This document shows positions 1-64,000 of a stretch of 64,000 nt of DNA, piece after piece; positions within the stretch are counted from its first letter, which is position 1; the number at the start of each line of letters is the position of its first letter. The stretch comes from Acanthochlamys bracteata. Lineage: Eukaryota > Streptophyta > Magnoliopsida > Pandanales > Velloziaceae. The stretch lies in NCBI GenBank assembly GCA_019914995.1, contig CM034131.1, positions 5,612,501-5,676,500 of the forward strand, in the 5' to 3' direction. The notes beneath the pieces were generated by a model that saw only the letters and a list, made by a program, of their open reading frames with translations, was not told where the DNA came from and did not search any database. The position numbers and the translations under genes were made by a program.

Positions 1-3000
1 CGAAGGAAGGTTTATGAGGTACGTTGTTATCTGAATTTATTACGGATTGGTACTTCGTGATAGAAAAACCTAGAATTATTTAAGCTTGCGTTAACTTGTA
101 TATATGTATATTTCGTTGTTCATGGGAACGTAAACATCTGTATATGGAAACACAAATGAAGCTATATCATGTTAGAGCTTAGAAAGGTATTGGTCCCAAC
201 AAATTAGGTTAAGTTCATATTCCGCAAAGCCTTATTATAAGGAAATACACTCTTAATGGTTTAATCTGTCAATGTATGTGTTCATAATATTCATGACTAT
301 TGAAAATATCTTTCTTGTTACAAAACTGCGTAAGAGATTTCTTTGCAGATAGGCAATTGTAGGCTTCAAGTGGTTATACTTATAAACAATCATAGGCTTG
401 AAGTGGTTTGCCTTTTTTCCCTCGTGCAGTTCCGTCATTGCTCATGAGGATCTTTATCCTCTATGCACTTCTCAGAATGTCTTGGTGATTTTGTACTAGC
501 TTTAACTTTTGTTAGTTGAGATAAGTCCTAGTTTTGTTTCCTTTTAAGTAGACTTGTAAACTGAATCCGAAAGCACTTGTATGTTTAGCTTATATAGGTA
601 CTAGATATTAATGTTGTACCCCATTTAGTATAGGAATGATGCTCGAATTAAGTAGTTCCCAGAGATAAGAAAATCCTCAGATTCATATTGAGGTTCACAT
701 TCTGTAGATGTTTACCTGAAGGCTTAACACACCATGTATTATTTTATAATAGTTTGGTTTTTAAAAAATTTTGAAATATGGATGTGTTAAGTGTTTGATT
801 TTCTTGATATTTCTGAGTCGTTGAATTTTTTCTGCTTCACAAATCTTTGGAGATTGAAGAATAATTTCTGAATCTCACACTCGTAAGTTGTAACTATTCC
901 CTGCACTTGTATGTTGAAATTATTTCCTTGTTATTTTCCACAATGAAGTCAAAGTGGGAGGTTGTGCTCCCTCCTATAGAGGGCTTTGAAGATTAAGAAA
1001 AAGTTAAATTAACTTTGCTTTTGGATTTTTTTGCGTACTTTTTACCTTGTCTATTTTTTTATCGTTTGCACCAATCTTTTGCAGTTTTCTGTTTACTCTG
1101 TAAGATGGTCTCTTTTTGTTTATGTTTAAGCGGCTTGAGATGTTTGGAATTCCTGTTCCAAATTATGCCCTTGTGAATAGAGACTTTCCTTATCAAGAGC
1201 TAGAGTACTTTATTGAGCAAGAGGACTTTGTTGAAGTTCGTGGGAAGCGCTTTTTGAAGCCTTTTGTGGAGAAACCTATTGATGGTGAGCTATTATCAAC
1301 TCCCGTGTCCTTGCTGGCAATGTATACTCTCTTGGATTCAGTATTCTGTTTTAAGAAGCATTGTAATCAGAAAGTTATATGCTTCTGAAGTGCCTGCAAT
1401 TCTAACTATGCTATCTTGGCAGTAGGTTCCTGGGATGAGCTAACTTTTATCACCAACTAGTTCATAATATAAAACATAATGATAAGTATATGAACTGCAG
1501 CTGTCGATTGCTCAATGTATATAATACAATTAGAAGAAAGAGGATTTATATTTGTTGGCTTACGCTATAAAAAATGCGTCTATTGTAGCTTTTTATGGTA
1601 ATACTATTGGTTCGTGTTGCTTGTGGAAGTCTAAGCCATGATAATATGATATGGTGATTTTGTCCTGAAAGCTCTGTTGCGCTCTTTCTTTCAATTTCCT
1701 TTTTATCCCAATTGGAGCGCTTTTTAATTTATAGTGTTTGCAGGTATTACTTTCATGAAGTTATTCTTTGTTGCTGGCAAAAGTTTCACTTACTTTGTAT
1801 TTGTTAGCTAATGATGCCTATTTTGGTCGTAGATAGCAATTGAACCATTGTTTGATTGCGTGAACACTGTAGGAAAGGCAAAAAAATGTAGCAAAATCAT
1901 GTATCTAAATTTTCAATCATACTTTTCAACTACTTAATTATAAAATGTTTGCATAATGAAATGTGTAAATTTTCCCTCAAATATAAAAACTGTCCAGTAT
2001 TTGCTCCACTAAATCCAAGAGTCTTTTAGTCCTTTTGAGGTGATAGTCAAGTATAAGATGCAATACTCTGTTTGAGACTCGAGCTAAGAAGTTTCTCCCC
2101 AGTGTGCAAAAAGGAAGTATTATATTTGGGTTAGGTTAGTTTTTCCTAGCAGGGACATGCTTCAGTTTCCTATGGCTTTATTTGTTTGCTGGTTGATCCA
2201 CGTCTTTATATTAACTTTAGGTCTTGACATAGGCAACTTGATGCCAATACAATTGACAATAAGCATTGGTCGCAATTCTCCAGTTTAGTTGATACTGGTT
2301 TCGCATTGTGTTCATTCTTGCTTTAGTGTTCTCTGATCTTTCATTCAGAAACCATCATTTGTTTAAGTTGTCATAACCATTTTTTTTTCTTTGAAGTTTC
2401 TATACTGTTTATTGGACTGGCTTTTCTACATGCTTTTAGGTTTTATTCTAATTCTTTAACTTACTTTCTTAAGGGGATGATCACAGTATAATGATATACT
2501 ATCCTAGTTCTGCTGGTGGCGGAATGAAGGAATTGTTCCGGAAGGTAATCATCTTCCATGAAGCTAAATCTTTGAGGGAGTATGATGATTGTTTTGTTTA
2601 GCTATCTCAGAATGATAGCACTATGATTGCCTATTTTACAGCTTACTGCTTATTCAACCTAATTTCTTATATGAGTCAGCGATTAGAATTTGTGCTTTCC
2701 TCTTAGGCTTACAATCATATGATTGCTTTTCAATGATGAAATAAGCTAACTGGCAAAAGGGAAGTTTATGGTGCAAAAGCATATTCAACAAGATTGATGT
2801 TTCAAGAGTTTATTTCTGTGCTTTGATTTTCTATTTTTTCAACATTAATTTTGTTGCTTCATGTGGCAAAGCTAAGAAAATGTAAATCTCCTGAAGATGA
2901 ACACTTTTCAAGGACTTGACTAGATGACCAAAATGAACAAGGACAATGGATTGCAATTTGACTGTGATATAGTTATCATATAAGGAAAATGTATAACTCC

Positions 3001-6000
3001 TGAAGACTTCATGTTTAGTTGAGAGTTTATTTCTATGCTTTGCTTTTTCCTATTTTTCCAACGTTTAAGTTCTTTTGCTTCATGTGGAAAAGCTAGAAAA
3101 TATGTAACTCCTGAAGATGAACACTTCTATAGGACTTGACTATGTGACCAAAGTGAACAAGGACAATGAGATTGCCCATTTGACTGTGATATAGTATTAT
3201 ATAAAGGGCAATTCTGTGTCGCATGCAGTATCCCCTCGTGCGCATCCCTCTTCTTTTGTTTGTGGCACATACTATTTTCAAGTTTTTTATGCATTTTAGG
3301 GATCATCATCTAAACCATTGAATCTATACATTAGAGATTGTAAGGGACTTGACAATATCTTAAAGGAGACAAGGAGGTAGCAGTTTATGATGACCAAAGG
3401 TTTGGATGTTTTAGTGTTACATGGCCTCAGAGATGTTCATAGAATAGTTTGTACTGAAAATAGAGCAGGATTGAAGTATTTTCTGGAAAAGTGATGATAT
3501 TTATTTGTTTTCCTCCAATGGAGTAGATAATTTTCTTTGTATGTATTAGGTAAAGTCTGGGCATTCATGGAGTGATATTTTTGAGCTGTGCCATCTATGA
3601 AATTAATGAGACTATATCTGTTTAAGTTGTGTATTGTGGATTGCATGAGTGTTGAAACTTGTTTGCTTTAAGCATTTTGAGATTTCTATGTACAGGTAGG
3701 TAACAGATCAAGTGAGTTCCATCCAGAGGTTAGGAGAGTTAGGCGTGAAGGTTCTTACATCTATGAAGAATTCATGCCCACTGGTGGAACAGATGTTAAG
3801 GTATTTGTTTTCTGCTTGACTATTCATCTATTTCTTGATCTGCATATTGATATGGCAAAGTTTTAGACAACTTAGAAGGTTTGTTTTGCATGACTCTTAA
3901 TGCAGCAAGTCTGCCACATTGAATGTGTTAAATAATTTTAACTGCATATGCGATGATATCTGATGTTTTACAGCTTTGAACTGTGATAATTAGCCTTCTA
4001 TAGGTAGCTTTAATTGTTTGTTAACTTCTGGTTGGTATTCTAAAACTAAACCTCTTCTGAAACTAAAGCTCTAATCTCTATAGTTGAACTTCTCGTTTTG
4101 TGAAGTATGATTTTATTTATTTATTTATTTATTTTTGTTACTATTATTATTATCATTACTTATTATTATTATTTTTGTTTGCTCATGTGAAAGGGTTTTT
4201 ATCTGTGAAGATTAACTTATGTACTTTGATTATGCTTCTTTAATTTGAGTTGAAAGGCAAAGAAAGTTGATCTAGTAGTTCTGTGCAAGAGTTACTTGGT
4301 TGAAGAATATGTCTTCTCATAATTTGTAGGATAAAAGGTTCAATACTGAGAAGTGTTTGTCTATGCATGTGCTCTTATCTAAGGCTCTCATTGTGTATAT
4401 GTAAGTGTCAACCAAAATGGAAGTTCATAATAAATGCTTTTATAGATATTTATTTGCACAACATTATTTTCTTATTATGTTATAGATGGGTGGATGGGTT
4501 GTTTCATGCCTCTTTACCATTGTATGTGAAATAATTTTATGTGGCTCCCTATATATTTATGACAGTCGTTGCGGCAGTTTTTATGATTCGTGTTGACACA
4601 TCATGCATGAGCAGCATATGGTTTATTTGTAGGTGTATACAGTTGGTACTGAGTATGCTCATGCTGAAGCAAGAAAGTCTCCAGTTGTTGATGGTGTTGT
4701 CATGAGAAGCCCTGATGGAAAAGAGGTAACTGTCTGGCCTGGTTCATTATCCTTTGGTTCTGTTTATCAACAAATCCCATTTTGATAAACTAGTAAATAT
4801 TTTACATATAACACTACTATTGAATTGCTTAGAACAAAAATGCATTTCAAATGTGTAGCTTTTGTGTGCATTTCTTTTGACAGTTTCATTGACTAAACAT
4901 ACTTTTGTAGTATTGCCAAATACACCGTAATCTGGTAGCTGTCTTGGTTTGTTATTTGGACTATATAATACTATGATGTCATAAGGATTATTTAAGTCCT
5001 TATGTGAAGAGTTGTACAGATTTACACTTCGATTTATATTATAGAGTTTTTCTGTCACCCTCTACTTTCTGTGTTTTTTAGAGATATTACTTAGCAAAGA
5101 ATCATCCACAATTGTTTTACAGAGTTGTCCCCTTTAGATAGTTCCTATTTATAGTATGTATTTTTGTTAGATACTTTATATAATATAGTTAAAATTTGGA
5201 TCTTGAGATTTGACAAGACGATGTCAAGTCTCATTGACACATTGTAACTTCTTGATTTTACTTATTCATTTCATTTAGCATGTGGTAGGTCTAACTTATT
5301 TTATTTGTGCTCTTCTGCTGCAGATCAGGTACCCGGTATTGTTAACTCCTACTGAGAAACAAATGGCTCGGGATGTTTGTATAGCTTTCAGGCAAGCAGT
5401 AAGTATTTTCTTTCCCAAAAGTTTTTCTTGTTTAGGCGCATGTGACATTTGATTCACAATGCCATGTCTACCAATCCTTATACAGCTAGCAGTTTAGCTA
5501 TAGAAAACTAAGGTTTTCGCAACGGTTTCACTAAGCCCTTACAAAAACCTATTTGGTTTCACGACATTTTATGGGTCTGCACTTCAAATCAGATTTTCAA
5601 GAAAACATCATTGCATAAGTCTTGTTATCCAAGTGCTATTAAGTCACCTAATGATAGGGTAAATATTCAGATAAATTGCCAACAAGAAAACACTGCACTA
5701 TTAAGCTTTGGTTCATTCTTAATCGATATCTCTATGTTGGTATATGCTCTTGGTTTTGGGACTATATCTATCGTTTTAAAATTTGTGGTAGTTTTATCTT
5801 GCAGACATAATTCCTTGCCGTATGCAAGCTACTTTTATTTCTTCCATTGATCTTGTTCATCTTCCTCGCACACAGAGGGATCATTTTTGTTTCCTCAAGA
5901 AAATGTGATTTAAGATGCTAGTCTGTTTTTGCTGATTAAAACTGAAAACATATGTAGTTTTCTCTCATCAAAATCCTCTATAGTTGTTATTTAAAAATCT

Positions 6001-9000
6001 CAAATGTTGTATATGATAATTCTTCCAGTGCAACTTGTTTTATGCATTTATTTAAATTGGTATACATGATGCTTTGGATAGTTTTGCTTACTTTATCTTG
6101 GGTAATTTTGCTCATGTACTTTGTAATGCATGCAAACATTTCTTATAATGTCTGAGCAGCCCGCTTAGACATTAATGCTGTCTAGCTTGTGGTATCATTA
6201 TATGCGTTGAGTCGTTTTCTAACGTATATGTACTTTTAACTAACTCCGTGTCCTATATACTCTGATTTCTTTGTTTTTCAATCTGGTAAAAGCTTCTTGT
6301 TGAAATTAATCATGTCTTGTTTGTTAGGTCTGTGGGTTTGATCTCCTAAGGTGTGAGGGAAGATCTTATGTCTGTGATGTTAATGGATGGAGCTTCGTTA
6401 AGAATTCACATAAGTAAGCACCTATGTTTGGTTTGATTAAAGAATAACAATGAGAATGTCATTCTTTGTAACTTATTTTCAGTCACTGAAACCAGTATTA
6501 TGATCTTGCTGAAATTGGATATGCACGTTATCTAGTTCTTCAATGTGCAGGTACTATGATGATGCAGCTTGTGTTATGAGAAAAATGTTTCTTGATGCAA
6601 AGGCTCCACATCTTTCATCCACGATTCCTCCAAATCTTCCTTGGAAAGTAAGTGAACCGGTCCAAGCAGCTGAAGGGCTAACTCGCCAGGGCAGTGGTAT
6701 TACTGGATCCTTTGGTCTTTCGGAAGAACTACGTTGTGTGATTGCTGTTATCCGTCAGTAAGTGAAATGCCTATCTTGTCTATTTTAAGAGGTTCTGCTG
6801 CTACGTAGATATTATTTTCATATGTTATCATGACCTTTCAAGTGGGGATCGGACGCCAAAGCAAAAGGTGAAGCTCAAAGTTACAGAAGAGAAGTTGTTA
6901 AACTTGATGCTGAAGTACAATGGTGGAAGACCGAGGGCTGAGGTACACATTGGGCTCTCTGTTGTCTTGTTTGTTGTCCATACTTTTGACTCATGATTAA
7001 TCATCTAAAATCTTCTTGCTCCTGCAGACAAAGCTCAAAAGTGCTGTTCAATTGCAAGACCTATTAGATGCAACAAGAATGCTGGTTCCACGTTCTAGGT
7101 ATGGATCATAAATGTCTTGATAGTTGGGCCACTTTCATGATGATTTGGTCCTGTAAATTTGTGGGTAGAAAAACTGCATACGGTACATGCACATACATTT
7201 AAGCTTTAGACACTATCCTGCTTTCTGGTCGGTGAGAGTAGTTTCACTTGATGAGCTACAATGCATCATTAGTAGCTAATATCCTGATGATGTTTATGTC
7301 TGCTAAACATTATGCTTGCTAGGTTAGAAGTAAGCATGTTCTTTTCCTATTGAGCTCTTAAGTTCTTTTTTTTTTATCCTATGTCATTTACTTTGTTACA
7401 ATATTTTAACTTAAATTCCTATATGTACTCGATCTTAATTTTGGCAAGAAATGACATATAGGTCAATTCCCTTACTAACACTAGAAGCAAAAGTAGAGGC
7501 GATAGGCACGGGAGAGTTTGTTGCATGAGTGCCAATCTTGAGGGGTGGCCTTAAGTAGCAGAAGTTTGATCAGATTAAACATATAACAGAATTATGTTTT
7601 ATGGGTTTTACATCATAGTTTCTCTTGGGAAATTTGATCATCAACTCCATATTTTAACAATAAAATAGATCATTGTCTTTTTTCTGTTCTGAGGATACCA
7701 AGTTGTGAATAGGAGACAGGAAATGGAGCTGTTTTTCACCCTTCATATTGGGAAGAAAAACTTTCTCTTCTATTTTTTAAAAAAAAATTGTCCTGGTATG
7801 AAGTCTTTGTATCCTAGTAAAGTCCCAATTGCCTTTTATTTGAAGATTCTGAATCGTAAATAGAAGAGTGAGGAAGCAGAGCTGCTTTCTCCCTTTTCAA
7901 TTGGTGATAGTTAACATTAGGAGCAAACTGTCTCTTTTATTTATTTATTTATTTTTGTAATCATTTATTTTCTTAATCCTATTAATTCCCAAAATTTACC
8001 TTTTGAGTCTCACACTAGTTCTTTGCTTATCTAAGAAGTTGCTTATGGTTATCTAAGAAGTTGCTTCGCTAAAGTTACTGTTCTTGTCAACTTGTTTGGA
8101 TGCTGAGTTGTTACTTAATTATGGATAAGAAGATGTTATTGCTATATAAGTATTGTAACTTAGAACATCTTGCTAATTATAGGACTTCGAAAAACCAAGC
8201 AGGCAATGTGCTTCAACTCTTTTGGGCATAAGTCCTGTAACTATTATGAGTACTGCAACTTGTTTGGAACTAAGTCATATCTGTTGTACTTTTTTGAAAG
8301 TTCAAACAACAAGATATATAAAAATTTCTGAAGCTATTGTTCTATGATAAGCTGAGATTGCTAATTGCTAATGCATGTATAAGGATCTTGTTCGAACCCC
8401 CAAGCTAAACCTTTTGATGCATGGTTCTTAAATTTTTCTATGCTACTTCGTTAAGAAATCATATTTATTTGATCTTGAATATGCATCATTTAGTTGGATA
8501 TACTCGTAAGGCCTGTCTCTGTTGAGTTCTTATAGCAATAAGACTTAATGTACACATTCTATGTACCAATAGGATGCTACAAGTCTTTTTATTTCATAAT
8601 CTCCACGCCACAAATCATTAACTGCTTGTTGAAATTTCATGTAATATATTACAACTTTCTTAAGATGTATTTTACACAGAAATTTCCCTAAATACTTTTA
8701 AATATATTTTCAGGTCTGGGCGTGAAAGTGATAGTGATGCTGAAGAGGTTGAACATGCTGAGAAACTTCTTCAAGTCAAAGCTGTACTAGAGGAGGTACT
8801 TAGCTTGGATTTTGTTCTGTTTACTTGATTTGTGGAGCAACTTGTAGCTGGCATGCATTTTAGGCAATTCTTACATGTGCTGTAAAGCAGCAAACGTTGT
8901 TTTTTTTTTTTTTTTTTTCAAAGGAACAAGAATGAAGTCAATTGTCGATATAGGTATATGGAAGTGAGTAGAAACATATTTTTAAGTTATTTCTGTCATA

Positions 9001-12000
9001 TATATATATATATAGAATGCTAACACCTGTAACCACTCATTCCATTATACTGGTGAAAGCAAATTGCATAGGGTTCAGTAGCAATATTTTGTGCACACAC
9101 ATGTCAACCGCTATATTTTAACAAATATATCAGCCAAAAATAGATAATAAAAGGTGCGTTGACCATCATTTATATTTTGTAACCAGACTGCCCAAATGGT
9201 TGCTTCTGGTTATTTATACTTCTCTTTAAGGTTCTTTCAATCAAGTCCATCTTCATTTGTTTTTACTATTTGCTATTACATTTTAAAATGAATAGTTGCT
9301 TTTGTTTTCTGTTTATAAATTTTTAAGAAAAAGTGTATCTTAACATTTTTCTAATCCAATGATTTGCTATCTGTATAGGGTGGGCACTTTTCCGGGATTT
9401 ATAGAAAAGTGCAATTAAAGCCACTGAAGTGGATTAAGGTCCCAAAAGGTAATGACGATGGGGAAGAAGAACGTCAAGTTGAAGCTCTTATGGTTCTTAA
9501 ATATGGAGGTGTTCTTACTCATGCTGGGAGAAAACAGGTCAGTTTTTTGGTTCCCCTTAGTTTAGATTTGGTTGATTCCAGAAATAAGCTAGCTGCTAAG
9601 ACTCTATCCTTCAGGAGTACACTATGCCTCTTTATGATGACAAGATCATATCAGCCATGTATTGAAGGGATTGGTTGATTAAATTATGCAATTTCTTCGT
9701 TGTATTTCTCAGGCGGAAGAGCTTGGGAGGTATTTCCGCAACAATATGTATCCAGGTAACTTGGTTTTCACCTTAATTCTACTCGTCTTGTTCTTCACGC
9801 AGTTTCCGTGATTAACTGCCACTTCTAAGATGTATACTATAATTTTTTATTTTGGTGTGTGCATAACGGGAAGTTGATGCAAGGTATGACAAGCCGTATA
9901 CATTATTTATTGGACTGTGCTGTTAATGACTGCCACCATTCGCTTCCAAGCTCACTAATAGATGAGAAACTCCAGATTTAGGGTGGAACAATGAGAAGAT
10001 TTGATCTAGAATAAAATGACCAGAAGAGGCTGTTGATCAAGATTTTGGACAAGATAAATGATTGCCGTCAGTAGCATCTCTGCAGTAAGAGTTGTATATT
10101 TAAGTACACTAATAGCATTTAAGTAACTAGTGCATCAACAGCGTTTTACAACTTTAACAGTCTCAAAAAATTTCCTCTAACTTGAGTTTATGTGTTTGCG
10201 TCATCATCATCATTGGATCCATGCCAACAATTCAACTTATAGCAATAATGTCCAGCTATGAGAAAAGGCTTGTGTCAAGAGGTACTTCTAGGCTTTTGCA
10301 TATCTCTCTGATTGCATTTTAAGTTGTTGTAATTCCTGGAGTTACTTCCAGGCTTCCTAACAATGTTAAGCAGTCACACATAGAGAAAGCTAAGTTTGTA
10401 AGAGAAGGCTCCTACCTTCAGATCCGTAATCGATGATGACCTAACTAACAAATGTGTTTAGCTGGACTTGTCGCTTTTCTATCTTCTCTATCAGGAGTAC
10501 CTGTAAAACTTTCATGACCACTATGCCTTTCAACAGTAAATACCATACTTTGCAAACTAAAATAGTGGAACGTTTGAATTAAGATGTATCTGGACATCCC
10601 AGTTTTGAAGAAACCCGATTGTGACTCAGCTGCATTAATTTTTTTATAGACCTAAGTTTCTTTGGTATGGCTTTATCTTAATGAGTCCATGGAATTATGT
10701 ATAATCTCCGCTAAATCATTTCTTTTTTCCATATGCATATTTTATATGCTGCATATATCCTCTTCGCTTGATTATACCAATTTCCTTCCTCTCACGCTAC
10801 AGATTTATAAATCTTACCGAGAGAGTTTTTGTAATTGTTGGTGGTTAATATAAAGGGCAGGTCGCTAATGTTGCCAGCGAGATTGTCTTCTATTTGACTG
10901 TTGCCGAGTTGTTAAGATGTGGCATGGCTAAGAAGACAATACAACTTTTGTAGTTCATAGGGTAGATTTTAGATGTGGAGTCCTTTTTGGCTGAAGCATT
11001 AAACATTGAGCTGTATGGCTTCATTATTTAGTGTAATATTGTGATATGTTTGAGTACTTACTGTTTTGTATGTCTTGTGAAATACTTTAGGAGAAGGCAC
11101 AGGATTGCTACGTCTACATAGTACATACAGACATGACCTAAAGATTTACAGTTCAGATGAGGGTCGTGTTCAAGTAAGTAGTTCAGTATTTAAGCTTTTA
11201 TATTTCTTAACAAGAAAAGTGAGATTGCTGCTCTCCTGGTATTTCCTTAACTCTGTTAAAGCATCTTACCTTGCCTCATTTACTATTTATTAATATTTTG
11301 CTTCTTGACTTGAATCATCAGATGTCAGCTGCAGCATTTGCCAAAGGCCTTCTTGATTTGGAGGGGCAGCTTACCCCTATATTGGTTTGCTTGCTGTCCT
11401 CATTATCTTTTGTCATGAGATGCTTGGTAGAACATCATTAACTTTTGTTTCTTCAGGTTTCCCTTGTAAGCAAAGATTCTTCCATGCTGGATGGACTGGA
11501 GAATGCTAGCTGCGAAATGGACGAAGCAAAGGTTCGTTCATTTCGGACTGAATAAATGCTTGTGCTTTTGGACTTGCCGCTGAGAAATAAAAGTTTGTTC
11601 TTTGTGATCCGATACATGTCTTATACTGTATGAAGTAATTTAGTTACAGGTGCTTCAACATATTTTTCAGCATACATCTTACTAGATCCGATACATGTCT
11701 TATACTGTGTGAAGTAATTTAGTTACAGGTGCTTCAACGTATAGGTTAATTTTAGCTTGAATACATGTAATATTCGAGAATGTTGAGTATGTCATGCTAT
11801 CTGTGATGAAGTTTGACATAAAATGTTTCTCTTCATTTCAGGTTCCAAAATGTTGCCAAAATTCTTATCTAATCCTCTTTTTTGTGATTTCGAATTTTGA
11901 TCTGCAGCCAAGGTGCTAGTGAACTACCAATAAATTCACCTATTGTTTTTAGTTAGGAACTTCTTGGTTTGAGTAATTTGAGAATTTGGTCCACTGAATT

Positions 12001-15000
12001 TTGATGTGATGCAATATGCTAGTGAACATCAATAAGTTCACCTAGGGCATGTTTCAATACCACCAAACTCTACTTCCTCCAGATTTTGAGCTCAGCCACT
12101 TCGCGTGTTTCAGTTATGACTTCAAACTCCACTTCCATTTACACACCAAACTCCACTTCTATAACAATTTCATTCCAAATTCCACTTCACATGTTTTAAT
12201 TACCAATCCTAACTCAACTTCCACTAAACTCCACTTCTCATTGAACTTCACTTTTACGAACTCATTTATGTGAAACTCACTTTTTATTTAATCGAAACAC
12301 GCCCTTAATGTTCTTGGTTTGGAACTTCTTCATTTGAGTAATTTGAGATTTTGATTTATGAAAGCAAGAATCACTGATAGAATACGTCTTCCAATAGGAA
12401 CCTTAATGCAACTTATGAGAGCGTACGTAGAATAGATGAGCAAGAGAACTATCTTTCTGCAAAATTCTTTTTAAGTATGGCACATCCCACTAGAAAAGGG
12501 TGCTGCTTTTAAAGGGATACTAGAACCATACCTTTCATAAGGATAGGTAGAAGTTGAGGATCTGAGTATTACCTATGACTATTTATCACACTATTATTTC
12601 TTGTTCACGGTTAGTAGAAGTTCAGCAATTAATACATATTTATTAACACATATAAAACTTGAGTGATGTGCATATGTTTAGTTATATGAATCCTTTTTTT
12701 TTTTTTTTTGCAGTACTCGTTCTTTATAAGTGAAAGTATTACATTGATTAGTGTGGTTATTGATATAATGGATTTAGCAAATCCTATCAAATGAGCATAG
12801 TCTAGAAATCTTCAGAATCAAGCTGGAATAAGTCAATTATGTTGGATTACAGAGCATCTTTTATCTTCTCAGGAAACTGATTTTTGTCTGTTAGTGGAAC
12901 AGTCTCAAACCGAGGATTTTCTTTCTTCTTGACATTTGGTGTCTTCTGTGTTTTTTGAGGTTCAGTGATTTGGTTCGACGGACCTGTGGGAGTATTTACT
13001 CTAGCCAAGAAACATTTACAAAAGGGAAATAATAGACAACAAGAAAGAAAAACAAGAAGGTCATTGCAAGTCTTGTGCCATTCACTTAGTGTTGGATATA
13101 AGGCAGAAAAGACTAGGATGCTTATAACTAAGGCAAATACATTGGTTATTCAGCCCTTTTATGTGTGTGTGTGTGTGTACGTTCTGGAACAGTGCTCCCT
13201 GTGAGAAACACGTTTCTGTTACCTCTTTCTGCAAAGCCAGTTCGTTTTAAGTTACCTCTTAGATTTTGTTGGAACAGTGGATCTGTTCTCGTATAACAAG
13301 ATTGTATATCTGAAATCAACTTGTATTTCCTTTAGAAGATCTTTTAAATTCACTTGATGTTTCCAAAACTATGCATATACTAGGTAAATTTTGCAGGCTA
13401 GATTGCACGAAGTCATAAACAGTCAGCAGAAGGCAGCTCATACAAATGGGTTCTCTGAATCTCCTTGGATGGTTGATGGTGCCGGTCTGCCTTCTAGTGC
13501 TGCTGAACTTTTGCCAAAAATGGTATGATATCCTATATATGGGTTTCTTCTCTAAGTTATGTGATTCTTTGCATTGATTAACTTTGTACCTTTGGACTTG
13601 CATAAGTATATAGAATGTCTAGGGTGGTGCATCCTATATACTTCATATTTTGTTGTTTTTTATTAATGAGTTGCTTTCGTATCATATATGATTAAGATCT
13701 GGAAATCTTGAAGGCTTTTCAATATATGACAGTGACACATTGAATGAAGGCAGAGAGACAAAACTATTGGGTAGGCTTTTTAGATATATTCTTATGATTA
13801 GTAGATATTAGAAATCCAGCTTGGAGGGATTTTTCTGATTAGAAAAGCGATTTGCGATTGAGTGAAATAGTTATTTTGAAAGTTTGATCTTATTTGAAAT
13901 GTTTCGAGTGTTTGAAATTCCTTTAGATGAACTGAGTGCAATCAGAAATAGTAGCTTTTTTGAAATGCTTAGTTAAGTAGGTAAGGTGGTTTTGTGAAAT
14001 GTCATGTAAAATATGTGCAATAAACTTATATTAATGTTAAGCCATTAGCTATGTTACTAGAATTTTGATAAAGGATGGTTATGCTGGTGATCAGAGATAT
14101 GTTCTGCTTCAGCTTGCTAGACATCAGGAGTGACTGGAAACTAGTTGTTGGAGATGATACCTTTTTGTATACCTAAATTTAAGAGGTGGAAAGGCAATAG
14201 TTGAGGGATGATATATTGTGAAATTTGTGAAACTTGCTGATGATACATAGTCGGTTATGGCACCAACTAATTTGTTTCTTAACCAACTACTAGGATAAGC
14301 TTCTATGAGTCCTAGGTGTATCCTTATCCCATCTTTTTGTCAATTTGTGTCATGTTCAGATATGCTGTCCAGGCAACACGGGTATCTATATTTTACTGAT
14401 TTATGTGAACTCGAAATATTATTATGAACTAAAGGTGCTGATATTGTGGAAGGATAGTTGCATTTCAGAAGTTGGATTGTAAAATGTAGCTCCTTTGAGG
14501 CAGCAGGTTTGTGGACTTGATTGTTTACTAATATGCCTCAGCTCTGGTTCTCCTTACTGCGTATGGATACATTTGAGTAATAGTTGTATGTTGTGTGTTG
14601 GTATTTCCACCTGTTTGCGTTGAGATCAATGTTCTTTGACAGGTGGCATTAACAAAGAAGATAACTGCACAAGTAAGGCTACTTGCGCAAGGTGAGAATG
14701 AAAAACTTGCAATGACAAGCTCCCTTACAGTTTACGATCAAGCTAAAGCTCTTGGAAAGACAACTATTGATGTAGCTCGTATTGCTGCCGGCTTACCTTG
14801 TGGGAGTGAGGGCTTCCTTTTGATGTTTGCCCGTTGGAGAAAACTTGAAAGAGACCTGTACAATGAGAGGAAGGGGTATGTTACCAAATATTTAAATGGG
14901 GTGTTCTATGTGCATGAGTATTAAGTCATTCATAATTTGTTGTGATTTGCGTGAGTAGACTTATTTGACTTTTTGATGTGTCTTATTTGCAGCCGCTATG

Positions 15001-16665
15001 ACATCACTCAAATTCCAGATGTCTATGATTCTTGCAAGTAAGATTGTACCCCTCCTGCATACTCTCTTCATCATATTAATTGAAAAAGCCTGTTCGCATC
15101 AAATGGTTGTTTGTAGATGTGCAATTTAGTTTCGTGCGTCTTTTAAGTGTATAAGCCTAGATCATAGAAATAGATAGAATAAGTTAATACTATTTGGCTT
15201 GTAACTTGTTTTCTTTTCCCTGCATGGCCAAAAGAAAAGGCATTTGTACCCAACATATTGAACTTATATGACTTTAGTTAGTAAATGAGAGGGACTATTG
15301 AGCGTTATTGCTAATTGAATTTATTGTATTACTTGTTTGAGAGCATGCTATAAAGAGTAGGCCTGCATCTAAATTCACTTATGTTGTAGTGATCTCATTA
15401 GTTAATCATTAGACTATGTAGTCAATTGTGGAGTATGAAACTTGAAGAGGATGCACATAAAGTGCTGTTTACATGTTTTTATCATTGACTCTCTATGAAA
15501 ACCCGACCATAGATGCGAATCTAGTGCATATTTGAAGTTGTCTGCTGTATTTTACATTAATGCTGTAATATATCTTATTTCCACCTAGTATTCATTGGAG
15601 GTTATAAGAAGCTGGTTAAAATTAAGAGGTTTTGATGGTCCATATCTCTTGAGAGAGCAGAGCAGCAAGAGAAGCCAGTCCAAATGATATAAACTAGAAG
15701 CAGTAGGACTTATCTGAAGATTACTGTGGAAAAATGCAACAGGAAAAGATTGGCATGATGATAATACTCAGCAATACCAATGGTTTCAGTGTTTGAACCC
15801 CCAACTCTTACTGACGGGCCTTTCTAAGCACAAAATTCATTAGAAAATATGGCATATTACATATATCAGCTAAAATCAACTGGCCTATACAAGAAATATC
15901 TTGAAATTAGCTAATTTCCAATCTTTCTTTTTGTAGTTAACACATAATAATTGCATTTCTGTTTTTTTGCCACCATGAGTAAATTTGTGCATAAGGTCCC
16001 TACTTCTCTCGATATCAGAAGCGTCAGTTTTAACTGTCCTCCTGTCTATGATAAATCATGTAGGCTTTTTTTGACAGAATAGTTTCTTGAAGCTGGAATT
16101 TCAGGGATTGAATTTGTTTCAATATTTTCACATTTTGTCTCGTTCCTTCCTACTCTGTGTAATCTGGCTTTTCCAATACAACACTTCCATTGACTAAGAT
16201 AGTTCTTTTTGTGACGTTTTCTATGCCAAGTAATTCCTACTCAAAAAACCCCTAAAATTACTCTGGTAATTTCTTTCATGCTCATAGTTCATTTTGTTGT
16301 GCTATGTTGCAGAGGAGAGTGTGTGCTGTGATCTTTTTTTTTCCAGTTTGTTGCTACTGATTTCTTATATTTTTGTGTATCTCCACAGATATGATCTTCT
16401 ACACAATGCTCATCTTAATCTTGACGGCTTGGATGAGCTTTTCAAGGTTGCTCAGGTATATAAAAAAGAAAATTGTTATTGTTCCTGTTAGTTACAAGAT
16501 TGTAATCACTATAATAATACTATTATTGAAAAATGGAGTTCAAAATATTTCTTTCTAGCCATATATTCTTAGTTATGCTTGTTATAACATGTAATAATCA
16601 TAGCGATCATTTTTATGATTGAATCTCTAGGCTCTACTTATTTACTTTCTAGGTTTTATCTTTTA

Positions 16666-16701
<36 letters not shown>

Positions 16702-19700
16702 TCAGTTGCTTGCGGATGGTGTTATTCCTAATGAATATGGGATAAATCCAAAGCACAAACTCAAAATTGGGTCAAAGGTATGTGTCAAACTAATCACCTT
16801 CTTGAACCAATATTTCATTTTTTGCTGTTTGCATGTGTTTGTCTTGGAATGTCGGTGCTTGTGTATGTTAGAGAGAGGAGAGAGAGGGAGTTGCTGAAAT
16901 TATTTTTATAGTGTTAGGACTATTTTATGACTGTCCTCTATATGATAGATCGCTCGCCGTTTGCTGGGAAAGATCCTTATAGACCTACGTAATACCCGTG
17001 AGGAAGCAATTAGTGTTGCAGAGCATAAAAGCAGTCCGGATCAGTCATTATCAACATCAAACAAGGAGGAGGAAATTGACTGTCAGGCAAAAGCTCCAAA
17101 TAAGGATGAGGATGGTAGGGGGTCATGTTTTCCAAGTGAAAAGTCATTGGACCAAGATGATGACGAGGACAAAGAAACTAAATATCGCTTAGATCCAAAG
17201 TTGGTATCATGTGACAATTTCAGTTTGTGCCATTTGATGTTTGTTTTCTGTTATTCTCGTTTCTTCATTATTTTAAATTATGACCTATTTTCTTTCAGGT
17301 ATGCAAATGTAAGATCTCCTGAGAGACATGTGCGAACAAGGCTCTACTTTACATCTGTATGTATTTGACTTATGTGGTTTAGTCTAGTTTGCGATTATAT
17401 AATTGTCTTTCATATTCTGTCCTGTATACTATAGGATTGCATAGTCCTATGGTAGCTTTGTTGTTGTTTGGCATGTTTAAATGCTCGTTAAAGCTAGATA
17501 ATTGTGCACATTATTAAAATTGAGGATCATTTTGATGTCTGCTAATAAGTTTCTTAAAGCCCGTTTTTAGAGTTTCCTGCATATAGAATGTCAAAAATTA
17601 TGGTGATTGAGTACAATGATACAGTAAAAATTCATTATGAGATAACTGAAAAGGGGGGCTTAAAACAGCCCAAGGTTGTCAAGTTTTGGAAGGATTTGCC
17701 TATACATGTAGAAGATAGCACTGGTTGTTAATTAGAGTATGAGATTATATATTGGATCTATTTATCTAGTATCTTAATCACCGAAAGAAGGTGATGTTTG
17801 AGATATATTCAAGATGCACAAACTATTGGATTGTAGGTCTACTTCGTATCTTTTTAGCATGTTTTGCTACCAGCTGTTCTCTCTAAACTCCCCTCATCCC
17901 ACATACCCCTACATTTGGTGAAGGACTTGTTAGAGCCTGCAGAGTAACAATGTTTTGTGCAAAATAGTTTCTCTTTTTCCTGGATTTAGGACGTTCACTC
18001 ACTTCAATAAGGCTTTTCCATGTTGTTATCATATTCTAGAGTTTCTAAGCAGTGAAATTGCACATGTTCACCTTTCAAGATAAATGCATACCAAACTCAT
18101 TCTTAATGGACAAATTTCTGAGTGTGATTTTTGTCCTGTTTAGGGTGATGTTCATTTCACAAATTGATAGCTTCGGTCACAGTCAAATATTTTCATTATT
18201 GCAGGAATCACATATACATTCAGTAATGAATGTTCTTCGCTACTGCAACCTTGATGAATCTCTTCAAGGTGAGGAGAGCCTTGTCTGCCGTAATGCACTC
18301 GAGCGCCTATTCAAAACAAGGGAACTTGACTACATGAGTTACATTGTCATTAGATTGTTTGAAAATACAGAGGTAACACCCGTCCTCATTAATTGTGTGT
18401 TACTTATCTCTCTCTTTTTATGGTTATTGCCTATTCTAGTCGTTTGCTTGAATTACCTACCTAATCAAAACCTGGTTATGTTTGCCATTTATAAATTTAT
18501 TTCTATGTAAATGTCATACTATTGAATATATCCATAATTTGATCAGTTATCTTCTAAAAGCCATATAGTTCTTAATGATAGGCCATGTTTTTTGTTGCTT
18601 TAATCAACTGAACCATTATCTCTATACTCAAAAGGAACTTTTAAATTTCCAAGCCATCTAAGAAATTTTTTTCTTATTAAAGATAACCGGCAATGCCCAT
18701 GAAAGACCATCTACGTATGATGCAAAAAAGAAAGAGGAGAAAGTACATACTGGATTGTGCTTTTATTTTCTGTTGCTAAGGTTTCATATACTTGGGACAT
18801 TGTCATTTTCAAGTAAGACTTATACGTTACTATTAATTATATTGAATACCTTAATAGATGCAACCTGCCAAATCATACCATTCCTTTTCAAGCGTGTTCC
18901 TAGTGTAAAGACTAATGAACATTGATATTGAGTTATATGCAGGAGAAAGTTTATTAAGAAGTTCTACAATAAATTCTTACTGATGTACCTAATATCTTCT
19001 TGCATGCTCTTTCCCATTGTAAATAACTCGCTTTCACTTGCGGAAGATTCATTTCAAAGTAGTTTTTGCTTGGATAACCTTTCAGTGACTTCACAATGCC
19101 ATGAACTTCTCCATGCTTTTGTAGTGACTGCACATTGGTTGGTGATGAATCATATGGTCCTCAAAATTTTTTCTATGGAAAACACTAGTTACCTCATGGT
19201 GTTGTATAGGACATGTAATGAAAATTGAGCATATGTATCTCTCTTTCTCGTGGATGTGTATGCTCAATTTTCTTGTGTGCCTTATTTTCATCTCGTCAAC
19301 CATCAATCTTTATCCACACTTCCAACTTTTGATGACTCATTTCTTAGTAAACATAGCAAAACAGAAGTCAGACTAGGAGAATAGGAAGTGAAACCTTTTG
19401 TGGTAGTTGGGACTTCATACTTCTCGGAATATATGTTTGAAATACAGGTACCATTGGAAGATCCTAAGAGGTTCCGCGTAGACTTGACGTTCAGCCGTGG
19501 TGCAGATTTGAGTCCTCTGGAGGTATTTTTCCTTTATAAAATATAATTTAAGCACTATCCAGTATTGCTAGTCTTCCTTTTATAATATGTGACAATTGCC
19601 TGAAGTCCTACTGAGCAATGTTGAGCTGTTACATTTTCTTTAGCAGAACGATAATGTTGAAAGTGCTCTGCTGCATCAAGAGCACACATTACCTATCATG

Positions 19701-19910
19701 GGACCAGAAAGATTGCAAGAAGCAGGTGGCTATCTCACATTGGAGAAAATGGAAAAGATGATCCGTCCATTTGCAATGCCTGCCGAGGATTTCCCTCCAC
19801 CAGCAATTCCACTAGGTTTTTCTGGTCACTTCTCCAAAAGTTCTGGAATGCTAGAAAAATTGGCTAATTTCTGGCCTTTCAACAAAAATGCAACATCAAC
19901 TAGTAAATGA
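1..19910 (+). CDS. VIH2-like: Inositol hexakisphosphate/diphosphoinositol-pentakisphosphate kinase (Vip1/PPIP5K, VIH1/VIH2-like), 5' end cut by window
   Basis: Bifunctional inositol pyrophosphate enzyme: an N-terminal ATP-grasp kinase makes InsP8 and a histidine-acid-phosphatase-like domain removes it; in plants it acts in phosphate and jasmonate signalling (family knowledge). Coding segments: 1-18, 1131-1284, 2474-2544, 3696-3800, 4633-4725, 5324-5398, 6328-6413, 6551-6757, 6843-6942, 7028-7098, 8714-8795, 9379-9537, 9713-9755, 11091-11173, 11322-11384, 11457-11531, 13397-13522, 14643-14875, 14993-15037, 16389-16455, 16706-16777, 16949-17199, 17299-17356, 18205-18372, 19448-19522, 19644-19910. 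They sum to 2847 nt in one open frame ending at TGA. The kinase part shows [41 protein letters not shown] and [11 protein letters not shown] (visible residues 189-199; its Asp and Asn are the expected Mg ligands). The phosphatase part opens with RHGDRTP (visible residues 269-275), whose His codon is split between 6757 and 6843. The end [17 protein letters not shown] and [10 protein letters not shown] match the family C-terminus. The first 18 bases read RRKVYE before a GTACGT donor, so only about 100 N-terminal residues are outside. VIH1 and VIH2 cannot be told apart here. Confidence 0.96.
2806..3207 (+). repeat. Diverged tandem duplication inside an intron of the VIH gene
   Basis: Two direct copies of about 180-185 bp, 2806-2986 and 3023-3207, lie about 217 bp apart. 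Both run from GAGTTTATTTCT through GAAGATGAACACTT and GAACAAGGACAATG to TTTGACTGTGATATAGT. They differ by several substitutions and small indels, so the event is not recent. No coding content. Confidence 0.85.
11606..11739 (+). repeat. Tandem 55 bp repeat, period 79, in an intron
   Basis: 11606-11660 and 11685-11739 share the 55 bp block GATCCGATACATGTCTTATA...TTACAGGTGCTTCAAC with very few differences. It lies in the intron after the segment ending at 11531. The near identity suggests a younger event than the duplication at 2806-3207. Confidence 0.88.
12045..12304. mobile_element. MITE-like insertion, about 260 bp, PIF/Harbinger-like ends
   Basis: The left end reads GGGCATGTTTC and the right end GAAACACGCCC, an 11 bp inverted repeat with one mismatch. 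The adjacent trinucleotides are CTA (left) and TTA (right), close to the TTA/TAA target sites of PIF/Harbinger elements. The interior is rich in CCACTTC/AAACTCCAC motifs with no coding capacity. It sits in a VIH intron and interrupts the second copy of a local duplication: 11911-12003 resembles 12018-12044 plus 12305-12355, so the first copy acts as an approximate empty site. Confidence 0.7.
16674..16701 (+). repeat. (ATT)n microsatellite abutting a 3' splice site
   Basis: About nine ATT repeats run directly into TTTCAG and the coding segment starting at 16706. The repeat occupies the position of the polypyrimidine tract and probably of the branch region. Confidence 0.9.
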
Positions 19911-20249
19911 CCGACCCTTTTTTATTTTACGTTCATTCTTAACTAGTGACTACTGTTGATCTATAGAAAGTTTCAACTCATAGGCAGGGGATTAATGTTC
20001 CTTGTGAAACGTCAGCTCAATTTTGACTTCATGGGGATTTTCACATACTTGTCTATACTGTCTTTTCTAATCAAGTAATTCTGCTTCGAAACTCCTGTTC
20101 ATGGTTTATTTAGAGTGCCTAGGAATTAGATTTGCTTTTTTTTCGTAATTCTTGAATTCTGGGAGACTCTATATAAGGTTGATGCTAATGACTTGGTAGT
20201 AGACTCAGGTTTAGTTGCTTGCTGGAAACAAAGTAAGTGGATTTTTGGA

Positions 20250-20475
20250 AGAGCTTAAAAAAATTTCATTCTAATTTTTTATTTTACATTTTTAACAAAA
20301 TTTTTAGAATATATACAAATTTTTTAAATTTCAAAAAATCTAAAAAAATTTATGTCGGTAGAATTTATTTTTTTTGTATTTCTGATAAAAAAATATTTAT
20401 TTTTTAAAAAATTGAAAATACATTTATTTTTAGAAAAATTTTTTGAATAGGTACTTTCAAACATTCTTAATATAA
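20250..20475. repeat. AT-rich MITE-like repeat copy
   Basis: Almost pure A/T with runs of AAATTTTT and TTTATTTTT in both orientations, bounded by GGAAGAGCTT on the left and AGGTACTTTCAAACATTC on the right. It resembles other copies in this window in composition and layout; exact ends are not resolved. Confidence 0.45.
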
Positions 20476-22049
20476 ATAAGGATGGAGAATGTTTAACAAA
20501 ACTACGATCTTTTTCTTTACAGACTTGAAGACAAAAATTATTTTAGAATCCCAAATTTCTGCAGTAGCTTTTCTATGGGAAAAGTTCTCTAACAGCATTA
20601 TCGTGTTTCTGACCTCAGTTGTGTTTGGTTATGAAAGAGAGTCTTATCAGTTTCAGGGAATGTGTACATTCATGGAACCGGTTGAAGACTTCGATTTATG
20701 TATATTGTTTCGATCGTTCCAATGGCGTATGCATTTTATTTATCATGGCAATGCTTCGTAATTTGTTGTAGTTGCAAACTATTAGGAGCATTGCGGTGGA
20801 ACTGCATCAGCTGTGAATTTTTGTCGGGTAGTTATTTGTTAATGGAGGTTGTGAACTGCTTTCACTCATTTTTCAAACTATTTTGATTGTCAATCAAAGC
20901 ATTTGAAACTTTTTTTAAAATGTTAATACACCAGCAACAAATATCTAAGAGTCATGCTCACAATCTTTTACGAGGAAGAAGGTATTAAACCACTAGATAT
21001 AGGGTTCGTCTGATCAAAGCATTAAATTAGAAAACAAGTAAGAATGATTTAACTCAATCTACAGTAGTAGTACGTAACCAAATTTCATTACGCAAAGCTA
21101 GCTACAGGGACCAACAACCTTTAAGTATTTTGCTACGTTACGTTTGATTTGCTCCTAACCCAACTTTGTATATGATGGTCGTTTGCTACTCTCTGTCGAT
21201 GTTTGTGTTGGTTACAACACCAGAATAACAATAATAGATCGTGTTTATAGATAAAGTAATAATGCGATTATTTTGCTAATTGATAGATGAATATTCTTGA
21301 TGAATAACGTTCTTCTTTCCATTTTGTGTTTGTCTACCTGTTTGATCTTGATTACAAATCTATGTTAAGCTTTTTACTCATTTGGATTCAAGAATAAAGC
21401 AATGAGTCGCTTTCTTTTGGATAACGATTCCATTATTCGATGGAACATTAGTGTTTTACCTTTTGATGAAATCTGCAACTTTTTGGATACCTTAAGATTT
21501 TTGTTTATCTCACCAGGCTCAACCGATTGATTTGGGCCACAGCTATAAGGACATTCTAGATATCTTTTTGGTAGGTTTTATATAATCTATACATGTATGA
21601 CTGAAGATTGAAGAAAAAGTACAAAGAGAATAGAACATTTTTTTTCTGCTGTAGAATGCCAATGTGGACCTATGTATCGATAGGCAAGTGCTGATGAGCA
21701 GCACCTAAGGAGATAATGGCTACAATGCCGCTGTATGACAGTGACCAATGGAACGAAAATGTGTCATTATGTAAAAGCAATTCAGAAAATTTAATCGAGT
21801 AATGATGTGAAATACTATTTTTTATTTGAAATAGCTTTGGTAAATGTAGGAGATCGAAAGCTGTCCTTCTACTTGTGTGCAAGGCAGCAATTTGTCAAAT
21901 CTTGTCTAATAATCATCAAACTGTCATGTACTAGAAATAAATTGCAATCCATATAGTAAAATATAAGATTACCTTAAGTTGCAATATCAAGATTATAACA
22001 TTCTGCATCAAGCAAACTTTATGTTTCATTACGCTTTTGCTATTCGTGT

Positions 22050-22820
22050 TTTAGTGGATATTTAGAATTTTTTTAAAATAAAATTTTCTATAATAAAAAA
22101 TTTTTATTTTGTGGACCTAAAAAAATTAACAAAAACAAATAATAAGAAACTTAAAAATTATATAAAATTCTTTAAAAATAAATTCTTTTTAAATATATAG
22201 AATAAATTATTTTATATTTTTAATATATAATAAATTCTTTAAAAATTTATTAAAAAATATGAATTAAAAAATTAAAAAATTAAATTTTTAACTTATATAA
22301 ACAAGTACGTTCATGCTCACTGATGTCAGAGACTATCTATAAAATAAATTTTTAATAAAAAATTTGTCAATTTTTTAAACTAATAAAATTTGTAAATGTA
22401 TAAATTTAGGATATTTAGGAATTTTTTTGAAATAAATTTTTTCTAAAAAGAAAAATATTCTTATGTTTTTAATAGATGAGTTTTATTTTTTTATCACTAC
22501 AATTAATAAAAAATAAGTAATATAAAATTTTTACTACTTAAAAAGTTTTCATATTTTTTAAATTTTTAAATAAATTTTTTAAAAATTTGTAAATACATAT
22601 TAAAAATTTATTTTTTAGAATATAACGCTAAACGTTTTCTTATAAACAAATACATTCATACTCACTGACGTCTGAGACTATCATACAACACATTCTTTCA
22701 TAAAAAATCTGTCAAATTTTTTAGAAACTAATAAAATTATATATGTATAATTTTTATGATAATATCTTTTATATTTTAAAATTTTTTTAATAATTAAATA
22801 TTTTAAAATTTTAGCCAAAT
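22050..22820. repeat. Cluster of AT-rich MITE-like repeat copies
   Basis: At least three units sit side by side. Two are introduced by nearly the same phrase, CACTGATGTCAGAGACTATC near 22318 and CACTGACGTCTGAGACTATC near 22667, each followed by a long A/T tract with TAAAAAATTTGTCAA or a variant. This direct-repeat layout suggests tandem or nested copies of one family. Confidence 0.6.
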
Positions 22821-24624
22821 CCGACTCAAATGTCAAACATGTGCTCGTGGGGTATAATTACTTATAGTACTGTAGGCTCGTCGCAAACTTGTAATATTTG
22901 AAGTTGGATTACAGAAATTTGAGAAACAAGTATTCATTCTTATTGTCTTCATCTATGGGGCTAAATGTACTCATGTTTTGAAAAGGAAAAAAAAAAAATA
23001 AACCTAAAAATTCAAGCACCTTTGCAGATAAACATGCATGCATCTGCATCTACAAACATATTCTTTGATGTGCATATATATATCAATACATGGGTGTTTG
23101 AATAGATTCATGATACATACATGACATCTACATATTGGGGAAGAGATCTTATTTTGCGAATTACCAATTGATAGAAGAAGGGTAGGCAGTTTCTTGAAAG
23201 CAGACCACACGATTGGAATGTGTGTTCTTTTCTTGGTTTTTTTCCTTCTTAATCAAACATGTCACTCTCTCGGAGAAGTTACAAGAAGGGATAGGTAATT
23301 TGGAGTTGCCTCGAGAAAATCAAGCATAGACAAGATTTGCGCTTGTTAATATACTATTATACGTAGAAAATATAAAAAGAACCAAACGCACTAGAGTGAT
23401 GTCTATAAGCGCTTTTAAGAATAATTTTTTTAAAATAAAAAATATTTTTTTTAGTCACATAGTTTTAAGGGTCAATAATTTTGAAGAAAAAAAGATTTTT
23501 CTAAAAAAAAAAAGACTTTAAATTTTTGTTAGTTTAATCTGGTCGATTTTAGAAGTACATCCGTACATTATGCTAACGTGAGACCACTGATAATAGTAGA
23601 AACTTTTCTTCCATACGCAAATCAGTGCTTTAGAAAATTTATTAAAAATATATAGTGAAAGCAAAGAAACGTCAGCAAACATCAGATAAGAATTTAATGG
23701 ATTTTTTTTTTTAAAAGCTTTAGTTAGTATTCAAAACCACTTGTATATTAATACTCACAAATTGTTGAAAGGATTTTTTATTAAAAAAAATAAGTTTAAA
23801 GGAAAAAGTGGAGCGCAGGTTTTGGTGGAATCCGCGTTTGAAAGCAAAACCTTGCATGAGAAAATTTGTTTTTTAGCAACTTAGTAGTTTGGATACTAAA
23901 ATTTTTAATTGAAGAAGATAAGAACTTAGGCAGTGTTTCATAATCATCGTGCTCACAGGTCTTGAAACATTCTCCTGAAGCAGGTTGGAATTGTTGACGA
24001 TCAGAACAATGTAAATTTAGTTCTGTGTCCAATAGATATAATTTTTAGTTGAAATTTGAAACTTGCAAGTGTGGTGAGAAGTTGATCTACTCATTCATAG
24101 TTGATTTTGATTTTGAGGTTAGGCTTTAAGGGAATGTTTCTAAATATTTTTATAAAATATATTTAATATAAAATTTTTAGAATTATAAATTTTTTTTTTT
24201 TTAATTAAAAATAAATTTTATTTCTCTAAATAATATATAAATAATTTTTATTTAAAAAAAATTATTTTATAAGTATTCTTAAATATTCCTTAAGTTGATC
24301 TATTCAAACACGTTTTAAGTGAAAATAATGATCGCAATCTATTTATCTATATAGTTTGTTGAGATATTTTGGACTTGTGAGTTCCTTGCTGTTTTTAAAT
24401 ATAATTGTTTGTTACGTGATCCGTTTGAATTCGAAGATGTTTCGACTAGTACGATCTTCCGTACCTTCAATTCAACGAAAACCAAATCGCAAAAGCGACT
24501 CTTCTTCTTGTATTGAACTCGTCCCTCAGCGCCTGCCACCACCGACTGCTTCTTTCTTTTCAATTTATTTGGAATCATTTGGAACTGTGTCATCCTTACA
24601 AAGAAGTATTGAAGTATATTTAGG

Positions 24625-24893
24625 AGGAGTTTGGGATTATTTATGAAAAGAAATTTTTATAAAATAAAGAGTATTTTTATTTTTTTTTAAAAATAAATTT
24701 TATTTTTTTATTTCAAAAAAAATAATAAAAATATGTAATAAAAAGATCTCACTCAGTAGAATTTTTTTATACTTTCTAAATTTTTAAATAAATTTTTTAT
24801 ATACTTATAAAATATATATTGAAAAACGTAAAATAAAAAAAAGTTTTAAAAAATTAATAAGTAGCTTTTTAAACGCTCTTCCAAACAGCCCCG
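24625..24893 (+). repeat. AT-rich MITE-like element, reference copy
   Basis: Bounded by GTTTGGGATTATTTATG on the left and CGCTCTTCCAAAC on the right, which together give a short imperfect inverted repeat beginning GTTTGG. The interior has a diagnostic core, AAATATGTAATAAAAAGATC followed by TCACTCAGTAGAATTTTTTT, flanked by long A/T tracts. The reverse complement of this core recurs at about 56494-56541 with very few changes, showing a dispersed repeat rather than chance composition. Confidence 0.68.
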
Positions 24894-25969
24894 TAGAAAA
24901 AGAGTGCAAAGTCGAACGATTCAATCACCGAAACAATTTTTCTTGTCTCTTTCATTTCATTTTGGAGACAACAATTTTCCATCTCAGTCATTTCAATAAA
25001 GAAAGAGAAAGAAAATCTATATTCAAAATTTGGAGAACGAATACACTAATTAGAAAACTATTTCACAATCCTCAGAACAGAAATTTTTTTATATCCCAAA
25101 TCAACAAACTAAAAGAAAAAGAAAAAAAAACTAGAAAAATTTTTTACCAAAACAAACGAAAAACAAGTTTAATTTTTACGGTTAAATATAAAAAATTATG
25201 AATCAAAATTTTTTTGATAATATTTCAGTTTAATTAGATCACGAATCAATTTCTATTCGACATCTTAATCAAGACTGACAGAAAAGCAAAAATTAAAAAG
25301 CATATATATTATGTCTCGAAGTCTGATGAAAATTGATTCGTAGTTATAGAAAATTTAACCACACAATAGAAAAGTGTTTTAAAATGCATTACTATATAAT
25401 CATGTCATGCGAGTATAAATTCCGTTGATAAGAACTCGAAAATTTTAACCATTAGTCATGAGCATTTATCATGTTTTAGAAAGTAGCACCTATTTAAATT
25501 TGGAAAATAATGTAGAAATATTAGAAACCTTTTAAAATGCACCTATTTTGAATTCACCTATATAATGTAATAATATCATTATAATGTATCATTTCGAAAG
25601 TAGCACCTATTTAAAATGCATTACTACTCTGTTTTTTTTTTTTTTTTTTTTGACAACCATAAAATATTAGAGACCATCATGAATGTAGAAATGCTTCTAA
25701 GTAAGTTGAAGATTGATATAATAGTATGAATACTCATATTCTCATTGTATGACAGATATGAGAATGAGATGCATAATAAGGGTTCAAAATATGGACATTG
25801 AATATTAAGAAAAATAAATAACTTTATGTTGTTATTTAAGATATATGATTTTCACTAATTTTTTAATTAGTTTTTTTGACATTTTTCCTAGGAATAAAAC
25901 TATGGTTACCTTATTCTTCAAATAACTATAATTTGTATATACTTTTATTTCAGTATTACTATTGGTATC

Positions 25970-26190
25970 GGCAACGTTTGAGACTGCTTATAAAATAAAA
26001 TTTTCTAAATAAAAAATATTTTAAACTAATAATAATAATCAGCAATAATAAGATTATTTGATATCAAAACTTTTTTATATTTTATAAAAATTTAAATAGA
26101 TTTTATAAAATATTATAGAAAATTTTTTATAAAATACAAGAGAAAAAAGTTAAATAAAATGAAATTTAAATGCAATGCCAAACGGTATCT
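25970..26190. repeat. AT-rich MITE-like repeat copy
   Basis: Starts near GGCAACGTTTGAGACTGC, similar to the phrase that opens the copies near 22318 and 22667. It continues with TTATAAAATAAAATTTTC and ends near AATGCCAAACGG. Ends are uncertain. Confidence 0.45.
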
Positions 26191-27180
26191 ATCTTTTTTA
26201 TCTAAATGTGTATACTTATAAAATACATCATCTATTTGAAATATGTATGATATTTTAATTCAACCGTTCAACAAATATAAAGGAAAAATTGAGGTATAGA
26301 AAAAATATTTATGATAACCTAAATTTAATATTAATTATCCATATCTAAATTGAGTATTCTAAATTTCAACTCTACTGCGCCAAAAAAAAAAAAAAAGTTA
26401 AGCAGTGCAATTAACGGTAGCGATTGTAAATTTTTATTTTCTTTCTTTCTTTTGTCTGAGAAACAAACAGGAATCTAACCGATAACTGACAGAGCCGTAA
26501 AAAGGTAAAAAGTGGAAAATTTTTCTGCCCGGAAAGTTGTACTGGCAAGTACATCACGGTCTGGTACACTCGCGTCTTCAATGGCATCCATCCGCACATG
26601 TGAATGGAATCAAACATCCATCAATCATGCATACCATGCCACATGCATATGTGACAACGCCACATGAATGAAATGCATTCCCCGAAATAAATCTTTCCGA
26701 AATAATATTAAAAATAAACTAATAATTATTTTACCAAATTTGACAACTCACCTTTTAACAACCGCACTATCACCACCAAGGCAACCATTCCAAACGAACG
26801 TTCGCTCCGACATTCAGGCCGAAACTGGGTACATGCAGGTACACAGCAATGACCCGTATTTCACATTAATTACAAATGTGCCACTAACTAATCAAACTAG
26901 AAAATCTTGCACTATTCGCTAATTTTGCAAAAACATCGCTTTTTGAACTGTCTATAACTCTATTAATTCCCAATTTGACCCCAACGAGAGAATACCTTAG
27001 CAAGATAGATCCACGTCGGACATAAATTCGGCTGACATAGTCGGACAGCAAGTGAGCTGTTAAAAGGATCCTCTACGGCTTTTGCTTTTCGGTGCCGTAC
27101 GTTTTAAAAAATTTCTTTACCCCTTAGTTTTAGTTATTAATTTTAGTTTCCACTTTTTGTCCCCACGTCCAGGCGGTCTT

Positions 27181-27439
27181 TTGCTGCGGTCTTTATTTAT
27201 TTTTTACTGCGCTTTTGTTTCTAGCGTCTTTCTTTCTCCCTACTTTCTTTAACTAGTTCGACATTTTTCTAATTTTTCTGTTTCTTTTTTTTTTTCTCTC
27301 TCCTTTTTTATCACCCCCCCTTCTTCCGTTCTTGCTCTTTCCGTGCGTGAGCTCCACTCACTCTCTCTTCACCTTTCTTTCTCTCAAACTTCTCTTTCTT
27401 TCTTTATCTCTATCTCTGTTGCTCTGTTGAAGAGCAGAG
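27181..27439 (+). promoter_or_regulatory. CT-rich 5' leader/proximal promoter of the H+-ATPase gene
   Basis: About 250 bp of strongly pyrimidine-rich sequence (runs of TTTCTTTC, CTCTCTC and a C run near 27314) lead directly to the ATG at 27440. No upstream ATG occurs in the last 130 bases, so the first AUG should be used. CT-rich leaders are common in plant genes; the transcription start and TATA box are not resolved. Confidence 0.5.
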
Positions 27440-30400
27440 ATGGGGGATAAGGAAGCAACGTTGGAAGCCGTCGTGAAGGAAGCAGTCGATCTGGTAGAGT
27501 TTTTGGATCCATTTCGTTTTGATTTGCTTTGTTTTTCGTTTGAATCTGTGTTGTTGTTCTGATCTGTTTGTTTTGATGAAATATGAATCAAATGGCTAGA
27601 AAAAGTAGTTTAGTTCACCAAACTATCACCAGGACAGAGAGTTTTGTTACAGAATGTTGTTACCGACGTGTTTCTTTTTGGGTGGTTTCTGAGAAATATT
27701 GGAAAATGGATTGCAATCCTTTGTTTGGTCTTAAGACTACCACGATTATGTCGCGCTGCTTATAGACTGATTTCGGTTGATAGCAGCGTCTTAAATCGGT
27801 TTCTTTCTATGTTGAAATTTCCAAGAGATTATGTGGAAAAAAAAAAGTTTTGTTTTTGAATTCAGGATTTTCAGTGAGTTCAGTTGCCTAATAAAGCAGT
27901 TACAAGCAACTGCTCGGTTCTTGCAAGTAGTGTAATAAAAGGAATTGTGAATAAGGAAACTGGAGATGAGACTTCCTTATTTGTTGTGATTGGTTGGTTA
28001 TTTGCAGCAGTGACAAAATTTTGTTGTTTATTTATTTATTTTTGGTGTGCAGGAAAATATTCCGATTGAAGAGGTGTTTGAGAATCTGAGATGCAGCCGG
28101 GAGGGGCTCACAACCGAGGCCGCAGAGCAGCGGCTGCAGATATTTGGGCACAACAAGCTCGAAGAGAAGAAGGTAAGCCTGCATTAAACTTGCAGTCTCT
28201 CTGTTTAACTTTCAGGTTTGGCCTATAGAATGGTCTTGCTCAATTGTTCTTCTGTCATGATGTGTGGTTGCAGGAGAGCAAGTTTCTGAAGTTTTTAGGA
28301 TTTATGTGGAACCCATTGTCATGGGTTATGGAGGCAGCTGCGATCATGGCCATAGCTTTGGCTAATGGAGGGGTTCGTTTCATTGTCAATCACATATATC
28401 TGTAATGCTTCTGCAATCTTTTGCCCCAAATTCACATGTTGCTTTTGAATTCGTGAGGCAGGGAAAGCCACCAGACTGGCAGGACTTTGTTGGTATCATA
28501 ACGCTACTGCTTATTAACTCCACGATAAGCTTCATCGAAGAGAATAATGCTGGGAATGCAGCTGCTGCGCTCATGGCTCGCCTTGCTCCCAAGGCCAAGG
28601 TCACTAATCCGCCTCTTATCTTTTTTTATGCTGTTGGGATGTTGTGTTATGTCAATGAGCAAGATGCTCTACTCTGTCTGAGATTTTACTTTTGGTCTTA
28701 ATGTTGGTTATGATGATGTGGTGACAATGAGTATTTGCTATAATTTTCTGTTGTGTGTTTGTACAGGTGCTCAGGGATGGACGCTGGAAAGAGGAAGAGG
28801 CTGCTGTTCTTGTCCCAGGAGATATTATCAGCATTAAACTTGGAGATATAATTCCTGCTGATGCTCGACTCCTTGAAGGGGATCCTTTGAAAATTGACCA
28901 GGTCCTTACATGTTTAATCAAGCATCTTAACAAATTTAGGATTATATTCACTATTTGATGTTTGGTTTTTCGTTCTTGTGTTTGATCAGCAAAGTTTGTT
29001 TTCTTATTACAGTCTGCACTTACGGGAGAGTCCTTGCCAGTGACCAAGGGCCCCGGAGATGGTGTTTACTCTGGCTCTACTTGTAAACAGGGAGAGCTTG
29101 AGGCCGTTGTCATTGCCACTGGTGTCCATACATTCTTTGGCAAGGCAGCTCATCTTGTGGATTCAACTAATCAAGTTGGCCACTTCCAAAAGGTACTAAT
29201 ATACGAATCCATATCATGCATATGTCTTGTAACCTACATAGGAATGTCGATGTTTGAAATCAAACAACCGTATTTTATGTTATAGAAAATACTCGGGTCA
29301 GTCGGTGTGTGGATCACTTCCCATGTTCGTTATATTTTGTTCTTTGACTACTTTCTCACTTATGAGATTGCCTGTAGGTCTTAACGGCTATTGGAAATTT
29401 CTGTATTTGTTCGATTGCTGTGGGGATCATCATCGAGATCATTGTTATGTATCCAATCCAGCATCGTGCATATCGTCCAGGAATAGATAATCTACTGGTT
29501 CTTCTCATTGGAGGAATCCCCATTGCAATGCCCACAGTGCTTTCTGTTACCATGGCCATTGGTTCTCACCGTCTTTCTCAGCAGGTATCATCACTGTAGC
29601 AGCATGGTTTGCTCTAGACTCTGTTCTAGTTTTTGCAGTACTGTTGGTAATTGGTTTAACTACTTGCTACAAATTGATCAATTCAGTTTCAGTCACCATA
29701 CTACATGTTAATGTTAGTCCCTAGTGTTGGTTCTGTCAGCAAACTGGTGTCGCTGGACTGAAGGTTTTACAGAAAGTGATGTATTTGTAAATCACATGAT
29801 AGAGGATTCAAACTAAGTCACTCTTAAAGCACTGGTTCTCATTTAATTGTTACTCTTTAGAGATGCTGATGATCTTATTCGAAACTGATGCAGGGAGCTA
29901 TAACAAAAAGAATGACTGCTATTGAAGAAATGGCTGGTATGGATGTTCTTTGCAGTGACAAGACTGGAACTTTGACCCTTAACAAGCTGACAGTGGACAA
30001 AAACCTCATAGAGGTTAGTTATTCTTATGATGAATCTCTCCAACTTCTTTGTGATCCATTCAATGCATGTTTACACTCATTACACTGTATTACTTAGGTT
30101 TTTGCAAAAGGTGTGGACCAGGATACTGTCATTCTCATGGCTGCTAGAGCTTCAAGAACTGAAAATCAGGACGCTATAGATGCTGCAATTGTTGGTATGC
30201 TTGGTGATCCCAAAGAGGTAAAGGAGCATGTAATCATGCAAAGTCCACATTTTACAGGTTCTCATTGTCATGGTTCTTACCACCATTGCACTGATAACAT
30301 ATAGGCTCGTGCTGGTATTCAAGAAGTTCATTTTCTTCCATTTAACCCAACTGACAAGAGGACAGCATTAACCTATATTGATGGTGAAGGAAAAATGCAC

Positions 30401-33400
30401 CGTGTAAGCAAAGGTGCTCCTGAACAGGTGTGGTTTTGCTTAGAAGCATGTTTATTCGCATCCTTATTTCATTTCTTTTGTTAGGCCTCCTGATTGGATT
30501 CATAAAACTCCCATTACAGATACTTAATCTTTCACACAACAAGTCAGAGATTGAGCGTAGGGTCCATGCTGTAATAGACAAGTTTGCAGAGCGTGGGCTT
30601 CGTTCGCTTGCAGTGGCCTACCAGGTATTATCTAGCCTTCTATTTTCTAGACTCTAAACTCTTGCTTTTTGTTTCATATTGATGATGCTCTCTGTGCATT
30701 ACAGGAAGTTCCAGAGGGAAGGAAAGAGAGCCCTGGCAGTCCATGGCAGTTTGTCGGTCTTATGCCACTCTTTGACCCACCCAGACATGATAGTGCAGAA
30801 ACCATTAGGAGGGCACTGAACCTTGGTGTTAATGTCAAGATGATCACAGGTTTGACTCTAAAGTCTTTCTTCATGGTGGTGTTCTTTTCTTGTATTTGCT
30901 ATATCAACTGGAAACCTGAGGACATCTTTTCAGTTGCTTATCATTGTACATAGATTGGACTGACTGCTTTTATGAGGTCTGCACCATTCACTTCCTGTTG
31001 TAACTGAAACTATAGTGAGTTTCTTGAGTATTGTGTTGAGAAGCTTTCCGTAGTTTATGTTGCATGATGGGCATTTGTTAGTTGAATAGAAAGGATTGCA
31101 TCATTATGGAATTCTTTTTCTAACTTTGCACTGGAACTAACTCACTATCTGTATCTCACAAATCATGTGCGAAGTAAGGTGTGGTATATGCAGTAGATAG
31201 CCTGTCTATATGCTATTAACATGTGGAGCTTGACCTAGAAGAAAATTAGCTCCCAAATCAAGAACACCAAAAAGGAAAAAGTCCAAGAGCTTAGGTCAAG
31301 CATGACGTAATTGAATGTACAAGACCAAACAGTCTTGTAACCTGATACTCATGGCATTCTTGTTCTTTGTAGTGTTGTTAGATTACACTGTAAGAAAACA
31401 GACATCTCAAGGAGTAGTTTGTTATTGCTGCAGTGCTACTAATGCTGTAGCTTTTGTTTGTATTTTGGTATAATGTTTTCTTTTAGTTGGGCCACAGTTC
31501 AAGTTCTCAATCAGGATTTACTTATATCCTTGCATATGAAATATTGATAATGCAACTAGGATTGCTGATAATTAGCTTGATCCATCCTTTACATGTTTGC
31601 GGTACTTTGCATGAGAAAGTTTTAGAGCCTTCAATAATTTCCAAGTTGGGTTGTATCCCGATGATGCCCCTTCATATACCTGAATGAAGTAGCTGTCTCC
31701 ACAATTTTCAGGTGATCAGCTTGCCATAGGCAAAGAAACAGGACGTCGTCTGGGCATGGGAACAAATATGTATCCTGCCTCTGCTTTATTGGGCAATAAC
31801 AAGGATGAATCCATTGCTGCTTTGCCAATTGATGAACTAATTGAAAAGGCCGACGGTTTTGCTGGAGTTTTTCCTGGTAGGTGAATCTTTCCTTCAAATC
31901 TTTTAGTAGTTTACTTGCTTTGTTTCTGAGTGAACTCTCACCTGTATTTGTAGAGCACAAGTATGAGATTGTAAAGCGTTTGCAAGCAAGGAAGCATATC
32001 TGTGGGATGACTGGTGATGGAGTAAATGATGCTCCTGCACTTAAGAAGGCTGACATTGGAATTGCTGTAGCAGATGCTACTGATGCTGCTCGTAGTGCTT
32101 CTGACATTGTTCTTACTGAACCTGGCTTGAGTGTCATCATAAGTGCTGTTTTGACAAGTCGTGCTATCTTTCAAAGGATGAAGAACTATACAGTAAGCCA
32201 TGGTTTAGAGTCTGAAATGTAACCTGCCTGGTTTAATTTTTATATTCTGTATACATCTAATTCCATCTTCTTAATGCAGATCTATGCTGTTTCAATTACA
32301 ATTCGTATAGTGGTAAGTTCATTTGTTCCAATTACAATTCTTTGAATTTAATCTATTTACAAAAGTGTAGTACGAATAAAATGGAATTGTGTGCGTTGTC
32401 TCATCTTTTACTTTTGCTAAGTCAAAAGACATCATCACATAGTTGAAAGACCCTTACTGCTTGGTGACATAAATAATCATCTTCTTTCCTCGCGAAGTAG
32501 GGAGAGTTGTGGAATTTGAGTTCTAACATGTCTACTGTTTTACAGCTTGGCTTCATGCTGCTTGCTCTCATTTGGCAGTTTGACTTCCCACCATTTATGG
32601 TCTTGATCATCGCCATCCTTAATGATGGTAATATTCTTTCCTGCTTGTTGTGTCTTCTATTTTGGCTCTTGATGGGACTTAATGACCATCTTGATTACGG
32701 ACTACGATTAACATTACCAAATCTGCATTTCTTCATCTGCTAAGTATTTTATATGTGGCTGTTCTCTTTGTGACTGGTACAACCTATTGACCTTTTGCAG
32801 GTACTATAATGACAATATCAAAGGACAGGGTGAAACCATCCCCTGTTCCAGATAGTTGGAAGTTGGCAGAGATCTTTGCAACTGGAGTAGTACTAGGTGG
32901 ATACTTGGCTATGATGACTGTCATTTTCTTCTGGGCTGCTTATAAGACAGATTTTTTCCCAGTAAGTCTCAGATGTAAAGTGGAAACACCATGTCTTCAA
33001 TTGTTTGTAGAGTTATATAAATATCTTATTGTTATGCAGTAATAAATGTTTTATGTTCCCATTAAATACTAAATTTGGTCTATTGCGACTTTACAGCGGA
33101 TATTCCATGTAGAGAGCCTCGAGAAAACTGCTCAAGATGATTTTAAGAAGCTTGCTTCTGCAGTTTATCTTCAAGTGAGCATTATCAGTCAGGCTCTCAT
33201 TTTTGTGACTAGGTCCCGGAGCTGGTCCTTCCTCGAGCGACCTGGTCTTCTTCTAGTTGTAGCCTTCTTGGTTGCTCAGTTGGTGAGTTTTTAACCAAAA
33301 TAAAACTTGACATCTCCTAGTATGATCTCAGAAATGATTGAATGAGTATTATTCTGCGGAAACTTTGAATTTTGTTATTATGCCGTACTAATAGTCTGTG

Positions 33401-34170
33401 CTGTGTACAGATAGCTACCATCATAGCCGTATATGCCAACTGGGGCTTTGCTGCAATAAAGGGGATCGGATGGGGCTGGGCTGGTGTTATCTGGCTGTAC
33501 AACTTGATATGCTACATACCACTTGATTTCATCAAGTTCTTTACTCGATATGCTCTAAGTGGAAGGGCATGGGATCTTCTTCTTGAGCAAAGAGTAAGTG
33601 GTGAATTGGTTTTTAATATCTCAACTCGAAAGGGATGTATTCTTGTAATTTGACTTCTCATGTTTTACATTCTGTCTTCTGCTTTTGCCTTCCAGATTGC
33701 CTTTACAAGAAAGAAGGATTTCGGTAAGGAGGCAAGGGAACTCAAGTGGGCTCATGCTCAGAGGACACTGCATGGCCTGCAACCACCAGATACCAAAATG
33801 TTCAGTGACCGAACAAACTTTACAGATCTTAACCAGATGGCAGAAGAAGCTAAAAGGCGAGCAGAAATTGCTAGGTAAGCGTAAATGTGAAAAAATATTG
33901 CCTGCTTGTTATCGTCTAAGGTGTATGTGCATCTAAGATGTATATGTGCATGTGTCCTTATCTTTTCTCATTCAAATTACTTGTCATCTGTGAGGAAGTA
34001 GAGCTCAGTTTCTTTGTTGTGAATTCTAGAAAGCATTAGGAGAAAGAATAAGACGAGCTTGACCATTTTGCAGGTTGAGGGAATTGCATACACTGAAAGG
34101 GCATGTGGAGTCAGTTGTAAGGCTAAAAGGTCTTGACATTGAGACCATTCAGCAAGCGTACACTGTCTAG
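27440..34170 (+). CDS. AHA11-like: Plasma-membrane H+-ATPase, P3A type (AHA11/AHA4-like), complete, 956 aa
   Basis: Proton pump that energises the plasma membrane by ATP-driven H+ export. Coding exons: 27440-27493, 28053-28172, 28274-28372, 28462-28599, 28767-28901, 29013-29192, 29378-29584, 29894-30013, 30098-30217, 30305-30427, 30520-30624, 30705-30849, 31712-31876, 31954-32192, 32280-32312, 32546-32627, 32801-32961, 33097-33282, 33411-33593, 33696-33874, 34074-34170; total 2871 nt, no internal stop. Landmarks: actuator TGES at 186-189; CSDKTGT with the phosphorylated Asp333; KGAPEQ at 427-432; TGDGVNDAP at 590-598; proton-coordinating Asp688 in LNDG. The C-terminal autoinhibitory domain ends QQAYTV, with penultimate Thr955 as the site that binds 14-3-3 proteins when phosphorylated. 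Remembered Arabidopsis AHA11 is also 956 residues and near identical in the N-terminal and catalytic regions; the assignment to subfamily is by eye. The intron at 30850-31711 is the largest after intron 1. Confidence 0.98.
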
Positions 34171-35159
34171 GCTCATGTGCTTCCGCTACATTTTCAATGG
34201 TACCAATTTTATAGAGGGTTTGTGTCGCTGTAATATCGCTGCATGTCAAGTTTTCCCATGATATCCTCCTTAAAGGTATCTGGATAATAGTTTACTACAT
34301 GAATATTGTGATCGCAAGTGATGTGCTCTAAATACAAGCACAGTCCTTTTCCTTTTGGTGTTAGTTTTAGATATTCAAAGTGTCATAGTCTTATAGTTCT
34401 TGTTTGGTCTCAAGATTGCACTGCATGTTGAAATGAATGCATGGAGGCAGGCAGCGTGTCCTTGTTTGCCTAGTCCATGCCTACAATTTCGTCGTGCATT
34501 TATATTTTATTTTAAAATCTCTCTCCAGCTATGCAACTGGTGGGATCATTATGTAAATGCATAAAGCTAGCAGTGTTCTGTCTCCTTTTATCATATTTCT
34601 CATGGGTCTAAGTTGAGTCACATGACTCTGATGATAAACATGACAGCTTGATGTAGCAATGCCAAACTTCATGGAAGTTTGTCAATTTGGCTTCTTACTT
34701 TGTTAGCCATTCATTGCCAAAAGAGTTCAAAGTTTGGGAACCATTAATCCGGTAAGCATGGTTGGCATGTGGGAGGATATCCGCTTTGAAATTACTCTGC
34801 CCTTTGAATTGTGATAGTGTTCCCTGATTCGTATGGATCTTAGCTGCGGCAGAATTTTTGTCATCAACAGTTGCAATGCTGGGGCACGACATTCAATTAC
34901 TGATTGGAGAATTTCCTAGCTGTTGTGTTGATTTTGACAGGTTCTGAATTTAGTTTATACAATAATGCTACCGTGACTTGCTGCAAGGTTCTGTGGGATG
35001 ATTATTTGTAGTGCCAGGATTCTGCGTCTCAAACTTAATTTGCCAAAAAAACATCTTAACATCATGAATAACCGGCACATTTTGCCGAAGATTGTAGTGC
35101 TCGGCCGTTGCTTGTTACTCGGACTTCTTTGCAACTGTGAAAGGGAGCCTTTGAAATTG

Positions 35160-35365
35160 CATTTTCCAAACTTTTTTTTAAAATTTTATTTTTAATATAT
35201 AATTTATAATTATTTAGAAAATTTATTTAAAAATTTAAAAAATATAAATAATTTACGTAATAAAATTTTTAATTATATATTTTATTATTTTTTAAAAAAT
35301 AAAAAAAATAAAATTTATTTTTAAAAAAATAAAAATATTTTTAATTAAAAAAATTTATTTTATAA
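35160..35365. repeat. AT-rich MITE-like repeat copy
   Basis: A/T-only block with mirrored halves (AAAATTTTATTTTTAATATA on the left, TTTAATTAAAAAAATTTATT on the right) and a short core around TTTACGTAATAAAATTTTTA, comparable to the cores of the other copies. Confidence 0.5.
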
Positions 35366-36429
35366 GCAATATCAATGCCACCTGAAAATGATAGATCATT
35401 ACCTTAGGGCCAACCTATTTGGGTGATCTGAAAAAAGTCTTATTAAAATAGGAGTTCTATATTGAAATGAAATCTTTTAAGTTTATTTTTTAAACAAAGA
35501 GTTCATTTCATTAGTGTATTTCGATGAAAAAGCGGTTTAGCTTTACTTTTAATAAAGATTTTATTTCATAAGGTGTATTCTGATAAAAAGAATTTTTATT
35601 TTTAACATAGGTTGACGTTGGTCTTTTTGGATAAAAAGTATTTATCAGGTAAAAGAAGAATAAAAATAACTAAAATATTTTTGAATATATTAGATGATAT
35701 ATATTAAATTTATGAATTTCTTTCACTATAAAATTTAAACATATTTAAATTTAAAATATTGTTTAATAAAAATTAACAATTTTATGTTAGTTTTTAATTA
35801 TATACAAATTTTTATAATTATGGTTGGAATACGAATGGAACTTTCAAATAATTAAGGAAAATTTTTTCCAAAATTTAGAAATATGCGTGTTATTTTTTAA
35901 ATTATCAAGCAAAAAATTTGTTTGCATTTACCGTGCAGTTTATAAATAAATCGTTCGTTTAAATAAGTAACGTTGTCATTATTTCTCAGTAAGTCCATAC
36001 CTTTCGGTCTCTTCTTTTAAAAAATTTTATAATATAAGTAGCAGTTAACGTACGGCTGGATGGGAATTGGGATGCCACAGTGTTTCGTAAAGAGATGGGT
36101 TTCAACGTCCATAATTTTATTTTTTTTTAATTTTAAATTTCAAATAATTTATATATTTTTAATTATATAAAAATTTTAAAATTTTATCTTTATATATAAA
36201 ATTTTAATTTTAATTTTTTATTTATATATTTTTTAATATAACTATATTTTTTTAATTTTTAACATAATTTTAAAATTTATTGAAATATAAATACTAAATT
36301 TTACTTTCATTTTATTTTTTTAAAAATTTTATTTTTTTTTTTATTTTTACGAAATTTAATTACAGAAATCCATCCAAAAAGCGGTGAATTTGAAAAAATG
36401 TGTACCGAAGGTGATATTTGAAGTGCTTT

Positions 36430-36600
36430 TTAATTTTAATTTTGTTTTTTAAATAAAATTTTATAATATTTATATAATAAAAAATATAAAAATTTTATGT
36501 TGTATCTTTTATTATTAATATTTTTTAAAAAATAAAATTTATTTTTAAAAAAATTAAAATATTTTTTATTTTAAAAACTTTTTTTTAAGATACTCACAGA
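36430..36600. repeat. AT-rich MITE-like repeat copy
   Basis: A/T block with the core TTTATGTTGTATCTTTTATT and flanking tracts of TTTTTAAAAAATAAAATTTA. A related but more diverged A/T block lies just upstream at about 36115-36365. Confidence 0.45.
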
Positions 36601-36789
36601 CATCCCCCAATTATTCCAATAGTTTTTCTCATATATAAACTTCTCGTAGTAGTTTTCCGGTGCTATATATGGAAGTATGCATTGTATTCACTCAAAGGGA
36701 CAACTTGCTACATGTCCATATATTCTGCATAGGATACGAGTAAAACTAATGTTAACTCAGCACAAAATCTTCCGCAGGCTATTGTTCTT

Positions 36790-36990
36790 TTTCTAACAAT
36801 TCATAAGCTTTTCTTAAAAAAAAATATTTTAAAATTTTGTAAAAATAAAATTTTATTTTTTATTTTAAAAAAATTATAAAAATAATTAATAAAAAAATTT
36901 TACAATATAGAATTTTTTTATAATAGTCTTTAAAATTTTTATTAAAAAATATGAAATAAAAATTTTGGGAGGAAAAGCTCTCCAAACATA
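36790..36990. repeat. AT-rich MITE-like repeat copy (unit 1; second copy at 45885-46050)
   Basis: A/T block from AGCTTTTCTTAAAAAA to GGAAAAGCTCTCCAAACATA with the core AATTTTACAATATAGAATTT. The two copies differ only in lengths of A and T runs, consistent with one having been copied with the 9 kb unit. Confidence 0.5.
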
Positions 36991-37799
36991 CCCATTATTC
37001 ATCTCGCAGAATTCATTTTGTTCATGCCTCTAATTTCTTTACGGGTGAGAACTTTGTTTGTTATCCTATGCATGCCTACTGCATGCCAAAGTCAAGTAGC
37101 CCTACGGATCTCAAGCTTGATTTCAATATAGGCAGCCACTGCTCAGCTCGGTTCAGTTTAGGTAACTGCTATACAGTATACTCATATCTTAAGGAATCAC
37201 CAGTAATCCAAACATGAACATGAGCCTTCCCTAAAATGTTGAAATCGTAGGCGATCCCTTTGCGATTATTTCTACACTGTATAATCTCGATATCAACTTG
37301 GTAATAGTGTGGCAATCTTTACAAACTCGGAGGTTTTTCAAGACACGGATCGGTACACCAAGCGCTAGGACTATGAGGCCAAATGCTATTGCAAGCCTTT
37401 TGCTGTGGAGATGGAGGCAGTCTTCTTTCTCACTACCGTTGGTGCCTGTGAAGAGTTCGGTGAATACGCAACAGCTGCAAGCCGCCTCTCCTCCAGCTTA
37501 TTGTATATGTTTTTCGATTGGGGTGAGTAGTATCACCAGCGATTAACTCATGGACAGCACAGTCAATCTCCACAGAGCTGCAGCCTGGTACCTTACTTAA
37601 TTATCCGCTCTTCATTCATCAACTGCCAGACCAAGCCCACATCGTTCTAACGGTTCGCAGAAGCATATCTAGACTCTGGACTCTAGGACGAAAATGCAGC
37701 TTGTGGAATCCTGTTCTGATTCAATTACCCTGTTTGCCACATTTTCACTAAATTCGATGTTGGCATTCTGTTTACAGCAGGCATCAAGCAAGCTTCTCC

Positions 37800-38690
37800 A
37801 GCTCACTACTTATATCAAGTTTCCAGGGCATGCTTGACACCAATCAAGTGCTTCGTTTATGAGCCCGGCTCTAGCTAAGAGATCACCCATGCAACACATA
37901 GTGCTCTAGCTGTGCTTTGTTTCGAAACTTTCTATCATCTCGCTGAAACATCTACGCCTTTCCGCAACCCAAACCAACATGATTGAGTTAGGTCTAACTC
38001 CGCCGGCACTAAGAAACATGGATTCCGATCACCCATGGTGGCAAGCACTAAGAACACCTACCAACATGATTGAGTTAGGTGTCTAACCCGCCGGCATTCA
38101 TCAAATCATCAAACATATTCAGAGCCTCATTAACACGTACATGCATCGCAAGACCTTGAATCATAGCCTTCCACGAAGCAATATCCCTGTTAACCATTTC
38201 ACCGAACAATTGGCGCCCAAGATAAACCGCGACACATTCCGTGTACATCTATCAACGAATTGATGATCAAAAAGCAACCGAGTAGATTATTCCTTATAGA
38301 GTGGGCGTGTAACCACCCAGCAATAGCGATCCCCAGCGCACCATCGTGCAAGATTCTGCACAGATAGATGTCCGGCGACGTGGGACCCACCGACTGTTGC
38401 ATGGCAACAGACAGTTTATAGGCTTTTGCTTAATCCGCATTAATCAGTTGCATAGGCGTCAACGGATACGTTTCCATGAGACCTGGGACTTAGTCCTGCA
38501 TGCGGTCGAACAGGTTGATGCAACTATGCAAACGACGGCACGATGAGTAGAAGCGAATGAGAATCTTGTCACATAAACATCTTGAGAGAGACCGGTTTTG
38601 ATTAAACGAGTGAATGAGCTGGCATGCCTTCAGAGAGTGAAGAGATAAGCTCAAGCTTAGAGAAATAGATGAAAGATTTATGGTCGTATG
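37800..38690 (-). pseudogene. Decayed pentatricopeptide-repeat (PPR) protein gene, unit 1
   Basis: The - strand carries fragments in PPR order, in different frames. From high to low coordinate: a frame with LIKTGLSQDVYVT shifting to LHSCINLFDRMQD; GWLHAHSIRNNLL and FLIINSLIDVHG; WKAMIQGLAMH and EALNMFDDLMNAG; a LVGVLSACHHG-like stretch; AGLINEALDWCQACP. These resemble PPR motifs of organelle RNA-binding proteins. The gene is broken by frameshifts, and by a partial duplication of about 36 bp (37973-38008 and 38060-38096, 87 bp apart). The same breaks are in unit 2, so decay preceded the 9 kb duplication. Sequence up to about 39070 may hold the former N-terminus but shows no clear motif. Confidence 0.75.
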
Positions 38691-39386
38691 AATTGCTATT
38701 GAACATTCTGTAGAAGAGTAAGACAGCTGAGTGCTTACGGTCGCCGTCAGAAAATACGAAGAAGGCGAAGGAGAATGTTGAATGAAGAAGGCGGAGCAGT
38801 TAAAGAGTAGATTGCAAGTGTAGGCAGGTTCTGCAGCGGCCGAGTAGCGAAGAAGATGTGGAGCAGATTGATGAGTCGGAGAGATGTGCGTATGGCGTGG
38901 GGTGTGGATTTGTTTGAGCTGGTGAACGGAATTGCAGTCGGTAAGGTGGTGTTGAAGCGTGGAGGAATGAAGTAATGGTGATTACCGGAGTGCTTACACA
39001 AAGTAAGGTGGTGGACCGTAAGGGAAATAACAAGTATCGCTATCAATCTCACTGCACTTCGTGTAATCACCATAATTATTGCAGTTTTGTTTGCACCTGA
39101 ACAGAAGTCGCCAGTCAGTCTTCCGTGTAACTACAGGAACGTAGTAACTTTGTTCTTTCTTGAACTGAAGACTTTCCGGTCCATTCTAATTCCACAACAA
39201 CCTTCAATTTATATTTACTTTTTGGTATCCTTGATTCGAGATACAAGTAATCAACCAATTACACTAGAAAAAAAACACCCCAACACGTTCGCTGTCGTTT
39301 CATTTTTTATTTAGTTAACGCGCTCTTTCGTTCGTTCATTAATAAGAGCCTCACCAAACCAAAGTAGCAGAATCCTCCCTGTAGCC

Positions 39387-39393
39387 TATATAG
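39387..39393 (+). promoter_or_regulatory. Putative TATA box of the DUF569 gene, unit 1
   Basis: TATATAG lies 270 bp upstream of the ATG and is followed by a CT-rich leader. An identical site is at 48469-48475 in unit 2. Position and context are reasonable; transcription start not shown. Confidence 0.5.
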
Positions 39394-39656
39394 GATATAC
39401 CCCTCTTCAATTTATCTTTTCCGTTTTCTTGCCGTGTCCCTTCCTGTTCTATCCTTCTCATTCATTTCATTTAAACTCTCATTCAATCAATTTCCACTCG
39501 ATATCTCTTCTTATTCTTCTCCAACTCCCTCAACAACAATCAAATTTGTTCATTCCATTCCATTTTTTCACGACAACAGCAACAACAGCGAAGATCCCGC
39601 AAAAGTTTCTTCCTCTGATTTTCACTCTGTTTACAAATTCTTCTCTAGGTCGATTA

Positions 39657-41920
39657 ATGGAGTTTTTCATGAAAGCGAAAGTGGTACGATTACGTAGCCA
39701 CCACGATAAATTCCTCACGGCCGACGACGACGAAGAGCATGTGAATCAAGAACGCGACGGTTCTTCACGTCGGGCACGGTGGATCGTTGAACTCCTCAAC
39801 TCCGGCGATCCAAATTCACCACCGCACGTGATCCGTCTCAAGAGTTGCTACAACAAATATCTAACTGCATCGAACGAGCCGTTCCTTCTCGGATGGACCG
39901 GTCGCAAGGTTCTACAAACCCTTCCCCGCCGTTTAGATTCTTCTCTCGAATGGGAACCGATCCGTGACGGCGCCTTGATTAAGTTTAAAACACGGTACGG
40001 AAACTACCTTCGGGCTAACGGCGGTGTGCCACCGTGGAGAAACTCTGTTACTCATGATGTGCCGTCAAGGACAGCGACGCAAGATTGGGTTTTTTGGGAT
40101 ATTGATGTTGTTGAGATTCGTGTTACTTCTCCACAACCGGCACCGTCTAGCTCCGTTAAACATGACGAAGAGGAAGAGGATAGACACCATCATCGTTCAC
40201 ACAAAGAATTGTCAAAGCTAGAGGTATTGTTAATATGTTTATAATATGATTTCTGCATAAATTCACATAGATTGGTTGATGATTTTTTAAACTCTTGTTT
40301 ATTTTTAATTATTGCTATCTGGAATATTTCAATTCTTCAAGCAAGAGACTGATCTCTCAATTGAATTCTGGTATATGTGAATCATGAACATACTTTAACA
40401 CATAAAAGAAAAGAAAAATCATTGGTGTCTCCTGTAATACAAGAATTATGGTTGATTGGTTCTATGGGTGATGAGGTCGTTAATCTTACAAATTCACTTT
40501 GAGTGGTTTTAAATGTGTTGGAATCGTATGATTAGTGAAGACAGGGTGTGAGTGAGTTCGTGTGGCTGTCTAGCTTCACTTTGTGGTTCTCCGTGGAGTC
40601 TTTGTGTGAGATGAAGGCTTTTTTTGTGGTTTTTGGCCGTTATGAGGTTTTTTAGAGTTGCTCTTCCTGTTCATTCTCTCGGTTCTCCGTGAAAATAAAT
40701 CAATTTCATCTTGTTTTTTCTGATCTGTGTTGCATTCTGGCATTGTTACCTTAAGCTTCTGCAACTGCCTCTTCAAATTGACTACTTATATTATTTAAAG
40801 ATGTAGCTACTTTTAGGGCTGTGTATCTTGCCTCAAAGTCCCTTTATGCTTCCATATCCTTTTATTTTAGCCATGAAAAAGTCCAGAAATGATACCCATG
40901 TAATTTATATTTCGTGATAGCCTAAGTGCATGGATAGACATTGTGCTTCTCAAGCTGAACTGTGGTTGCTTGTTTATTTGCAGTCATCTTCATCTTTTGG
41001 TGGCTCTCCGCCCAAAGATGAGGGTAGGACAATTTACTATTCGGTTGCTGATGATGCCGGTGAAGTAGATGAGAGCATTGAGGCACCTAGCATTACATTC
41101 AAGGGAACAAGTGTACCAGAGTTGACTCAAAAGTTGGAAGAGGAGACTGGGCTTAGTGACATATATGTTTGTTTCAGGAACCCAGTGAATGGAAAGCTTT
41201 ATCCTCTTCTTTTGCATCTTCCACCCAATAATTCAACAATGCATGTTGTGGTTGTCCAAGCATCATTAACAGGTGAGATGCTATGCTTTTTACCTTTTTC
41301 ATCAGACTTCATGGATGAGGTATTTTCTTCTCTGTGTCTTATATGATTTGATTGTTGGTCAGTGTCTACTGGTTAGGAAATCAAAATTGTTTCGCAAGTT
41401 CCTTATAAAGCATAACAATTCAATAGTGTTATGGCTGTCTTATCTATTGGTTAAGTTTGGTAGTTGTTCTATGCACAATGACAATATTGTTCATTCGATA
41501 TTGATGTTAAGGTTACTGCTTCATGAAGGAAAACAAGTTGTCAGCTAATTCCATTTTGGAGAGTTGGAAATTTTCGATTTCAATCTTGAACAGTTTCTGG
41601 CATCACTCTCTGAAGACAATTAGGCTAATGCTAATTGGTGCAATGATGTCAACTGCTTTTTCTTATGAATTATGTCATGGAGGTTCGTATTACCAGTTGA
41701 TAGTAGTCCTTGTATAGTGCTCTTTTTACATGATACTCAAGCTTGTGTTCTTACTGATCAACTTAGAGTAGTGGGACTTGCATCCTATAGTCCCAGACTA
41801 TCCATACTCAAGTTATGGTACCTTTTGTCTTTGTATAATACTTTACCCACTTTTTAGGAACTTGTTTGACGCCCTCTTTTTTTCTCTTCTGTTCCAGTGG
41901 CTAAAAGCTTCAACATTTAA
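39657..41920 (+). CDS. DUF569 protein (beta-trefoil, fascin-like 'actin cross-linking' family), intact copy
   Basis: Exons 39657-40223, 40984-41272 and 41898-41920 give 879 nt and a 292-residue protein ending VAKSFNI. The N-terminal DUF569 domain (residues about 6-155) shows VVRLRSHHDKFLTAD, SCYNKYLTASNEPFLLG and RYGNYLRANGGVPPWRNSVT, typical of the family. The second conserved part, in exon 2, has GRTIYYSVADDAGE and CFRNPVNGKLYPLLLHLPPN. Function is unproven in this family; the fold suggests ligand or actin binding. I chose ATG 39657 because it is the first in-frame ATG and opens the domain; the frame runs further upstream only from a TTG. The last exon is a 23 nt micro-exon in phase 1 (G|TG for Val), so its choice is less certain than exons 1 and 2. 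Confidence 0.88.
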
Positions 41921-43260
41921 AGAAGAGCTTGAACGGGTGGCGTTTAAGTCTATATACTCTGTACCTTACACTCAATGCATTGCACGGAATGGGATAGTGG
42001 AAGTCTTCCGGAGGCTGGCATAGCATCTTTGGCAGCACTAAAACATGGTTGTCTGGTATGGTCAGAGGTGCTTGTTTATCTATCCATCCAGTCAACAAGA
42101 AATCCTGCATGTATTCTTTGCTCTTGGTCTATGGTGCATTCATCTGGGTCCAGCTGTTAAATTTATTTTTTGTAGGTCTTACCCATCACGAACAGGTTAC
42201 AATTTTGTGCAGTGTTGTTTATGTAATCAAATACGTCTCATAATTTAGATTAAACTGTTTGTAGCTACTATATAGGCGCTTGAATGAATTTTGCAATATG
42301 TACTTCGTGTCTGCTCAAATTGCGTGAAATTACACAAACCTGCCAGCGACTGTTGTTTGTGATTCAACAGTGTATAGCTGATATTACCTCGGAAAAGGCT
42401 TGGTTGAGTTGATACATCCACGGAAGTCGTTTTAATAAGAGACAGGTACAGGTGACATCCTCGATCTTTTTAATGCGTACTCTTGCTAAAGATTTGTGAG
42501 AGTTTGAAATTATTTTTAAAAAAAATACCTCTCAGACGAAAAATATTTTAATTTTTAAAAATAAATTTTAACTTTTTAGTTAAAGAAATAATTATAAATA
42601 ATATAAAATTTTACGATGTGAAAAAAATATATTTTTAATTTAAAAATATTATAAAAATTTATTAAAAATTATAAAATAAAATTTTTAATTTTTAAAAGCA
42701 AACTAGTCCCAATCTCTATTGCCTACATTAGCGTTTTTTAAAAAAGCAAAAGGTTATTTTTAAACCAAAAATGATGATCAAAGTCTGATTAGAAGATTCA
42801 AAACTATAATATCTTAATTATTAGATGACGAAAGACAAACTTTAAAGATGAATTGAAGTAGCGTCAACTCCAAAATGCCATTACTTATTTTGTTTGTCCT
42901 CTGCCTAAGCAATATGCAGCAAATCATTTCAAGTTCAAGCATCAGGTCCTCTGCAGCCATAACATCTTTACTATTCTGGATAAAATAGCACCTAGATAAG
43001 TAAAAAACTCAGAAAATCCAACAAGGAATTAAATAGTTAAAAATGAGAATAAAATATTTTGTCTATATTGAAACAAGAGTTGTCTTCATTACCATCCAAG
43101 CTCAGTTGATTTTAGAATACTAAAGCTGAAGTTGTCAACATACATAAAAAAGAGTATTAGCGCTTGGCTACAAACTATCTCAAAAGTGAACTTATTAACA
43201 CCAAAAGAAAAGGAATCACAAATCCAACCTTGTACACATATACTACCACCTTAGTCATTG
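41921..43260. other. 3' flank of DUF569 and AT-rich spacer (unit 1)
   Basis: No gene recognised. An AT-rich repeat-like block at about 42500-42705 (core AATTTTACGATGTGAAAAAA) belongs to the MITE-like family; the equivalent in unit 2 is about 51585-51780. Confidence 0.6.
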
Positions 43261-43264
43261 GAAG

Positions 43265-43801
43265 GTTAAAGTATCATTTGATGAAGTTTATTGTACTGCC
43301 TTGTATAGTTATGAAATTATAAAGAAAGTTAAAGAAGAAAACAAGAATGAAGGAGAGGAAGATCTCGTTTAAAACGAAGGCTTGGTACAAAAGAATGTAC
43401 ATTTTCTCACGGAAAAGACCATTGGAAGAAAGATTGTCCGAAGTCTCAAAAGATAGGAAAGCCTACATCAGATATTTCTGCAGCTTGAGTGTAAGAACGG
43501 ATGTTCAGATTTTGCACTGATGGTTCGTCTGCGACATTCCATTCTAATGAGTGGATTTCTTACTCTGCTTGCACCTCCCTTATGTCTTCTAACAGGGAGT
43601 GATTCTTTAATTTTTGAAGAACTAGACGGTGGAGTTGTTTTCATGGGCAAACGATAATCCGTACAACATACTGGGGATTGGTACAATCCATTTGAAGAAT
43701 CAAGATGGCTCAACTAGAGTCCTGACGGATGTTCCAGACATGAAAAAGATCTCATCTCTTTGGGAGTCTTAGAATCTAAAGGTTTCTCCGTAAGATGGAT
43801 A
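43265..43801 (+). pseudogene. Outer Ty1/copia retrotransposon fragment: gag C-terminus, zinc knuckle, protease (unit 1)
   Basis: Degenerate + strand copia sequence. It includes a gag tail (SFDEVYCTALYSYE-like), a zinc knuckle of the form C...H-G-K-x-H-x4-C (from 43396), and a protease region with FEELDGGVVFMG-like and LISLGVLESKGFSVRW phrases, broken by stops and frameshifts. It ends abruptly at the inner copia LTR. The rest of this element is not next to it in unit 1, because the duplication breakpoint lies inside the inner copia. Confidence 0.8.
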
Positions 43802-45828
43802 TTGAAACAATTGATAAAGAAATAATAATAAAATTAAGAGAATAAATAATAATCATTAGAATTTATATGTGCAGATATTTATAGAATATATATAATGGGC
43901 TTGTCTCATATATAGTCCGATAATATAGTCAATATTCTTTCTCAAACTCATGATGGGTCAAACAACATGAGTTTGTTCAATAATATTTGAAATCTTGGTG
44001 TCGGATGCGATTTTGTAAAGAAATCTGTAGATTGATCGATAGAGACAACATGTGGTAAAAGAAATAGTACTGACGAAAATGCTCACGCGAACAGTGACGA
44101 TTAATCTCAATATGTTTGTTCGTTCATGAAAAGCTCAATTGCTTGCAATCTGAATAGTACTTGATTGTCACAATAAAGATAAAGGAGAAAAAAACTCGCC
44201 AAGAGCTCCACTATCAATAAGACTCTTTAACGAGATTGAAATATGACTTAAACGTTTGTGCCACAAATCAAGCAATGCAGACGCAACAACAACAAAGACA
44301 AACTAAGATTTGAAGTAGTTGAAAAAGAAAGATGGAGATACTCTAAGTGATCAAGAGCCTTTTTACGAAAGCACGACCAATCGTCGGCGGCATGCGAGGA
44401 TCTGCATGCAGCAGTAAAGGAATCAAAGACAACAATAAGCCCGCTTTCACAAAGAGAACTGACTGAGATTAGGTGTAGGGTGAGATGAGGAACATGTAAA
44501 ACAAAATATAGACTGAGAGAGTCAGAAATAACGGAGCCAGACTGAGTGATGGTTAGTTGAGAGCCATCAGCAGTATGTAAAGATAGAAAGTTTGGTGGTA
44601 AAGATGTCGTGTCAGATAACAATGATAGATCAGAAGTCATATGATGAGATGCACCAGAATCTAAAATTCAAGAGGAAGACATACCAGGAGCGGCGGAAGA
44701 AGCAGAGGCAAATGAACCAGCAAAAATGGATTGTCGTTGAAGCTGAAGTTCTATCTAAGCAAGACGATGGTGAATATCCGTTGAGTCATTGTTGATAGAC
44801 TGAGAGATAAGAACAAAGATCAACAACATTCGCATGCAACTAGAAGGCGAGTAGTGGAAGAATCTTTCGCCTTCTTTCGCTCTCGATACTAAGTAAGTAA
44901 ATGTGGGTGAAGCTGAAAACAACCATCCACAGTATAACCCGATTTTTTGCAATGAGTACAGAATGATTCTTTGTGAGAATGGGAAGAATTCTGCGAGAAT
45001 GAGCACGAGTGTCTCCGAAGTGGAAGGTGAAGTGCGTGAAGATGCAAAATCAAATCACGTAGATGAATCGAGAGTCAAGGTGGGTACCATCATCGAAAGA
45101 GACCGTAGCGAGTCTCCTCGGCGAATGAGCTCAAAAATGATGATGACATCTAGACCGGTGTTATTTTGTAATCTACGACCACTCACGCTTGAAATTCAGG
45201 CGCAGCCATAAGAAAACGATAAAGTTGGCGTCGTTCATGATGGATACAACGTTCATGGCGAGCCTGACCGACCTTCAAGCTTCAAGAGCTCGCGCGAAAC
45301 CTCGAATCAATGTGGCGAACTCTGGATAGTGCGATCACCCGCATGCGGCGGCTCAAGCCTCGGTGAGAATTTGATACTCTCAGCACCACTTGATTGAACA
45401 AACCGAGTAGTCGAGACTCCCATAATAATGCAGCAGTCGGGATGTCTTCAAGATGTGGTCGAAGAGATCGATCAACAAATGCAATGATAGATGCAAGAAT
45501 TGTTTCATCATGATCATCCCAAATGTTATCGCAATACAAATATTATTCTTTACCTCAATAGAAGCATCATCCGGTGGTGAGAGAGGACGAATCAGAGCCA
45601 TCAAGATGGCCATAAGGCGGCGTCCCACGAAGAATAGTTCTAATCAAGCGGCCCATTCAAATTTCAATCATCGCCAGTGCTCAAAGAAAAATCTATGGAT
45701 GTCGGTAGAAAGTGCCGAAAGAACTCAAACGAAGGCATCATCAAAATAATTTTTTTTTTAGTGAAACGAGCCGGGCCTAAAGATCGGGCGGGCCGATCCA
45801 ATGCGGCGATGACTAGGATTTGGTAAAC
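43802..45828 (-). mobile_element. Inner Ty1/copia element, truncated copy (unit 1)
   Basis: Begins with a 130 bp LTR (43802-43931), then RNase-H tail, pre-integrase, protease and gag read on the - strand, and is cut off in the gag leader at the duplication junction. Its 5' LTR and primer site are absent. It aligns with 52879-54924 of unit 2, but patches at about 44010-44420, 44800-45240 and 45290-45700 are scrambled relative to unit 2, while 44440-44800 is almost identical. Confidence 0.85.
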
Positions 45829-46879
45829 CTAATGTTAACTCAGCACAAAATCTTCCATAGGCTATTGTTCTTTTTCTAACAATTCATAAGCTTTTCTTAA
45901 AAAAATATTTTAAAATTTTGTAAAAATAAAATTTTATTTTTTATTTTAAAAAATTATAAAAATAATTAATAAAAAATTTTACAATATAGAATTTTTTATA
46001 ATAGTCTTTAAAATTTTTATTAAAAAATATGAAATAAAAATTTTGGGAGGAAAAGCTCTCCAAACATACCCATTATTCATCTCGCAGAATTCATTTTGTT
46101 CATGCCTCTAATTTCTTTACGGGTGAGAACTTTGTTTGTTATCCTATGCATGCCTACTGCATGCCAAAGTCAAGTAGCCCTACGGATCTCAAGCTTGATT
46201 TCAATATAGGCAGCCACTGCTCAGCTCGGTTCAGTTTAGGTAACTGCTATACAGTATACTCATATCTTAAGGAATCACCAGTAATCCAAACATGAACATG
46301 AGCCTTCCCTAAAATGTTGAAATCGTAGGCGATCCCTTTGCGATTATTTCTACACTGTATAATCTCGATATCAACTTGGTAATAGTGTGGCAATCTTTAC
46401 AAACTCGGAGGTTTTTCAAGACACGGATCGGTACACCAAGCACTAGGACTATGAGGCCAAATGCTATTGCAAGCCTTTTGCTGTGGAGATGGAGGCAGTC
46501 TTCTTTCTCACTACCGTTGGTGCCTGTGAAGAGTTCGGTGAATACGCAACAGCTGCAAGCCGCCTCTCCTCCAGCTTATTGTATATGTTTTTCGATTGGG
46601 GTGAGTAGTATCACCAGCGATTAACTCATGGACAGCACAGTCAATCTCCACAGAGCTGCAGCCTGGTACCTTACTTAATTATCCGCTCTTCATTCATCAA
46701 CTGCCAGACCAAGCCCACATCGTTCTAACGGTTCGCAGAAGCATATCTAGACTCTGGACTCTAGGACGAAAATGCAGCTTGTGGAATCCTGTTCTGATTC
46801 AATTACCCTGTTTGCCACATTTTTCACTAAATTCGATGTTGGCATTCTGTTTACAGCAGGCATCAAGCAAGCTTCTCCA

Positions 46880-47771
46880 GCTCACTACTTATATCAAGTT
46901 TCCAGGGCATGCTTGACACCAATCAAGTGCTTCGTTTATGAGCCCGGCTCTAGCTAAGAGATCACCCATGCAACACATAGTGCTCTAGCTGTGCTTTGTT
47001 TCGAAACTTTCTATCATCTCGCTGAAACATCTACGCCTTTCCGCAACCCAAACCAACATGATTGAGTTAGGTCTAACTCCGCCGGCACTAAGAAACATGG
47101 ATTCCGATCACCCATGGTGGCAAGCACTAAGAACACCTACCAACATGATTGAGTTAGGTGTCTAACCCGCCGGCATTCATCAAATCATCAAACATATTCA
47201 GAGCCTCATTAACACGTACATGCATCGCAAGACCTTGAATCATAGCCTTCCACGAAGCAATATCCCTGTTAACCATTTCACCGAACAATTGGCGCCCAAG
47301 ATAAACCGCGACACATTCCGTGTACATCTATCAACGAATTGATGATCAAAAAGCAACCGAGTAGATTATTCCTTATAGAGTGGGCGTGTAACCACCCAGC
47401 AATAGCGATCCCCCAGCGCACCATCGTGCAAGATTCTGCACAGATAGATGTCCGGCGACGTGGGACCCACCGACTGTTGCATGGCAACAGACAGTTTATA
47501 GCTTTTGCTTAATCCGCATTAATCAGTTGCATAGGCGTCAACGGATACGTTTCCATGAGACCTGGGACTTAGTCCTGCATGCGGTCGAACAGGTTGATGC
47601 AACTATGCAAACGACGGCACGATGAGTAGAAGCGAATGAGAATCTTGTCACATAAACATCTTGAGAGAGACCGGTTTTGATTAAACGAGTGAATGAGCTG
47701 GCATGCCTTCAGAGAGAGTGAAGAGATAAGCTCAAGCTTAGAGAAATAGATGAAAGATTTATGGTCGTATG
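46880..47771 (-). pseudogene. Decayed PPR protein gene, unit 2
   Basis: Counterpart of the PPR relic at 37800-38690, with the same fragments, the same internal 87 bp-spaced repeat and the same frameshift between the DVYVT and FYSSC segments. One extra C near 47411 and a GAGA insertion near 47713 are unit-specific. No functional product expected. Confidence 0.75.
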
Positions 47772-48739
47772 AATTGCTATTGAACATTCTGTAGAAGAGT
47801 AAGACAGCTGAGTGCTTACGGTCGCCGTCAGAAAATACGAAGAAGGCGAAGGAGAATGTTGAATGAAGAAGGCGGAGCAGTTAAAGAGTAGATTGCAAGT
47901 GTAGGCAGGTTCTGCAGCGGCCGAGTAGCGAAGAAGATGTGGAGCAGATTGATGAGTCGGAGAGATGTGCGTATGGCGTGGGGTGTGGATTTGTTTGAGC
48001 TGGTGAACGGAATTGCAGTCGGTAAGGTGGTGTTGAAGCGTGGAGGAATGAAGTAATGGTGATTACCGGAGTGCTTACACAAAGTAAGGTGGTGGACCGT
48101 AAGGGAAATAACAAGTATCGCTATCAATCTCACTGCACTTCGTGTAATCACCATAATTATTGCAGTTTTGTTTGCACCTGAACAGAAGTCGCCAGTCAGT
48201 CTTCCGTGTAACTACAGGAACGTAGTAACTTTGTTCTTTCTTGAACTGAAGACTTTCCGGTCCATTCTAATTCCCGCAACAACCTTCAATTTATATTTAC
48301 TTTTTGGTATCCTTGATTCGAGATACAAGTAATCAACCAATTACACTAGAAAAAAAACACCCCAACACGTTCGCTGTCGTTTCATTTTTTATTTAGTTAA
48401 CGCGCTCTTTCGTTCGTTCATTAATAAGAGCCTCACCAAACCAAAGTAGCAGAATCCTCCCTGTAGCCTATATAGGATATACCCCTCTTCAATTTATCTT
48501 TTCCGTTTTCTTGCCGTGTCCCTTCCTGTTCTATCCTTCTCATTCATTTCATTTAAACTCTCATTCAATCAATTTCCACTCGATATCTCTTCTTATTCTT
48601 CTCCAACTCCCTCAACAACAATCAAATTTGTTCATTCCATTCCATTTTTTTCACGACAACAGCAACAACAGCGAAGATCCCGCAAAAGTTTCTTCCTCTG
48701 ATTTTCACTCTGTTTACAAATTCTTCTCTAGGTCGATTA

Positions 48740-51000
48740 ATGGAGTTTTTCATGAAAGCGAAAGTGGTACGATTACGTAGCCACCACGATAAATTCCTCA
48801 CGGCCGACGACGACGAAGAGCATGTGAATCAAGAACGCGACGGTTCTTCACGTCGGGCACGGTGGATCGTTGAACTCCTCAACTCCGGCGATCCAAATTC
48901 ACCACCGCACGTGATCCGTCTCAAGAGTTGCTACAACAAATATCTAACTGCATCGAACGAGCCGTTCCTTCTCGGATGGACCGGTCGCAAGGTTCTACAA
49001 ACCCTTCCCCGCCGTTTAGATTCTTCTCTCGAATGGGAACCGATCCGTGACGGCGCCTTGATTAAGTTTAAAACACGGTACGGAAACTACCTTCGGGCTA
49101 ACGGCGGTGTGCCACCGTGGAGAAACTCTGTTACTCATGATGTGCCGTCAAGGACAGCGACGCAAGATTGGGTTTTTGGGATATTGATGTTGTTGAGATT
49201 CGTGTTACTTCTCCACAACCGGCACCGTCTAGCTCCGTTAAACATGACGAAGAGGAAGAGGATAGACACCATCATCGTTCACACAAAGAATTGTCAAAGC
49301 TAGAGGTATTGTTAATATGTTTATAATATGATTTCTGCATAAATTCACATAGATTGGTTGATGATTTTTTAAACTCTTGTTTATTTTTAATTATTGCTAT
49401 CTGGAATATTTCAATTCTTCAAGCAAGAGACTGATCTCTCAATTGAATTCTGGTATATGTGAATCATGAACATACTTTAACACATAAAAGAAAAGAAAAA
49501 TCATTGGTGTCTCCTGTAATACAAGAATTATGGTTGATTGGTTCTATGGGTGATGAGGTCGTTAATCTTACAAATTCACTTTGAGTGGTTTTAAATGTGT
49601 TGGAATCGTATGATTAGTGAAGACAGGGTGTGAGTGAGTTCGTGTGGCTGTCTAGCTTCACTTTGTGGTTCTCTGTGGAGTCTTTGTGTGAGATGAAGGC
49701 TTTTTTGTTGTGGTTTGGCCGTTATGAGGTTTTTTTAGAGTTGCTCTTCCTGTTCATTCTCTCGGTTCTCCGTGAAAATAAATCAATTTCATCTTGTTTT
49801 TTCTGATCTGTGTTGCATTCTGGCATTGTTACCTTAAGCTTCTGCAACTGCCTCTTCAAATTGACTACTTATATTATTTAAAGATGTAGCTACTTTTAGG
49901 GCTGTGTATCTTGCCTCAAAGTCCCTTTATGCTTCCATATCCTTTTATTTTAGCCATGAAAAAGTCCAGAAATGATACCCATGTAATTTATATTTCGTGA
50001 TAGCCTAAGTGCATGGATAGACATTGTGCTTCTCAAGCTGAACTGTGGTTGCTTGTTTATTTGCAGTCATCTTCATCTTTTGGTGGCTCTCCGCCCAAAG
50101 ATGAGGGTAGGACAATTTACTATTCGGTTGCTGATGATGCCGGTGAAGTAGATGAGAGCATTGAGGCACCTAGCATTACATTCAAGGGAACAAGTGTACC
50201 AGAGTTGACTCAAAAGTTGGAAGAGGAGACTGGGCTTAGTGACATATATGTTTGTTTCAGGAACCCAGTGAATGGAAAGCTTTATCCTCTTCTTTTGCAT
50301 CTTCCACCCAATAATTCAACAATGCATGTTGTGGTTGTCCAAGCATCATTAACAGGTGAGATGCTATGCTTTTTTACCTTTTCATCAGACTTCATGGATG
50401 AGGTATTTTTTCTCTGTGTCTTATATGATTTGATTGTTGGTCAGTGTCTACTGGTTAGGAAATCAAAATTGTTTCGCAAGTTCCTTATAAAGCATAACAA
50501 TTCAATAGTGTTATGGCTGTCTTATCTATTGGTTAAGTTTGGTAGTTGTTCTATGCACAATGACAATATTGTTCATTCGATATTGATGTTAAGGTTACTG
50601 CTTCATGAAGGAAAACAAGTTGTCAGCTAATTCCATTTTGGAGAGTTGGAAATTTTCGATTTCAATCTTGAACAGTTTCTGGCATCACTCTCTGAAGACA
50701 ATTAGGCTAATGCTAATTGGTGCAATGATGTCAACTGCTTTTTTCTTATGAATTATGTCATGGAGGTTCGTATTACCAGTTGATAGTAGTCCTTGTATAG
50801 TGCTCTTTTTACATGATACTCAAGCTTGTGTTCTTACTGATCAACTTAGAGTAGTGGGACTTGCATCCTATAGTCCCAGACTATCCATACTCAAGTTATG
50901 GTACCTTTTGTCTTTGTATAATACTTTACCCACTTTTAGGAACTTGTTTGACGCCCTCTTTTTCTCTTCTGTTCCAGTGGCTAAAAGCTTCAACATTTAA
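48740..51000 (+). pseudogene. DUF569 gene, unit 2, frameshifted in exon 1
   Basis: Exons equivalent to the intact copy are 48740-49305, 50067-50355 and 50978-51000. Exon 1 is 566 nt instead of 567: the T run at 49173-49177 has five T where unit 1 has six (40090-40095). The frame shifts at about residue 145 (after QDWVF) and runs 42 codons to a stop at 49301-49303, losing the end of the first domain and all of the exon 2 domain. Exon 2 and all splice sites are unchanged. Either a fresh mutation in a redundant copy or a sequencing error in a homopolymer. Confidence 0.85.
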
Positions 51001-52339
51001 AGAAGAGCTTGAACGGGTGGCGTTTAAGTCTATATACTCTGTACCTTACACTCAATGCATTGCACGGAATGGGATAGTGGAAGTCTTCCGGAGGCTGGCA
51101 TAGCATCTTTGGCAGCACTAAAACATGGTTGTCTGGTATGGTCAGAGGTGCTTGTTTATCTATCCATCCAGTCAACAAGAAATCCTGCATGTATTCTTTG
51201 CTCTTGGTCTATGGTGCATTCATCTGGGTCCAGCTGTTAAATTTATTTTTTGTAGGTCTTACCCATCACGAACAGGTTACAATTTTGTGCAGTGTTGTTT
51301 ATGTAATCAAATACGTCTCATAATTTAGATTAAACTGTTTGTAGCTACTATATAGGCGCTTGAATGAATTTTGCAATATGTACTTCGTGTCTGCTCAAAT
51401 TGCGTGAAATTACACAAACCTGCCAGCGACTGTTGTTTGTGATTCAACAGTGTATAGCTGATATTACCTCGGAAAAGGCTTGGTTGAGTTGATACATCCA
51501 CGGAAGTCGTTTTAATAAGAGACGGGTACGGGTGACATCCTCGATCTTTTTAATGCGTACTCTTGCTAAAGATTTGTGAGAGTTTGAAATTATTTTTAAA
51601 AAAATACCTCTCAGACGAAAAATATTTTAATTTTTAAAAATAAATTTTAACTTTTTAGTTAAAGAAATAATTATAAATAATATAAAATTTTACGATGTGA
51701 AAAAAATATATATTTTTTAATTTAAAAATATTATAAAAATTTATTAAAAATTATAAAATAAAATTTTTAATTTTTAAGGCAAACTAGTCCCAATCTCTAT
51801 TGCCTACATTAGCGTTTTTAAAAGCAAAAGGTTATTTTTAAACCAAAAATGATCACAAGTCTGATTAGAAGATTCAAAACTATAATATCTTAATTATTAG
51901 ATGACGAAAGACAAACTTTAAAGATGAATTGAAGTAGCGTCAACTCCAAAATGCCATTACTTATTTTGTTTGTCCTCTGCCTAAGCAATATGCAGCAAAT
52001 CATTTCAAGTTCAAGCATCAGGTCCTCTGCAGCCATAACATCTTTACTATTCTGGATAAAATAGCACCTAGATAAGTAAAAAACTCAGAAAATCCAACAA
52101 GGAATTAAATAGTTAAAAATGAGAATAAAATATTTTGTCTATATTGAAACAAGAGTTGTCTTCATTACCATCCAAGCTCAGTTGATTTTAGAATACTAAA
52201 GCTGAAGTTGTCAACATACATAAAAAAGAGTATTAGCGCTTGGCTACAAACTATCTCAAAAGTGAACTTATTAACACCAAAAGAAAAGGAATCACAAATC
52301 CAACCTTGTACACATATACTACCACCTTAGTCATTGGAA

Positions 52340-52878
52340 GGTTAAAGTATCATTTGATGAAGTTTATTGTACTGCCTTGTATAGTTATGAAATTATAAAG
52401 AAAGTTAAAGAAGAAAACAAGAATGAAGGAGAGGAAGATCTCGTTTAAAACGAAGGCTTGGTACAAAAGAATGTACATTTTCTCACGGAAAAGACCATTG
52501 GAAGAAAGATTGTCCGAAGTCTCAAAAGATAGGAAAGCCTACATCAGATATTTCTGCAGCTTGAGTGTAAGAACGGATGTTCAGATTTTGCACTGATGGT
52601 TCGTCTGCGACATTCCATTCTAATGAGTGGATTTCTTACTCTGCTTGCACCTCCCTTATGTCTTCTAACAGGGAGTGATTCTTTAATTTTTGAAGAACTA
52701 GACGGTGGAGTTGTTTTCATGGGCAAACGATAATCCGTACAACATACTGGGGATTGGTACAATCCATTTGAAGAATCAAGATGGCTCAACTAGAGTCCTG
52801 ACGGATGTTCCAGACATGAAAAAGATCTCATCTCTTTGGGAGTCTTAGAATCTAAAGGTTTCTCCGTAAGATGGATAT
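52340..52878 (+). pseudogene. Outer Ty1/copia retrotransposon, left part: gag, zinc knuckle, protease (unit 2)
   Basis: Same content as 43265-43801: gag tail, zinc knuckle from 52472 and degenerate protease ending GVLESKGFSVRW. It is interrupted at 52879 by the LTR of the inner, oppositely oriented copia. The element resumes at 55433. Confidence 0.82.
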
Positions 52879-53008
52879 TGAAACAATTGATAAAGAAATA
52901 ATAATAAAATTAAGAGAATAAATAATAATCATTAGAATTTATATGTGCAGATATTTATAGAATATATATAATGGGCTTGTCTCATATATAGTCCGATAAT
53001 ATAGTCCA
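52879..53008 (-). repeat. 3' LTR of the inner copia element
   Basis: 130 bp, starting TGAAACAATTGA and ending ATAGTCCA on the + strand. It matches 55303-55432 at the same length with scattered substitutions, largely transitions, so the insertion is not very recent. The unit 1 counterpart is 43802-43931. Confidence 0.85.
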
Positions 53009-53053
53009 ATATTCTTTCTCAAACTCATGATGGGTCAAACAACATGAGTTTGT

Positions 53054-53299
53054 TCAATAATATTTGAAATCTTGGTGTCGGATGCGATTTTGTAAAGAAA
53101 TCTGCCAGTTGATCAGTAGAGACAACATGTGGTAAAGAAATAGTACCTGACAGAAAATGCTCACGAACGAAGTGACAGTTAATCTCAATATGTTTCGTTC
53201 GTTCATGAAAACTGAATTGCTTGCAATCTGAATAGTACTTCGATTGTCACAATAAAGATAAAGGAGAAAAAGAAACTCGCCCAAGAGCTCCACTATCAA
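53054..53299 (-). pseudogene. RNase H C-terminal remnant of the inner copia
   Basis: The - strand reads LYCDNRSTIQIASNS and, after a frameshift, fragments of the form HFVREHFLSGTISLPH and STDQLADFFTKSHPTPRFQ. These are the conserved end of copia RNase H, carrying one of its catalytic Asp residues (CDN). It is joined directly to the pre-integrase segment near 53270, so the region between the two was deleted. Confidence 0.85.
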
Positions 53300-54833
53300 T
53301 AAGACTCTTTAAACGAGATTCAGAAATATGACTTAAACGTTTGTGCCACAAATCAGCAGCAGACGCAACAACAACAGCACAACTAAGATTTGAAGTAGTT
53401 GAAAAAGAAAGATGGAGATACTCTAAGTAATACAGTAGCCCCTTTTTACGAGCACGACCAATCGTCTGGCCGGTACGAGGATCCTGCACAGAACAGGTAA
53501 GGGAATCAAAGACAACAATAAGCCCGCTTTCACAAAGAGAACTGACTGAGATTAGGTGTAGGGTGAGATGAGGAACATGTAAAACAAAATATAGACTGAG
53601 AGAGTCAGAAATAACGGAGCCAGACTGAGTGATGGTTAGTTGAGAGCCATCAGCAGTATGTAAAGATAGAAAGTTTGGTGGTAAAGATGTCGTGTCAGAT
53701 AACAATGATAGATCAGAAGTCATATGATGAGATGCACCAGAATCTAAAATCCAAGAGGAAGACATACCAGGAGCGGCGGAAGAAGCAGAGGCAAATGAAC
53801 CAGCAAAAATGGATTGTCGTTGAAGCTGAAGTTCTATCTAAGCAAGACGATGGTGAATATCCGTTGAGTCATTGTTGATAGACTGAGAGATAAGAACAGC
53901 ATCAACAACATTCGCCTGTGCAACTAGAAGGCGAGTAGTGGAAGAATCTTTCGCCTTCTTTCGCTCTCGATACTAAGTAAGTAAATGTGGGTGAAGCTGA
54001 AAACAACCATCCACAGTATAACCCGATTTTTTGCAATGAGTACAGAATGATTGCTGACGAGAATGGGAAGAATTCCTGCGAGAATGAGCACCAGTGTCTC
54101 CCGAAGTGGAAGGTGAAGTGCATGAAGATGCAGCAAATACTGTAGAATCAGGAGTCAAGGTGGGTACCATCATCGAAAGAGACCGTAAGCGAGTCTCCTC
54201 GGCAATGAGCTCAAAAATGACAGCATCTAGACTGGTGTTATTTTGTATGATACGACCACTCACTGCTTGAAATTCTGGACGCAAAGCCATAAGAAACTGA
54301 TAAAGTTGACGTCGTTCATGACAGATACAACGTTCATGGCAGGCACAGCCATGACCTTCAAGCTTCAAGAGCTCGCGCCAGTAACCTCGAATCAATGTAG
54401 CGAACTCCTGGATAGTGCGATCACCCTGTCTGGCAGCTCAAGCCTCGGTGAGAATTTGATACTCTCTAGCACCACTTGATTGAACAAACTGAGTAGTCAG
54501 AGACTCCCATAATAATGCAGCAGTCGGGATGTCTTCAAGATGTGGTCGAAGAGATCGATCAACAAATGCAATGATAGATGCAAGAATTCGTTCATCATGA
54601 TCATCCCAAATGTTATGCGCAATACAAATATTATTCTTTACCTCAATAGAAGCATCATCTGGTGGTGAGAGAGGACGCTGAATAGAGCCATCAAGATGGC
54701 CAATAAGACGACGTCCACGAAGAATAGTTCTAACTGAAGCAGCCCATTCAGCCCAATCATCAGCAGTACTCAAAGAAAAATCTATGGATGTCGGTAGAAA
54801 GTGCCGAAAGAACTCAAACGAAGGCATCATCAA
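53247..54833 (-). pseudogene. gag-protease reading frame of the inner copia, three in-frame stops
   Basis: One frame runs from 54833 to 53247 with only three stops: TGA at 54438-54440, TAG at 53973-53975 and TAG at 53838-53840. Gag shows ADDWAEWAASVRTIL, LEDIPTAALLWESL and GYWRELLKLEG; a zinc knuckle (CTHCKKSGYTVDGC) lies near 54015-54060; the protease has WILDSGASHHM near 53730-53760; the pre-integrase has LWHKRLSHISESRLKSL near 53290-53340. The start at 54833 is ATG within a short methionine run. No functional polyprotein can be made because of the stops and the missing replication domains. Confidence 0.85.
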
Positions 54834-54924
54834 AATAATTTTTTTTTTTTTTTAGTGAAACGAGCCGGGCCTAAAGATCGGGCCGGGCTGATCCGAATGC
54901 AGCAGTGACTAGGATTTGGTAAAC

Positions 54925-55170
54925 GGGCTGGCCAGAAACAGGCGGGCGGGTGTCTGCGGCGGCGGGCGACTGCGGCGGCGATAGTAGGTGATGGCACGAA
55001 GCTTCAGCAGTGGAACGGCGACGGGACTGCAATGAAGATCGCGACGGATCGACGGCAGGCAGCAAGGAGGCGATGAAGACGGCAGCGGCGGCGGAAAAGT
55101 GAAGGTGCAGCGGTGAAAAATTAATACAGCGGCGGCACAGAAAGACGACGGCGACGGCGGCGAATAAAAA
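54925..55170 (-). other. CGG-rich untranslated leader of the inner copia
   Basis: About 245 bp dense in CGGCGG, GGCGGGCGGG and GACGGCG, in sharp contrast to the AT-rich surroundings. It lies between the 5' LTR/primer site and gag, where copia elements carry the leader. Much of it has three-base periodicity. Confidence 0.7.
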
Positions 55171-55287
55171 AGTAATTCTTTTTTTTTTAATAATTTAAAT
55201 CAGACGAGAGAAAAAAAAATTTTTTTAATGAAGATGATAGATTGAAAATAAGTCAATTGAAAAATAAAAAAATTTTTGTAAAAATCA

Positions 55288-55302
55288 ACTTGGCTCGATA
55301 TC
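55288..55302 (-). promoter_or_regulatory. Degenerate tRNA-iMet primer binding site
   Basis: Directly after the 5' LTR the - strand reads TGATATCGAGCC. The usual plant copia primer site, complementary to initiator Met tRNA, is TGGTATCAGAGC; one substitution and one missing base separate them. This fixes the LTR boundary and the element's orientation. Confidence 0.75.
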
Positions 55303-55432
55303 ATGAAACAATTGATGAAGAACTAATAATAAATTGAGAGAATGAATAATAATTATTAAAATTTATATGTACAGATATTTATAAAATATATATAATAGAT
55401 TTGTCTTATATATAGTTCAATAATATAGTTCA
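55303..55432 (-). repeat. 5' LTR of the inner copia element
   Basis: 130 bp, TGAAACAATTGA to ATAGTTCA on the + strand, paired with 52879-53008. Very short for a copia LTR. It lies outside the 9 kb duplicated unit and so exists once in the window. Confidence 0.85.
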
Positions 55433-55980
55433 ATAAATATCTCTGATCATTTATGTACTGCTGAAGCAGAAAAGAGTGAGTTTTGATTTTGTAATCTACG
55501 AAACAAAAGATATCTTGGATTATATCCATGAGTGGCAAACACTTTAACTTTTGTAGATGATTACTAAGAAGATTTTGGGTCAATCTCGTGAAGACGAATG
55601 ATGATGTGTTAGAAAGTGCCTAAAGTGGAAAACGAGACTTAGACCGGGTACATAGATTAAACACCTAAGGTTTGATTACAAGACCAAGTACATAAACGAC
55701 CCATTTCGAGAGCTTCTCAAGACGAAGACATTGTGCGGCACTTCACAATTCGAAATAATAGAATTGTAGAACGCTTGAACTGGATTTTGTTGGAGAAGGT
55801 TCGACGTATGTTGTCAACTGCTAAATTAGAGAAGCAGTTTTGGGTTTAGGCTTTAATGTATGCTTGTGATCTATAGATCAGAATTCAGGCCTGACTTCTC
55901 GTGCTCCTACTCTACTCTGGCTAATAGAATATGGATTTCTCTTTGCGATCAAGAAAAGGCTTCTTTTTTGTTTCTCGAGA
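55433..55980 (+). pseudogene. Outer Ty1/copia retrotransposon, right part: pre-integrase end and integrase
   Basis: The + strand resumes copia homology with KQKRVSFDFVIYETK and LDYIHEW, then DYYSRRFWVNLVKTNDD-like integrase sequence, then EDIVRHFTIRNNRIVERLNW and LLEKVRRMLSTAKLEKQFW. Frameshifts, stops and deletions are frequent. Relative to the usual copia order, an estimated 80-90 codons between protease and this point are missing at the inner insertion. The match fades near 55950 and no reverse transcriptase is recognisable. Confidence 0.8.
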
Positions 55981-55984
55981 AAAA

Positions 55985-56205
55985 TAATATGAGATTACTT
56001 ATAAAATAAAATTTTTAAAATAAATGATTTTTTTTAAATATGAATTTTATTTTTTTATTTTTAAAAAAATAATATAAAAATAATATAAAAAATTTTATTA
56101 TATAAAATTTTTTTTATAATTTAAATTTTTAAATATTTATAAAATATATATTAATAAATATAAAAAATAAAAAAGAGTGTTTTAAATGTAACTCTAAACG
56201 CACAC
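55985..56205. repeat. AT-rich MITE-like repeat copy
   Basis: A/T block from TGAGATTACTTATAAAATAA to TTTAAATGTAACTCTAAACG with a core around AAAAAATTTTATTATATAAA. It resembles the family in layout; ends approximate. Confidence 0.5.
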
Positions 56206-56372
56206 ATAATTTAGAGTCTTGAAGTTTGGTGAATAATAGTGTAGATTTGACATTATTTGCATTTATGGTTGTCACGTGTTGGCAGCTAGGTCTCGACGAC
56301 CAAGAAGAACAAGCTGTGAGGTGGGCTGTCGTAGGCCAGAGTCTGCTTCTCGAGAAGGAAGCATTAGAGGGC

Positions 56373-56637
56373 GTTTGGTTCTCCGTTTCATAAATAATTT
56401 ATCAATTTTTTTAATTTTTTTATTATTTTATATTTTTTAATATATATTTTATAAGTATATAAAAAATTTATTTAAAAATTTAAAAAATTTAGAAAAATTC
56501 TACGAAGTGAGATCTTTTTATTACATATTTTTATTATTTTTTTTGAAATTAAAAAAATAAAACTTATTTTTTAAAAAAAATAAAAATATTTTTCATTTTA
56601 TAAAAACTTAATTTCATAAACTTTATTTTTATTATCA
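56373..56637 (-). repeat. AT-rich MITE-like element, inverted relative to the copy at 24625
   Basis: Begins GGCGTTTGGTTCTCCG and contains AAAAATTCTACGAAGTGAGA followed by TCTTTTTATTACATATTTTT, the reverse complement of the 24625-24893 core with very few changes. Both copies are about 265-270 bp, supporting one mobile family. Confidence 0.68.
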
Positions 56638-56639
56638 TT

Positions 56640-59600
56640 ATCTCAAGGTCAATGTCTATCATCATCATTAGCATTTCATCTGCGAGGGGAGTTGTCGTAC
56701 ATCTGATTATATGCACTTCACGTAAGAAACTATCACGGAAGGTTTTGTCCAGTAAAGATTAATGTATCCTAGCAGTGGTGAAATTTCATTTTTTAAATCC
56801 CACAATTCTCGTTAAATTCCAACATAACGGAATCTTATAATTGTTCCTAACTTCCTATTATTCCGTTCCTATTTGTAGGGTACTTCACACGCAAACCAAA
56901 TTTAATATAGCGAAATAAATATCTAATGTTTTACTGACGACAGTTAACGACTAGATTCAATCGATAAAACAATACAAAGATAGAATAAAGCACCTTATTA
57001 ATGTATTTTTTCAGAGATGCGATCTTTAGAAAATGCAAACAAATTCTCCTCAAGGTCACGTAGAAGGAATATTGTTTAGCATATTAATTTATTTTAAATA
57101 ATTGTTAGAAAGTGGTTTTATATTTCAAATACAAAAAACATAATACATTTTTGTTCTTACAAAGTATAACTTATAACATTGTTAGTTACCGATATCAATT
57201 TAGAATGAGTACTAGAAGCTTCTCTAAATAGGTGGTCCATTGAACTTAGAACAAAATAAAAAAATTTGTTTCTTGCGATGGTTCAAAAATTAAGTATGAA
57301 ATACTATATTAATCATGAAATTTTATTTATAACGTTATAATTTAATTTATTTTTTATATATTTTTATTATGAATAAGATATGTTTATCCAACTAGCGTAA
57401 GATCTTTCAGATGATATGTATTACTTAGCCTAGTGTTTAGATAAACGTGCATTTAGTTATTCGGGATTATCACGGCTTCTTTCACTGCCTGATTCCGCTG
57501 CAAACGACTCCAATTAGTATGTGCGGTGCACGGGACGACAGGGCACGCGAGGGAACCTTGATCCTGAGTACCACAGATGGTTCAGGCTAAGGGAAAAGAG
57601 CGATGTTTAGAGCTTTGGAGTGGCTTTATTGGAATAAAGTAGTGACATGAATGAAGGCAGTGGATTTGGGCAGAGACAGCAGGTAAGTGTCGCTGGCGGA
57701 AGTGGTGGCTGGTGAGATTCAGGTTTGAGCTCTCTACCAAGTTGTTGATCCAGCAGTTGTATTTGATGGGAAGAATTTTAAGAACTGCTGAGGCTGTTGC
57801 CGGAGCTGGCATTGAGGTCTCTTACTATGGACAAGAATGATAGGCCTGACTCAAGGGACCTTGTGGAAGAGCCCAGGAGGATTAAAACCCAGTTGAGTGA
57901 TTCCTCCAAAGGATCCTGATTTATTATCAAGGGTTAGTTTTTGAAATCCGAAGTTCACTATATTGTGCAGATTTATTTAGAGACCTCATAGATGAATTTA
58001 TCATGGTTTGCGGAATAGCTTATACCTGATAGAGTTTATCGGAGCAGAAAGGTATACAATCACCAATTATCGATTCATATAGATGGATTGAGTGCTTTAT
58101 AACCAATTTAAAGCTCTGATAAGTGTTGAGGAAAGTGATCATGTGATCAGGGCCCAGATGAAGGATCAGAAATGATCATCCTCAAAGAGGTTAACATCCT
58201 CATAGGGGAAAAAAAAAATTCTTTAACAGATTAATGCTATCTGGCTCTATAAAGATTCTGATTTTGAAGAATCTCTGCAGAAGACTATTGTTGTATTAAG
58301 GAAAGTTTTTGTAATTTTGGTCTCAAGATATTCTAGTCTAAAAGGTGGAGTCATAACCTACACTGTTCTTCTAATGGAGACATCCTAGGTCAACTTATTC
58401 TGCATGCCTAATGGAAAGAATCTGAGTACTGGATTAAACATGCAGCTCAAAAGAAGAATATGAAGGTGAACAACTCCTTGTAATTTCCCATCTGTGTCCA
58501 TCGAGCATTGTTGATAACAAGCTTAGAATGATCTTATAGAAATTGTAATAGCTAGTGTATATATCTAAAGTCCACGTGGAATTAACATCTAACCAATATA
58601 TTGTCAAAAATCACTGTAACTACAAATCTTATCATGGATTGGCAATTTGGGAGTACCAAATACCAGATGCTAAAGTAATACGAGAGCAGTTGATTTACTA
58701 AAATGACAAGTATCAATACTACCTCATTTCAAAGATATATTTTTTCTCATATATGTATCCAGTAATTTCAATAGTTATTCATGCAGCTACCTGGTAGGCA
58801 GCAGGGAGCAGGTCTGATATTTCTCTGATGAGATCTGCAAAGTGGAGGCTAGGCGTTCCTCAGTTGAGGGTAAACGAAGATAAAGAGCTGCATTTGTCAA
58901 CTGCACCCACCATTAAAGGTACTCATTGTTACGTATTAGTTATATCCAACACTTACCTTTACAGTGATGAAAGGAAAGTTGAGCAACAATTCTGAGACTA
59001 AAGATCAGTAATTGCTGTCTTTCCGTTGCTTTCATAGACTAAAGATCTAATAAGTTTTTGAATTTTAGCTATGGTTATAAAACTAAATGATGTCGATGTG
59101 TTTTTTATTTTTCAATTTGAACTGATCATGTACATTAATTAGAGTCAGCATTTTAGTTGTATCTGCATATTGTATGGTCTCTTGGCTATAATGGTATTGA
59201 AGCCAATGCTGACTGTTCCTATCATTTATTGGCTTATTGCTGTATTTTTCATTAGAAGCCTAAGTTTGCTGAGTGGAAGCTCTATTCTTCAGCTTGTCGC
59301 TCCTCAAATTATGGTGTTGGACACTGACTGCTCGTATATATGTTGATGTCTTTTCTCATTATTGAAGCCTGAACTTTGCTGGGTGTAAAATCAGAACAGG
59401 GACTAGTTTGTACAAGTGAAATGTATTACTGAATGCTTCTATAAGCAATAGAACTTGCTATGATGAATGCTTTGAAACAGTGATGATTAAAGGAAAATAA
59501 TGTTGATAGCCTATTACAATGGGATTGTAAAATTGTAGCAGCCATCTCCCAGCTATAATCCAAGGAAAAAAGCTTCTCTTTTCAGAAAGTAGTCATCTAG

Positions 59601-59741
59601 TGTTTTTGTCTTTCACCTTTGAACAACTCTCTGGAGCTTTTTCCAACAAAAATAAGCGGATGATGGCCGTCCCCCACTGGTTGTTTAAGAATTGCCTGGG
59701 TCGTTGTAGTTGTAGGAGCATGACCATATACCATGTTGTGT
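56640..59741. other. Spacer without a recognised gene
   Basis: From about 57480 to 58950 the base composition is less AT-biased than the flanks and short exon-like frames occur. An example is + strand LMRSAKWRLGVPQLRVNEDK at about 58827-58886, followed by a GGTACTC donor-like site at 58919. None matches a family I know. The rest looks non-coding. Confidence 0.4.
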
Positions 59742-62052
59742 TCAAGAAGTATGAGATCTTTCATTCATAGGACTTCTTTCCAAAGGCACTCCTTCAGAGT
59801 TCCTCCCTGCACTGTTTCAAAAACAGAAAAGATCATATGACTATATGAGATCAGTATTTGAGGACAAATTTTTAGATAGCAAGACAACTATTTCCCCTCT
59901 TTTTTGGTTTTATTTTTTATTTTTTTTAATTCTTATATTCGTTTTCTCATTTCACTGAAATAACAGATCCATAAGGAAATTGCAATCTTTACTGAAATAG
60001 ATAACACTAAAGCTTCATAGTGCTATATCAAACATTAATAGAACCCGTCTGTAAGGAGATGATGAACAGATAAAAAAAAATCGTGAAATAGCTACCACAT
60101 AGAACAACTCATAAATGTTTGGACAACTGTTAAAATAAAATGTCTCACCTTTGGAGTGAGGTACAATAGCTTGAGCTCTACTTTGTGATCCTACACTTGT
60201 CAGAGCAAGAAGAAGATCTTCTTCTTGTAGTAGCTTCCGTTTAATAGATACAGAACAAGGAACACTAGCAATAAATCATGTAGGATACAGAGTGTGCCTG
60301 ATCGAAATTCCCATCTTTCACTAACAACCACTAGAACCTTGCAGTAAATACCTAACAAAATAGCATGGATTGTTACATTAAGCAGTAGTACTTACGGTAA
60401 AGTTTTATATTTAAATGTTTGATAGATTATGATCTTGATTGCATAAAATAAATAGGCCAATCTATTAGCTACATTATATTCTTTTTTTCTTTTTCTTTTT
60501 TCTTTACATGTTTTTGCCCTCATTTGAAAGGACTATAAACTAGAGAAATGAAAAAAAAAAGACTACAAGAGAGGGGTAAAAAACACAAGTTGTATGAGCA
60601 ATAAATTACTGTTTCATACATAGCTTGAAAGAATGCAACAACTAAATAGAAGGCCCCTCACCTTACATCATGTATATCTTCAGAAGCAAGATTTGACTCT
60701 GCAACACTGTCAATGGAATCAAGGTATGCAGCAATATTGCGGTCATTAAGTTTTGCTTCTTGTTGCAGTTGAACATCGAACGAATGTTGGATCCCAACAC
60801 CCCTATATTCGTGTCGCGGTGTTTCTGGCATCATGTTCACCATTTTGGGATTGATATAGTTGTGATCACCATTGTAGACCAAGTGTGTGGCATCCAAGTG
60901 AATATCGTTGTCTCCGGGAACTATTGCAGAAGATGGTGAAGGAATTGGAGCTCCTGGTTTTAGAAGAGCACTATGCATTATGTTCAAGTCCAAGGTTTTC
61001 AGCCACCAGACTTTTGGCAATAATTTTTGCTGCTATTGTCCTGTAGGTGGCTAATGGTTATTTAATTTTGAGTGACATTTCTGTTTTCCGGTTTAAAGAA
61101 GATTTGTTTTGACTGAACTACGTAGTAGATGTAAATTTTGGATTTGTAAAATTATTAAGGGTCTGGGAAATGTTAGGAAAGGATTCGCCATCAAAACCAA
61201 TTTTGAACTGCAAGTTTTTGAGGTACATTCAAATATAATTTTCACAATTACTTCACACGATTTAGGAAAAAACATTTTCTTCGTGGTTTTGTTGGTTTGC
61301 AATGTGACTATAATTTCATTAGCTCATTAGCGATATCAATGCTTCGAAATAATTAGCTATTAAAACCATTTCACAGAATTCTGTGATAACCATAAAAACA
61401 AAGAGAAAAAAAAAACCTTTAATTTCCGAGTATTTTGCCAAACTTTTAAAAGCTTATGCAACAAAAATGTTTGTCAAGAAACAAAGTTCTAAAATCATAT
61501 GTCAAAGAAGAAAGATCAAAACACAAAAGTCATGCAACATACCAAGGGCAGCAAGGTAGGAGTAAATCATATGCAACTCATTTTGGTGTACTTGTATCCG
61601 ATGTCTCAGATTGAGAACAGCACCTAAGCAGCCATGCACCGGGCACTTGGCCCGGGTATCCGCTTCGAAGATGATCGACCGCATACACTCCGTCCGCAAC
61701 TCCGGATTCTTGATCCTAGCAAGCATGTTGAGTACGTTTCTAACACCGAACAGACGGTGTACATTTTGGAACCGCTGCTGGTCGTTAGATGGAAAGTAAG
61801 GCGCCATAACGCATTCGTCGGTGCACTTTCGTCTTTGGTGTTTGCAAGCTGCGCATGCCTGCCCGCCGTCAACCAATAGAGAGTAATCAGGCAACCAAAA
61901 CCACAACACTTATGGAATCCTAATCTCCTTTGTTTGCTTAATATAACTTTTTATTTTGTATTTTTTTCTAATCCTCTGCTTTCGTTAATATCTAGCTAGA
62001 AAGTTGTACTGCCTACCTGACGGCCGGAGGAGGATAAGCCCATGTCAGTCAT
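59742..62052 (-). CDS. LOB-domain (LBD) transcription factor, LBD22/LBD27-like
   Basis: Plant-specific DNA-binding regulator of organ or pollen/root development. Proposed exons, in transcript order: 62052-62017, 61858-61543, 61010-60667, 60233-60149, 59806-59742; 846 nt, 281 residues. The LOB domain is clear: zinc motif ACAACKHQRRKCTDEC followed by APYFP; GAS-like block FQNVHRLFGVRNVLNML; then MRSIIFEADTRAKCPVHGCLG. The main exon has no in-frame ATG before the domain. A 12-codon exon at 62052-62017 (MTDMGLSSSGRQ) with donor CAG|GTAGGC joins in phase to GGGCAG|GCATGC at 61858 and supplies one. The VHRLFG and CPVHGCLG wording resembles LBD22/LBD27 more than canonical LOB. Exons 1-2 are solid. 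Exon 3 uses a weak AAG acceptor; exons 4-5 rest on good GT donors and phase agreement only. If the donor at 60666 is not used, the protein ends at a TGA at 60658. Confidence 0.85.
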
Positions 62053-63350
62053 CTCGACCACTGAATTGTATCACTTCTGTTTGAGAGATTCTAAATGAAG
62101 AAGAAACATATAGCAGAGAACGTCTATATGTACATTTAATCTTTTCTTTTGACGTACTTTCCACGTTTAATTGGTGGAACAGGTGTTCTTCTTCCGTGAG
62201 AATGTTCTGTTATGAAGATAGCAGAGAGAGGGAGAGAGAAAATCTAAAAACTAAAGATGATTGGCTTATGCCTCTCTGGTGGTAACTGTTCTCCCCCAAC
62301 ATTGCATTTCAGTTATGAAGATATTTATTTTTAAACGAAGTAACTTCATAGGGTTTCTGTTTGTAAACTAAACCGGAAGGAGCTATTTTAATTTTTGATT
62401 TGTTCAAACGTTCGAATTTTTCTTCTATTTTTAATTTTGATTTGTTCAAAGGTTCGAATTTCTTCTGGTATGGCTTGGTAAGAAAGGTAAACAAATACAA
62501 AAACCCAGACTCGATTGCGCGCGTTTGATTCATTTCGTAGAGCTCGACAACGAACATGCACATCGTTGTTATTACATAGACTACATTATTGAAGTCAAGT
62601 TTATCAAAAGCTTGTTTAAAGATAGTTAACTAGTAATATAGAATTGAGGTCACACTCAGAGCCACACCTGAACTTTCGAATTGAATGGAAAGCAAATACA
62701 ATTGGCAAAAATTAATTATTTTTGCTTAACATTCCATGTCAACGCTTAATCTGCTTGACAGACGTAGTTGTAAAAGTTAAACCAACCAATGAACCAAAAA
62801 ATTATCCGAATCAACAAATCACGAATTGATCCGTCAAATCAATAAATTAAATATTAAAATAATAAAATATTGACACTTATTATTTCAAAAAAAATAAACT
62901 TTTTTTTTTAAGAAAACATAAAAAAATAAACTAACAAAAGAAAAAAAAATATTTTAAATAATAAATTCAAAAAAATCTAATTTTAAATAATTTTATTTTT
63001 TATACTTTAATAAAATTAATATATAAAATTTTTAAAATCACTATAATATATATTACAAATAAAATAAAACAAACTTATCTTTTTACTTTATCACATCCAA
63101 ATATAAATCTAAACTACTTATTATATTTTAATATAAAACTACTAATGATTATTTTTGCATTAATATATCACAATTTGATCTGAACGAGGTCGAAGCAGAT
63201 CAGAACGGATCGATTACATGAACAGTTTTATTATAAACCCGAACCAATTTACATTCCGAATTGACAATTTCTGGATCGACCCAAACGGACCGATCCGGAT
63301 TTTACAACTATGTTGACAGGTGTATGCTCACGATAATGAACTCACAAGAT
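62053..63350. other. 5' flank of the LBD gene and AT-rich spacer
   Basis: Contains a GAGAGAGGGAGAGAGA tract near 62222-62240 upstream of the LBD start, and an imperfect tandem repeat at 62385-62465 (TTTTGATTTGTTCAAACGTT and TTTTGATTTGTTCAAAGGTT). An A/T-tract region follows at 62860-63070. No gene recognised. Confidence 0.55.
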
Positions 63351-63399
63351 GCACTTAAATCAGTAGAATACAGACGAACACAACATGTGGAAAATTTTG

Positions 63400-63745
63400 T
63401 ACAACACAACGCTTGTGAATTTTTGCAGCATATTAGCAACGCCTTCAAAATCTTCACTAGCTTCTAGGCATGTGGTTCCTGGAGTTGCACCATCAAACCG
63501 CACTCCTCGACCTGGTAAATATGTAATGAGATAATATTCAGCAAAGTCACTGATCACCGAGCACCAAGCAGGAGCATGGATAGTTTAGGTGTTGAGCATT
63601 CATCACTAGCACTTGGACAATTAAAAATAGATGATCCAGGTGCATACCTTTTCAGCTGAAGTTTGTAGCTTCTAAGAAATTAGCTCTCTCGGTAACAGGA
63701 TAAGTATCTTTTCCTTCCAAGAAATATGCTTTCTCCTGGAAAGGA
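63400..63745 (-). other. Unidentified exon-like segments on the - strand
   Basis: Two stretches look coding. One, after a TTTCCAG acceptor-like site near 63740, reads EKAYFLEGKDTYPVTERANF, then stops at a TGA near 63655. The other, at about 63410-63510, reads RGVRFDGATPGTTCLEASED after a TTACCAG. I do not recognise either. They may be the end of a gene extending beyond the right edge, or a decaying fragment. Confidence 0.35.
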
Positions 63746-64000
63746 TGAAATTTCAGCAGTTTAATGTACTAGTATTGCAGACACTTTTCAACCATATTTA
63801 TACAAAGACATAGATATTCCAGCAACTAATCACAGAGCAGAATAACAATGGCACATAATGAAGGTCATTTTAACAGTGGGAAGTTCTTATACCAAAATAA
63901 TCTTAAATTCAGCCAATATTACGACTGCCATAGTTATGTTACATTTGCCCCGTTCAGAAGTCAACCACATGGAAATATGATTCATAAAGACGAACTACAA

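Follow-up and report, generated by a model that had tools for sequence, protein, structure and literature searches.

A head-to-tail duplication of about 9 kb in Acanthochlamys bracteata, probably real and very recent, with copies that differ mainly at homopolymers and CAG/CTG sites

The window analysed here, a stretch of 64,000 nucleotides from the Acanthochlamys bracteata assembly GCA_019914995.1 (contig CM034131.1, positions 5,612,501 to 5,676,500), carries, each in two copies, the terminal part of a DYW-type gene, a DUF569 gene with its associated ubiquitin-like domain exon and the 3′ part of a Copia-type retrotransposon (Table 1). Comparison of the window with itself recovered the head-to-tail duplication proposed in the initial annotation at the very same unit boundaries: the 9164-column alignment of 36730-45828 with 45814-54924 has 97.8% identity, 84 mismatches and 90 gap openings. 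Both units and the junction are uninterrupted, and no N (gap) lies between the units or anywhere else in the window. As had also been described, the junction falls inside the leader of the Copia-type element, which is fused there to the sequence found just after the left flank. The overall identity is the mean of two regimes: a gene part (36746-44022, ~7.3 kb), in which the units are near-identical, and a retrotransposon part (44028-45809 versus 53105-54905), in which dense differences are centred on CAG/CTG.

Table 1. Positions, in window coordinates, of the duplicated units, their breakpoints and the features they carry.
Feature	Position	Strand	Remarks
Unit 1 of tandem duplication	36746..45828	.	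9083 bp
Unit 2 of tandem duplication	45829..54924	.	9096 bp
Junction	45814..45848	.	retrotransposon leader TAGGATTTGGTAAAC up to 45828, then post-left-flank sequence CTAATG... from 45829
Left-flank sequence similar to right breakpoint	36730..36745	.	TAGGAT..GTAAA
Sequence at the right breakpoint, inside the element's leader	54910..54924	.	element runs on to about 55435
DYW-type gene end, unit 1	37234..37497	-	PF14432, E 3.1e-19
DYW-type gene end, unit 2 counterpart	46312..46575	-	reading frame
DUF569 gene first exon, unit 1	39657..40241	+	PF04601, E 2.8e-68; frame open, same as that of the C4 paralogue
DUF569 gene first exon, unit 2	48740..49303	+	frame shifted: T run near 49172 one base shorter
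DUF569-associated ubiquitin-like domain exon, unit 1	40921..41343	+	PF22932, E 2.4e-13
Ubiquitin-like domain exon counterpart, unit 2	50004..50627	+	reading frame
3′ LTR-like repeat, unit 1	43798..43934	-	87% to 55297-55435
3′ LTR-like repeat, unit 2	52874..53011	-	87% to 55297-55435
5′ LTR-like repeat	55297..55435	-	outside the duplication, single occurrence
Pol_BBD and gag_pre-integrase frame, unit 2	53250..53837	-	PF22936, E 4.8e-13; PF13976, E 2.1e-9
Two further element frames, unit 2	53976..54851	-	gag by position only; neither with a Pfam match
Garbled stretch of unit 1	44028..45809	.	mainly at CAG/CTG sites (miscall signature); zoned, clean zones between
Clean zone within the garble	44459..44800	.	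16 consecutive intact CAG/CTG sites; equal run in 0/10000 shuffles

The element resembles Copia-type LTR retrotransposons in its Pol_BBD and gag_pre-integrase domains, its LTR-like repeats (about 138 bp, 87% identity) and its many genomic copies, with about 39 other places among the best 40 of 385 candidates. It differs from them in that most of pol seems to be missing from the present copy near 53248-53252, and in that Pfam matches were absent from three of the four element frames tested; inspection by eye revealed no clear target-site duplication. Two of the 29 other element copies compared (L017 and L019) align in one piece across the right breakpoint as far as 55435. Recombination between two element copies was considered as the origin of the tandem and rejected, because the sequence to the right of the junction is not element.

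Within the gene part, the units differ in 29 clusters, of which 18 are purely homopolymer-length changes, five lie at CAG/CTG and six are neither, leaving about eight plausible substitutions in 7.3 kb. A handful of isolated transitions are present in this part (for example, at 37364 and 40592). The homopolymer differences include an A run at 36816 and T runs at 39562, 40090, 41292-41295 and 41877; each of the places that the initial annotation had listed coincides with or adjoins a difference. Its description of these differences as dominated by homopolymers is thus borne out by the cluster counts, as is its argument that such changes are not what ordinary divergence produces. The C4 paralogue served to polarise, in frame, a single homopolymer difference, the T run near 40090/49172; outside the exons it is too diverged. 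In the homoeologous C4 block, the DUF569 gene is single, in agreement with the explanation favoured below. Since most differences appear error-like, the units would be nearly identical and the duplication therefore either very young or false, and the homopolymer-only clusters and the CAG/CTG class described below uphold this pair of alternatives, already posed in the initial annotation.

In the element part, unit 1 departs from unit 2 at 43 of the latter's 72 CAG/CTG sites, compared with 347 of 1823 for all 3-mers. Broken down by context, 21/37 CAG, 14/24 CTG and 2/15 CCG/CGG sites are touched; CCC (5/11) and CCT (6/12) are likewise raised when the 3-mer alone, rather than a wider context, is considered. 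Unit 1 retains 33 CAG and CTG trinucleotides, unit 2 has 61 and the 29 other copies have 49-68. The concentration is incomplete: 43 of the 137 unit-2 bases that differ are farther than 4 bases from any CAG/CTG, and 18 of the 65 element-part clusters involve more than homopolymers and have no such site within 4 bases. These differences, like the six unassigned clusters of the gene part, count against the explanation favoured below. The last differences before the junction, at 45793-45809, again lie at CAG/CTG. The insertions, deletions and scrambled bases seen at CAG/CTG beside C-to-T changes led us to reject deamination as the cause. The element garble is confined to unit 1, the single hint of the reverse being two CAG/CGG differences at 42444/42450.

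Comparison with the 29 family copies shows that unit 1 is the deviant copy in the element part. Identity to these copies is 91.1-94.1% for unit 2 and 85.1-87.9% for unit 1. At the 172 differing columns, the family majority sides with unit 2 in 161 and with unit 1 in 10, with a tie in one; 115 of the 172 unit-1 states are private with respect to the 29 copies, as are seven unit-2 states, and one column is private to both. Taken at face value, the overall 97.8% identity could reflect an older real duplication with true divergence that was fast in the element. We regard this as hardly credible, as it would need 172 element columns changed in ~1.67 kb against about eight plausible substitutions in the adjoining 7.3 kb. 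The changes would also have had to gather around CAG/CTG and to depart from what most family copies show, and the family comparison led us to reject genuinely rapid divergence of the element part. Very improbable, too, is a heterotype false duplication, in which two haplotypes were placed one after the other and differ by allelic variants: the isolated transitions of the gene part could be heterozygous sites, but SNPs are outnumbered by homopolymer-length differences and CAG/CTG garble, and no family copy among the 29 shows any of the 115 private unit-1 states.

The garble at CAG/CTG fits miscalls made by nanopore basecalling at CHG-methylated cytosines and left unpolished, with both the platform and the methylation presumed. 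In one bacterium, Dcm (5mC) motifs, CCAGG/CCTGG, were reported to account for ~70% of consensus errors with the then-current ONT basecallers (PMC6591954), and basecaller accuracy is described as expected to drop with plant methylation (PMC9749173). The CAG/CTG class explains most of the differences that homopolymers leave, reinforcing the near-identity of the units.

One locus may also have been assembled twice, the end of a first contig (45828, in the element) having been joined gaplessly to a second contig that starts 9.08 kb earlier; the overlap between the two would have been missed because the end of the first contig was garbled. The near-identity of the gene part and the position of the garble at the end of unit 1 agree with such a false duplication, whose ‘homotype’ kind, arising from read errors, has been described (PMC9516828). 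We nevertheless consider it unlikely, although it deserves to be kept in mind. The junction is free of N, whereas gaps between copies on the same scaffold are named as characteristic of false duplications (PMC9516828), and the errors at 45793-45809 lie at CAG/CTG, whereas a thin contig end would show random errors. A genome search with 39300-41300 returned the two units, one C4 paralogue (79-84%) and one short match (77%), and a search with 36300-37700 (best 40 of 2366) returned the two units, a C4 stretch (81%) and many short AT-rich repeat matches. That these searches with two parts of the unit yield, within the candidates each scored, just two near-identical copies also speaks against a false duplication, and a third such copy elsewhere was rejected on the same results. 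When the garbled stretch of unit 1 was the query (best 40 of 296 candidates), unit 2 matched at 92% and nothing else exceeded 88%, so the garble recurs in none of the places scored.

A false duplication would further leave the similarity between the breakpoints to chance. The GTAAA context noted earlier is present on both sides, but the shared stretch proved longer, TAGGAT..GTAAA over about 16 bp, and imperfect. Among 20000 random pairs of places drawn from 30000-60000, 119 matched or beat it, a modest excess over chance. The imperfection of the homology counts against the explanation favoured below, as does the mismatch where the two sequences meet, which has C at the join but A in the left flank.

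On these grounds (the lack of a gap, the breakpoint homology and near-junction errors that are systematic rather than random), the sequence leans towards a real duplication over an artefact without settling the choice. We thus favour, as the probable explanation, a real and very recent duplication of near-identical copies, most of whose differences in the assembly are nanopore consensus errors. A single stretch of 9.08 kb, comprising the DYW-type gene end, the DUF569 gene and the 3′ portion of the decayed Copia-type element, would have been copied head to tail when a point in the element's leader was joined, at the short imperfect homology TAGGAT..GTAAA, to one lying about 9 kb upstream. In the plant, both copies would be nearly identical. 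The differences would stem mostly from native-DNA nanopore consensus errors, namely, wrong homopolymer run lengths and, in the element, bases miscalled where CHG cytosines are methylated, and these would have survived because short reads cannot distinguish the copies and so went to the copy mended first. Two observations count against this: the garble occupies the last part of unit 1, adjoining the junction, where a poor contig end would give the same; and random polishing should yield a mosaic, yet the element garble is all in unit 1. The more specific proposition, that the duplication is real and so young that its copies are identical or nearly so and that the garble of unit 1 is a footprint of CHG methylation, seems to us about evenly balanced.

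The kind of event is ordinary, and the duplication, if real, is perhaps private to the source plant or still segregating. Its broader interest lies in the reading of assemblies: an apparent 2.2% divergence of tandem copies can be mostly sequencing error, error-inflated divergence would misdate a duplication, and such error could make a DUF569 copy resemble a pseudogene. Differences centred on CAG/CTG between near-identical copies are a simple alert for unpolished methylated sequence in plant assemblies. If the interpretation is true, the garbled CAG/CTG sites of unit 1 are a readable trace of CHG methylation in a finished assembly, one that polishing was unable to remove from near-identical duplicates.

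The nanopore errors reported for Dcm motifs (PMC6591954) likewise cluster at CAG/CTG, which forms the core of CCAGG/CCTGG, and are accompanied by homopolymer errors; in contrast, the present case involves a plant retrotransposon and CAG/CTG generally, on a presumed platform and with presumed methylation. Homotype false duplications (PMC9516828) also consist of adjacent near-identical copies, one of which probably contains sequencing errors, but here there is no gap between the copies. Finally, although its homology is imperfect and in modest excess over chance, the probable duplication resembles a recent tandem segmental duplication (copy-number variant) in its head-to-tail arrangement, continuous junction, short breakpoint homology and near-identity of the copies.

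The head-to-tail repeat claimed in the initial annotation was recovered by self-comparison and by alignment of the two units, which are 97.8% identical over the whole-unit alignment. The window comes from contig C6 of a genome of 195.5 Mb in 557 contigs and contains no N bases anywhere in its 64 kb. In both units a DUF569 gene (PF04601, plus the ubiquitin-like domain PF22932) is accompanied by the terminal part of a DYW-type gene (PF14432), and the right-hand side is taken up by the 3' portion of a Copia-type element. Genes were scanned against Pfam in unit 1 and the element in unit 2. Within a homoeologous block on chromosome C4, probably the trace of an old whole-genome duplication, the DUF569 gene is single and its right-hand neighbour follows in conserved order; on the other side, C4 also carries a relative of the DYW-type gene. 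Unit 1 and the C4 paralogue both have an open frame in the DUF569 exon; in unit 2 a single missing T near 49172 shifts it.

Features of the repeat and its surroundings (window positions unless C4 is named)
Feature	Position	Remark	Basis
Unit 1	36746-45828	9083 bp	self-comparison, unit alignment
Unit 2	45829-54924	9096 bp	self-comparison, unit alignment
LTR-like repeat	43798-43934	unit 1	self-comparison
LTR-like repeat	52874-53011	unit 2	self-comparison
LTR-like repeat	55297-55435	present once only	self-comparison
MITE-like family	24640-24860, 35173-35365, 36804-36966, 56030-56149, 56399-56620	AT-rich, partly palindromic	
Exon	31881-32219	haloacid dehalogenase-like hydrolase match; may be a P-type ATPase, judging by its motifs	Pfam
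LOB-domain gene	61505-61909	minus strand	Pfam
Tandem repeat	62383-62466	42 bp, two copies	
Adjacent pair	2805-3204	~180 bp each, 85% identity	
Homoeologous block (L042-L044)	C4:5262001-5292000	inverse orientation; DUF569 gene and gene of window 57474-59836	

The Copia-type element lies on the minus strand, and its unit-2 copy contains Pol_BBD and gag_pre-integrase domains; three other tested frames of this copy gave no Pfam match. Of 385 candidate places for the element in the genome, 40 were scored and 30 fetched; one is unit 2 itself, leaving 29 other copies. Most of these begin to match at 53251-53255, one (L034) matches 52878-53248 at a different place, and the element thus seems to lack most of pol near 53248-53252. 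The segment 53025-53243, in which Pfam found nothing, may be RNase H-like, judging by its motifs. Since two of the 29 copies (L017 and L019) align in one piece from ~54800 through 54924 to 55435, we regard the arrangement at the right edge of unit 2 as ancestral and that at the junction 45828/45829 as derived.

The 29 difference clusters in the gene part (36746-44022) comprise 18 of homopolymer length alone, five others within 4 bases of CAG/CTG and six of neither kind; 2 of 168 CAG/CTG sites are touched. In the element part (44028-45809 versus 53105-54905), 43 of 72 unit-2 CAG/CTG sites are touched, versus 347/1823 for all 3-mers, and a CAG/CTG is found no more than 4 bases away from 94 of the 137 unit-2 bases that differ, versus 572/1588 among all bases. 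CAG (21/37) and CTG (14/24) are affected alike and CCG/CGG hardly (2/15); CCC (5/11) and CCT (6/12) are likewise raised. Not all of the 65 element-part clusters fit these classes: 43 lie within 4 bases of CAG/CTG, four change a homopolymer length alone and 18 belong to neither class. The damage is zonal: 16 consecutive CAG/CTG sites are intact at 44459-44800, a run reproduced in none of 10000 shuffles.

In the element part it is unit 1 that deviates. Identity to the 29 family copies is 91.1-94.1% for unit 2 and 85.1-87.9% for unit 1; of the 172 columns that differ, 161 have the unit-2 state as the family majority and 10 the unit-1 state, and one is tied. States absent from all 29 copies number 115 in unit 1 versus seven in unit 2, and CAG and CTG together occur 33 times in unit 1, 61 in unit 2 and 49-68 in the family copies. 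Besides unit 2, a genome search with the unit-1 element sequence (40 scored of 296 candidates) found no place above 88%. This one-sidedness, and the crowding of differences in the last stretch of unit 1, where a contig end with a missed overlap would place them, would fit a false duplication. A false duplication of either kind, one locus assembled twice or two haplotypes placed in tandem, we consider less likely than a real one.

Damage at CAG and CTG that spares CCG/CGG, in a retrotransposon and beside homopolymer errors, is the expected native-nanopore pattern at CHG 5-methylcytosine with a basecaller lacking training on that base; for Acanthochlamys bracteata we infer both platform and methylation state. 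In one bacterium, about 70% of the consensus errors made with the ONT basecallers of that time fell in the Dcm (5mC) motifs CCAGG/CCTGG (PMC6591954), and methylation in plants is expected to reduce basecalling accuracy (PMC9749173), in passages naming neither CHG nor CAG/CTG. Among the papers listed by a literature search, none on this pattern in plant assemblies was noticed. Because 44459-44800 is intact and CAG/CTG sites are not depleted in the 29 other copies, we propose that polishing with short reads mended most places and may have failed where reads preferred the already clean, otherwise identical second copy. Miscalls may also sit in unit 2, as hinted by a neighbouring CAG pair at 42444 and 42450 that reads CGG at 51524 and 51530.

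Possible substitutions in the gene part, counted by hand from the difference list excluding columns read as shifted runs or indels, amount to ~8, all transitions, three of which change CAG or CTG. If all ~8 in 7277 bp are real and the Arabidopsis mutation rate of ~7e-9 per site per year applies, the duplication would date back no more than about 80,000 years; if most are errors, it would be far younger or no duplication at all.

We regard the duplication as probably real. Its breakpoints share an imperfect context of ~16 bp, which 119 of 20000 random place pairs within 30000-60000 equal or exceed; the final differences before the junction sit at CAG/CTG rather than at random; and genome searches with 39300-41300 and with 36300-37700 (the latter with 40 scored of 2366 candidates) found no third near-identical copy, all of which argue for a real event. 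Such an event would have been a short-homology join, by end joining or template switching, of the element leader to a point 9 kb upstream. The AT-rich, partly palindromic repeat that starts ~60 bp inside the left edge might, as a suggestion, have stalled replication; its family is dispersed genome-wide, most of 40 scored places (of 2366 candidates) matching at ~70-84%. A real duplication is further favoured because the copies adjoin without a gap; PMC9516828 lists a gap separating copies that share a scaffold among the marks of a false duplication.
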